DNA of 64,000 nt from Selaginella tamariscina (lineage: Eukaryota; Streptophyta; Lycopodiopsida; Selaginellales; Selaginellaceae), in contig PUQB01000301.1 of assembly GCA_003024785.1 (NCBI GenBank), forward strand, positions 24,258-88,257. The letters run 5' to 3'. The position numbers and the translations under genes are program-made. Position 1 is the first letter of the stretch. Every line of letters starts with the position of its first letter. A model generated the notes under the pieces. It was not told the DNA's origin, made no database searches, and was given only the letters and a program-made list of their open reading frames with translations. Below, one piece after another: positions 1-64,000 of the stretch.

Positions 1-515
1 TATAACAATAAGTTTTCAATAAAAACACATACAAATATAAATAAATAATACTCTAGAAATTAATAATTAAATAGTCCCAACAATATGAATTTAAACAAGT
101 TTAAACAAGTTCTACTGCATAAACAACCACATATTAACATTTAATAGTACATACCTAAAGAGTTTTACATGTGTACGAGAGTATCTGTAAGATATGCCAA
201 AAAAAATGTATTAAAACTGTTTTTATTAAAATGAAGAGTTAAAACAAGTTTATAAGTAGGTCCATGTTTGATACACGTCTTTGTTTAAAAAAAATTAAAA
301 AATAAATGTAAAATCAAAATTATATTTTTGTTTAACCATTATATTAATATCAGTTAATTAAGTTTTATCATTACAAATTATTAAAATGCTAATTATTTAA
401 ACTGTCATTATATATATATATTATCATAAGTCATTCGGAGTGCATGTAATTGTTAAAAATAAACTATTAATAAGTTATCAACTTTTATTATTGAAATTTA
501 ATTATAGTTATTAAG
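1..515. other. AT-rich spacer
   Basis: Very AT-rich sequence with short A and T runs and a (TA)n tract near 411-420. I see no coding potential, RNA gene or element terminus. It is the 3' flank of the carboxylesterase remnant. Confidence 0.6.
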
Positions 516-1461
516 CTAGTTTAAGCACTTAGCGACAAATGCGGATATCTTCTCCAGAAGCTTAATAGTCTCCTCGCGTGCAGCATTGACATAGAAAGCA
601 TGCTCTGCAGTCTCGTACACAACAAGCTCAACATCTTTTCCATGTCCCTGTAGCACCTCCACGTACTCAATCTCCCTGTCGCGAAGAGCATCCTTCCCCC
701 CTGCCACTACAAGCGTCCTCGGCAGATCCACCTCTCGACTACCTCGTAAATCTGCAGGCACGTTACTGAACTCATGTTCTTATCTGCTCCTTCTGGAGTG
801 TCAAACGCCAGCAGAGATTGGACATCCCTGAGAACTCGAGTAAGCTCGCCTCTGAAGCAGTAAGTGAATTCCCACCAAAGAACGGCTGCAGGAGGATCTG
901 ACCGGCCAGTTTGAGCCCGAGATTCTTATCTTGCGACACTCTTGCAGTAACATGGTGTGCGATGTTACCACCGGCACTGTCGCCCATGACAAAAACCTTG
1001 GACAAGTCGCATCTAACTCGGATGCAGCCTTTCATCCACTCGACAGCGGCAAATGCGTCGTCGTAAGCTGCCGGAAGCCGGTTTCCGGTGCCAGTCTGTA
1101 ATTAGTCACACAACGATGGCGCCCAGCTTCTTGCAACAGTCCCTTAAGAGCGTGTCGAAGTTTGGGTAGTCCGCACTCAACATTATGAAACCACCTCCAT
1201 GGTAAAACATCACAACAGGGGAGAGGTTTCTGTTCATCTACAGATACGATTTAGATCGCAGAGAATTGATAAGATCTGTGCAACTCACATGTCTCAGGCT
1301 GATAGATTCGCACCCACAAGTTGATCTCTTATCAATTGTGACATCTTTGGTCGCCACTCCATCGATGAAGTTGGATCTGCTGGAACTGTTGGGATGGGAT
1401 GCCTGACATAAGAGCCGTCAGGATGAACAACCAGACCGGTAAGAATGAAGCTACTCTCCAT
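516..1461 (-). pseudogene. Plant carboxylesterase (CXE / GID1-like alpha/beta hydrolase), frame-broken
   Basis: Alpha/beta-hydrolase of the plant carboxylesterase family, which hydrolyses small esters and includes the gibberellin receptor GID1. Read on the minus strand, the family blocks appear in order: LVVHPDGSYVRHP near the N-terminus, DGVATKDVTID, LWVRIYQPE, the oxyanion-hole motif HGGGF (about 1190), NYRLAPE (about 1090), the nucleophile motif GDSAGGN (about 980), then VVAGGKDALRDR with the acid and EHAFY with the catalytic His. These blocks lie in different frames. Breaks fall between PADPTS and IDGV, before LWVRIY, after the NYRLAPE block and after QPFFGG, and each fits a one- or two-base indel. 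I chose the ATG at 1461 because it precedes the ESSFILTGLVVHPDG block. The usual length is about 310-340 aa, and the span fits. A true pseudogene is the simple reading, but conserved genes nearby carry similar indels, so assembly error is possible. Confidence 0.8.
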
Positions 1462-3645
1462 TGAAGATAAACGTATGTGCAATGAGGTGCAGTCATTTTC
1501 ACCGCCAACTCAAAATTAACATTTATCATAATTAATTAAGATTAATTTAATTAAATGATTAATTAAAATTAATTTAACATCACAACCTAATTTATAAGTA
1601 AATTCGATAGTAAAAACTAATTCTGTATCTCATTTCACCGTATTATAATTGACTATCGGACACAGCAAAATTATTTATTTATTTACTAATAAAAAAAAAT
1701 AATAATAATGATATGCTTTACATTCATATATTTAAGTCTTAGTTATTAATTCATTAACAAATTAGTTTTTAATTAACCTTACTTAGTGTTAATAAAATAA
1801 AATTGTATAAACATAATTTTATGAATATTAATATTAATTAATTAAGTTTATTGAAGTCCGGGTAACGTATGCGACTGACAGACTTTAAATATATATTTCT
1901 GATATTTCAATTTAGAATATGTAACTTGTCAGGTAGCATATAAAAATTTAAAATTTATTCATTCGTAATGTTACAATGTGTTTGCCTTTATATGGGGTTT
2001 AATGAAGTAAATTAATAATGAAATGTAAAACATGTTTTATATAATTAGATCGATATATCAGAAATATCATGACCTTATAATAATAAGAAACTCCCTTGCA
2101 CATAAGCAATAAGAGCTTAAAGTTGAACTTAGTTAACTCTGATAAATAATAAATAAATTAACATTAAAATAACGATATTAAAGAACATCTGCACATATTG
2201 TAAAGTATTATCATCTTAATTTTTGGCATGATTTAGCAAAGTTATTTTCATGTATATCATATATTATAAAAAAACATCTCATTCAAAATTCCTAGTGACA
2301 CGATTTAACTCTTTATTATATCAAAATCAAAACTAAAACATAATTTAAATTTTCATTTTTTTCCACAAATTAGTAATGTTGGATAGTTTTTTTTTTAACT
2401 TTATAAACTATAAAAATTAAATAAAATTAGTATTTTATTTAAGTCTTTAATTATATGTATATTTATTTATGGTTTAAAATGATTTTAAGTTCTTTGATAT
2501 TATTCATGTTCTTAGAATATTTAAATAATATATTTAAAATTTAAAATAAATTTAATGTAAATAAATTTATGTTTAACATAAATAAATATAATATCAAAAT
2601 CAAACTTTCTTTAATTTAAATTATTTATATTGAATAAAAATGATTCAATTTCATATTTGAATGAGTTTTTTACAAACCATTATTATTAGTCTTATTAAAA
2701 ATTAAAAATTATTGAATGTTCATTATTATTAAAAAGATTTATACTTAAACATTGTGATGGATAAATGAAATAATAAATTTAATTATTATTCTTTTATAGA
2801 CTCTAGAGATATTTATTAAAATAATTAGTTTCGTTGTTTTTAATGTTCTTATATATATAATGATATTTTAAATTGTTAATATCATAATATTTTAAAAAAT
2901 AAAAATTATTTATACTTTTTTAATATAGAAACATTTATCAATTGTAATCATATTAAAGAATTAATTAAATCAATATGAACCTTATAAAGAAAATCAATCA
3001 TTCACATCTTATTAAAATCAATATTAATATATTATAATCATATTATAAATCATCATTAATATATTATATTCACATCTTATAATAAATCAACATTAAGAAT
3101 TATATAAAAAAAGTTAAAACATGATTTAAATCCAGCTTAAAATCATATTTATTTTCACAAAGTAATATTTACATTGTCATTAATAACTTTAAAAATTATA
3201 AACATTAGAAAAACTAATATTTTTCAAGTGCTTATATTGTATTTGAATTATGCATATTTTAATATAAAATTCTGATTTGAAATAATTTATTGTTGTTCAT
3301 CTTTTTAAATAAAAATTAATTCAAAATAAAATATTTGTTTACAAAAGAGTCACCATAAAAAAAGAGCATCAAAAGCCATGAATAATCCAATTAAAAGATA
3401 AATATCAGACAATATTAATAATACAAGTAAAAAAACATAAATTGTCCATGTACATATATGCAACCAAATATATGATCAAAAGAACTTACAATTATAGGAC
3501 TATTTTGCGTGTTTTTTATGTTATGTATATGCTTTTGTGTGCAATGTCTATGTAGTGTAAGTAACATAGCATCAACCTAATAAATATTTTATTTATTAGC
3601 TAAAATTTAATTAGTTTATATAATAATTTAAATTTTTTTTTATCA

Positions 3646-3647
<2 letters not shown>

Positions 3648-3676
<29 letters not shown>
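3648..3676. repeat. (TA)n microsatellite
   Basis: Uninterrupted TA dinucleotide tract in intergenic DNA. Confidence 0.85.
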
Positions 3677-3680
<4 letters not shown>

Positions 3681-5029
3681 CAAAAAAGAATTATGTTAAT
3701 GTTGTTGTATATTAATTTTAATAAACTTTTTATTAGTAGAGAAGTAAAATTTATACTTTCAAATGGATATGCTTATCAAAAAAGATTATAAAGATTTGTT
3801 CATAATTGTTTGCCAATATGGTGGCTTAAAGATGACTTTTGAATATCAATTTAGATATGTAATATCTCAAATTTTTTGTAATTTATTGTTATTACACAGT
3901 TATCTAAATCTAACCTTGAGGAGTTTACTTAGCAGAATACTCATGTTCCCTATGACACACACTCGTGATTTCTAGAATATCGCCCTAAAGGGGTTGTACT
4001 CCTAAATCAAGGTGATTCCTTAAGGGGTAAGTGACATTGCCTTAACTCTATCATGTGGGTAAATCTATTTCATAAGGTTAGGGCATGAGCATGTCTAGGT
4101 TTATTGGGATTTAAAATCTACTTTGGTTATACTTTAAGATTCAAAGATAGTCATTTTAAGATATTTAAGATAAGACTTTAAGTCTTCTGCTTAATTAAGC
4201 TTCTGAGTCAGACTCTTTGGTGATCTTAAAAAACTTAACATTGCTCATACATGGTGATGACACCAGAAGGTCACTTGGACAACTACGTGTTAGCCCTTCG
4301 GATTAAAACTCTAACACCTTCCATCAATGTGCACTTAATCTTTATTACTTGTTACATCTTTACTTCTGACTAACAAACAAACCTATATATTATTTGGGCC
4401 TCCTTCATTGGACACATGGCATTACCACCTCACATCTTAGCTGGTAGATTTGTTGTATTTAATGTGAGGGTTAACAATTGAAAGACACACAAATTTAGAT
4501 TGAGTGTATTTAGCTTCCAAGCATACTATGTAATTGATAAATGTATATATTATTTATGTTTATCAATTAAAAATAGGTTTAACTTAGATTAGAGGATCTT
4601 TAAATTTAATTAATGTTAAAAACATATCTCTCACTAGATTCTTTGTATTTCATTGAAGAGTTTAATATATTTTCTAATGAATAAATTTGTTATGAATTTT
4701 TAATATGTTAAAAATAAAACATTTATCTTAGTAGATTAAATTATCCAATATAATGTATATTATAACTTTAATTAAATTTTCACTCCCCTTTTTAATAATT
4801 GTTACGTTAGGTAGTTTTGTTATAAATATTAATATTAAGATTATCTATTTGAGAATTTATATCCTTTTAACATCCTTATGCATGACATAATAAGGTTATT
4901 TTCGTCATGATTCTATAATTTAGTTTATATAATGAAGATTAATATATAAGTTTAACTATTTTGGTTTGAAATGTTAATCTTTAAAAAGTGGTTTGAAGTG
5001 CTAATATGAATGTGTATGGGCTTCTCTTG

Positions 5030-5480
5030 TGTATCATTGGTTGTCATCCTAAATTTTAAACATGTATGGCCCCATCCTATTGCCATCTTAAATTCTAAAC
5101 CCATGTAACCCTATTTAATGACCACCCTAAAGCCTAAATATATGTGGTCACATCTAATAGTTGATTTTATATAATAAGTTCATGTTATATCTTATATAAT
5201 AAGTTTATTATGTTTGTTTGTGATGAATCACATCAATTATCATCTTAAATCCTAAACTCACATGGCACTATTGAGGTTGTTAGATTATGCAACACACATG
5301 AACAATCATCTTAAATCCTAAAACCACTAGATCAAGCAACACTACATTAACAATCATTATAAATTTCAAATTCATATAACCTTATTGAAGCTATTAGATT
5401 AAGCAACATCCATCGATAAGCATTGTAAATCTTAAACCCACATAATATTATCATAGTCGCTAAATCATGCATGACCGTAT
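5030..5480. repeat. Degenerate tandem repeat with a 'catcttaaatcctaaa' core
   Basis: Successive units share a core resembling catcttaaatcctaaacc followed by a 'cacatggcac' or 'ccctatt' word. The first three units (about 5045-5160) are spaced roughly 40 bp apart. Later units (about 5230-5470) are spaced roughly 55-75 bp apart and add 'ttgttagattatgcaac'. The units are strongly diverged, so this is an old array, and I cannot tie it to a known family. Confidence 0.45.
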
Positions 5481-6378
5481 ATAGCATGAGTATTAAAGAT
5501 AAATTTATAAAGTCAAAAATAATAATTGAGTTATCAAATTAAAAATAATAATTAAATTAAGAGTCCGACTTAAAAATAAACTCACTAGGTATTAAAAAAA
5601 ATAAACTCATCACCAATTCCAATTTAAGGATAAACTCACTAGATTAAAAATAATAAATTAAGAGTTATTAAATAATTATAAAAGATAATAATTAGGTTAA
5701 AGGTCCACTTTAAAACTAATAATTAAGTTAATGGTCAAACCTAAAAGCTTAAGAATAGTAACTGAACTAAAAATTTAATTTAGAAATGAACTCATTTAAA
5801 TTAAAAATAATAACTCATTAAATAAAAGAATTCTAATTAGGTTCAGGGTTATAAACTGTTAAAAATCTATTAATGAATAAATTATTATTAAATAATTAAA
5901 ACCACCAATTTAACTAGTATTTTATAAAAAATTTAAGGGGTTGTAAAAACAAATACTATAAAGAATACACCTAATTAGAAAGAACTCTTCCACTCTAGAA
6001 AAACATAATAATCATTTTACAATCTTTAAGTTCGTCACTACTAACAAACATTAATACGTAGTTTCAAAAACAATTATAAGCAAGTATGAGTGAGATGATC
6101 AACGGCTATAAATAATTGATCTCTATCATTTAATTGAAGATTAAGTTCAAATCTACATTGATTTTCTAAAAACTTTAAAGCATTAGGTGTACGGATTACA
6201 CAATATTAGTAATATTAAAGTTCTACATATGTATCTCCACATACATACACATGCGACACACCCGTATATGTACATGTGTATACTACCGAGACTAACATGT
6301 GGGGAGTGTGAACAAATTGTTGATGATTATGGTTCTACACGATGCCGATTCACTATACATAATCTGCTGAAACAGAAG

Positions 6379-6379
<1 letters not shown>

Positions 6380-6419
<40 letters not shown>
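6380..6419. repeat. (TA)n microsatellite
   Basis: About 40 bp of pure TA repeat just downstream (3' side) of the ATPase-PHD gene. Confidence 0.85.
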
Positions 6420-6420
<1 letters not shown>

Positions 6421-6580
6421 TATTATTTAAATCATATTAAGTAGTGCTATTCTATGTCTTACAGCTCATGAATATATCCTTAAGAATATACTTTAATATC
6501 GTATTGCAACACATGCAACACGTTTTTTTCTAACTATATTCATAGTAATATATTTTAAAATTTCACCTGCTACAGTGAGA

Positions 6581-8535
6581 TTAACTGCGACCCCTCCTGC
6601 TTGTCCTGTGTCCATTGGCCGTAGACTGCCAGGTTTTTCGTGTCACAAAGTTCTTGCAGGCCTGGCACTCGAACTCGCGTTTCAGAGCTGAAATTTGTCC
6701 ACGAGGCCTACGCCTAAGCGTCGTGGGATCATATCCGACACAGCTCTGGTGTACCATAACAGACAAACAGCACATCTTACCCAGCTAGTAGTGTCCCCAT
6801 CCTCTTTGTTGCAATGCCAACACTTATCCTCCTCCTGCCAATGAATCAAACTTTGTAATCAGTCGTGGACTATATAATCAGCTTTACCTGGCCCCAACTC
6901 CTCATCCGTTTCAGCGTCTCATCGATGACCGTAAGTCTGCTGCTAAGGTCGCCAAAGGCATCTTCACATAGTAGTACTTGGACCAGCGTATTCTGCCGAC
7001 TCCACATGCTCAGAAGAGTAGCTGCACGGGATGACATAGATGATGATGTTAACTGGCTTGCCAGCAGCTTGGAACAGCTCTTCTGCTGTCTCCAAAGTAC
7101 GATGGTGACGTGATTCTGCGTTCGGTGCCACCGAAACCTGGAACGCGACAAGTGTGTCATGCAGCTCCAAGTAGAAATCCAGCCCGATGTGATTGAACTT
7201 CTTGGGCACGTAGACGCGCGGTAAGCTCTTGTGGATCAGCTTGTCAGCGGACATCTGCCCTTCAAAAACCTCAAAAGCAGGCGCCCCGGTGTTGAAAGAG
7301 GCGTCTGTACCGTAAGAAAACGTCGAGCTTGAGAAACTTGAGTGCAAGAAGTACAGCCTCTTCCGCATTCCAGCCAATCCTAATGGTGTTGCTGTAGTTC
7401 ACGATCGCATGTGTCAACTCCGCAATGAGGTCGCACTGCTGCTTGAGTTCAGGTTCCTCTATCAATTCCGTCAGCTTTGCCATGCAGAAGGACCATAACC
7501 CATCTGTTATGCACTCGAGCGAACCATCCTCAGCCACGTACAAGCATTTGCTATCCAGCATCCGGTTAAGAGGCGACAAAACTCTTCTTCCTGTCATATC
7601 TGCCACTAGGCGATCTCGTTCCGCCCTGTCTGACAGAATCCCCCGCAAGAACTTGGTAGCCTCGTCCTCCAGACTAGAGATAATCTTCTCAAACGCTGTC
7701 CTGTTCCTTGTATATTTCACCAGCAGCCCTGGATTGGTACCAGTTCTTTCCAAATCCACCAGCTGCATATTGATATTGTAAAAGCTTACAAAACTCCTGG
7801 AGCTCCGGTCCCTGCGTACGATAACCTTGTAAGCCAGCAAGCAACTGAAGCACGTACCTCAAGGCCCTTGGTGACGAGCTTGTAGTGATGAGTTTTGCGC
7901 TCCCGGATCACATCGGTCCATTCGCTGGACACGGAGGCGCAGAAGACTACGACGCAAGAGCCCACCAGGCTAGACAGGAAGAGAGCAGCTAAACTCGACC
8001 TGGGAATTCTGTTGCCATCATCAACCACGATGGTTATAGCGCACTTGTGAGGTTCTCAGGAACTCGTGTACCATCTCAGCAGTAACAGAGAGGCCTGCTT
8101 GACGACGGAGAGCCAGCATAGAGTCGGTTCTGGCGCACGCACAAACTCAGCACCACCCACAAACAAATATGCCTCCTCACAGGTTGCTCAGATGCATAGA
8201 GTGCAGACAGGTACTTGACGGCCATCTGAAGACTGGTGGATTTTCCAGTGCCAGAAGGGCCAGTGATGTATCGAAACCCGTGAAACACCCACTTCGTCCA
8301 GCATAGTTGCTGCTTCAAGTGGGATTTTCTCCTCGGGACCAAGGATGTAGTATCCCTCTTCTGACACCTGAATGTTTGGCACCTTGACATCTATAAACTC
8401 AACAATCTCTTTGGTAAGAGCCCGTCCCATGTGAAATAGAGACTCCGCTTCCGAACCATCAACCCTTATGGTTACTGATGGCTTCGCAAGATCATCTAGC
8501 GACAATACCTTTCGACGTTTCCCCGGTTCCGCCAT
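6581..8535 (-). CDS. P-loop ATPase / nuclease-like / PHD-finger protein (Crinkler-RHS-like), frame-broken
   Basis: Minus-strand gene starting at the ATG at 8535 (MAEPGKRRK, a basic start). After an about 80-aa lead segment comes a P-loop NTPase: Walker A GPSGTGKST at about 8240 and a Walker B-like ITIVVDD at about 8020. A helical middle region follows (7840-7300). Then comes a restriction-endonuclease-like block around 7200-7130, with LDFYLELHD leading to AFQVSV and a later HH, as in the C-terminal nuclease of RHS/Crinkler proteins. After a plausible CAG|GTAAAG donor at about 6890, the last exon encodes a PHD zinc finger with ligand pairs CWHC, CAVC, HQSC and CQAC. The gene ends at TAA 6581. 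At least four frame changes occur (about 8295, 8180, 7830 and 7310, plus one inside the PHD finger), each consistent with a single-base indel. The order NTPase then nuclease follows the Crinkler-RHS class. The family call rests on motif order read by eye; a STAND-type ATPase is an alternative. Confidence 0.55.
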
Positions 8536-8550
8536 TCCTCGCAGAAGGTC

Positions 8551-8590
8551 CGCAGCCCTAACCCTAGATAGAGTTTAGGGTTTTAGTATT
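8551..8590. promoter_or_regulatory. Telo-box-like motifs upstream of the ATPase-PHD gene
   Basis: The sequence just upstream of the ATG at 8535 carries GCCCTAACCCTAG and, on the plus strand, TTTAGGGTTTTAG. Plant telo-boxes (AAACCCTAA) sit near transcription starts of housekeeping genes. The position fits, but function is inferred. Confidence 0.5.
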
Positions 8591-8836
8591 TGTAAATTAA
8601 ACATTTAAACTGGCAAGGTAATATAAAGCATATATTCTTAAATATACTATTGAGTATATATGTGTGTGTTTGTTAAAGTCAAACTGAATCATTCCATATT
8701 AAATGTGTGTATACATACATACACACACATTTTATTTTAATAAATAAAAGTTTATAAATACTAGTAAGTTTATATTAATATTATTAATATGAACAAATCC
8801 TATTATTATTATTACAAGTGTATATGTAGATAATGT

Positions 8837-10640
8837 TTACATAAGCTTCCCATTAGTAGCATGGTTTAATGCTAACAAAGTATGTGTTACAAACAAGACA
8901 TTAGATACATTGTGCCTATGGGAACTAAGTACAACTCCAGCCGCATCAGTCCCATGTTTCACATCACTATGCCTTCGACAAGCTCCAAGAAACATCTCCA
9001 CTCCAGCATCTCCGGCACATAAGGCATATTCTCAATCAACTCTCTCGCACTGTGCACATACCCAGCTCGTCCCAGGAGATCGATCACACAACAGTAATGT
9101 TGTTTCTCGGTACCGTCCCATAGTCAAAACTCATGTTAACAAAGTACTTCCACCCTGTGTACACCTTCCCCGCGTGACTACAAGCGAGAAGAAGCAAACT
9201 AAAGCAAGTCTCATCAGGAGTTTCACTCATATTAAGCTTCCCAAACTTGTTAAGCAGATGCCCTCTCTGGCATCTGCTGCTAAGGCTGTGTTCCACGTTA
9301 CCATATCCCATTCCGGCATCCGTTCGAGGATCCTCCTCACGTCCGGCGTACTTCCGATATGTTTATACACGGTGAGTAGTGTATTCCACGAAGCGACGTC
9401 CCGTACAGGCGCTGTATAGAAACACTCTATAGCCTCCTCCAGATGCCCAGTGTTGGCATAGCAAGACAATATTATATTGAAAGTGATAGAGTCCCACTCT
9501 GGCATCTCAGTAAGTACCCGCTCTGTGTTATTCACATCCCCATGTTGGGCATATGCATGAAGCAATGCATTCCAAGTGAATAAGTTCTTCTGCGGGAGCT
9601 TCTCAAACGTGCATTTCGTGTCCTCGAGGTCTCCAAACATTGCAGCAGTAGCGGCAAACACATCCAATACAGGCATTCTCTCGTAGAGCTTTCTCGCCTT
9701 TGTCATCTGCCCGTTCTGGGTGTATATAGAGAGCATCGTAGTGAGAGAGACAAGGCTCTTCTCGGGCATTCTCTTGAATAAAACCACTGCCTTTGTGAGT
9801 TCCCCATTCTGGGCATATGCAGCAAGCATGGCATTGAACGTGACCAAGCTGTGGAGAGGCATCGTTTCGAAGGTCTCTTCCGCGTCTTGCAGATGCCCGT
9901 TCTGGGCATATGCGGTTAGCAGTGTGTTCCAAGAGATTATGTCCCGCTCGGGCATCTGGTAAAGACTTCCCTCGCTTCCTCCGCTTTCCCATTCTGTGTG
10001 TGTCCCAACCAAGAGTGCATTCCACGAGACCAATGACAATTCCGGAGAGTAATCGAAGAGTTTTCACCTCGGACACTTGCCCGTTCTGGGCATTTGCTGC
10101 ATAATGGTAGTCACGGAAACATGATCTTCTTCCCTGCATCTCTTTGAAGAAACACATTGCTTCGTGGACACCCCTGTTCTGGACGTGTGCAGCGAGCATG
10201 GCGTTCCAGGAGACCATATCCCATTCAGGCATCTCCTTGAAGAAGCTCTCTAGTGACTGCATTTGCCCATTCTGGGCAAATGCAGCAAGCATTGCATTCC
10301 AAGAGATTTATGTTGCGTTGAGGCATGGTAGAGAAGAGATCTTGCGCTTGTTGCATGCTCCCGTTGAATATGTATGCAGAGAGCATCGTATTCCAGGAAA
10401 CCAGATTTTCGATCCGGCATTTCCCTGAAGAGTTCCTCGGCTTCCCGCAGATGCCCGTTCCTTAGTAAACTATTTACACACGCACGCGCACGCACGCGCA
10501 CGCATACACACCTGGAGGAGGCAGGATCATGAAGACCCATGTGAAGGAGTTCCTTGCTATGGAGGCTATCAAAGAGTTCGCGGGCTGTATTGATTTTGCC
10601 CGCACTTGCCGTACATTCTGATCAATGTATTTGCATGGAT
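8837..10640 (-). CDS. S-type pentatricopeptide repeat (PPR) protein, frame-broken
   Basis: PPR proteins bind organellar RNA, one base per motif, and act in RNA editing, splicing or stability. Here at least ten about-31-residue S motifs run in series, recognisable by NGHLREAEELFREMP, MPEWDMVSWNAMLAAH, AYAQNGELTKAVVLF and MPEWDSITFNIILSCYA. A PDETCFSLLLLACSHAG block, a LLGRAG block and an E-like tail with GACRRHSDVKHG follow. The last frame ends at TAA 8837. No DYW deaminase domain is seen. The first recognisable codons (MYGKCG then INTARELFDSL) lie near 10610, and I could not find a convincing targeting peptide, so the 5' end is open. A GT-rich stretch at about 10460-10510 may be an about-50-bp intron. 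Several frame shifts (about 10300, 10040, 9310 and 8960) fit single-base indels. Confidence 0.7.
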
Positions 10641-12278
10641 CAGATCTTGATATTGCATTCAGCTAAGTTATATTGTGTATATGGATTTTATACTTTTAAA
10701 AGTTTAGGAGGTGGTTATCTGGATTAGGTAAATTAAAAGAATGCCACGTAATTAATTATTATTACCACTGTGTTTTTCGACTATTAATGGTTAATTAAAT
10801 TATTAATATGTATAATTATACAGTTGTATACATATATATGTCATAAGAATTGTTTATTTTAATTATTTATTAATTATAGAGTTCTATTTTTTCTAAATAA
10901 ATATATAGATTTCTATGCATATGTAATGTTATACATGTATATGTATATATGTAAATTTAAATATAATATTGTGCATGCTTTTATTAATCTTTTACAAAGC
11001 TCATGTCATTTTTTAAAATATATGGGAATAATATTAATTATATATAAAGAGACACACACGTTTATATGTTTGTGTTATCGATGATATGCAACTTTTTATC
11101 CACATTAATGCATTTGTTAATATTCTTTTTATAAATAAGACACCACGAGCGTTGTTTTCTATCACTCACTTGTATTCGTTTCATTAATAAAAATAGAAAT
11201 TATAAAATTTAACTAATTAATCTTTGTACACGTGTTATTCAATTATAAGCGGTAGTCATACAATTGAACAAAATTAATATAAGAAATTTATTAAAGTTGA
11301 CTAATATTATATAATTTTTAAATTTAGTTTTAAAAATATCCTAATTATTAATCAGCTTAATAACACATGTACAATATCATATATATATATATACACGATT
11401 TGTTAGGTATATAATGGTAAATGGTATATATAACCAAACAGGTTTTGTGCTTGACCCTCTAATATTATATAATTTCTAAATTATTCAGATATTATGTTAA
11501 AAATGTTTTATAAGTAACTAAGATATATATGAAAGTTAACTACACTATATTGTTAGAAGTTATTAGAGATAGGCTAATTTTATAGTAAAAGAATATATTA
11601 TTAATTTATAATATAATTAAATATAATTACTTTCAAACCACGATGTTTGATAATTTTCTGTATTTTTTTAATATATTTCTTATGTTGTGTCTCAGAGTTG
11701 TCACAGTCTTAATTATTAATTAATTTTATAACACACATACAATGCTATATGTAATAAATATATAATATTTGTTAGGTATATAAATGGGAATGGTAATATT
11801 ACCAAACAGGATTTAATGGGCATTTTTAGAATTACCTCAATAATTTGGGAATTATATAATTCTTAAGGGCTAGTTTGATAAGTTTTCTCATGAACTTATA
11901 TGATAAAAATTTTAAGAATTATTAATTAGAATTTAATTTATCAGACGTTGTTTTTCAGCTTACTGAGCTTGAGCATCTAGAAAAATTAAAAAATGCAAAT
12001 TTTTAATATTATGCTGTATATGTACATATAAGGTTTTTTTTTAAAAAAAAATGTATATGTATGAAAATATACGATATTGTCTTAAAATAATATATATACA
12101 TAGACAATAAGAAAATTTTATTATTTATATGTATGTAGACTGTATATAGAATCTACTTAATTAATGTGTAGTGGAAATGGAACTGTTAAATTAACTTCAA
12201 AAAATCTGGATGGTATAATGTTTAATGGATATTTTAAAGTTACTTTATTTAAGTATAACCTTAATTTTGCCCTCTGTT
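10641..12278. other. AT-rich intergenic region
   Basis: About 1.6 kb of AT-rich spacer between the S-type PPR gene and the PGP synthase gene. It contains a short TA tract near 11379-11392. No coding potential, RNA gene or element ends seen. Confidence 0.6.
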
Positions 12279-12300
12279 TTTAGGGTTTTCTTAGGGTTCT
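12279..12300 (+). promoter_or_regulatory. Tandem telo-box-like motifs before the PGP synthase start
   Basis: Two copies of TTAGGGTT (TTTTAGGGTTTTC and CTTAGGGTTC) lie 13-30 bp upstream of the ATG at 12313, the usual telo-box position in plant housekeeping genes. Confidence 0.5.
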
Positions 12301-12312
12301 TGAGATACAACT

Positions 12313-14099
12313 ATGGCGCTCGCTGCCACTGCAGCCAGATGTTTTCTCCTTCAAAGATCACAATTTCACAAGCAATTCGTGCGTTGGAGTTTCACCAGTC
12401 CAATTCCCAAGGTAATTTTGCGTAATTCTCTCTAAATATTACCATTATACCATTGTATGCTGGTTGTATAATGTATGATTTTTCAAGTACTTCTTTGTTT
12501 TTAATTGTTGGCAACAGTTTGGAAGAAGTCCGCATACGTTTCAATACACAGTAGGAAGAGTATGTATACCAAGAGAGTTTAGAAGGTTTGTGCATCGTCC
12601 AGAGCGTTTTATGGTTGCTAGTGAGAAGCAAGATCATCAAAATGGTGTCAAAAATCCTTCAGAAAACTTATTTACACTTCCTACCATGTTAACTGTTTCT
12701 AGAGTGGTAGCTGTCCCTGTTCTCATCTTCGGTAAGTCATGACGTTCTCATATGCATATACACATCATATATTCACACACATAAATATAAGTTTCTATAT
12801 CGATGTAAATATATATGCACGATACATATATTTTTGATATATGCAAAGATTTAGATTTACACGCAGGATAGTGCATACAGATATAAATATGAGAGAGAGA
12901 GGAGAGAGAGATGTTATCTGTATAATACATGTTGTGCTAATGTCACATTCATGGAACAGTTTACTACAGTAACCAAAGCTGGTCATCTTATGTAGCACCG
13001 GAATCTTTGTTGCTGCTTGCTTGACAGATTGGCTGGATGGCTATATTGCACGAAAGGTAACTAAACTCATACTTACACACAAACATTTATAATATACTGC
13101 ACATATGGATCGTATATGCATATACATAATTTAATGATGGCCTCCATGCATGCTTGCAGATTATCGCTGCAAGAACATGACCACCTCTTTTATTAACAGA
13201 TGAAGCTCGCCTCTGCATTTGGTGCATTCCTGGATCCGGTTGCTGACAAGGGTGTGCATCTACACATTAAATTTATAAGTTTATGTACTTCATATATGTT
13301 ATTAACTTACACACACACACACACAAATGGAGTTCAGTAGTATAATATAACTCTAAACTGCTTTGTTACGATGGATACCGATAATATGCATACATATAAT
13401 AACAATTATATTACATATTCATACGTATCTGTTATAAATGTTAATATCCTGTAGTTAATGGTTGCGACAGCATTGGTCTTATTATGTTCAAGGCCTTTGG
13501 GTGCGGCATTTTGTAGACATCCCTTGGCTCGTCCCCTTACCTGCTGCTCTTATGATCAGCAGAGAGGTAATTTTGTTTTACATTTCCAAAATAAGATGTA
13601 CACACACATACGTACATATGTATGTATATGAGAGAGAGAGAGAGAAACATAGAGAGAGTTAATTAAATTAAGCATTACTTTGTGTGCAGATAATTATTTC
13701 GGCTGTTAGAGAGTGGGCTGCTATCCAAGGAGGAAACCTTCACAAAGTAAGGTTATATATACTTTATATAAATATATACTTTATACCTATATAGTATATC
13801 ATTATTGCATTGTAATGTTTTTAGGTTGTGGCTGTTGACAAGCTTGGGAAACTAAAGACTGCAACTCAAATGGTGTCCTTAACGTTACTTCTGGCTTTTG
13901 GTGATGCAAGGTAACACACACACACACACACGAGTCGTATACCCATACGTAAACTAATGTTAATTGTTAAAACACAGGGAAGGCATTGAAGTATATGAGT
14001 GGTATAGGAGTGGGATTATTGTATGCGTCTACAGGCCTCTCATTGTGGTCCCTTTCTGGGTACATGAGACGCTTATTTCACCACATTAGATTGAAGTGA
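12313..14099 (+). CDS. PGPS1: CDP-diacylglycerol-glycerol-3-phosphate 3-phosphatidyltransferase (PGP synthase)
   Basis: Makes phosphatidylglycerophosphate from CDP-diacylglycerol and glycerol 3-phosphate, the committed step to phosphatidylglycerol and cardiolipin in plastids and mitochondria. The start MALAATAARCFLLQR is Arg/Ser-rich without acidic residues, a likely transit peptide. NLFTLPTMLTVSRVVAVP opens the catalytic domain, and DWLDGYIARK with GAFLDPVADK completes the CDP-alcohol phosphotransferase signature D-x2-DG-x2-AR-x8-G-x3-D-x3-D. AVREWAAIQGG and KLGKLKTATQM follow. Exons read as about 12313-12411, 12518-12731, 12960-13056, 13200-13250, 13455-13566, 13690-13746, 13825-13910 and 13978-14099. 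The frame breaks before TGIFVAA, within exon 5 after CSRPLG and in the last exon before VGLLYAS. The donor of exon 4 also has one G too many. Because this enzyme is needed for photosynthetic membranes, I take the breaks as assembly indels rather than gene loss. Confidence 0.88.
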
Positions 14100-14194
14100 C
14101 ACTACAGGTTTGAAATTTGAATTATAAGGCTCGCATGCGCGTTTGTAGGTAATATACCATATCTGTTACAGACGCGCGCACACACACACACAAC

Positions 14195-16071
14195 CTAGAT
14201 ACCGAGCGTCTTCTGCATGTCGCTCATAAGTATATAGGCAGCAGCAGGATCCTTATACTCACAAGCCACTAACGCATCATATGCAAGCTTGCCAATCTCC
14301 ATATTCTTACAGTTTTACACGCCCCAAGTAAGGCTGTCCACACAACATGGTCAGCTTCAAAGGGCATACTATACACAGTATCTAATGCCTCTTGGAGTCT
14401 ATTTGCTCTCCCCAACATATCAACCAGGCAAGTATAGTTCCTTGGTCGGGGTAATCCCATACCTCGACATGGACTCAAAATAAGCTTTTCCTTTCTCCAC
14501 TTGCCCGGTATGTGTGCAAGCTGCAAGTACTGATGTATATGTAATCTCATCCATATGTACGCCTCTTTCTTGCATTCTTTATGAGTGTAAACACCTCGGA
14601 CGTGTTCGAGGTGTATCCTGTTATGAGCGAAGTCCAGGAGACCATATTGGGAGAATGCATTGTGTTAAACACATGCTCAGCTATATACATACTCCCACAT
14701 TTCCCATAAAAGTCGACTAATGTAGTTTCTATTAGCGAGTCTTGTTCTATTCCTAGTCTGTGTAAGTGTGCATGAAGGGCTTTCCCATCTGATAATGCAC
14801 ATGAGTTGAGTACAGCCACATATGTAACAGAGTTTGGTGTACAGTCCATGTTTATGAATAACTCCATAGCTACCGAGTCTCCCCTGTCTCCGTCCGTATC
14901 CCAGAATGAGAGATGTCCATGAAACAACGTCCGGGTGGGCATGTTATCGACGTCTCGTGCGTGGTGTATACACCCGCACTTGCTGTACATGTCCACCAGG
15001 ACATTCTCGACGAAGATATCCTCATCATATGCATATCTCTTTACTTCTATATGTATCCCCGAGCATAACTTGGAGTCTTTCAGTGCTGTACATGCTTTCA
15101 GTGCAGCAATGAAAGTGATATAGTTTGGTTCGCAATCCATACTTGTGAACAAACTCATGGCTGTGAGGCATTCCCCATTCTCCACGTATCCCTGTATGAG
15201 ACTAGTCCATGAGATAACGTCGCGATACATCATGTTATCGAAGACTTCTTGGGCATCCCTCATACTCCCACACTTGCTGTACATATCCACCAGTGCGTTT
15301 CCCAGTTTTCTCTCAGTGAGATATCCAGTGTCTTCATTAGCTTATGTATCACATTCCTCTCTCTAACCCGTCCTGTATGTTTACACACGCCTTGAGTGCA
15401 GCAACGTACGTGACCACGCTCGGTTCACAGTCCATCTTCATGAAGAACTCCAGAGCGACATGGCTCTGCCCGTCTTCCACGTATCCAAGTATAAGTATGT
15501 TCCACGAGACAACGTCACGGGAGGACATACTATCGAAGGTCGCTTGAGCAAGGTGCATACTTCCACACTTCGTATACATATCCAGCAAGGTGTTTGCCAG
15601 AGGTACGTATGTATCCATTCCACGCTCCTTCACTTGTATATGTATACACATTCCTTTCTCTACACTAGCTAACCTTGTGCAGGCCTTGAGTGCAGCTACG
15701 AATGCAAGAGAGTCAGGTTCACAGTCGATGGTTTCGAACAAGTGCAGAGCTACCAGGCTTTCCCCATTCTCCACGTATCCCAAGATGAGATTTGTCCAGG
15801 AAACAACGTCACGGTTAAGCATGCTCTCGAACACGGCCCTTGCCGCACGCACGCTCCCGCACTTAGCGTACATACTGATGAGAGCGTTGGCTATGTACTT
15901 GTTGGTATGGAACCCGTATTGAGTTGCATACGAGTGCAAGGCTTTCCCTGTTTCCAGGTTACCTGTCTTATTGCATTGTTTAAGTGAAGAAAGCAAACCT
16001 GTTATGAGTTCTCTCCTGTGATGTGCCTTTGCTTGTCTGTGGAAGCTCGCTGTTTGTACATGTTTCTGCAT
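14195..16071 (-). CDS. PLS-type PPR protein with E-type tail, frame-broken
   Basis: Organellar RNA-binding PPR protein. Repeated P-L-S triplets are clear: MYAKCGSVRAARAVFESM, RDVVSWTNLILGYVENG and CEPDSLAFVAALKACTR, with the last type repeated four times. The C-terminus has CLVDMLGRANRLQEALD, MPFEADHVVWTALLGACK and an E-motif KNMEIGKLAYDAL, ending at TAG 14195. A DYW domain is missing, so any editing role would need a deaminase partner. I chose ATG 16071 because the frame upstream overlaps the first exon and promoter of the divergent plus-strand gene; codons remain open to about 16254. The N-terminus (MQKHVQTASFHRQAKAHHRR) is basic and fits organelle targeting. The gene looks intronless. Frame breaks at about 15340, 14560 and 14310 fit single-base indels. 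Confidence 0.8.
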
Positions 16072-16089
16072 ATGGATGGGAGCAGATGC

Positions 16090-16121
16090 CCTAAATACAG
16101 GGTTTAGGGTTCTTTGGGGAG
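16090..16121. promoter_or_regulatory. Compact bidirectional promoter core with telo-box
   Basis: Only 50 bp separate the start codons of the minus-strand PPR gene (16071) and the plus-strand membrane-protein gene (16122). The interval holds GGGTTTAGGGTTC, a telo-box-like motif, and could serve both genes. Confidence 0.45.
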
Positions 16122-17757
16122 ATGGAGGAGCTGTGTAGGGTTGGAATTCTCCTCGTTCTACTGATTGCCGCTGCTGTGGAATGTAGCGATGATCCATGTG
16201 AAGGATTGGGCACAGAAATGTGCCCAGAAGGGATTTATCGACACAGGAATTCACTCACAGGTGCGTGCGTGCGTGTGTATGCGTGCTCGAGTCATGTGTA
16301 TCAGATCATGCACATATAACACGTACATACATATAGACATATAGACATTACAACACACACACACACATAGAGAGAAAGAGAGACAGAGACAGATACATAC
16401 ATACATGTGGTGTGTGTGTGGACATGTTTCAGGTGTGTATAACATTATAATATTACAATCTATTACAAGATTATATTTTGCTTAATGTCTTATACAGGAG
16501 ATGGTCAATAGTGATAAAAGTTCACATTTATCCATGCACTCACAGGTATTTGATTAGTGGTGTGCGTGTGTTTGTATATATACTGATCTGTTTTGTATAT
16601 AACAAATTTTACAGGAAAGCATACGGAATTTACTAATCGGCCAGAATGACAAGCTGGACCGTATAGAAGGCCTGGTCAAACAACTTGTTGATTCGGTGAA
16701 TGTGTTGTCTCGAGATGTAAACACATTATGTTACATTTTTACTATATACTTTAATTACATATAGTATTAGTTTCATTTATATATTTCCGTATTCTGTGTT
16801 TAATACACAATATACAACACAGATATGCATATGTACATTTATGTATGCATATATATTTATCATTCTAATTGCTATATTGCTACTTTATTAGGAAGTGTCT
16901 GATAATAAAACAGAAGCCTGCTGGTAAGGATAGCTTTGTACCACAAGAAACTGGTAAGTCACACACACACACAATTGGTGTGTGTTATGTGAGTGTGTGT
17001 GTGTGAGAGAGAGAGAGAGGAGTTTTGAGTGTGTTATACTCACTATGTTTGAGATAGAGAAGCAGCAGGAGGAACAAAAATACATTCTACCTGTTGTGAA
17101 ACAGGAGACAAGTCGACCAAAGGGGAGAGTGGTTAAACGTTATAAGCCCACATGGTCGGACCACTTTCAATTCCTGTCTGCAGTTAGAGTTGATGCACCA
17201 CTTTCTTGTTTGCATATTCTTCCCCACGAAGGTGAAGACGGAATTAGCAAATACGTTGCGGTACGTGGTGCGTGTATGTGTACTGTGTGTGCGGTATACA
17301 CAGTACACATCGTGTATCAGCAGAAAATGTATGTTGCATGTCTAGCATAAGTATACTAGAGTAGATTGTTAATATCCTGATATGAATAAGTATTACAAGA
17401 AAATAATATCACACATACAATCTTTACAATGTGTACATGTATATTATGTGATCAGTACATGAGAACATATAAGTAGTATGGATACATTAGTACATCATAC
17501 AGTTGTAGTGTTCTGTGTGTGTATGTGTTCTAGTTTGTTGTAAGTTCTGACACGTTTATATGCATAGGTGGGAGACGAGTCTGGACATTTGTATATATTT
17601 ACATCATTTGGGGATCTACTTGTAGATTATCCAAGTGTATGCACTGCCCCAATCACCGTTATGATCACCGTCATTGTCAGCAGAAACGAAACACTTCTTG
17701 TAACCGGTCACTCTAATGGCGCTGTTATAGCTCACCGTTTACACGAGACCACTAGAG

Positions 17758-17828
<71 letters not shown>

Positions 17829-19568
17829 GCGTACACGTGCCTCTAGATATGGCCACATATAGCATGGTACCACATATGCATAAATATGTATATAGACACA
17901 GACTTTACGCAACACACACACACACACATGCACTCACGCTGAGTACTTGTGTTGTAATTGCAGATGATACACTACACTTACGCATCGAGTATGGGCATTC
18001 TTTCACAGCTTCTGCACAGGGAAGCCCAGTGCTAAACATGGAGATGTACAGGCGGGTAGAATGCGATATTTGCTGGTTTGGAACGCTGCTGGTCAGATCC
18101 AAGTGTTTAGAGACAACGGGACCCTCTATGGAAGTGCAGATTCGCTAAGTACACCTCTAGTGTTTCTGCGTACTTCAAACACACAAAGGTTGCTCTTCCT
18201 TACTACTTCAGGTGTGTGAGTGTGTGCGCGTGTGTTTACATAGCTGTGTTTACATAAGAATTGTGTATATTGTATAGTTTTTTCCTCACGTGTACTATAT
18301 AATATTATATAGTCTCTCTCTCTCTCTCTCACTCACACACACACACACACACAGAAAACAGTATATAGCAGTCTGTTTACACGTGTTTCACACCCAGACA
18401 TTTGCGGCTTTTAATATTCATGTACATATTGTTTTAGGGGCTTCTTCATTGGATTTGCGTACAATGACTATAAGGAGTAGCTTGTGTCAAGGGCTTAACA
18501 ACACTACCCTAGTGGCCTACGCGTTTGAAGCTCCTGGACGCTCAAAGGTAATAATTTAATCAATGTTCACTATTATATACAATATGCATATAATTATTAA
18601 TTCTTTATATATACTAGACACTCATATTACGATTCAATCCATAATCACATTTCTGTAATTAATTAAACAGGCCTATGGAGTTACAAATGATGGTAATCTT
18701 GTGTATGTTACGCTCTCGGGGGACACATTGAACTTTGATTGTCATGTGAAAACCAAACGGAAGCTCGAGGTCGATCTCCCTGCGAAGCTCCATACTTTGA
18801 GAAATTCTGGTACACACACACACACGTGTGTGTGTGTGTGTGTGTGTGTTGTATATATCATGCCCATGTATTACAATATTTGTTATGCCAGAAAATACTA
18901 GCTAAGTAAAGATAGAACAAGTGTATAAGTTTTTAACTAAAATACTATATTATATCATTAGAACTAATACTTTAATTATAACAGGATACATACTTGTTGC
19001 AAATCCTTATCAAGTCATGGTTTATAACACAACAAAGGGAGGTCCGAGGCCTCTGTTTGCATCCACAATGGAGGAAATATCAAATACATTTCTAGCTGCC
19101 CCTGTTTCTCACACTGATAAACCCTTACTAGTGTGTGATAAGGTACATTTATGTAGAATACACACACATACACATTAATAATCTCTCGTATGTGGCAGCA
19201 TATCTATACATGTATATACATCATACGTTTTATATATGCATTGAGATATAATCTTCCGAACAGCTATGTATTCTGCAAAACTTCAAGTAATACATATATT
19301 GTGTGTAATGTATACATATGCGCACGCACAACACACATGCAGGATAATTGGTGGTAATTGCGTTTGGAGAAGGATACGTGGGAATATTCAAATCGAACCT
19401 TCCAGCTCCAAGGTCACGTGAGATTGGTGCTAAGGTATGGGAGGTCCCGTGTTTGTGTCTGTTGCTGTAGTGCTCCTTGGTTGGTACTTATTTGGGAAGA
19501 AAAAGGATCATATAAGTACCGAAATGACCACCACCAAAGTGTACGAACAAGGTCTCTCTCTCTTCTCT

Positions 19569-19610
<42 letters not shown>

Positions 19611-19703
19611 GTGCACTTATTCATTGATTTTACTTATTGCACACATTCAAGTATATAACGTGTCAATATAAATAGTATCAAATTAAACTTTTTATGCTGA
19701 TAC

Positions 19704-19759
<56 letters not shown>

Positions 19760-20101
19760 GTGTAATACCAATATAGTTAAATAAACCTTCAATATACAGC
19801 ATAATTAATTATAATTTTTGGTATATACAACAGGTAAAAGAACACATATTAGACGCCAAACGTAGATATGAAACATATACATCTCTCTCACTCTAAAATA
19901 TCTATATATTAATGAAGATATCACATGTATATATAATGTGTATTTTTATTTTATTTTAATATAAGGATTTGGAGGCATTTCTTCGTCAACTGTTACTGGA
20001 TCGGCGGTTGTCGCAACTGGGGGAGCCTTGAGAAAGTATGAGCAGATAAGGATACAGGAGAAAAGAGAAGGCGGACTCGCGGAGGATTCTGCTAGGAGGT
20101 A

Positions 20102-20138
<37 letters not shown>

Positions 20139-20551
20139 ATATATATTATATATTTATATATATATAATATATATATATATATAAATTATTCAATTTATCA
20201 AGTTTTTTGATTTATTTTGAAGATATCGAATACATCATCAATAATTATTTTTATCTTAATTTTATTATATTACTAATTTATTCAGCTTTAATATTTTATT
20301 TAGTTAATTCAAAACATTTACAAATAATATATAATCATTTTTTAATTTATGTTTAAATATTTATTTTAAGGTTCGGTTCGCCTTCGAGAGTTTATGGTGC
20401 TGGAAGTGCGGCTACCGGAGGGTTTGGAGTTGGAGGGGTTAATTATAGGAACACTGCTGTTGATCACACTCCTTTAGAAGGGAAACAATCTCGAGGTAAT
20501 ATATATGTATGTATGTTGTTGCTGAATACGCTGTGTTTGTGTGTGTGTTGA
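16122..20551 (+). CDS. Membrane protein homologous to Arabidopsis At1g75140
   Basis: Homologue of a conserved plant membrane protein of unknown function. A signal-anchor-like start (MEELCRVGILLVLLIAAAVE) is followed by a coiled-coil-like exon (GQNDKLDRIEGLVKQLVDSV) and a WD/beta-propeller-like luminal part: KPTWSDHFQFLSAVRVD, ISKYVAVGDESGHLYIF, LLVTGHSNGAVIAHRL, GQIQVFRDNGTLYGSAD, SLDLRTMTIRSSLCQGLNN and RSKAYGVTNDGNLVYV. A transmembrane helix (VFVSVAVVLLGWYLFGKKK, about 19450-19510) and a Gly/Ser/Arg-rich tail (FGSPSRVYGAGSAATGGFG) end it. About ten exons are recognisable: 16122-16260, two short ones near 16500 and 16616-16720, then 17032-17262, 17569-17757, 17963-18211, 18438-18548, 18672-18810, 18985-19142, 19343-19553, 19966-20099 and 20371-about 20496. 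The last GT after CGAG at about 20497 could be another donor, so the final stop at 20551 is uncertain. One frame change lies near 18060 and another near 19435. Confidence 0.8.
17763..17824 (+). repeat. Composite (TC)n(AC)n microsatellite in an intron
   Basis: Directly after an exon end, CTGT units pass into (CT)n and then (AC)n. The pyrimidine tract lies on the sense strand of the host gene. Similar composites lie at about 18313-18353 and 19554-19610 in later introns of the same gene. Confidence 0.85.
19703..19758 (+). repeat. Composite (TA)n(GA)n microsatellite in an intron
   Basis: About 17 bp of TA repeat passes directly into about 38 bp of GA repeat. The same order recurs at 37988-38040 and 54640-54722. 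Confidence 0.85.
20101..20185. repeat. (TA)n-rich palindromic tract in an intron
   Basis: Immediately after the exon ending ARR at 20099, the intron begins with about 85 bp of interrupted TA repeats. It could fold on itself or make cruciforms. Assembly of such a tract is unreliable. Confidence 0.75.
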
Positions 20552-20984
20552 TACACACACATCTATGTATATATATGTATCTCTCTCTGTTTGTGTGTGT
20601 GTATGTATCTATGTATGTCTTGTTCCTGTATTTCAAACCATCAAACTTAAATGTGTATGTACACATATACATCACACACACACACACACACACACACACA
20701 GATATATATATTATTATATATATACATAATACATGCATACACATTAATAGTGTCCACACACATACACATGCACACACAGACACACACCTGATTAGCTTGG
20801 AAAGTCGGACTTACTAAGTATTAAGTCACGTAACAACTTAATCATGTATCATATTATACTGATTTATGGAAGATTTCTAAAAACGTTCAAATTAATCATG
20901 AAATATACTTGAATATACTTATATGGACAGTATCAGAATATCCTTAAATATTAAATAATATGCATTTATATTAATTTGCATTGG
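20552..20984. other. Convergent 3' flank with AC/GT microsatellites
   Basis: Space between two convergent genes. It holds (AC)n at about 20674-20700 and 20756-20785 and short GT tracts. No coding sequence recognised; part may be 3' UTR of either neighbour. Confidence 0.6.
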
Positions 20985-22277
20985 TTAGTCTTCTACTTCT
21001 GAATCCGACGGCTCAGAATTCACTTCAGACTCGCTACTGTTTTCCTCGTCTCCCAAGCTCTCTTTTGTCTTAGATTTCACCTGTTTGCATGGGCCTTTCT
21101 CCATCTGTAATAGTTTGACAACATATATACATATAGAAGTTCAAATATACACATAAGTGTGTGTGTGTGTGTGTACTGACCGCTCGTAGTAAGGTTCTTT
21201 TGTCCCGCTCACGAAGCGTGCCTATTGCCTGTCAAACACATTAACTAATTAACGGATATACATGTATGTAAATGAGAAACTCATGTATAAATGTTGCACA
21301 TATAATGTATGCATATACATATACATACATACATACATACATATATATAGATATATCTGCTACCTCTTGAAGTTCTTTTCGTTCATTCTCCTCCTCTTCT
21401 GCATCTCTGAAGGTAAAAACAATTAAAATCTCAGTAGTGTGTGTGTGTGTGTGTGCGTGCGCGTGCATGTGTGTGAGAGAGAGAGAGCACCTTCCGATAA
21501 TGACTTCAGTCGGGTGACAACACTTTGCACATACGTTTTTCTCCTTTGCGCAGCCTAGAAAAAAGGAAAATAATATTAATTACATCCAAAAAATTACAAT
21601 TTTATATTTCAAGCTATTACATATGGTTGCTAGATTTCACTAATAATTACTTAACCTGAGCAAAGTGCGTGATACGCCTGCCTCACTGCTCGTTTCCCAC
21701 ACTGATGACTACAATCTTATACACAATTAATAATGTGTATGTATATGCATATATACATTTAGAAAATGTTTATATATTTGTACAAGATATGCACGTGCTG
21801 TGTACATGTCCATATGCATATAGAAATTCAGAATATGTATGAATATACACCAAATTTACCACTTTGCTGGCTCAGCCAAAGGTTTTATATATTGCAACAA
21901 TGGAAGGGAAAATAAATATATCGATGGATATATATAGCAATTAAATTATATATATTAGTCTGTGTGTGTGTTGACTTACTTCCGTCGCCATTCTATCTTT
22001 TCCTTACAACGGGAGCATACTCCAGTAATAGCAGGATATGGATGTAACTTGCCTCCAAGCTCCTGCACAGTATATATAATATATATATTCAGAACAACCT
22101 ATATATATATAAATAAGCATACTTACTGCGTACGAGTGTTTTGTAAATGTATGGGTATGCATGTATATGTAAGAGTCCTATATAGGAGAATTTCTCCAAA
22201 TTTCTGCGACGCATACACGCGCATCTACGCCTGTATATTTATGATGTATGTAATGTATGTATTTATAAATAAAGATG

Positions 22278-22333
<56 letters not shown>

Positions 22334-22555
22334 ATCTGTGTCTGTGTGTGTATAATATAATAATATGTGTCAAAATGTACCTTGTCTTTCTTCTTCACAT
22401 CCCTTTTCGGTTTCCACGCAGATCTGCAAGCACATAAGCCATCTCAATTGGGCATTAGAGTGTCTCTCTCTCTCTCTCTCTCTCTTCTCTAAGCTACACC
22501 AAACCACTTACGCATTCTGGTGCTTAGGAGGACCCTTCCGCGCTGCACTGGACAT
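20985..22555 (-). CDS. C9orf85/DUF2039-like zinc-ribbon protein
   Basis: Small conserved eukaryotic protein of unknown function, homologous to human C9orf85. Starting at ATG 22555 it reads MSSAARKGPPKHQNA, the family's typical GPPKHQN opening. Further exons encode SAWKPKRDVKKKDK (about 22385-22430), ELGGKLHPYPAITGVCSRCKEKIEWRRK (stated here in parts: ELGGKLHPYPAITG, then CSRCKEKIEWRRK; about 21981-22063), YKPLAEPAK (about 21875), KRAVRQAYHALC (about 21665-21700), KEKNVCAKCCHP (about 21510-21545), RDAEEEENERKELQE (about 21364-21412) and IGTLRERDKRTLLRA (about 21181-21228). The last exon is acidic and Ser-rich (EENSSESEVNSEPSDSEVE), ending at TAA 20985. The Cys pairs CSRC, CAKC and the CC following them fit zinc binding. 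At least nine short exons are separated by introns of about 70-300 bp. One frame break near 21860 is seen. It is divergent from PAT1 and convergent with the At1g75140-like gene. Confidence 0.82.
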
Positions 22556-22816
22556 AGCTAGGGTTCTTCGAAGGAACCCTAAAACAGGGTATCCTCTGTT
22601 TTAGGCTGTAATTTGATAACGCCGGCAGAGAAAAAACCTAGCGCCTAGGGTTTGTCCGCAGCGATTTCAGCTACGAATTCACAGCAATCAAATTCGAGCG
22701 AGTAAAAGTCACGTTTGTGCTGAATCAGGTACAAAATCCTGGTAAAAGAAGAAATTCCTTCCATTCTAGCGATTTCCAGTACAAAATCTTTCAATCGCGC
22801 CATAAATTGTCATAAA

Positions 22817-22845
22817 AGAGGGATTTTTAGCGATATCTAGCTCGG
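22817..22845 (+). repeat. 29-bp direct repeat, copy 1, PAT1 leader
   Basis: Perfect 29-bp repeat beginning agagggatttttag and ending atctagctcgg. Copy 2 is at 22918-22946, exactly 101 bp downstream. Confidence 0.9.
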
Positions 22846-22917
22846 TTCTTTGAACCAGTTCCGAATTTCTTACATATTTTGAACCGGATTCAAGCGCAGG
22901 GCTTGAATCTGTCTAAC

Positions 22918-22946
22918 AGAGGGATTTTTAGCGATATCTAGCTCGG
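22918..22946 (+). repeat. 29-bp direct repeat, copy 2, PAT1 leader
   Basis: Second perfect copy of the 29-bp unit. Partial relatives (tagcgatttcc, tcttagcgttttcgacctcgg) occur at about 22768 and 22996, suggesting an older family of units. Confidence 0.9.
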
Positions 22947-23083
22947 ATTACACCACAGAGCGAAGCGCCTTGTGACATGAGAGGTTTTTTGTATTCTTAG
23001 CGTTTTCGACCTCGGATTATGGTTCACTTTAGCTTCTTTGTACATAGATCTCGTGGCGTCGCTGTATAGTATCGGATTTTGAC

Positions 23084-26000
23084 ATGGACAGGTTTGAGGA
23101 AAAGAAGTATTGTAGATAACGGGCAAGTGCAGGAGTCAGGAAGACCCGGTATGTGTATACACATATTATAATGTGTTTATATTCGTTTATATCTCATATT
23201 TCAGCATACCCCTGAAAATTTTTAATTTATATATATACCCCGAAGGTTTTAAATTTTTATATATTTAAAACTTTCAAATTATAATAATAAAATTTTATTT
23301 TATTTTTATTTATAGCGAATTTTGAATGAATTTTGTTAAGTAATTATTATAAGTATTATAAATGCCATCTTTTTAAATCTTTTTAATTAACTATATTATG
23401 TTGCGAATTAATTGTTTTGGGGTTATACCAAATTTTTTACTGATTTTCTTAAATTATATTATAATTTTTTAGTTTTAAAAGTGCATGAAGTTTTAAATTA
23501 AAGCCTCAGAGGTATATGTGAATTTAATACTTCCGGTGATATATGTCCCTAATATGTAGACGTAAGGATATATAGGAGGTGTAATGGGTCTGTCTGGAAC
23601 GTGCAGGCAGATTTGATGCTTCACAGTATGCGTTTTTCGGAAGAGACGTGACTCAAGAAGTAGAACTTGGTGGATTAGATGATGATGAGGATGATGGCAT
23701 TGGGCATCTGAATGACATTGAGGACGAGGATATCTTTTCAACCTCTACTGGTAGAGAAGAGGTATTTTACGTATCAACATCTAATTCATAATTATATAAC
23801 AGGCATCGCATTCTAGTATCACTATATAGTGCATACTTTAATACATATTCCTAAATTGTATATTACATTCTCTATCGCTGTAATGCATATATTATACATA
23901 TTTATTTTACATAAATTTATAATCCTGGTGTCTGTGCTTCTAATTCGAAGAGTTGTGTAGTTAGGAGGTTTTGATGGTTCATCTGAAGTTGGCGACCTTA
24001 CCAACTCTTTCTCAAAGGTACGCTCTCAGGTTAGTTATATTTTTCTGATTCTTTCTGTTTCTGGGGCAGTTAAATGCGGCCGACCAAAGTGAGCGTGAAT
24101 TTCTGGGGAGAGACGGTGGGTTCTTGATTATATATAAATTTCATGACACAAGTTTGTTATGTGCATTAACTGGTTCATGTACACGTGCCTGTATATTAGC
24201 GCTTGCGCTTTATTTTGCAGTTCCTGATCTTCCTGCTGATATTTCCTGGACGGATACGAATGAGACTGAGAGAAAGCAATGGTCGTCACCACCACGACAA
24301 ACACTACAGGTAATGATCTCAATACAAAACGTTCATATATTTACATGTACATATGCATTTATACATGTATATATCATACTAACATTACAATCATACAGAG
24401 ACAACAGCAAGACGTTGAATCTATCAGATCCTCTCAACAGTGGTGGAATAATAACCAGTCTACTCTTTACAATGTTCCAAAGCCGATGGGTGCTCCTATG
24501 ATGAACAAGTAAATTATACTTATTTTTGCTCTTATTATTAAACACTAATATGTTGCATACACTATCTTTTATGTATTATACTGTACACTATGTATCCTAT
24601 GTACTGCATATGTAATTCAATATAGCTAAAATGTATTCTAATTGTGTGGATATATGTGTGTATATATGTGTGCTGTGTGCAGTTGTATAAGTACTTCGTA
24701 AACGATATTATCGTATATAGTATATATCTCTGTGTCTGTAAAATTGTATATTACTACAGATATTACTTGTATGTACTATTCGTTAGTACATGTACTAGTA
24801 TATAGCATTAATCATGAGTAATAATACAACTACATGCTGCAGGCAGCAGCAATTCGTGAACAACTCTCCGATGGGGCATGGTCACGCAATGCTGCATTAT
24901 GGAATTCCTCAACTTGGAAGCCCCGTTCAGTCGAGTCCGTGGTCGAATCCTCCGCAGGCTGCACCTCCTCGACATCCTCTGATGCCGCCTCAAGTCATGC
25001 TACAGTATCAGAGACCACAGAACTTTTCTGGCATTATACACCCAGTAAGCATGCACATAAGTATAGACTTTTCTATACTTGTTATATATGCATATGGCTA
25101 TGAAGTACATAATTGCATCTGTATGTATGTGTGTATTGGCTATAAATACTTTGCCTACCAAAATTTATTGTAGTTACATTCAAGGTAATATCTATACCAC
25201 GTGTCTGTGTGTGTAATTCTTGCATGTTATATGCATGCTATGATTTAGCTGATTTATTCTATGTATTGTAGACACAGATACACCCTCAGCAGCAGAAGCC
25301 AGAGAATATGGCCGAATTCAGAGGGAGACAGACCCGCCACGTGGCTCACCGTCACCGACACCGGGAGTCCATACAGAAAAACACCGGAGATGCGATCTAA
25401 GTACATGTCGAGTGAGGAGATTGAGACAATTGCAAGGATCCAATGGGCAGCAACACACGGCAGCGATCCATACACTGAGGACTACTACCACCAGGCTATG
25501 CAGGCCAAGCTAGCAGGTATATACATATACATTTTGGCACGTATGCGTGTGTTTCCTGCACATTTATGTCCATGAACATATATGATTTTTGTCATTATAC
25601 ACATTTCATGTGAGAGAGAATACATGCATGGTATTTATATGTACATGTGCCCATATAGCCTTTTAACTTAAGTGCTCGTATTATGAGGTGGTACACCACA
25701 CGGGAGGCGGCATTTTTGCACCATCACACCTACGTGAGCTTCCTTCACATGCCAGAACAGCAGCGGAGCCTCACGCCTTTCTACAAGTGGACGCACTGGG
25801 AAGAATACCATTCTCCTCTATTCGCAGACCACGCCCACTTGTCGATGTTGATGGTGTCAATGGCTCCATCGATAAATCTTCTCCTGAAGCTGTCCCTTCT
25901 GTGAATGTAAGCTACTTGCGTGAGTACATATGTGTTTGTTTGTATCATACATAAAAGCTATATACAGCGTGTTATCTAGTGTTTTGGAATGATTGAGATA

Positions 26001-28443
26001 GTATAGTAGCCATGTGTAACATCCTGTCTTATGGTGTTTATGATGGAGTATTTATCTGCTATATATAATCGAGATAAGTCTGTGTATGTAATCTATATCT
26101 ATGTACATTGGCCGCGCACACAAGCGTGTTATTTGAGTTTGGTGATGTGTGTGTAATGTGAATGTGGTTATAACTATGTATGGATGATTTTTAGAGAAGG
26201 TTAGAGCAAGAGCCCATGTTAGCAGAGCTCGAGCGGTGGAAGACGGGTTGTGTTTGCTGCTAGACGTGGACGACATCGACCGTATGCTTGCGTGTTCACA
26301 ACCAGATGGCGGTGCACAACTGAGACGTCGAAGGCAGGTTAGATATCTCTATGTGTTTATCTATGTAGAATATGTATAAAGCATATATTTATGTATTATA
26401 AACATAAATATATACAAAATGCCAACATGCAGACACGCAAGTTCAGTAGACAGTATATACTGTCGGTTACGTATTTAGATTACATATATGCACGAGCAGG
26501 CACAAATACGTGTACAGATGTAATTGATAAGGCTTTCGCAGATGCTGATGGAAGGGCTCGCTGCTTCGTTACAGCTTGTTGATCCTTTAGCTCCAGGTCG
26601 TGATTCGAGGTTTGGTCTTGCTGCAAAGGATGATTTAGTTTCTCAGGGTATGTGTATGTATATTTACATATTTACGTCCCTACATATTGTGTTTTTGTAT
26701 ATGTACCTGTGTGTTCATATAACATGTTTATGCGTGTTTAATGATGTATGTATATCTCATCATTACTTACGAATGTTTTGAAGGTTGGTGTCGCTCCCAA
26801 AGGGTAGGAAGTTACTCAGCAGGTAATAATTTGTTTAATCTACACACAATAATTTAATATATTAAACAAAAGAATCCCATTTTAGTGACTAGTTTAGAGA
26901 GAAAATGCTATATGATTCTTCAATGCATCACTCTCTCTGAGGCATGAATTTCTAGTGGACAAATACCCCCCCCCCCGCAACCAACACACGCACAATTATT
27001 TTGGTTACAGGTACTTGAAGCTGCTGGTGCCAGGAAGCGAGCTTGTAAGGATAGTATTGATGGCTGTATTCCGTCACCTGCGTTTCCTGTTTGGTGGTCT
27101 ACAATCGACCCAGGTGCTGCAGCATCCTCAATGGGATTAGCAAATGCAGTTGCTACCACAATAAAGAGCATGGATTTAGCTTCGTTAAGCGCATGTTTAG
27201 CAGCAGGTACATATAAAAACATATACGTATAGCTATTTAAGATGTTATGTATACGAACACATTGGCTAATGTAGTCTATGCTCGTAAATGTGTATGTATT
27301 TAAGTGTGGTTTTTATATCCTGTGTTGTACGCGTCTTTAAAATGTGGTTTCTGTGTAGTTGTTCTTGCTTCTGAACCACCACCTTTGCGACCGATTGGAA
27401 GTCCATCCGGTGATGGAGCTACAGTGGTTCTTCAGGTATTAAACGTATATGTATATGCTAAACGTATTTTGTTATACTACACGAGCTTAACACACACCCA
27501 CACGCATGCATGCACACACAATATACTCATACATTATTGGTATGATGAAATATGAGTATATAAATCTTTTGTGCGCGCGCGCGGGCATGTTAATATGTGT
27601 TATATTTCAGGCTGTTCTTGATCGTGCTACTGCAATTCTTACGGACAGGAGCGTGCAGTTTCCTGCGGTGCAAAACACGACAGTTTGGCAGGTATATGTT
27701 TTACACGTCCACATGCACACGTACATATATACACTACAGTACATATATATGGTAGGTATGTGATGCACCCTAAGTTTCTGTTTGAAGTGTTTCCAGAAAT
27801 GCTGACATTATACATGCACTTGTCAAGAATCATCCCTTCTAAAATGTTTATATATAGGTTCCAATTTCTGATCTTTATGCTGTACCATATACACTTATAT
27901 ATTATAACATTTTGATGTCATAGATTGTATTATAATCTTAAGGAGCACACCCGTGTATGTATCGACTGAATGTGTTTACAGTTTACTAATAAGTTCTGTG
28001 TTTAAAGGCGTCGTTTGATGCATTTTTTCGGGCTACTTTCGAAGTACTGCGCAAACAAGTATGAGAGCATCATACACTCGTTGATGATGGCATCGAGCTC
28101 AGCCAATCCGGCGGCTGTGAATGCGGTTGCCGCATCTGCAATGGCGAAGGAGATGCCCATTGAATTACTTCGTGCCAGCCTTCCACACACAAATGAGCAC
28201 CAAAGGAAGAGGCTCCTGGAGTTTGCACAGAGGCAAGATCTCTCTCTCTCTCTCTCTCGTCTGAACACAGGATGATATATGTACTTAATTATACTCTCTC
28301 TCTCGTGTGAACACAGGATGATATAGGTGCTTAATTATGTTTTGGTTTAGTTAATAATGGTTTTCGCCAGGTCACTTAGTATGGGTCCTGGAGGTGTGAC
28401 TGGTGAAGGGATTATAAATACCACTGCTGCAGTTAAAGGTTAG
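23084..28443 (+). CDS. PAT1: PAT1-type mRNA decapping activator
   Basis: PAT1 promotes decapping and 5'-3' decay by joining the LSM1-7 ring, DCP2 and DHH1-type helicases in P-bodies. The N-terminus has the plant PAT1 signature RFDASQYAFFGRDV with EVELGGLDDDEDDG (exon about 23608-23760). Then come NAADQSEREFLGRDGG, SWTDTNETERKQWSSPPRQT, a Gln/Pro-rich middle (24842-25044), the mid block SKYMSSEEIETIARIQWAA with DPYTEDYYHQA (about 25398-25516), APSHLRELPSHAR then RIPFSSIRRPRPL, VEDGLCLLLDVDDIDRML, EGLAASLQLVDPL, PGSELVRIVLMAVFRHLRFL, SLSACLAAVV, SEPPPLRPIGSPSGDGA, and MPIELLRASLPHTNEHQRK. It ends AAVKG-TAG at 28443. About 17 exons have short introns. The first exon (ATG 23084, MDRFEEKK) breaks frame before the QESGRPG stretch; other breaks lie near 26225 and 25395. 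The start is therefore provisional. Confidence 0.9.
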
Positions 28444-31400
28444 CTTTTCTTTCGTTTGTATTAGCTTTCGGTAATAAACAGCGTGGACTGCCATTTTCCA
28501 CACACACGCACGCGCACACAGAATTTTACTAAGTTTTACATACATATGCATGTATACACATGCACTGATTAAGATGTGTAAACAAATAAAGATCCTGTGT
28601 ATGTGCTAGCGTGCGTTGTGTGTGTGTGTATGAGTGCGTTTGTGTGCATATACACATATATTCACTGTGTACATCACAATGTGAGAGACTACGAGAGGGA
28701 TGTGCATATGACCAACCAACTCCCTTAAGTGAAACGCATAACCACTCAAGAATCACAATCAAGTAAGTTTATGTAAACAGTTACATATTATGATATAATA
28801 TTAATAGTGATGTTATTCTACTTCGTTGTTTGAGTCACTCTCTCTTATAAAGTTAAATGTGATTCATACACATACGTATGTAAACGGTATTATTCTCTCT
28901 TGTGTACATACATACGTGATACATATATACATACGTACACACCTTGTACGTATATGTGTGTGTGTGTGTGCATGAGTGCGTCTGTGTGTGTCAACCTACA
29001 GTTCAAAATATAAATATAAATCTACACACACACACACACCACAAGAGAGAACATTAACTCTCTCCCTCTCCCCCCTCTCTCTCGTACATACGTACGTTAT
29101 TGCAAGCGCAATATAGTGAGGGGCTTCTTTATGCATTAAAAAATCCAAGCTTTTAAATAACTGTTAATGATATTTCAACAAATGACTATGACAAACAAGG
29201 TTTAATTTAACATATTCTTGTTATATTGTGCGTATTACAGTGTGTACATAATAAAAAATTAATAACAAAGAATTTTGTTGTTTATTTATGTATAAAGCTT
29301 TTTATAATAAGCAATTCATATTTATAAAATTAATTTTATACAACATTCCTATAGTACGATTTATAAAAGTAAATTAATTTATTTTGAAACCATAGTTATA
29401 TTGCTACCCACAAACGTTTACCCCTCAAACTTAAAAAAAAAAAAAAAATTTATTTTAAATTTTTTAAGTAGGCATTAATATAAATATTGTAATTAAATAG
29501 AAAATATTAGTAGATATCATAATTTTTTAATAGCTATAGTTTTTTTAGAGTTAAATTGAATTAGAAACTAATTATATAATTTTTATTGATTATGGAAAAA
29601 ATATTTTAGTTTTTAATTTTAAAGTGCATACATAAAGTTTTAAATGAATTGCGTGCTTAATGGTTAATATTGTTATTAATACTTAAATTTATTTATTTTT
29701 CCTGTATAAAGTTTCACTTTTACATAATGCTATGTAAAACGTGTGAACTATATGTATTAAAATTTATTTATTTGTGCATAATGAATATTATTATGCTGTT
29801 TTAATCTTGTAACGCACTCTTACAAGCACGAATGATAATGTAAACTTCAAGGTTTATCAGCATCATTAATAAATATTTAACGTATATTGAAAAATGACAA
29901 ATTATTCTATGTGTGGAATAATATAATTGGATCATAGAAAATAAACTTATATATACATAAAAGTAAATTTTAGAATTAATATATATTTTAAACTGATAGT
30001 ATTAAAGATATGATTGGGACCAGGACGTGAAAATATTCTTGTTTACTAAAATAAGCTTGAGTTTGGATTTTAAACATGCTTTACAATCAAATCAACAAAA
30101 GAAAACCAATGCAAGGGTATAGATTTGAAATTCAAATCTAACGACATAGACACGAAGATCGCTAGCTTCAAACCATCGTGCTAGTCGTTAAGATTTATAA
30201 TATAAATAATAAGTGTGAAACAAAAAGAAGTTAATACTAGTAATTAAATAAGATAATTGATATCGATGTGTGTTATACAAATTTGCATTACTATAACATT
30301 ATATAATTAAAATAACAATATTAGATAAATGCCTATATTAGTCACTGATTATGTAAATAAATGTGTATGTTTATCTTATATGGGTGCCTTAACTATATAT
30401 TTTTATAATAATAAGTTTACAGAATTAAAGAAGTTTCATGTGAGACCTGTTCTATGTATATAATATATGCTGCATTTGATTTCTAACTCACATTAAAAAA
30501 CTAAATATTTAAATAAAAAAATTCATGCATACTAGAAAAAAAGGAATCATCTGTTTAGCCTTTCTAATATTTTCTGAATTGACATAATATAGAAAAACAA
30601 ATACATACATATACATATAGAGAGAGAGAGACACACACGTATGTATGTATGTATGTATGTATGTATATACACATCCATTGGTACCATGCCATAAGACATG
30701 ATTAAAAGTAGAAGTATACATATATATTAATTTAAATATGTAAGTCTGATGTAAATTTTAAAACTAGAACATTGTTTCAAATAGAAAAGTTTTGTTAGTG
30801 CAACATTTTAAGAAATAAGAATGCAATTATGGTTTAAGATTGCATATAATGTTTTATTGATCTTGTCCTTATCATCAACATACAGAAGCTCCATGTATAC
30901 GTATGCGTGAAAAGCATGTGCCACTTAATAATGATGATGATATGTGATCTATGTGTAATCGTATACAATACATACATTCAAACACACCACACACACACAC
31001 ACACACACCATTTTTATTTCTTAAAATGTTGCAACGACAGCAATTTAAACGTACATAATTATTTGAAATTTAAAGTCTTTATTTTGTTTATATAAATTAA
31101 AAGTTCACACCAGAGTTAGATATGTAACATACACACGCTTCTCTTATAAATCTTGTGTGTGTGTGTCCATATATATATATATATATAGGGGTGTATCCGT
31201 TATATGGAATAGTAAATGTAGCAGTAATTTTTTATCACACAGTATGTATTTCTCTTTTATAATGCACACACATACACGCGCACACACGACATGTGTATAT
31301 AATTTGCATATATACATACATATCTATCTATGTATATCTTTGTCTACGTCTTTATCTTGAATATTCAATATCTACTCGTTTTCCCAATACGTTAACCTTC

Positions 31401-33215
31401 TCCATCCTCATGTAAATGATTTAATAATATATATAATTTGCAATTGCTAATTTAATTTAATCAAGTATGTGTGTGTGTGTGTGAGTGCGTTTGTGTGCAT
31501 ATATGTATATATGTATGTATATGTTATACATTCAGTATTTTTGTACTTTCGATATACAGTTTAAGCCGATAAACTAAGTTGAGATTTATTTGTTATATCC
31601 ACTAGAGAGAGTATATAGAGAGAGAGACAGACAACACGTGTGTGTTATATAGATATGTACGAAATATTAGTGCCGTACGACTGTTGAGTTCTATCACTCT
31701 CTCTCTCCTTCACACACACACACACACACAATGCATGTATATAAATCTCAAAACTATATGTATATAAACACCATAATTTTTAAAAAGTTCTTATTTTTTT
31801 CTTAGAAGGTTGCAGCCGTCAGTTTGAAAAACTTAACTAATTGTTTAAAATTGAAAGTTTTAATTTAATTTATATAAACTAAAAGCTTACATCAGATATA
31901 TGAACTGATATGTTTAAATTAATATGTGAAACAGACTTTTAATTATGTTCTTCCTAGTCTGATCGAATCAATTATATACATACATACAATATGTATTTCT
32001 CTTTTATAAAGTACCAAGACCATGTTAAGGGACCTTAATAAAAATTACTCTTTTATCCTTTATTAAAACTTGAATTTTAATTTAAAACTTTATGTACTTC
32101 ACTAAAAAAAAAAATTTAAAAATATATAACAAACTTATATAATTTCTCATTTGTAATATTAACTCCAAAACACAATCAATTAAATATATGTTGCAATAAA
32201 ATGTAGTTATTACAAGATTAGGACATTTAATAATATTTTCTTCTTGAATTTATTTCATTCCAATTTATTATAAATTGAATATGTGTGTGTGTTTATTTTA
32301 TTTCATTATAATTTCCTATGAATTAAAACGTGCATACTTAAATTATACCAACACAAGTAAATAAAACAACCACAAAGATACATCGTTGAATTTATATTAT
32401 ATATTGTTAGAAATATTATATGAAAATTTTAAACAATTTTGTTTCTTTTCTTTATTATTATTTCTATATTATATTTATAATGGTTAAAATTAAAATTATT
32501 TATGGTAAATATATTATTTAATAAAAGACTTCTATAAGGAATAAAATGTAATTTTTGAATTTGAGGTACAAATGACTTAATAACTGTCCTCTTGTACTAT
32601 TTTGAGTGTATAGCATATTAATTTAAACTGTATATCATTACTACAAGAAGTTATATTAAGGGTATATCCATTATAATTATATAAAACAATATTGAGGTTA
32701 TTTAAAACAAATAATACATATGCATGCATTGTGTGCACATACACACGGTATGCATGTGTGTTAGTGATGTGTGTAATACATTGGAATTCTTTATGCTGAC
32801 AAACCACCTGACTGTACATGGGCAGCAAAAGTGATTTTACAATTAATTTGCTTTTTAAAATATATTAAAATAGGATATTCTAAATATATTTTAGAATATA
32901 TTTAAATTTGGATACTGGAGAAAGTTCTATCCGATTCACTTGTACATGTTAATTTATTATTTATGGTTAATAATGTATATAGATTAAAAAATTTATTTAA
33001 AGAAATATACCATAAATTGCAGCTTATAATTAAAATAAATAATAAATTTATATCATGAATAAAAATGATATATCTTATTTTTTTCAAATTAATTTCTCCG
33101 CTTACATTGTTTTATAACTTAATAACCACTATTATACTATTGTATTATAAATAACTTCTATAACAGTCGAGCAAATACACATGCATATATACAGTATAAT
33201 ACTCTGTATGCGCGC

Positions 33216-33262
<47 letters not shown>

Positions 33263-33365
33263 CATATGTTACGCCACTACTTTTGAAGAAGTCATGTTAT
33301 ATACACTAGGAATGTTTGAAATTTCCATGTTATATATCATGTTCAAGTTATTAAACAGAATGTGT
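28444..33365. other. AT-rich intergenic region with spacer copy A of the CRK-locus repeat
   Basis: About 4.9 kb without a recognisable gene. It holds GT/AC, TC/AC and GT/GA microsatellites (for example 28950-28972, 29023-29038, 30990-31009, 31172-31190, 31687-31730 and 33207-33261). Segments at about 29815-30140, 30330-30790 and 31475-32040 are diverged copies of sequence that recurs downstream of CRK1 (38870-42300) and of CRK3 (51240-54400). Shared words include gagtgcgtttgtgtgcatat, ttacatcagat and gtctgatgtaaattttaa. Confidence 0.5.
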
Positions 33366-34006
33366 TCATATATGTACTGAGATACCCAAACTCCACTCAC
33401 AACCCTGATGCATGCAAGCAGAAGAATCGCTGGCATTGTTCATGGCCTTGACGAGCTTAGGCTCTTTGCTAGGCTGTCCAAGTATCTTACGAACACGATC
33501 TGCAAGTTGAGTAAGCTCGTCCTCGACACAACCAATTTCCCTTAAGGACTTTTCTAATCTAAGAGATACTCATAATTGGGTCCAGTAGATCCAACAGCTG
33601 TAGCAATTTGAGCTGCCATTTCTTCCATGGAAGCTGGACCGAGGTACAGCTTGTTAATTTGGGATGCTATATATACTAAGACTCCCTTAACTGCAGGCTT
33701 CATGGGTGAATCAACAGTGTATAAGTCAATATATGGCCTTATATCATACTCTCTTTCGCGCGTGTTAAGATAAGATAGAACAAGTTGTTCTGCATCTTCT
33801 GAAACCTTGTATGCTGCACCCCAGCAAATAGCGCCTTCTTCTGGCAAGAGTGTTACACACCTTCCTGGGTAATCTGGCGTGCCTCTATGGTCTATGTCCC
33901 CCTGGTAACCTCGTTTATAGCCTTTGATATAACCAGCAACACGCTCTTCGTATGGAAAACCCGGTCGCCATATGATGGATCCGTAGCCAAACACCCATAA
34001 TGCCAT
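33366..34006 (-). CDS. Gamma-glutamylcyclotransferase (ChaC/GGCT2 type)
   Basis: ChaC-family enzyme that cleaves glutathione to 5-oxoproline and Cys-Gly in the cytosol, recycling glutathione amino acids under stress. ATG at 34006 gives MALWVFGYGSIIWRPGF, with the YGS substrate-binding loop. DHRGTPDYPGR, GAICWGAAYKV, the block LNTREREYD (which carries the conserved catalytic-region Glu), KGVLVYIASQ and YLGPASMEEMAAQIA follow. The family's end, LEKSLREIGCVEDELTQLAD, is present but needs a one-base shift near 33560; without it the protein would stop at 33554 after EYLLD. With the shift the frame runs to TGA 33366, giving about 213 aa with an extra tail, compared with about 200 in plants. No intron is needed. 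AAACCCTAAC at 34016-34025 marks a telo-box upstream. Confidence 0.88.
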
Positions 34007-34013
34007 GATAATA

Positions 34014-34026
34014 TTAAACCCTAACT
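34014..34026 (-). promoter_or_regulatory. Telo-box upstream of GGCT
   Basis: AAACCCTAAC lies about 10 bp upstream of the minus-strand ATG at 34006, in line with telo-boxes at the other housekeeping genes here. Confidence 0.5.
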
Positions 34027-35091
34027 CATTGCCCTAAAATGTTTCTTATATAATGAAAGGAATGTTAAAAAGGTAAAAAGAAAACGTTTTGTTTTTATAT
34101 TAAAGGTTCAAGTATGAATTAAATTTTTATGAATTATAATTTGTAATAAGTTTGAGGATTATATATTACAAATTTATAATGAATTTTGTTGTAAATTTAT
34201 AATAGTCTAATTCAAGGATATTAAATGTTAAGTTATGGATTTAATTCTTATGAATTTATAAGAAATTTAATTAACATATTTGTGATTAATATAGAGTTTA
34301 CTTTTTGTGAATTACAAATTTGTAATAAATTTGAGTACACTAAATTAAGATGTAAGTTTTGATTTTTATAAATTATAAGTCTGATTGATTAGTATTTTAT
34401 AAAAATAAATAAATTATTTATGTAATTCATATATAATTTACTAAACGCTTAATTACGATGCTGGATATCAGTATAAATAATTATTAATAATAGAACAGTA
34501 ATTAAATATTTATGAGATATATTACTATATAGTAAAGCCTCGAAACCTGATCTTAACTGAAGATATTGATTGCATTTTGCAAGTCCTGGTATTGGAATAT
34601 CAATGGGCCTTAAAGCTGCCTGTTTAAAAGTTAATAAGATTATAAACTATGTAATAACAATGTATGCACGTGGCTATACGTATGTGTGTATGTGTGCTCG
34701 TGTGAAAGAGAGAGATAACTTTTAAATCATTTTCATAAGGTGGAGTTTTCGTTTTCCGATATCATGGTAAATAGAAAAATGCCAAAATCCATATATTTGA
34801 AGAGCTACCTGTAATAAGATTAATTATTAATAATATTTAACATATTTAAATAATTAGTAATATTTAATTTTCCATATTGTGGAGCGGGAGCCAAGGTAGA
34901 ATAAGGCAATTTGAATACAAATGTAAGTTTTATATACGTGTATTATTTATACTTACAAAACGAGATTAAACTATTGCATATATAATAATTAATATAGTAT
35001 TTACTTAGCATTTCATATTTATGTTTAAAGCTCAATATATATGTCTTATTTGCAAAACTGATTCTTTTATTGAGTTTACGACTAAAACTTT

Positions 35092-35138
<47 letters not shown>

Positions 35139-35860
35139 CTTAATGCTAAATTGTTCATTATTAATATAAATTCAAAAGACTTCTTTTATTATTGTGTAAA
35201 AATACGTACACTATGTGCTAAACACACACACACACATATATATAATTAAAATATGTTATTAAATGTATATTTACATAATGTAACTTTAAAGGCACTTATA
35301 TAGAATCTCATCCGCAGATATATAATATAAATATCCACATTATGTATATACCAGTTTAAAATTGTTGCAAAATGAAGCAGGCAAATTGACTTACATTGTG
35401 TTAATATGTAACTGTAAAATGTTGATACAAACACATGAAGTATTCTTTAATATTGTTTACATACCAGTGATTAATATAGAGATTTATTTAATATTTGTTT
35501 TAATTATATAATGTTATTTTCTTTTACGAATTTTCACAAAATTGATCGTATAATTTTGTAAATTATAAACTATCTTTATTTAATTACTTAGTAATAACTG
35601 CTTTATACTTAAATTGTTTTTGTAACGCTGTATATGGTTATATTATTATAAAAGATTTTCCTATTATAGTTTGACATATCAACAATCGTTTACAATGACT
35701 ACAAGACAATACTTTTCGTAGTCCATAACCCACGAGGATTTAGTAAAATATCGCCAGCCTTTCATAAGTCAACACAACACACACACGCACGCACGCACGC
35801 ACACACACACGCAAGCCTAGATGGGCTACTTAGTGAATACAAGGATCTCTTACACTGAAA
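34027..35860. other. AT-rich intergenic region with an inverted spacer-repeat copy
   Basis: No gene is recognisable. (TA)n lies at about 35094-35137 and (AC)/(GCAC)n at about 35774-35813. The segment at about 35265-35415 is an inverted copy of sequence found at about 41490-41600 and 53725-53840: words such as accagtttaaaattg and ttgacttacattgtgttaat match their reverse complements. Confidence 0.5.
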
Positions 35861-35881
35861 CTTGCATGGGACTCTTTTAAG
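35861..35881 (+). other. Probable 5' UTR exon of CRK1
   Basis: AACTTGCATGGGACTCTTTTAAG is followed by GTATGAATTT, a good donor, and the next exon begins after TTATTACAG at 36170. The same exon and donor are conserved before CRK2 at about 47805-47821, which supports a spliced leader. The exon's own ATG would run only a few codons. Its left edge is not defined. Confidence 0.45.
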
Positions 35882-36040
35882 GTATGAATTTATACATATA
35901 GTTTAATAAATTGTTCCGATAATTGTAATTTGAGTGTAATACTGTTTACATTTGTGGCAATTAAGTGCAATGTAAATTCCCAATCTGATGTTTTTATTTA
36001 AATATTTTAACTGTATTATTAAGTAGTGCCTATTTTCAGG

Positions 36041-36111
36041 TGCAAAATCTGCATTTTAAATGCATAATAGGGTTTTACATAAAATTATGCATTTAAAATG
36101 CAGATTTTGCA
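36041..36111. repeat. Perfect 28-bp inverted repeat (hairpin) in the CRK1 leader intron
   Basis: Arms 36041-36068 and 36084-36111 are exact reverse complements with a 15-nt loop. The homologous intron of CRK2 lacks the structure. Confidence 0.9.
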
Positions 36112-36176
36112 GCACACTGATTTAAAGAAATGAAAAGTATTGTCTATATATGTATAAATATTTATTACAGGAATGA

Positions 36177-37024
36177 ATGGAGAAGCTAATCACTGTGATA
36201 GTTTACATAATTATCTGTTTCCTCGTAGTTAGAGGTGATCCTCCAACAGATACTCCACCGAATACAACTCTTTACAACACACATAACACAACTGAAGGGA
36301 GTATATTCCTACAGATCTCAATAATGTGCTTCGTTTTCTATACAATGAAGCTCCACTCAATGGCAGTGCAGTGTACGGGTACGGACAGTATCCGGACACT
36401 GTGTACGGAAAATTCGAGTGCTATAATATGTGGCAAGGTGACTGTGGACAATGTTTCAACACAGCTAGAGATGACATAAAAAGAGATGCTCCGTTAGCAG
36501 TTGGTGCTCAATACTGGCTTAATAATACATATTATAGATGTTATCTACGCTATGAAATTACAATTTTGTTCCAGGTATGCATATTATGTATGAAATTATA
36601 TATATTTATATTGATATTATTTTAGAAATGTTAATTAACTTAAAAATTCAGTGTGTATATCCCAATTTTGAAAAGCAAAAGAATATTTTATGACACAAGC
36701 TTATATAAAACTTACATTTTCATTCAAATTAGGATACAGATTGCCTGACTCTACCTTGGCTCCGTCTCCGCCTCCGCCTCCGCCTAGGTAATAACTACTA
36801 CATATATCTAAATATTATTTTCAGACATTTTGAAGTATGTTAAATATTATTAAAACTCAACAGTCTTGTAATCTTATTACAGGTAACTCTTTAAATATAG
36901 GAATAATTATAGGTGCTACCCTTGGTGGTCTTGCATTTATGTCTTTGCTCGGATTGTGGTATTCTTCTATTTACCAAAATACCGAAAAACGAAAACTCCA
37001 CCTTATGAAAATGATTTAAAAGGT

Positions 37025-37077
<53 letters not shown>

Positions 37078-38004
37078 TTATTATATAGTTTATAATCTTA
37101 TTAACTTAAAAACAGGCAGGTTTGAGGGCCCATTGATATTCCAATACCAGGACTTGCAAAATGCAACCAATAACTTCAGTGAAGACCATAAACTCGGTCA
37201 AGGTGGTTTCGGAGCAGTCTACAAGGTATTACTATATAGTAATACATGTCATTAATATTAATTACTGTTATTATTATCATATTTTTTGTCACAGGGAGTT
37301 TTAAATGATGGTTCCATGGTAGCGGTTAAAAGACTTTCGCTGAGTTCCAACCAAGGAAAACACGAGTTTGTGAATGAGGCTAGTATTATTACTGGTATAC
37401 AACATCGTAATTTGGCCAAGTTACGAGGTTACTGTATCAAAGGTGATGAGAGGCTGTTGGTTTATGAGTTTCTCCAGAATGGTAGCCTCGACCAAGCGTT
37501 ATTCAGTAAGTTATATTATTTTTAATTTTCTTTTATTAGACACTAACTAATTGTTCTTAAGATTATCATGTGCTTGATTGGCCAACAAGGTTTAACATTG
37601 CGATAGGAGTTGCTCGCGGCCTCGCATACCTTCATGAAGAGTCTCAAATACAAATCATTCACAGGGATATAAAAGCCAGTAATATACTCCTCGACAAGGA
37701 CTTGTCTCCCAAAATATCAGACTTTGGAATATCTAAGCTATTCGATCTTGATAGAAGCTCCGTTGAGACTAAAATTGCAGGCACTTAGTAAGTTGGTGTG
37801 TGTGTGTGTGCGCGTGTGTGAGAGAGACGCGTAATGCATTACTCAAACGAATTATAAGTTAGGCTCTAGGGTTTAAGGGTGGTGTTTAAACATGTTGCTA
37901 TATTTTTATATATGTACACATGCGCGCGCGCACGCACACACACAAGGTAAGTAGAAATTTTTTGAGATCAATATATTCAATGTTAATATATATATATAGA
38001 GAGA

Positions 38005-38039
<35 letters not shown>

Positions 38040-38660
38040 TTTAATAAGAGTCTTACAATTTGCAGTGGATATATGGCACCAGAGTATTCAATGGGTGGGC
38101 GATTAACAGTAAAAGCAGATGTTTTCAGCTATGGAGTGCTTCTTTCGGAGATAGTTAGTGGAAGGAAATGCAGGGACCCTAAATTCCCAGATGAGCCTGG
38201 CCTTTTGGAGTTGGTGAGTATGGAAATGTTCTTACACTTAAGTTTTACACACACACACACACTTCAAACATATAAATATGCATATGGTTTCCGAGTATAG
38301 TATAAGATTACAATAATTATAAATCAATTATTAATGTAGTTATGGAGTGTTTATCATGAGAATAAGCTAGAAGAACTCGTTGACAAGAGGCTGCAGTCTA
38401 GTTATTCACAAACTGAAGCATTGAGGGCAATCCACGTGTCACTACTTTGCACACATGAAGATGAGACACGTAGGCCCAATATGAGTGACGTGGTTGCGAT
38501 GCTGCTGGGTTATCTGGTTGTTCCTGAGCTTCCAACAAAGCCACCGTGGTACTTCGGATTAACTAACTTTAAGTACGGTCTGTTTAACAGTTCATCGTAC
38601 GATAAGAGCACCACGAACACTGGGTCTTCAAGTGATGCAGGTGAAAAACCATTACTTTGA
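36177..38660 (+). CDS. Cysteine-rich receptor-like kinase, copy 1 (single DUF26)
   Basis: Receptor-like kinase of the CRK family, acting at the plasma membrane in stress and immune signalling. ATG 36177 opens a signal peptide ([20 protein letters not shown]). One DUF26/Gnk2 domain follows, with [40 protein letters not shown] (Cys spacing C-x7-C-x2-C) and RCYLRYE. Then come a Pro-rich hinge ([11 protein letters not shown], about 36755), a TM helix ([20 protein letters not shown]) and the kinase: [18 protein letters not shown] (Lys), a RD-type [20 protein letters not shown] and [16 protein letters not shown]. It ends at TGA 38660 after EKPLL. Seven or so exons match the CRK pattern. Frame changes occur near 36320 (between EGSIF and NNVLRFLY) and near 36965 (after the TM). 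The kinase exons are intact. Confidence 0.85.
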
Positions 38661-38740
38661 ATTCTTTCTTTCTTTTTCTTTGCCTATGTTAGTTTTTTTT
38701 TTTTTCTTTTCTTAATTATTTTTATTCTTTACACCACTTT

Positions 38741-38787
<47 letters not shown>

Positions 38788-41700
38788 ACACATATGTATA
38801 TATATATATACACATAATTATTCAACCTAACATAACTAAGGTTATTGAAATTTTTTAAACCCCTTTGAAGGAACTACATCATACATCTTGTTGCCCACTG
38901 TTACAATCACGAATGATATTGGATATATGTAGCTTTTGTTTTGTAAATTCAAGTAGAAGATATAACGATATTAAAAATGATATCAAATTATACTATGTGC
39001 GGATATAAATATGTATATACATTTAAAATTAATATATTTTAACATAATATTAAAGGAAGGTCGGGAAAGTATATATTGTTTATCAAGAGAAGGCTTGCGT
39101 TTGAATTTATTTATTAAGTTTTTTTTTATTAACCAATGCAAATGCACTATTTCAAGTGTGGACCGAGTACGGTGCTCAAAATAATTAATTATCGAATTTG
39201 TTTTTAAAAAACATATAGACAGTTTAAACTTAATAAGCTCGTGTTTTTAAGTGTTAACTAAAGTGTTATTTTTATAAAATAATTGACATTTAAACACACG
39301 TTCTATTAATGGTCTAGATTTGAAGTTCAAATCTAGCTAGATATAGACGTCATCGATCGATACGGTATAATTACAATTCCAATATAAATAAGTAATTAAA
39401 GAATAGATATGATATCATTGATATGTACTATATAATTTTGCGCTCAAACTTCGGAACGTTTTTTGCTCCCTCTTATGTTAGTGGTAATTAATTAACATTT
39501 AATTAATTAGTAAATACTAAAAAAATAAGAAAAAACATATATTTAAAGAAAACTTATGTATACCAAATCATATTATATAAGATGAAATGCATTAACCTGA
39601 TGGGTACTGCACCACATAGAACTCAACCTTGAGAATTGCAGTAATATGCCAAAGAACGAAATACAAAGCATATACAGCACTATAACAGACAGACAGACAC
39701 GCGCACACACACACATATATCATCAAGTGATGAGTGCGTTTGTGTGCATATATGTGTATAAGTTATACATTCAGTATGTTTGTACTTTCGGTGTACAGTT
39801 TTAAATCGATAACTAAGTTTTGTTACAGAGAGTATATACATACATACGTACATATATATACTTATGTAAATGTGCTAGATATGTACGAAATATTAGTGCG
39901 TACGAACTGTTGATTTCTATGTGGTTGCAAAACAGGAAGCTTTTGCATCTGCATCACTCTCTCTCGCTCACACACAACACACAGACACACAATGCATGGA
40001 GCTTGTACAACAGGTGTGTGTGATGATATATACATTTAAGACATTTTGTTCATACCAACAAGATCAATAAACCATTAGAAAATATTTTATATGTATATAT
40101 GCATTTCAAAACTGTATGTATATAAACAGCATAGTTTTTTAAAAAGTTCCATTTTTTATTCCTTTAAAGGTTACAGCGATCAGTTTGAAAAACTTAACTA
40201 GTTGTTTAAAATTAAAAGTTTTAATTTCGTTTATCGCTTACATCAGATTTATCTATAGAACTTATATGTTTAAATTAATATAAGACACTATTATCGTCTT
40301 CGGTAGTCTGATCTAATCAATTGTATACATACATACAATATTTATTTCTCTTTTATAATAAATACAACACACGGCATGTGCGTAGACTCTGCATGTATAC
40401 ATACATATTTATCTATGTATGTATGTGTATACATATTTTATCTTGAATATCTTTTTAATGCTCACCTAAATGATTAATGTGTATTAATAATATATAGTTT
40501 CCGATTGCTATTTAATTTGTACGTGCTTTTTCTTTAATGAATTAATGTTAAGAATAAAAATTTAAGCAGATTTTGCACCTCGACTGGGCATAAACGTTGC
40601 ATTTCAAGAGATTATATTCCGCTGAGGCACGTCAGCGTGCGTGGCGCGTGCACATATATACCTGATATATGCTGGTAGGAGTTTCAGGTATGCCCACACT
40701 TTGTTTGCATGGACATTAGGGGAATTAAAACAGCCAAATATTAGTAATTAAAACTTACAAATACAATTCTGCATTAAAAATTCATAATATATTATAATAC
40801 AATATATCATATACATGACATTGTAGTTTAGTTTCACACACACACAATATCAAGTGCATTTGATATCCTATTTGATAATAGTAAAATATATGTACAAAAC
40901 ACATACACGTATATAATCTATAATTATACACCTACTCCAGGTCAGAGTAAAATTAAAGATTTATTTTACGCTTGATTTTATACATGACATAATTTAAAAA
41001 AGTAAAGATAAAAAAATATAAAGAGCTAACCTCGATTTTACAGACTAGCCCATTCTACTATATTAACAATTAAAATTTTCCTTAAAAATCTACTCCACGG
41101 TGCTTCAAAATAATTAATTATTAATTTTGTTTTTACCATTTAATTATATATGCTGGGCAAATTTAACATATATGTAGCGGGTTAGAACTTAATAAGCTCA
41201 AAGTGTTATTTAAACTTATTTTACAGTTTCCATAAATTGTAAACACTCAGAATTCGATGGACAAGAATGTTTAAACACGTGTACATTACACGATCGTTGA
41301 AATAAAATAAGCACATGCGGAAACACTTACTTATGATATAATTATAAAGTAGTTAATACTATTAAATAGAGATTAACTTTACTATAAATTATATGATATT
41401 GAAGTGTGTTATACAATTTTACATTAAAAGTTCATAATAAAAAGTATAACATTATATAAAAATATTAAATAAATGTCTATTTTAGTCACTGGTTATGTAA
41501 GTCAATTTGCCGGTCTAACTTGGCAGCAATTTTAAACTGGGTATGTACATAATGTGAATGTTTATATTATATATCTGCGATACGGGTGCCTTTGAAGTTA
41601 TAATGCATATAAAACTATAATAACATATTTTCAAAATATAAAGAACTATATATAATGTCCTACATTTGGTTTCTAAGTCAAACATACAATCAATATTTAA

Positions 41701-42858
41701 AGAATAAATATTCAATAAAAGAACAATTCATGCATGTTTAAAATAAAGAGGAGTCTACATAAAATCTGTTTGCACTTCAAATTATTTATTTAATTTACAT
41801 ATAGAAGAGAGAGAGAGACACTATGTTAGATTGAACCATGTCATCCTATGGTTAAAGAACTTTACATGTAAATTGTTTCACCATATATGAATCTAAATGA
41901 ACGTTCTAAGTAAAATGGGAATGATACATAAAAATGAGAATATAAAAAAATAAATTAATTAATATTTACATATTAATTATTAATATTTTAAACATACAGT
42001 TTTAAAAATATTCTTTTTTAAATCTATATTATTCTAAAACTTATTTTTTATATTAAAAAATATTAATTAAACAATAAAAATACTAATTATTAAAAAATAA
42101 GACTATAACATTCCCATTTTAGTTACAACGTAGTATAAGTTCATAAACACATATTTAAGTCTGATGTAAAATTTTAGTTTATATAACACTAAATTAAAAC
42201 TATGAATCTTAAAAAATTAGTTAAGTTTGAAATTCAAATTTTTCATACGTCAAGTGTAACATTTTAAGAAATAAAAATGCAGCTTTTTAAAAATTAAGCT
42301 GTTTATACATATATTTTTGAGGCTGAACACACACACACACATATAAAATCTAACATTCTACCTCTCTTTTTTGCTTGATACTTGTACGATATCATGTAAT
42401 GGCACGCGCGCGCGAGTGTGTGTGTGTGTATAGACACACACAACGCACGCACACTTTGTTTGTTTTTTTTGCAGAAGAAGAGAGGATGATTTCTCACCAT
42501 CCTAAGAAGATGGCCTGAAGTGCTTTGGAAGAGGATACATTAAAGCCAAACAACACACACACACACATATATACCGACAATATTTATATATGTTATGCAG
42601 TTCTATAAATGTATGTAATGCACGAATATAATAGCCTATATGACGTTATATCTGTATATTGTATAATATATATTTTCACATACCCACTCACATGTATCAG
42701 TGTCCAGAGTGAGACTGACAGAGATATGGAAATATATGTGTAGCATTCTAAATGTTACTATGTGTAATAGCTATATATCATATATTGTATACAAGGGTTA
42801 TTACAGTTTGAATTATATAGATCCACACACACTATAGATATGGGGAAGTATATGCTAG

Positions 42859-42923
<65 letters not shown>

Positions 42924-42940
42924 CTTAATTATTAATTTTA
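38661..42940. other. AT-rich spacer copy B downstream of CRK1
   Basis: No gene is recognised. (AC)n at about 38744-38782 and (TA)n at 42861-42920 stand out. Much of 38660-42600 aligns by eye with 51064-54900 (copy C) and in part with 28.9-32.3 kb (copy A). A conserved segment at about 42468-42545 looks like a splice acceptor plus an exon (pyrimidine tract, GCAG, then GAAGATGGCCTGAAGTGC); its partner is at 54752-54830. Confidence 0.5.
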
Positions 42941-42945
42941 ACATG

Positions 42946-43147
42946 TGTAAGGTAATACGAAATTACCATGGTATATTCTAGAAGTTACTAGAGATATTAT
43001 GGTCTGGCTAAATCCTTATAGGATAGTCCAAATATAGCTAGAATATACCTTTTCCTTTGTATATATAAACCTGACCTTGAATACAAAGGATATCTGAGTT
43101 TTCTGTCTTTTCGTATATTTACTGTGTTGTGTCTCGGGGTTCTCACA
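42946..43147 (+). repeat. 5' LTR of element 1
   Basis: About 200 bp, TG...CA. It shares tctagaagttactagagat, ggtctggctaaatcctt, a TATA box (TATATATAAACC, about 43060) and gtgttgtgtctcggg with the 3' LTR at 47387-47583. Small indels separate the two copies. Confidence 0.85.
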
Positions 43148-43148
43148 C

Positions 43149-43168
43149 TGGTGGAGAAGTCGGGCAAT
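43149..43168 (+). other. Probable tRNA primer-binding site of element 1
   Basis: TGGTGGAGA begins one or two bases after the LTR. TGG at the start complements the CCA end of a tRNA, and the first nine bases resemble the complement of a plant tRNA-Ala 3' end; the match weakens afterwards. The tRNA identity is a guess. Confidence 0.4.
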
Positions 43169-43261
43169 TTGTGAGAGAAGTTTCTTTTGATCTTCTTTTC
43201 TTTTATTTCTTTTCAATCTTTCCTTTTTTTTTGTTTCTTTGTTTCCTTTCATACGATTCTT

Positions 43262-44148
43262 ATGGAGCAACAACTTTTGGAACAACTAATTCGCATCACA
43301 CACCAGCATGAACAGCTCCTTCAACACTTGCAAGTTCCAGTTCTAGCTCCTACTCCTCAATCAAACCCACGTGTACGACCTCAACCTTTTCGAGGTGCGC
43401 CGGGTGCAGATGTTCACCATTGGTTGGCTCATTTCATCAATATTGCCACATATCATGGGTGGACAGCTACACATTGCCTTCGCGAGTTTCCAACTTGTCT
43501 TTTAGATGTTGCTCTCCAATGGTATAATAGTCGTCCACCACCAACAGGTTTACTCACAGATGAGCAATATTGGTTCACCCTTCAAGCGGAATTTAAATTG
43601 GCTTTTGGGAAAGCAGAAGATTCTGACGATGCGTTTCAACAACTTCATAGTTTGAAGCAAGCACCAAATGAATCTGTCATGCAGTTTGCTATAAAGTTTC
43701 GTGATCTCTTGATGCGGGCGGATCCCACCATGTCCGAGCGTAGCAAATTAGGAATGTTATGGCCTGCTCTTCGACCGGATCTTGTTGGTTATGTTCGGGC
43801 ACTGGGACCTGTCACTTTGGAAGAGGCTTTCACTCGGCACAACGTTTTGAAGCGGCTCCAAGAGTACAATTACCCATTCCAGAGGCCATCACTCCTCCAA
43901 CTTTCAATGCGCCTGCTGGTCCTGTGCCTATGGAGGTAGAAGCTGCTCGCATTAATGGTGCTGGTCGTGGTCAAGGACAAGGACAAGGACGACGATTGTC
44001 TTGTTGGGCTTGTGGTGTACTTGGTCACACTTACCAACATTGTCGGCGGTTTCCCGATTGGCGACCACCATATCCAGGTTGGCGTCCAGGTCAGAATCAA
44101 CCGGTTGCTGTTGTGGATGTTGCTCCTGTGGAGGCGGGAAACGAGTAG
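43262..44148 (+). CDS. gag: Element 1 gag (capsid and zinc-knuckle nucleocapsid)
   Basis: Structural protein that packages element RNA. ATG 43262 gives MEQQLLEQLIRITHQHEQL, then the Ty3-type capsid with QPFRGAPGADVHHWLAHF, LQWYNSRPP, LKQAPNESVMQFAIKFRDL and LWPALRPDLVGYVRAL. A shift of frame near 43900 is needed to reach the nucleocapsid with CWACGVLGHTYQHC, a CCHC zinc knuckle, and a stop at 44148. The protease follows directly in another frame. Confidence 0.85.
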
Positions 44149-44149
44149 G

Positions 44150-47100
44150 TGTGTTGGGTACGAAGGCACCTAACACTTTTCCTTCATCTCCTAGTCCTTC
44201 ATCTTTTCTTTCTTTTTCACCTCAAGCTTCGCGAACTCCTCATAAAGGGTTATCTCCATTTACACTACAAGGTTTCATACATGGTACCCCTGTAACTATT
44301 CTTATTGATACAGGTTCTAGTATTTCTTCGATTTCTGCTAATGTGGTTACACGTTGTGCTTTGACAACGGTGCCAAGCAAGGAAGCTTTACATGTGTTGT
44401 ATGGCGATGGATGTACTCGAGCTGCTTCGTCTACACTTGCTCAAGTACCTTTGCAGTTTGGGACTTATGCAGACGAGTTGCAACTCCATGTATTCTCACA
44501 CCAGATTTTTGATATTATTCTTGGGTGTACTTGGTTGGATGCATGTAAGGCAAGTTGCCAATTTGGGCCTCGACGGTTAATACTTCCAGGTCATTCACCT
44601 TTTCTTTTGGATAAACTCCCTCTCAAGCGATGTGGAGCAATTTTGTCAAGTGCCATCATGCATGAGCTAGATGTTTCAGCAATGGTGTCCTCAGTGTCAA
44701 GGAACTCTGGAAATGTACATGTGGCAACTGAACCAACTTCTTCTCAGCGAGAGTTTCAGGTACAACAATTATTGAAGAAATATTCAGATCTTTTCTCTAC
44801 AGATATCACCCCACTGCTAAGGTTCGAACACAACACCACATTCGAACAGGGGACGCTTTACCTTCTAAAGCTGCTGTTCGAAGGCGATCTCCAAAAGAAT
44901 TGGCCATTATACGAAAATGTGTGTCAGAGTTGCTGGAGAAGAAGCTGGCTCGCCGTTCTTTCAGTCCATGGGCATCGGAGCCCCATTTGGTGGATAAACC
45001 TGATGGATCTAAGCGGTTTTCACGGTGGATTACCGTCCCGTCAATGCTGTTACAGAACCAGATAGCTATCCCTTGCCGAACACACAGGATTTGTTAGATC
45101 AATTGGGTAAGAGTCGTTGGTTTACTAAATTGGATCTTGCTTCAGGTTATTGGCAAATTCCTATGGCTCCCGAAGACATTCCCAAAACAGCATTCCTTTT
45201 TGGTTTATATGAGTTCCTTGTTATGCCTTTTGGTTTAGTATCTGCTCCTGCCACATTTCAGCGCATGATGGATGAAGTTTTTAATGATGAGTTTCTGGAG
45301 ACAGTTGCAAAGTACTTGGATGACATTCTGGTTCATACTCAGGGATCTTGGGAAGATCATCTCAAGGAAGTAGCTCGTGTGTTTGATCGTTTACGGGAGT
45401 ATGGGCTCAAGTTGAAGAAGCCAAGTGTGTTTTTGGCACAGTTGAAACTACGTATTTGGGGTACATGGTTTCTCGTGAGGGGTTACGTGTGGATCCATCC
45501 AAGGTGGAGGCTGTGGCGAAATTTCCTCGTCAACAGATGTACGGTCTTTACGACGATTTCTTTGGTAAGGTCACATATTTAGGACGTTTTATACCCGTTT
45601 CTGATGTCAATGCTCCTTTGCGAGCTTTGTTGCATGAGGATGTTCCTTTTGTGTGGACTGACGATTGTGAAGATTCTTTTTGTAAGCTACGAAAGTATTT
45701 GACGTCCCCTCGTGCTTCATTATCCGGATTTTTCTCGTGTTTTATATTACGAAGATGCTTCTTCTTAGGTATTGGTGGAGTCCTAATGCAGACTGAGGTA
45801 TGTGATGATGAGTCCGTTGACATCCCATGTGAGAGTAGGGCATTGCAAGGCCCTGAACTATTGTGCTTCAGATCTTGTGCTTAGCTACATGTGGGCTTTT
45901 TGTCTTCATGTATATCTCATGGATCTCATACGCTTTTGGAGTGTGATCATGCAGCTGTTTCTGCCTTATTGAAGAATAAAAGTTGCTGGACGATCTGCCA
46001 GATGGGCACTTCAACTCCAAATGTATGACTTTGAGGTCAAACATCGTCGGCGGAAGTATGGTGGATGCTGATGCTCTTTCTAGGGCTCCTTGTGCAGTTA
46101 TGGCCAATCAATTGGATCTTACAATTCCATCTCTTGCAGAGGTCTCAAGGGCTCAGGAAACAGATGCTTGGATTCAACCTATTCGTTTGGCACTAACCAA
46201 TCCTTCTCAACCATCCAACTCTCGTTTTTCTTCATTTGTGGCACAATTTCGCATACATGACGGTGTGGTTTATTTTATTGGCACAGATGTTACTTCACTA
46301 CGTTTGGCAATTCCAACCACTTTTGTTCCTAGGTATCTTGCAGCATATCATGATTCACCACTTTCTGGCGGACATTTTGGTTATCGAAGAACTTTGGACA
46401 GCTTACAACGTTCTTTTTACTGGCCGAATATGCGACAAGATGTGATCCAGTACGTACGAAGTTGTTCATTGTGTCAGACTCGGAACTCCTCACGATCAAC
46501 TGGTGCTTTAGAGTCTATACAGGTGGAACGGCCATTTGAACTTGTTGCATGGGATTTAATTGGTCCTTTTCCACCTTCAGCTGCAGGCAACCGATATGTT
46601 GTGGTTTTAACAGATTATTTGACACGTTGGGTGGAGGTTGGAGCTTTACCAGATGCCACGGCCCATAGTGTTGCTGATTTTCTACTCACTCGGGTAATTT
46701 TGCGCCATTCATGTCCAGAACGGATTTTATCAGATAATGGACCTGCCTTTATTGCTGAAGTTTTGAAGGTTTTGACTTCACGGATGGGAATTAACAATCT
46801 TTCACATCTCCCTTTCATCCACAAACAGATGGATTAGTCGAGCGTTTGAATCGGACTTTTAAAGGTATGATTTCTAAGTATGTAAATCCTACTCAGAATG
46901 ATTGGGATTGGTATTTGCGATACTTAGAATTTGCATACAACACTGGCATTCAAAGTTCCATTGGCATGTCTCCATTCAAAGCATTGTATGGGCGAGACCC
47001 TCGAATGCCTCCAAAGTTGGTTTGGCTTCTCACAAACCTAAGTATGCTGAAGCTCGATATTGGGCGACTTACTTAGATCGAGCTCTTCCTTTATTACATG

Positions 47101-47391
47101 CTACCTCAGCAGAACATTTAGGTCGGGCACAAGTTCAACAACAACAGGATTATAATTCTCGTCATCGGCCACCTCCTCAGTTTGCTATTGGTGACCTTGT
47201 TTTGTACATTTTCCGGAACTTCATCAAAAAGGACTCACTCCAGGTTTCTTGCGGAAATGGCTGGTCCTTATAAGATTCTTCGTCAAGTTGGCCCTCAAGT
47301 TTACCATGTGCAAGATGTTGAGTCTCGAGAAGCACCTTTGGTTGCTCACGTTTTACGATTGAAGGTTTTTCTTACGAGGGGGATAATGTAA
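44150..47391 (+). pseudogene. pol: Element 1 pol (PR-RT-RH-INT), frame-broken
   Basis: Protease: VTILIDTGSSISSISANVV with the catalytic DTG (about 44300). RT: SPWASEPHLVDKPDGSKRF, WFTKLDLASGYWQIPMA, VMPFGLVSAPATFQRMMDEV and the catalytic box KYLDDILVH (about 45311-45335). RNase H is scattered over frames between 45690 and 46080, with EDAS, LGIGGVLMQ, ESRAL and DALSRAPC still visible. Integrase: HDSPLSGGHFGYRRTL, a CSLCQ zinc finger, AWDLIGPFPP, LSDNGPAFIAEV and a V-E-R-L-N glutamate region, then the GDLVLYIF and VGPQVYHVQDV C-terminal module. At least six frame breaks. The final TAA (47389-47391) lies within the first bases of the 3' LTR, so the polypurine tract is coding. Confidence 0.82.
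47376..47386 (+). other. Polypurine tract of element 1
   Basis: GAGGGGGATAA immediately before the 3' LTR TG, the expected plus-strand primer for reverse transcription. Confidence 0.75.
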
Positions 47392-47583
47392 TATATGAAT
47401 TAACCATGGTATATTCTAGAAGTTACTAGAGATATTTATGGTCTGGCTAAATCCTTGATAGGATAGTCCAAAATAACTAAATATACCTTTTCCTTTGTAT
47501 ATATAAACCCTGACCTTGAATACAAAGATATCTGAGTTTTCTGTCTTTTATATATTTACTGTGTTGTGTCTCGGGTTCTCACA
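47387..47583 (+). repeat. 3' LTR of element 1
   Basis: Begins TGTAATATATG and ends TTCTCACA; pairs with the 5' LTR. The end is uncertain by one base because of the CACA/ACATG overlap with the target duplication. Confidence 0.85.
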
Positions 47584-47976
47584 CATGTTTAATAATTAAA
47601 TCATATTATTATTCATAAACTATAGATATATGTTTATTATAATTCCTTGCTTTGTCAAAGCCGCCGTCGATGACTAGAAAACAACACTTTTCGTAGTCTT
47701 TAGACGTAGTAAATAACGAAATTTGTATTGTGTGTGACGTGTACACACATTATATCGCCGACCTTATATAAGTGCACATACACCTAGATATGGTGAATAA
47801 ACTTGCATGGGACTCTTTTAAGGTATGAATTTACACATACAATTTATTAAATTGTTTCCATAACAACGGATAATTGTAATTTGAGTGTAACTACTGTTTA
47901 CATTTTGTGGCAATAATATGCAAATTTTGCAATTAAGTAATTATGTATATATTATAAATTTTTATTACAGGAATGC

Positions 47977-50368
47977 ATGGGGAGGTTAATCACTGTGATA
48001 TTTTACATAATTATGTGCTTACTCATAGTTAGAGGTGATCCTCCAACAGATATTCACCGAATGAAATTTACTCCAACACAAAGAAAACAACTGAAGGGAG
48101 TATATTCCTACAGAATCTCATACCGTGTTTAGTTTTCTATACAAAGAAGCTCCACTCAATGGCAGTGCAGTATACGGGTACGGACAGTATCCGGATGCTG
48201 CGTACGGAAAATTCGAGTGCTATAATATGTCGCAAGGTGACTGTGGACAATGTTTCAACACAGCTAGAGATGACATAAAAAGAGATGCTCCGTTAGCAGT
48301 TGGTGCTCGATACTGGATTAATAATACATATTATAGATGTCATCTACGCTACGAAAAACTATGATTTTGTTCCAGGTATGCATATTATGTATGAAACTGT
48401 ATTTTCTTAAATATATTTTATATTGAATGTTATTTTTGAAATGTTAATTAATTAAACAAATGCAGTGTGTATATCCAGTACTTTTTGAAAGTGAGTCTAG
48501 TGAATATTTTATGTTGTGAATTTATATTAGCATTAAGTTATATATAAACTCAAAGTTTTTAAGACATAATGTTTTGTATATATATATAATTTAATCTTAA
48601 TAGTTTTATAAAATAACAAATAATACATGTATATAATACATTTTCATTCGATTAGGACACGAATTGTCTGCTTCTACCTCGGCTCTCGATCCACAACCTG
48701 GAAAAGGTAAAAGCATTAAACGTTAGTACAAATTTATTTAAATTTTTATTATTGAAATATGTTAATAATCACAGTCTTTTAATCTTATTACAGGTAACTC
48801 TTCAAATATAGGAATAATTATAGGTGCTACCCTTGTGGTATTGCATTTATATCTCTACTCGGGATTGTGGGATTCTTATATTTATCAAAGTACCGAAAAA
48901 ACAAACTCCACCTTATGAAAATGATTTAAAAGGTATCACACATGCGAAAGCGCACACACATACATTGTTAATACATAATTTATAATCTTATTAACTTAAA
49001 AACAGGCAGGTTTGAGGGCCCATTGATATTCCAATACCAGGACTTGCAAAATGCAACCAATAACTTCAGTGAAGACCATAAACTCGTCAAGGTGGTTTCG
49101 GAGCAGTCTACAAGGTATTACTATATAGTAATATATGTCATTAATATTAATTACTGTATTCTTATTATAATTATTTGTCACAGGGATTTTAAATGATGGT
49201 TCCATAGTAGCGGTTAAAAGACTTTCGCTGAGTTCCAGCCAAGGAAAACGTGAGTTTGTGAACGAGGTTAATATTATTACTGGTATACAACATCGTAATT
49301 TGGCCAAGTTACGAGGTTACTGTATCAAAGGTGATGAGAGGCTGTTGGTTTATGAGTTTCTTCAGAATGGTAGCCTCGACCAAGCGTTATTTAGTAAGTT
49401 ATATATTAATTAGATTTTTGTTTTATAAGACACTAACTAATTATTCTTAAGATTATCATGTGCTTGATTGGCCAACAAGGTTTAACATTGCGATAGGAGT
49501 TGCTCGCGGCCTTGCATACCTCCACGAAGAGTCTCAAATACAAATCATTCACAGGGATATAAAAGCCAGTAATATACTCCTCGACAAGGACTTGTGTCCC
49601 AAAATATCAGACTTTGGAATATCTAAGCTCTTCGACCACGATAGAAGCTCCATTGATACTAAAATTGCTGGCACTTAGTAAGTGTGTGTGTGTGAGAGAT
49701 CCTTACATATATAGACGAGTCACAGGTTTAAGAGTGTTGTTCAATCACTAATATTCCTATATACGTACATGAACACACACAAGCTAAGTAGATAGTAAAT
49801 GTTACGTATATATATAGTTAATAAGAGTTTCACGATATGCAGTGGATATATGGCACCAGAGTATGCAATGGGTGGGCGATTAACAGTAAAAGCAATGTTT
49901 TCAGCTATGGAGTGCTTCTTTTGGAGATAGTTAGTGGAAGAAAATGCAGGGACCCTAAATTCCCCGGCCTTTTTGAAATTGGTAAGTATCCAAATGTTAT
50001 TACATTTAAGTTTAACACACATGCAGTACAGTTCACAATACATTAATTATAAATCATTTAAATTTGATTATTAATGTAGTTATGGAGTGTTTATCAAGAA
50101 AATAAGCTAGAAGAACTCGTCGACAAGAGGCTGCAGTCTAGTTATTCACAAACTGAAGCATTGAGGGCAATCCACGTGTCACTGCACTGCACACATGGAG
50201 ATGAGACACGTAGGCCCGCTATGAGTGACGTGGTTGCGATGCTGCTGGGTCATCTGGTTGTACTGAGCTTCCAACAAATCCACCGTGGTACTTCGGATTA
50301 ACTAACTTTAGTCTAACAGTTCTACGTATGATAACACCACGAGGTCCACTTGATGCGCCATACTTTGA
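47977..50368 (+). pseudogene. Cysteine-rich receptor-like kinase, copy 2, frame-broken
   Basis: Tandem duplicate of CRK1, near-identical over its exons. It retains a signal peptide (MGRLITVIFYIIMCLLIVRG), the single DUF26 domain with [18 protein letters not shown], the TM exon, the kinase Lys (VAVKRL), HRDIKASN and DFGISKLF. Relative to copy 1, a G is lost in the glycine loop (near 49085), a base is lost after LTVKA (near 49890), and bases are lost near 50262, plus further changes in the stalk and TM exons. The upstream leader exon and donor are conserved (about 47805-47821). Either a decaying duplicate or an assembly-damaged gene; the number of lesions is higher than in copy 1. Confidence 0.8.
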
Positions 50369-50560
50369 TTCTATATAATATCTCCGTACATATGTATACA
50401 TGTTTCGCACAAATAGTGCAGATAGTGAGACATAAGGAAACACAGAATGTCAATCCAATGCATATTTTATTTATTGAGTTTACCATTATTTTTAACATTG
50501 TATGAATATTAGTATCTTATCACGAAGATGATAATTGGGATTGCATTACTAGTGAAATAT

Positions 50561-51063
50561 CTTCTTTCGGAGATAGTTAGTGGAAGAAAACTAAATTCCC
50601 CCTTTGAAGTTGGTGAGTATGGAATGTTTTTACACTTAAGTTTAACACACACACCACACACTTCAAACATATAAATATGCATATGGTTTCCAAGTATAGT
50701 ATAAGATTGCACATTAAAGTACTACAATACAATAATTATAAATCAATTATTAATGTAGTTATGGAGTGTTTATCAAGAGAATAAGCTAGAAGAACTCGTT
50801 GACAGAGGCTGCAATCTAGTTATTCACAAACTGAAGCATTGGAGGGCAATTCACGTGTCATGCTTTGCACACATGAAGATGAGACACGTAGGCCCCGCTT
50901 GAGTGACGTGGTTGCGATGCGCTGGGTTATCTGGTTGTTCCTGAGCTTCCAACAAAGCCACCGTGGTACTTCAGATTAGTACGGTCTGTCTAGCAGTTCA
51001 TCGTACGATAAGAGCACTTACACTGGGTCTTCAAGTGATGCAGGTGAAAAAACATTACTTTGA
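50561..51063 (+). pseudogene. CRK 3' fragment, copy 3
   Basis: Only the last two kinase exons are present. A shortened first piece has LSEIVSGRK equivalents (cttctttcggagatagttag, 50561-50580). After the intron come the LWSVYQE / KLEELVD block and the VVPELP-like end, through to GEKTLL-TGA at 51063. It has internal deletions, including loss of the segment around GLTNFK. It lies about 190 bp after CRK2, so it is a partial tandem copy with no kinase core. Confidence 0.8.
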
Positions 51064-53888
51064 ATTCTTTCTTTCTTTTTCTTTGCCTATGTTATGTTTT
51101 TTTTTAATTACTTTTATTCTTAAAGATATCACATACACACTTTTACCACACACACACACACATATATATCTGTGTGTGTGTGTGTATGTATGTATGTTAT
51201 ACATATATATGTACATAATTATTCAACCTTAACATAACTAAGGTTATTGAAATTTTTTGAACCCCTTGAAGGATACACTTGTTGCCCACTCTTACAATCA
51301 CGAATGATATGGATATATGTAACTTTTGTTTGTAATTCAAATAGAAGATATAACAGATATTAAAAATGATATCAAATTATACTACGTGTGGATATAGATA
51401 TAATGGGATCATGTATATACATTTAAAATTAATATATTTTAAACATAATTAAAGGAAGGTCGGGAAAGTAATATTGTTTATTTAACCCTAAACCTAAATC
51501 CTTAAACCCCTTATTTCTAATGGTAATTAATTAATATTTAATTAATTAATAAATATTAAAAAGTAAGAGGGTGATAATGTTGAACGACCACTTGACACCC
51601 ATTTGTACTACATGTAATGTTTATATAGGATAAAACTTTGACAATTGTTCCACTCTTTTTTTTCCATTTGACCTCAGTTAAATCAATTCAAGCAATGTGA
51701 AAAGAAAGAGTGCAAAGACAATTATATATACCAAATGTATTATATAATAATGAAATGCATTAAACTGATGGTGTTTTTAATTTATATTCTATAAAACCAT
51801 TATAATAATTAACTTAATTAACTGTGATTAAGGGAGGCATTACGTTTATATATATAAAAAAAATTATATGAAAAATTATATATTATATAAAAAAACACAA
51901 ACGAAATTCATATAAGATCTGTTTGTGCTCCGTAATATTTTCTGAATTGACATAAATAGAACAGAAAAAAAATATATACACAGCCATGCCATCCTTTACA
52001 ACGTGATTTAAAGTACAACTTTACATAAATAATAACAAAAATACATAATAATTTACATATTTAAATCTGATGTAAGCTTTTAAATTAGAAGTTTAGATTT
52101 TTAAGAATTAGTTTTATTTCAAGCACAAACTCTCCCGCTCAGTGAATTTTCACACACACACTCCATGGAGCTTGTACAACAGGTGTGCGATCGATGATAT
52201 ATACATTTAAGACATTTTGTTCATACCGACAATATCAATAAAACATTAGAAAATTTTGATATGTATATATGCAATCTCAAAACTGTATGTTAAATAACAG
52301 CATAGTTATTAAAAAGTTCCATTTGCATTTCTATTTCTTAAAAGGTTACGGTGATCAGGTTGAAAAACTTAACAATTGTTTAAAATTAAAGTTTTAATTT
52401 CTTTTTATATAAACAAAAGCTTACAATTATTTAAAAATTAAAGTTTTAATTTCGTTTATATAAACTAAAAGCTTACATCAGACTTATTATATGAACTTAT
52501 ATGTTTAAAAGACACTGTTATCTTCTTCGTAGTCTGATCTAATCAATTATATACATACATATACAATATTTATTTCTCTATTATAATAAATACAACACAC
52601 GGCATGTGCGTAGACTCTGCATGTATACATACATATATATCTATGTTATCTTTATCTTGAATATCGTTTTAATCTTAGTATAAATGATTAATGTGTATTA
52701 ATAATATATGTAGTTTCCGATTGCTAATTAATTTGTAAGTGCTTTTTCTTTAATAAATAAATGTTAAGAATAATAAATTTAATAGAAACAGTGATTAGCT
52801 CTTTATACTTTTTTTTTCTTTACTTTTTTAAATTATGTCATGTATAAAACTAAATTTTTAATTTTACCCTGACCTGGAAGTAGGTGTATAATTATAGATT
52901 ATATAATGTGTATGTGTTTTGTACATATATATTTCATCATTCCTATTTTACATAGGATATCAAATGCATTTGATATTGTGGTGTGTGTGAAAGTAAACTG
53001 CTGATTGTCTATACATGATTATATATGTGACTTATGTCATACAATGTCATGTATATGATATTTGTATTATATATAATTGTGGGTAATAATCTTAGATTAT
53101 ACAATTTGTATGCATTTTGTACATATGTTTTCATCCACTTTATACGATATGTGTGCATGCGTTACGAATATGCCCTTATACGAACCTGAAATTTGCTTTA
53201 AATTATACATATCCTGAAACTTCCAATTTATTTATTTTTAAATTAGAACGAAGTTTATTAAGTGGACAAAGTAAATACCATAATTATTTAGAAAGTTATA
53301 TTATATAAGCATGCTGATTTACATCATTAATAAAACGGTTTAAAATTATATCAAATTTTACTAGTGTTGATATATTATATATATGCATTATACTGGATCA
53401 TATATATAATGTTTTCCTTTATATATACATTTGATTTTTCTAAAAGTGAATTCTAGAATTAATACCTTTAAAAGATAGTATTCAAGATATACGCGGGGAC
53501 GTGAATTTTTTATTTAAAGAAGTTTGCCTTTCAAATTGATTTATTTATTTATCTTATTAAACATGTTTATAATCAAATTAATAGACAAAGTATACCCCTT
53601 CTTTTTAATGGTTTTGACTTAATTATATAATGTTATAGTTTTTATTTTGAATTTTTAATGCAAAACAGTATTTGTAAGTTTTATAAAGTTCAGAAATAAT
53701 GTAAACAATATCAATTATATATTAACACAATGTAAGTCAATTCGCCGGTCTAACTTGGCAGCAATTTTAAACTGGTATGTACATAATGTCAATGTTATAT
53801 TATATGTCTGCGATTGAATTATAATGCATATAAACTATATAATAACATATTTTTTCATAATAATATAAAGAATAAGAAGTTGTGTGAG

Positions 53889-53929
<41 letters not shown>

Positions 53930-54155
53930 TGTCCTACATTTGGTTTCTAACTCAGACACACAATCAAGATTTAAAGAATAATATTCAATAGAGAACAATT
54001 CATGCATGTTTAAAATAAAGAGGAGTCCAGATAAAATCTGTTTGCACTTCAAAATATTTATTCAATTTACATAATACAGAAAAGTAAAAAATAAATAAAT
54101 AAATAAATAAATAAAATTTACACTATGTTACGCTTGAACCATGCCATCCTTATGA

Positions 54156-54231
54156 TTAAAGAAGTTTACATGTAAATTGTTTCACATAAATGAGATATAT
54201 TGTGAAACAATTTACATGTAAACTTCTTTAA
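54156..54231. repeat. Perfect 31-bp inverted repeat with 14-nt loop
   Basis: Arms 54156-54186 and 54201-54231 are exact reverse complements. The homologous spacer B has only the left arm (about 41855-41880), so the right arm is new to copy C. Confidence 0.9.
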
Positions 54232-54637
54232 ATAAATGAAATATTATTTATACACACATAAGTTCATAAACAACATATTTAAGTCTGATGTAAAATTTTA
54301 GCTTATATAACACTAATTAAAATTATGAATCTTAAAAAATTATTTAATCTTAAACACAAATTTTCATATGTCAAGTGTAACATTTTAAGAATAAAATAAG
54401 AAATTAAGCTGTTTATACATATGTTTTGAGGTTGCACACACACATGAGAGAGAGGGGAGGGATGTTGGATGCATATGTGTATATATAGATAAAACTTCTG
54501 ATGTTGAAGAATGTGTACGTACTTCTTTGTATGTGATTATTTAATACATTTATATAATATTCATAAAAGCCTTAAATGTATGTAGATAAACATATGTGTA
54601 TAGATCTAAAACTACACATGCCTACACACACACAGAT

Positions 54638-54638
<1 letters not shown>

Positions 54639-54722
<84 letters not shown>
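54639..54722 (+). repeat. Composite (TA)n(GA)n microsatellite
   Basis: About 32 bp of TA repeat followed by about 51 bp of GA repeat. Confidence 0.9.
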
Positions 54723-54725
<3 letters not shown>

Positions 54726-55432
54726 AGACGCACGCACGCACGCACACTTTGTGTTGTTTTTTTTTTGCAGAAGAAGAGAGGACCATCCCAAGAAGATGGC
54801 CTGAAGTGCTTTGGAAGAGGATACATTAAAGCCAAACACACACACACACATATACTGACAATATTTAATATGTTATGCAGTTCTATAAATGTATGTAATG
54901 CGTATAATCACGATATATTATATCGTTGACAATATTTAATATTGTTATGCATTCTATAAATGTATGTAATGCATATAATCACGATATATATAAAAACATA
55001 ATTGTGTATATGACTTCAAATATATCACATTTCTATAGACGTTATAGATGTATATTGTAATATATATTTTCACATACCCACTCACATGTATACGTGTGTA
55101 GAGATAAGATGCACGTTGTAACTAAAGTGGGTATGATACGTGAAAATGGGAATATAAATAAATTACTAATTAATACTTAAGTTTTAGTTATTAATTAATC
55201 ATTTAATTAATATGTAATTAGCCTTAAATATTAATTAATTAATTAATTAATCCTTAATAACCTTACTTAGTAAGGAATATTCCTAAACTATCTTAGAATA
55301 TTCATATTATTCTAAAATAGATGAAGAAATACTATCAAACATAATTACAATGAAATCATTTCCTTATCAACATGTTAATTTATTTATAAATACTTTCTTC
55401 CTAACCATATAGAAGAAATCTCCTCATTTTGT

Positions 55433-55770
55433 CTAAACATCACTTTCCGGATTAATCAAATCATTTTGGTCAATATCTTGATGTTGTTGCCACCACCTAA
55501 CACTCTCACGAATGCAATTGGGAGTTGCCATCCTTGTTAATACATAAGATGTAATAAGATCAGGTTTGCATAAAGGCTCATCTAAAGAATAACGTTCCTT
55601 AAGATAATATTATAAAGCGCCCGTTGCTATTCTTCATTTTATAAAATTCAAAATCACGAGAAAGAAAAGCTTCAGGAAATGTTTGATACGGTGGATACTG
55701 CTCACAAAAATTTTCGAATTCTTCTTTCTGAGGTACGTATCCAAATAATTCACTAGCTCATTCATAATAT
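55433..55770 (-). pseudogene. HAD/NLI-interacting-factor phosphatase-like gene, 3' part (split by element 2)
   Basis: Minus-strand C-terminal portion of the gene whose 5' part is at 62066-62650. Across the target-site duplication the open frame reads NPYSDTD-IMNELVNY, then FGYVPQKEEFENFCEQY, PYQTFPEAFLSRDFEF, LKERYSLDEPLCKPDL and RESVRWWQQHQDIDQ, ending at TAG 55433. The NPYSDTD...L..YL pattern matches the end of the FCP1/NLI-type HAD fold; the remaining tail I do not recognise. Two frame shifts (near 55745 and 55615) fit indels. The insertion separates it from its catalytic part by 6.3 kb. Confidence 0.6.
55766..55770. repeat. Target-site duplication AATAT (left)
   Basis: AATAT immediately precedes the 5' LTR, and the same five bases follow the 3' LTR at 62066-62070. 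A 5-bp duplication is normal for Ty3 integrases. Confidence 0.9.
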
Positions 55771-55986
55771 TGTCACGACCGATACAGAATACAGGATTCC
55801 GGATACAGGACATGGGTTGCAGGACTTTCCTACAGGATTCCGGATACAGGATATGGGTTGCAGGATTTTCCTACAGGATATTCCTACCAGGATTCCGGAC
55901 ACAGGATTCGGTTGCAGGATATTCCTACAGGATATGCCACAGGATATGCCTAGAGGATAAGGGACATGTGGACTCATCTTAGCCTC

Positions 55987-56037
55987 TGCATGCATGCAAT
56001 CACTTTTGCATGCATGCAACCACTTTTGCATGCATGC
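55987..56037 (+). promoter_or_regulatory. Triple RY-box array in the U3 promoter of element 2
   Basis: TGCATGCATGC occurs at 55987, 56007 and 56027, an exact 20-bp period, ending 25 bp before the TATA-like box. CATGCATG is the RY motif bound by plant B3 factors (ABI3/FUS3/LEC2). The array is repeated in the 3' LTR. Confidence 0.6.
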
Positions 56038-56062
56038 CTAGATTAGCTCTTGGAGTTGTGAG

Positions 56063-56106
56063 CATAAAAGCTCCGACCTAATTGTTGTACAATCAGTTAC
56101 TATCAA
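56063..56106 (+). promoter_or_regulatory. TATA-like box and predicted transcript 5' end of element 2
   Basis: CATAAAAG (56063-56070) lies about 30 bp before CAGTTACTATCAA (56094-56106), which is the exact reverse complement of the primer site after the LTR. The start of R is inferred from this spacing. Confidence 0.6.
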
Positions 56107-56406
56107 CACCAGTCTTACTACGATCAATCTCGTCTTGTCTTGTTCTTGTCTTGTTTCCTGTCCTGTTCCTGTCTCGCTCCTATTTCCTGTCCTGTTCCTG
56201 GATCCTGTCCTGCCTGGATCCTGTCCTGTTCCTGGATCCTGTCCTTTCCTGTCTTGCTCCCGGATCCTATCCTGATCCTGTCTTGCTCCTAGATCCGTCC
56301 TGTTCCTATTCCTAGTTCCTGTCCTGCTCTCGGTCCTGTTCCTGAGTCAAGCCTTCATGTCCTTGGAATCCTGTTCTTCCTGGTTCCTGGATCGTGGCTT
56401 GACAGT

Positions 56407-56419
56407 TTGATAGTAACTG
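56407..56419 (+). other. Self-complementary primer-binding site of element 2
   Basis: TTGATAGTAACTG, beginning two bases after the 5' LTR, pairs over all 13 nt with CAGTTACTATCAA at 56094-56106. No match to the initiator-Met tRNA site (TGGTATCAGAGC) is present. This is the arrangement of the self-priming Tf1 family of fission yeast. Confidence 0.75.
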
Positions 56420-56487
56420 CTTCATAGTTCTCCGTTTTCCAGCTACCTTTTTTCTTGATTCTTTTCCTCCTTTTTCTTTCCTAGATC

Positions 56488-57455
56488 ATGGCTGATTTTG
56501 AGCGTTTCAACGCGAGCACCAAATGCTACTTCATGAGCTGGCCACTTTGCGCCAAGTGGTCACCGACCTGCAAGGTTCCACCACTGCGGCACATGCAGCT
56601 GCTGATGCATCCTCCAAGGCTGCTGCGCAGGCTCTCTCCCAGGCATCGGTGGTTCCCTCTTCATCAAACTTTTCTTCGGAGCCGAAGGTTAGCATGCCAG
56701 AGAAGTTCAGTGGTAATCGTGCCGATTTCCAAGGTTTCCTGAATCAGATCCGGCTCTTGATCCGTATGCAACCACGGCGCTACTCGACTGATGCTCAAAA
56801 GGTGGGTCTTTTGGCATCACTAAGTGGATTCCACGGGCTTGGTTGCCCCTTGCTGGAGCGTGACGACCCATTGGGAAGACTTGAAGGTTTCGTGGCTGCC
56901 TTTGAAGCCTGTTTTGGAGATCCTGATAAGTACCGTTCTGCATGCACGAAGTTACGGAAGCTCACTCAAGGATCCCGACCAGCTTCCGTCTATGCATCCG
57001 AATTTCAGCAACTTTGCACGAACATTCCATGGGACGAGACTGCATTGATCGAACACTTCCGTTTTGGGTTGAGGGATGACGTGAAGGACCTTCTCCTTAC
57101 GTTACCGGATGCCCAAACATTAGCGGAGATCATGCAACAAGCTGTTCGTTGCGACAACCGTTTGTTCGAGCGTCGTCAGGAAAGATCCCGTCAACAGTTC
57201 CTGCAAACCAATCCTGCAGCTGTGGTACATGTTCCTGCACCACCTTCTGGAGTAGTTCCTATGGAGGTTGAGAAATCCAAGCGTGGCTCTCTTTCCGCTG
57301 CTGAGAAGCAACGTCGTCGCAGTGAGAACCTGTGCTTGTATTGTGGTGGAGCAGGACACAAGGTGGCAGATTGTCCTATTAAAGCCAGGAACTTCAAGAC
57401 GCGTGAAGTTGAAGCTGAAGTTCAGTCGGAAAACTCCAATGTCCACTTCGTCTAG
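56488..57455 (+). CDS. gag: Element 2 gag
   Basis: Capsid and nucleocapsid protein. ATG 56488 gives MADFERFNASTK; a one-base shift near 56525 leads into LHELATLRQVVTDLQG. The capsid core includes KVSMPEKFSGNRADFQGFL, FVAAFEACFGDPDKYRSA, LRKLTQGSRPASVYASEF and ALIEHFRFGLRDDVKDLLL. The zinc knuckle is CLYCGGAGHKVADC (about 57331-57372). The frame ends at TAG 57455, just before the protease in another frame. Confidence 0.88.
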
Positions 57456-57466
57456 GAGCCGCGAAG

Positions 57467-59870
57467 TTGGACGTAGGTGCAGGCTCCATTGGTGCTGCTC
57501 ATACCATCCCATCACTTAAGTTTCCTGTACACATTCATCTTAATAATCGAGAGCTCATGGAGTTTGCCTTGTTAGACACTGGTGCAAATGCATGCTTCAT
57601 GGATGACACGTTTGCAACTCAACATGGCATTTCGGTGGTGAAGTTGAAGCGTGCAGTTCCTGTAGAGGTGGCCGATGGGCGTCTAATTGCTTCTGGCGCA
57701 GTTACCCATGCTACCGAACCTCTCTCCTGCAGGTTGGCACATTCAACTGTTCAATTTCCTTCAACTTGATCAAGACTCGGTCGACTCCCATCATTTTGGG
57801 CATGCCATGGTTCGTTGTTGCAAATCCGCAGATCGACTGGAGGTCTAGGACGCTCACGTTTTCCTCTCCACAGCTAGGATCAATCCTGTACCTTCCTGTG
57901 TGCAGGATACATCCTTAGTATCTGAGGCAGTACAAGCTACAGGATTGACCGTGCCTGTTCCTGTACCAGTGTTGAAGACTCCTCCTCGACAGGATTCACC
58001 TCATGTCAGTTCCTCAGCACATCCGCAGGCTCTCTCCACTCCTGTAAGTTTGCGGTGTCCTGTACAGGGTTCTTCCAATCCTGTATCAGTGTCGAAGGTT
58101 CCTCCTCAACAGGATCCACCTCCTGTTGATTCGTCAGCACATTCGCAGGCTTTTCCACTCTTGCGCAACCACGGACTCCTGTACAGGATTCTTCCAATCC
58201 TGTACACTCATCAACACCCACAGGTTTTTTCCAATCCTGCTTTTTTTACCGCTTCTGTTCCATCCCCCAAGATCCTTCCTCTTTTTCAGTCACAGCTCCC
58301 TCCTTCTCCTCTCCGAGTTCTTACCACTACCATGCATGAACTCGCCACTGATCCTGCTCCCTTCCACCTTTTTGCCTTTCAAGTAACTCCTACGTCCTCT
58401 TCTACCTTTCCTGTATCCGACTCCCTGTTTTTTCTCCTTCTCCTTCTCCTTCTCCTCCTTCTTCCCTACCATCCAAGTACCACGACTTTAAGGACGTTTT
58501 TGACAAGCACAAGGCTGCAGTTCTTCCTGTTCACAGGTCCTACGACTGTCCTATTGATCTTGCGGAAGGAAAGACTCCACCATTCGGACCGATTTATGCA
58601 TTGTCACCCACAGAGTTGGAGGTTCTTCGTCAGTACATCGAGGACAACTTGGCATCCGGCTTCATTCGTCACTCAAAGTCCCCTGCAGGAGCCTATCTTC
58701 TTTGTCAAGAAGAAGGATGGGAGTTTACGTTTGGTTGTGGACTACAGGGGTTTGAATCAAGTCACCATTCGGAATCGGTACCCGTTGCCATTGATCCCGG
58801 AACTTCTCGATCGGCTGCGAGGAGCAAAGGTGTTCACGAAGATCGACTTACGAGGAGCCTACAACCTTGTACGGATTCGTCCCGGCGATGAGTGGAAGAC
58901 TGCCTTTCGTACAAGGTATGGACATTTTGAGTACACGGTAATGCCTTTCGGCCTTACCAATGCCCCAGCTGTTTCCAACACATGGTGAACGACATTTTCC
59001 GTGACTTCTTGGACCAGTTTGTGGTGATCTACCTCGACGACATCTTGATTTTCTCCAAGGACCAGGCGGCACATGACAAGCATGTACGACTAGTTTTAGA
59101 GCGGCTTCGCGAGCATGGCCTGTACGCGAAGTTGGAGAAGTGTTTTTTCGATAGGGATTCGGTGGAGTTCTTGGGCTACATCGTCTCTCCTGCTGGCGTT
59201 TCCATGGACATGCACAAGGTGAAGACCATCGTGGAGTGGGAGAGGCCCAAGTCGGTACGAGATGTACAATGTTTCCTTGGCTTTGCAAACTTCTACAGGC
59301 GGTTCATACAGGACTTCTCCAAGCGTGTACTTCCACTCACAGAACTCACCAAGCGCACAGGACTTTTCTCTTGGTCCGACAAGGCGGAACACGCGTTCAC
59401 AACACTCAAGGACGTTTTCACGACAGCTCCGATTTTAGCACATCCTGACCCTTCTCATCCTTTCTTCATTGAAGCAGATGCCTCGGATTTTGCAGTAGGA
59501 TCCGTCTATCGCAAGTTGGAGAGGACAAGTTGCTTCATCCTGTAGCTTTTCACTCTCGTAAGTTCCTGTCGGCGGAGATCAACTACGAGATTCATGACAA
59601 GGAACTCAAGGCCATTGTGGATTCGTTTGAGGAGTGGCGGCATTTCCTGGAAGGTGCTGCACATCCTGTACAAGTTCTTACGGATCACAAGAACCTGGAG
59701 TACTTTCAAACGGCTCGGTCCTCAGTCGGCGACAGGCTAGGTGGGCAGAGTTCCTATCACGTTTTGACTTCGTCATCGTCTACAGGCCCGGCTTTCGGAA
59801 TGGCAAGGCGGACGCATTGTCTAGGCGCTCTTACCTTGCACCAAGCCCGGGCGATCCTGCATTTGACGTC
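57467..59870 (+). CDS. pol: Element 2 pol part 1: protease, reverse transcriptase, RNase H (frame-broken)
   Basis: Protease with [15 protein letters not shown] (DTG active site, about 57565). A Pro/Ser-rich linker (57900-58470) is unusually rich in CAGGA/TCCTG words. RT starts about 58480 with [19 protein letters not shown] and continues with [45 protein letters not shown] and the catalytic [12 protein letters not shown] (about 59024-59059). [14 protein letters not shown] and [11 protein letters not shown] lead into RNase H with [12 protein letters not shown] (catalytic Asp), [20 protein letters not shown] and [11 protein letters not shown]. Breaks near 57765, 58470, 58690, 58970, 59510 and 59740 fit small indels. 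Confidence 0.87.
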
Positions 59871-59878
59871 AAAGGCAA

Positions 59879-61429
59879 GTGTTGTTGGGTCCTGATCGTT
59901 TCCGGCTTGCGGCACTGCAGGTTCATCAGGCTCCAGCAAATTCAACACTCCTACAGGACGTCCAGTTGGCTACAGACGACTTGGCAAAGAATGTGTTCTC
60001 ACACATTCATCCTGACGTTGCAAGTTCCTCTTCCTCCAGTTCCCGTCCAGACTACAACCTGTTCACCATACAGGATGGACTCCTGTACCGGGAAGGTCTC
60101 CTGTACGTTCCTGTTGGTATTTCCAGGACTCGTGTGGTACAGGATTGTCATGATACCCCGGCTACAGGACATTTTGGTGTGGCCAAGACAGTGGAGTTGG
60201 TGACTCGCAACTATTGGTGGCCTGGGTTGCGAGGTTTTGTGGAGAGGTTTGTACGGAGTTGTGACACTTGTAGCAGGTCGAAGATGCCTCATCATGCACC
60301 CTCTGGTCTTCTTCGTCCTCTTCCTGTTCCGTCTGCTCCTTGGAGATCCATTTCTATGGATTTCCTCACAGATCTTCCTCCTTCTCGTGGATTTGATGCA
60401 GTTCTTGTGGTGGTTGACCGTTTCACCAAGCAGGCTCATTTCCTACCCTGCAACAAGACAGCTACAGGTCAGACAACTGCCGAGTTGGTGATCCGCGAGG
60501 TGTTCCGACATCATGGTCTTCCTGAGAGCATTGTTTCCGATCGAGGTCCACAATTCATGTCCAAGTTTTGGCGAGAGCTTCTTCGGAGTCTACAGGTCAA
60601 AGCGGATCTTTCTTCAGGATATCACCCACAAACCGATGGGCAGTCCGAACGCACAATTCAGACCTTAGAACAGTATCTTCGTTGCTTCATCAGTTACCAG
60701 CAGGACAACTGGTTGGACCTCCTTCCAATGGCGGAGTTTGCCTACAACAACTCCATCCACGCATCTACAGGACAGACACCTTTCTTTGCTCTTACAGGCC
60801 ACCATCCACGTTTTGACTTTGCTCCTCCCGCTTCTCCTTCTTCCGCTCCTGCAGTACAGGATCGTCTTCAGCATCTTCGGCAGGTACAGGATGATCTCCA
60901 GGTTCATCTTCAACAGGCACAGGAACGATACAAGCATCATGCTGATGCTCACCGTCAGCCGGCACCTGCATACAAGATTGGTGATCTCGTGTGGCTTCTT
61001 CGTCGACACATTCGCACCAACAGGCCTTCTTCTAAGTTGGATTTTCAACGATTGGGCCCTTATAGGATCGTGGCGGAGGTAAATCCTGTAGCTTTCCGAC
61101 TCGAGTTACCATCCACGGTGAAACTTCATCCTGTGTTTCACACCTCTTTGTTGGAGCCGTATCATCCTTCTTCTCTTCCCGGTCGTGTTTCTTCTCCTCC
61201 CCCTCCTGTGGTCATTGACACGGAACCTGAGTACGAAGTTGCAGCCATCCTTGACTCTCGTCTTCATCGTCACCAACTCCAATACTTGGTGGATTGGAAA
61301 GGGTACCTGCCTACTGATCGCACTTGGGAACCTGCATCCAACTTACTCCATGCTTCTTCCAAGGTTGCTGCCTTCCATCGGCATTATCCTGCTAAACCAG
61401 GTCCCAAGACTCGTGGAACTCGTCTTTAG
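59879..61429 (+). CDS. pol: Element 2 pol part 2: integrase with chromodomain
   Basis: A 516-codon open frame. It has an HHCC zinc finger (H in [12 protein letters not shown], then [10 protein letters not shown]), the catalytic core with [11 protein letters not shown] (D), [13 protein letters not shown] (D) and [20 protein letters not shown] (E), [20 protein letters not shown], the GPY-like module [17 protein letters not shown] with [12 protein letters not shown], and a C-terminal chromodomain [11 protein letters not shown]...[19 protein letters not shown]. The frame is intact from start to TAG 61429. The chromodomain is the defining mark of chromoviruses and binds histone H3 tails. It probably belongs to one gag-pol polyprotein rather than having its own start. 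Confidence 0.92.
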
Positions 61430-61440
61430 GGAGGAGGTGC
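61430..61440 (+). other. Polypurine tract of element 2
   Basis: GGAGGAGGTGC directly before the 3' LTR, the plus-strand primer site. Confidence 0.7.
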
Positions 61441-62065
61441 TGTCACGACCCGATACAGAATACAGGATTCCGGATACAGGACATGGGTTGCAGGACTTTC
61501 CTACAGGATTCCGGATACAGGATATGGGTTGCAGGATTTCCTACAGGATATTCCTACCAGGATTCCGGACACAGGATTCGGTTGCAGGATATTCCTACAG
61601 GATATGCCACAGGATATGCCTAGAGGATAAGGGACATGTGGACTCATCTTAGCCTCTGCATGCATGCAATCACTTTTGCATGCATGCAACCACTTTTGCA
61701 TGCATGCCTAGATTAGCTCTTGGAGTTGTGAGCATAAAAGCTCCGACCTAATTGTTGTACAATCAGTTACTATCAACACCAGTCTTACTACGATCAATCG
61801 TCTTGTCTTGTTCTTGTCTTGTTTCCTGTCCTGTTCCTGTCTCGCTCCTATTTCCTGTCCTGTCCTGGATCCTGTCCTGCTCCTGGATCCTGTCGTCCTG
61901 TCCTGTCCTTTCCTGCTCCCGGATCCTATCCTGATCCTGTCTTGCTCCTAGATCCGTCCTGTTCCTATTCCTAGTTCCTGTCCTGCTCTCGGTCCTGTTC
62001 CTGAGTCAAGCCTTCATGTCCTTGGAATCCTGTTCTCTTCCTGGTTCCTGGATCGTGGCTTGACA
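61441..62065 (+). repeat. 3' LTR of element 2
   Basis: Begins TGTCACGACCC and ends GGCTTGACA. Apart from indels, mostly in the TCCTG-rich part, it is the same as the 5' LTR and keeps the CAGTTACTATCAA motif and RY boxes. Confidence 0.93.
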
Positions 62066-62070
62066 AATAT
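62066..62070. repeat. Target-site duplication AATAT (right)
   Basis: Same five bases as 55766-55770. Confidence 0.9.
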
Positions 62071-62650
62071 CAGTATCAGAATATGGATTGAAAGTGATTG
62101 AATGAATACAAGCATTTTTGGTTGAGCATAGCCTTCTGAGGAGAGTGGTCTACCACTAACATCTGTGTGTTCTTCATTATCCTTAAGCGACTGATTCCCA
62201 TGAGTCCAATTATTCTTTCATTCTTGAAGAAGTACGGCTTGCTTTCCTTTCTTATATTGTGAAATTCGAGAGGTTTATAACATATTCGCTGGTTAAAAAT
62301 CAATCTTATGAATCACCTCTTCTGCAACACTACAATGTTTCTTAGCAAATTCAACAGCGGTGTTAAGTTATGAATCTGCATGCATGACCAAATCCCCACA
62401 AGCGCACCCATCTCCTTAAGCTTTTGAAAGAGACGATCCAACCTGGACAAAAAATATATCATATCGAAATTTACCATGACAAGGAATGAAATCTCTTGTT
62501 TGATTCTTTTTTTTCCTATCCTCGGGCCTTTCGATGAAGCAGAACACCATTGACATCCAACAACACAATATGGCCATGAGTAACATGGGATAGCGTGCTC
62601 TTGAATACTTTGCAAATCACTTGTTTGCTCCCTTTCATATTTATCCGTTA
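62066..62650 (-). pseudogene. HAD/NLI-interacting-factor phosphatase-like gene, 5' part (split by element 2)
   Basis: FCP1/NLI-type HAD fold read on the minus strand. HGHIVLLDVNGVLLHRK (about 62530-62575) is motif I, in the DxNGxL form common in plant members. SRLDRLFQKLKEMGALVGIW then SCMQIHN (about 62380-62450) is the conserved block with motif II. KPYFFKNERIIGLM and MLVVDHSPQKAMLNQ (about 62105-62240) match the late motif with D and the SP-K-A signature. NPYSDTD runs to the insertion point at 62070. Frame shifts near 62300, 62450-62525 and 62100 fit indels. The N-terminus upstream of 62650 is not resolved. It acts, in homologues, on phospho-Ser/Thr, but many plant DxNG members lack tested activity. 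Confidence 0.65.
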
Positions 62651-63119
62651 CACTATCTCGTTGCCTATCCCTTCAACATTTAATTGTAACATCATCTTTA
62701 CAAGATCAGATATTGCATGCGCTGAAGAAATTGATTTCGGAACTAAAGCCATAAAAATGATGATGAAAAAAATTGAAGTGGCCCCCATGGTAAACGATGT
62801 TTTGAGCTGCATTATTATCCATTCCCAGCATGAACTCTGTCATTCTGACATGTGGCACAAGAAATTGTCGCCAAACCCTTCTTACCTCAATGCCAATGCT
62901 GAAATCCAGTTCTCAATTGTTTTATTACATCTGCAAAATGAATAATTAGCTAACCTTAAAATTATCAAGGATATTATTTACTTGTTAATGTGTGACCCAT
63001 GTTTGAACTAAAAAGCTTCAATTAATCCTTGAGAATTTATTTTCTGTACAAATAAAACGAAATATACAAAAATCCTTATGTTACACTCATTTACAACTAT
63101 TCGTCACTCTAAGAACTCA
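62651..63119. other. Intergenic or unresolved 5' region of the HAD-like gene
   Basis: Part (62700-62940) is less AT-rich and may hold an exon: minus-strand VRRVWRQFLVPHVRMTEF and GMDNNAAQNIVYHGG are open but match nothing I know. An about 116-codon plus-strand frame overlaps it. 62945-63119 is AT-rich spacer. Confidence 0.4.
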
Positions 63120-64000
63120 TTAACATTCTTCTTCGCTATTACCTTCTGAGTGAGGCGAAGAAGGTCTAAGCCGCTTGTGAGATGGTTCATGATCTTCTGT
63201 ATCTTCTATTGATGTTCCATGGGTAATGGAGTGTGCGAATGTTCTGTACTCCTCGAGATAACTTCCGTCTAATATCTGATTGAGTTCGTCCTCAGACGCC
63301 GACATTGAACCAAATTCGTCTTCAGAACTATCGCACTTATCGGGAGGAACTTTCTCAAATACTCCTTTATGGATTCGTTGGGGTAGTCAGTGAGAACCTA
63401 TCTATCCACTTGTTCAGGTCCTCAACCATGGTCTTATCCTTTTCAACGGCAAATACACATGTATCCCGAAGGTAACACTCCTTCAAGACGGACCCCTAGG
63501 CAGTAGTCAAAACCCACGCATCACTGTGAGGACCCCTGATCAAGTTGACGATGCTCCGTGCCGCTTGACTTGTGATGTTTGGATAACGTACATTGCCGAA
63601 TACGTCACTCTCAGCTATCGGTGTATTGGATGGAGGTTCAGGGCCGTTGGAGTGCAAACAAATGCCTGTCCAGTCATTTGGAAGTTTGAAACTGTTTGGC
63701 GCATTCCTAACAACCAAGTGAACAACTGAATCAATGCACTTCGGATCAGCATCATTCATATAAATCCTGTCCAACGATGTTTATTCCTCTTGGCAAAGGA
63801 GAAGGCAAGGTATCGGTGACATGAGTAAGAATCAAGAAATAAATACCTGAAAATTCAATCAAGAGTGCAAATATGAATTCAATAAATAAATACCTTCTTT
63901 GTACATACTTGCACGACTAAGTTTCTCCACCAAATCCTCTAGTGTCCTGTTTGTCGAAGGATTTTTTGACACCGCCAATCCATCACGAACAATTGAAACG
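63120..64000 (-). CDS. Protein with weak DNA-methyltransferase-like C-terminus, 5'-partial at the window edge
   Basis: The gene runs off the window. The first visible exon encodes VSIVRDGLAVSKNPSTNRTL and EDLVEKLSRASMYKE. A 47-nt GT-AG intron (63847-63893) leads into THVTDTLPSPLPRGINIVG, then ADPKCIDSVVHLVVRNAPNS, NVRYPNITSQAARSIVNLIR, DAWVLTTA-x-GSVLKECYLR and CVFAVEKDKTMVEDLNKW. The order 'lI...S..WVL....GSVL..C..R..CVFAVEKD' resembles the FxGxG-to-acidic-loop region of beta-class DNA methyltransferases, but the catalytic DPPY box would lie outside the window. The C-terminus is acidic and Ser-rich (SEDEFGSMSASEDELNQIL) with a KRLRP patch, ending at TAA 63120. A stop within GSVL (near 63497) and another near 63370 look like single-base errors. 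The family call is tentative. Confidence 0.45.

Follow-up and report, generated by a model that had tools for sequence, protein, structure and literature searches.

The question raised by this locus, a window of 64,000 nucleotides from Selaginella tamariscina (contig PUQB01000301.1), is how the long terminal repeat (LTR) retrotransposon in its right part, referred to here as Element 2, starts its reverse transcription. An earlier, sequence-only reading had suggested that it uses no tRNA and instead folds the 5' end of its own RNA back onto the primer binding site (PBS). The body of the element comprises the following features:

55771 to 56404, + strand: 5' LTR, 634 bp with TG...CA ends, from the LTR-pair alignment
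56502 to 57452, + strand: gag open stretch, Pfam Retrotrans_gag; zinc knuckle recognized by eye
57419 to 57766, + strand: protease stretch, DTGAN by eye, and Pfam
58692 to 59542, + strand: reverse transcriptase and start of RNase H, here in two frames (58692-58985 and 58931-59542)
59867 to 61426, + strand: integrase with H2C2 zinc finger, rve core, SH3_Tf2-1 and chromodomain, from Pfam
61429 to 61437, + strand: polypurine tract GGGAGGAGG before the 3' LTR, sequence by eye
61441 to 62065, + strand: 3' LTR, 625 bp, from the LTR-pair alignment

According to the LTR-pair analysis, Element 2 has AATAT on either flank, and its LTRs are identical at 619 of 620 aligned positions, with another 9 gaps totalling 19 bases; that they differ nearly only by indels suggests slippage or long-read errors. 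As assembled, the pol region of this copy is frameshifted, and the integrase-chromodomain stretch (59867-61426) is an uninterrupted reading frame. The Pfam match of the protease to Asp_protease_2 scores 25.1 bits (cut-off 24.3), and that to gag-asp_proteas scores 26.4 bits, slightly below the cut-off of 28.2. At the C terminus of the integrase, both the SH3_Tf2-1 and the chromodomain models exceed their Pfam cut-offs, and the aromatic cage of the chromodomain can be seen by eye (EYEV...VDWKGY in P0001); in the accessible part of PMC3350952, the cage residues are given as Y24, W45, and Y48.

The features relevant to priming lie within and just beyond the LTRs:

56063 to 56070, + strand: TATA-like box CATAAAAG, its first base 32 nt before A56095
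56095 to 56106, + strand: self-primer AGTTACTATCAA (12 nt) at the predicted RNA 5' end, with CACCAG next; putative cut after A56106
56346 to 56353, + strand: 5' arm GTCAAGCC of a stem in the predicted fold, exact in 33 of 41 junctions matched (45 given)
56396 to 56403, + strand: 3' arm GGCTTGAC at the LTR end, completing this predicted stem; 39 of 41 junctions matched (45 given) have it exactly
56407 to 56418, + strand: PBS TTGATAGTAACT (12 nt), two bases (GT) past the LTR
61765 to 61776, + strand: copy of the self-primer in the 3' LTR, from sequence match

After the GT beyond the 5' LTR comes TTGATAGTAACTG (56407-56419), the exact reverse complement of CAGTTACTATCAA inside the LTR (56094-56106, +); its first bases, TTGATAG, begin exactly 2 bases past the LTR. 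The coordinates thus bear out what the sequence-only reading had noticed here, including the presence of the inner motif in the 3' LTR (an exact second copy at 61764-61776, +) and a TATA-like box about 30 bp before the motif. A scan of the window for CAGTTACTATCAA with up to 2 mismatches gave a single further match, which has 2 mismatches. Such complementarity could be due to chance, or to shared descent without function, and the size of the match bears on this directly: the 20 nt past the LTR contain a 13-nt reverse-complement match inside the LTR, which exceeds every null 20-mer, as this length was reached by none of 4,976 other internal ones (longest match, 11 nt) and none of 57,500 outside Element 2 (longest, 12 nt).

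Alternatively, the primer at positions 56405-56425 might be a tRNA or, as known from some copia lineages, an internal half-tRNA fragment, the match to the LTR being incidental. As the consulted portion of PMC6317226 states, tRNA primers are usual in plant LTR elements and half-tRNA primers exist in plants. The earlier reading had named a good tRNA match in this interval as grounds for abandoning self-priming, and the two tests applied, which were the only ones, revealed neither a TGG of the tRNA type in the 60 nt after the LTR of Element 2 nor a 12-mer complementary to the initiator tRNA (up to 1 mismatch) anywhere in the window.

The proposed 13-nt duplex held up as far as complementarity is concerned, which is exact over 13 nt, but not as a functional length, since base 13 is not kept in the family. 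Among the family copies that pair over 12 nt, PBS base 13 varies among G, C, and T, and the primer is preceded by C or T, so that C56094, the base that precedes the predicted start, is not paired in every copy. Owing to this variable 13th pair, the duplex was taken as 12 nt counted from A56095; an RNA starting at A56095, which lies 32 nt after CATAAAAG, would be expected to leave base 13 unpaired. Judging from the sequence, 12 of the 13 pairs appear to be functional, and the 13th does not.

Folding of the RNA from 56095 to 56440 paired its first 12 nt with the PBS in both the minimum free energy and the centroid structures, with a z score of -2.5 and an equally good result in 1 of 100 shuffles. 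The predicted U5 stem GUCAAGCC/GGCUUGAC adjoins the PBS, and in the model it resembles the U5-IR stem of Tf1, which, in the work of Lin and Levin from 1998, is said to require a stem of this kind. The same fold contains a long hairpin that is predicted to close the entire R-U5 leader, and this is what a role of the pairing in packaging, dimerization, or translation control would lead one to expect, with priming achieved in some other way; indeed, pairing by itself does not show priming. Such a role would leave it to coincidence that the duplex sits at the primer position, 1 to 3 nt past the LTR end, not only in the window but also in eight relatives (see below), that the window duplex ends at the predicted RNA start, and that a tRNA-type site was not seen there. 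A real structure that serves only these other purposes is therefore considered unlikely.

Under the self-priming reading, transcription would start at A56095, and the first 12 nt of the RNA, AGUUACUAUCAA, would fold back onto the PBS, which lies 2 nt past U5, beside the GUCAAGCC/GGCUUGAC stem. If Element 2 behaves as Tf1 does, its RNase H domain would then cut the RNA after nt 12, and the reverse transcriptase would extend the resulting 12-mer into minus-strand strong-stop DNA. What the sequence itself shows is the group affiliation, the spacing, the predicted fold, and a complementarity that is conserved and co-varies; where the RNA starts, and that it is cut and used as a primer, we infer from these. 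Self-priming has been demonstrated in Tf1; for other elements, it has been proposed from sequence matches. In Tf1 of Schizosaccharomyces pombe, the 5' end of the RNA is complementary to the PBS over 11 nt, according to the available part of PMC7175516. Like Tf1 (and Tj1 and the sushi elements), Element 2 has a PBS next to its 5' LTR that is complementary to its predicted RNA 5' end, over 12 nt rather than 11; it also shares with Tf1 a stem, here predicted, in U5 near the PBS and a chromodomain integrase of the same group. In contrast to Tf1, it resides in a land plant and is known here from sequence.

If primer and PBS function together, changes in one would be expected to be matched in the other. 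The genome searched (300,702,823 bases in 1,391 contigs) contains 1,764 LTR-PBS junctions of the family that match the pattern TTGACANNTTGNNNGTAACT (the reversed control gave 1), and the 83 of 19,337 candidates that were scored in an integrase search are all 96 to 100% identical to the Element 2 integrase. Junctions were chosen through the integrase in 25 cases (L109-L128, L163-L166, and L169), in one of which (L125) the fetched stretch stops inside the LTR; the primer and PBS pair at 12 of 12 positions in all 24 others, 21 of them with TTGATAGTAACT (A-type PBS) and 3 with TTGATTGTAACT (T-type PBS), accompanied by its partner, the A-type primer AGTTACAATCAA. This compensatory change, TTGATTGTAACT with AGTTACAATCAA, was found in 7 of 7 sequenced pairs. 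The first 100 of the 1,764 junctions listed comprise 95 A-type and 5 T-type PBSs, with no other variants at the free PBS positions.

The genome as a whole holds 65 T-type PBSs, and its LTRs contain the exact A-type primer 184 times, the coordinates of the latter coming from the first 100 listed. On the contigs common to both listings, coordinates place an exact A-type primer upstream of 31 of 41 T-type PBSs, versus 1 among the first 95 A-type PBSs listed, the latter being an uncompensated junction (primer at C1:945466, PBS at C1:945680); the other 10 of the 41, which were left unread, have no exact A-type primer within 900 nt. The co-variation anticipated for the family is thus present as paired switches, but it is not perfect, as mismatched copies exist. 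Among the junctions read from the PBS listing, 4 of 5 T-type ones pair, and the coordinates of the fifth (L147) put its PBS 505 nt downstream of an exact A-type primer; 11 of 15 A-type ones pair, and all 4 mismatched ones belong to the six that had been picked for an unusual spacer. In 11 copies picked for an altered primer, the PBS could be located in 4, where it is unchanged and leaves one mismatch each. Pooling of the junctions, with the window included (50 given), yields 33 plus 7 perfect pairs, 8 mismatched ones, and 2 without both sites. Decay after insertion would explain the mismatched copies.

A tree of the R/U5 region built without the primer and the PBS (48 rows) places six T-type copies together and L145 apart, and the paired state requires 3 Fitch changes on it (2 to 4 in 60 resamplings). 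Six of the seven sequenced double-change copies therefore represent one lineage, and the co-variation within the family concerns one base pair, which leaves some room for shared descent; nevertheless, the paired switches are repeated on this tree. A tRNA of fixed sequence would leave unexplained why the PBS changes along with the primer in the LTR. One element, G000:C104 (380-823 and 6130), has a T-type 5' LTR, and its presumed 3' LTR carries the A-type primer base; recombination between the two primer types is possible there.

A pattern search of the same genome for other self-primed families gave 59 matches versus 32 for the reversed control, eleven of the 59 being changed copies of the Element 2 family, and three further candidates (L140-L142) had no self site within the approximately 460 bases read. 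With an Azolla-type integrase as the query, the Element 2 family was retrieved again, along with four further places (L163-L166) that carry the usual site.

In a protein search, at least 5,645 of the 7,981 scored sequences were integrase-like; the named ones among the 120 listed include proteins from Absidia, Anolis, and Xenopus, and named relatives among the matches listed are 46 to 55% identical to the Element 2 integrase. Among DNA loci spanning most of the integrase, L002-L008 come closest, at 52 to 58% identity, and L016 is 69% identical over residues 76-307. No match to Element 2 was found in the phage search; plasmids gave six distant matches, and viral contigs gave one weak locus, L001. 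L002-L008 sit on contigs of a bin labeled "uncultured Trichormus." Trichormus (Nostoc) azollae is the cyanobiont of Azolla, and L002-L008 are for this reason probably fern DNA, although they may come instead from another Azolla-associated eukaryote; the DYW_deaminase profile had no match in the bin that holds L002, nor in the controls.

In the integrase tree (39 rows, which lack the named Tcn1, SM-Tcn1, moss elements, and Element 1), Element 2 falls into a 27-row clade (support 98/98) with fungal (Absidia, Microbotryum, Powellomyces, and Berkeleyomyces) and vertebrate Tf1/sushi elements. Within it, a 9-row subclade (99/97) unites Element 2 and the chytrid Powellomyces with L002-L008; another five kinds of chromovirus row from the Azolla bin (L030/L058, two from L033, L057, and L060) stay outside the 27-row clade. 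This position, together with the SH3_Tf2-1 domain and the chromodomain, upholds the original assignment of Element 2 to the Tf1/sushi group; its family can be described as a young, abundant Tf1/sushi chromovirus, most likely of the Tcn1 clade.

Eight relatives (L002, L004, L005, L008, L009, L014, L021, and L038) have their own, differing primers that match a PBS 1 to 3 nt after the LTR end, e.g., ACTCTTGATCAA in L002 and AAGGCGAACAA in L004, L005, and L008. In the first seven, which belong to the clade, 11 to 14 nt past the LTR end are complementary to their own LTR, so that 7 of the 15 DNA rows of the 27-row clade have a self site; L038, which also has one, is weakly placed outside it. A self site was counted as real only directly after a TGACA or TTACA LTR end, since matches of at least 11 nt, present in 16 of 40 loci, occurred by chance in 4 to 9 of them (mean, 5.4) in ten block shuffles. 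The position of the integrase suggests that L003 and L006 begin downstream of the site; in L007 (205-320), the match between PBS and primer is down to approximately 7 nt, though the element is otherwise close to L004 and L005. No self site was counted in L010, L012, L017, L018, and L024, some of which perhaps lack an LTR; L018 has an 11-nt match away from the LTR end. The predicted start lies 32 to 33 nt after YATAAA in the window, L002, L004, L005, and L008, and no YATAWA was seen within 50 nt before the primer in L009, L014, L021, and L038. Pairing of the RNA 5' end with the PBS is also predicted by folding in L002, L004, L005, L008, L009, and L014, and the two sites are unpaired in the L007 fold. 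In the L002, L005, and L008 folds, the LTR end pairs instead with a stretch just 3' of the primer; L004 has the same bases and a different predicted fold.

The initiator-tRNA 12-mer (up to 1 mismatch) was detected in L023, L026, L030, L033 (both strands), L037, L040-L043, and L046, as well as once in L021, on the minus strand and away from any LTR end. In the non-sushi chromovirus L033 (plus strand), it lies 2 nt after the LTR, the sole case in which an adjoining LTR was confirmed, and the rows in the tree that bear it (L030, both L033, and L037) are all outside the clade. A fixed tRNA would not account for other families having a PBS that matches their own LTR; with this, the co-switches, and the TGG and initiator-tRNA scans taken together, priming of Element 2 by a tRNA or its fragment appears highly improbable. 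That these families match at the LTR end with unrelated sequences also argues against chance or descent without function, which is scarcely credible as the source of the pairing. The match itself, membership in the Tf1/sushi group, the co-variation, the relatives' own sites, and the predicted fold all support the original proposal, and the Element 2 family very probably primes reverse transcription with its own RNA, without a cellular tRNA.

Two side observations concern the sequences around the primer. In L004 (2718-2747), L005 (65-94), and L008 (19-48), GTTCGCCTT is found between the TATA box and the predicted start; as it repeats part of the primer once more in inverted orientation, it could allow the promoter to form a hairpin. 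In addition, CAACACCAGT or near-identical bases surround the predicted primer cut in L002, L005, L007, L008, and the window (56104-56113), so that this region is alike between the window family and the Azolla-bin families despite their different primers.

Self-priming as such is not new for this clade. Neumann et al. (2019; REXdb), in the part of PMC6317226 available, predicted it for 12% of plant LTR elements, including most of the Tcn1 clade, which they found in mosses and club-mosses. In line with that account, Element 2 is a chromovirus of a non-seed plant that has an aromatic-cage chromodomain and clusters with Tf1/sushi elements of fungi and vertebrates. Given this earlier prediction, the mechanism is a known one, and the Element 2 family is a new member. 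Compared with what those sections of PMC6317226 report, namely, the PBS type of each element, the present data describe the pairing in one family with its compensatory switches and add possible fern members. Novikova et al. (2010), in the accessible text of PMC2864245, described SM-Tcn1 of Selaginella moellendorffii as having no evidence for either a tRNA site or self-priming, and obtained Tcn1-like clones only from Selaginella among the lycophytes, ferns, and horsetails tested. Set alongside that description, Element 2 resembles SM-Tcn1 in its probable Tcn1 clade membership, lycophyte host, 5-bp duplication, and T-rich stretch between the 5' LTR and gag, but differs from it in having a clear self site; a lycophyte-like host thus gains such a site where, in the same text, SM-Tcn1 reportedly had none. 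In the open-licence literature searched, no report of fern Tcn1 elements or of compensatory primer/PBS switches in plants was found. Self-priming was therefore already predicted for the clade, and the co-switch within a family and the probable fern members are what is added here. The results suggest that the self-primed clade reaches ferns, and the 1,764 junctions, with many near-identical copies and two co-switched primer/PBS types, offer a plant system for testing self-priming.

A more far-reaching reading, put forward tentatively and with considerable doubt, is that the primer and the PBS switch as a unit because each new PBS is a copy of the 12-nt self-primer and does not owe its pairing to selection, and that the same self-primed clade is present in ferns (Azolla), where PMC6317226 and PMC2864245, in the portions available, did not find it. 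If the PBS is indeed copied from the self-primer, the history of the family would record self-priming directly.

The window carries several other features; no tRNA (ARAGORN) or Rfam family was detected anywhere in it. Element 1 (42946-47583) is a gypsy element with gag, reverse transcriptase, and integrase by Pfam and short LTRs with CATG on both sides by eye; Pfam detected no chromodomain in the stretch scanned (45980-46834). In contrast to Element 2, the sequence after its 5' LTR (from 43149) begins with TGG and resembles a tRNA site. Element 1 lies between the two copies of a diverged tandem duplication (38041-41707 and 49818-53981, spaced by approximately 12 kb) with kinase-like fragments recognized by eye. 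On the minus strand, the window also encodes a PPR protein (15349-16251), whose top match is unnamed and whose best named matches include proteins from Selaginella moellendorffii, Ceratopteris, and Sphagnum, in agreement with a land-plant host that is probably not a seed plant. A ChaC-like protein (33557-34030; Pfam PF04752) is encoded on the minus strand as well.
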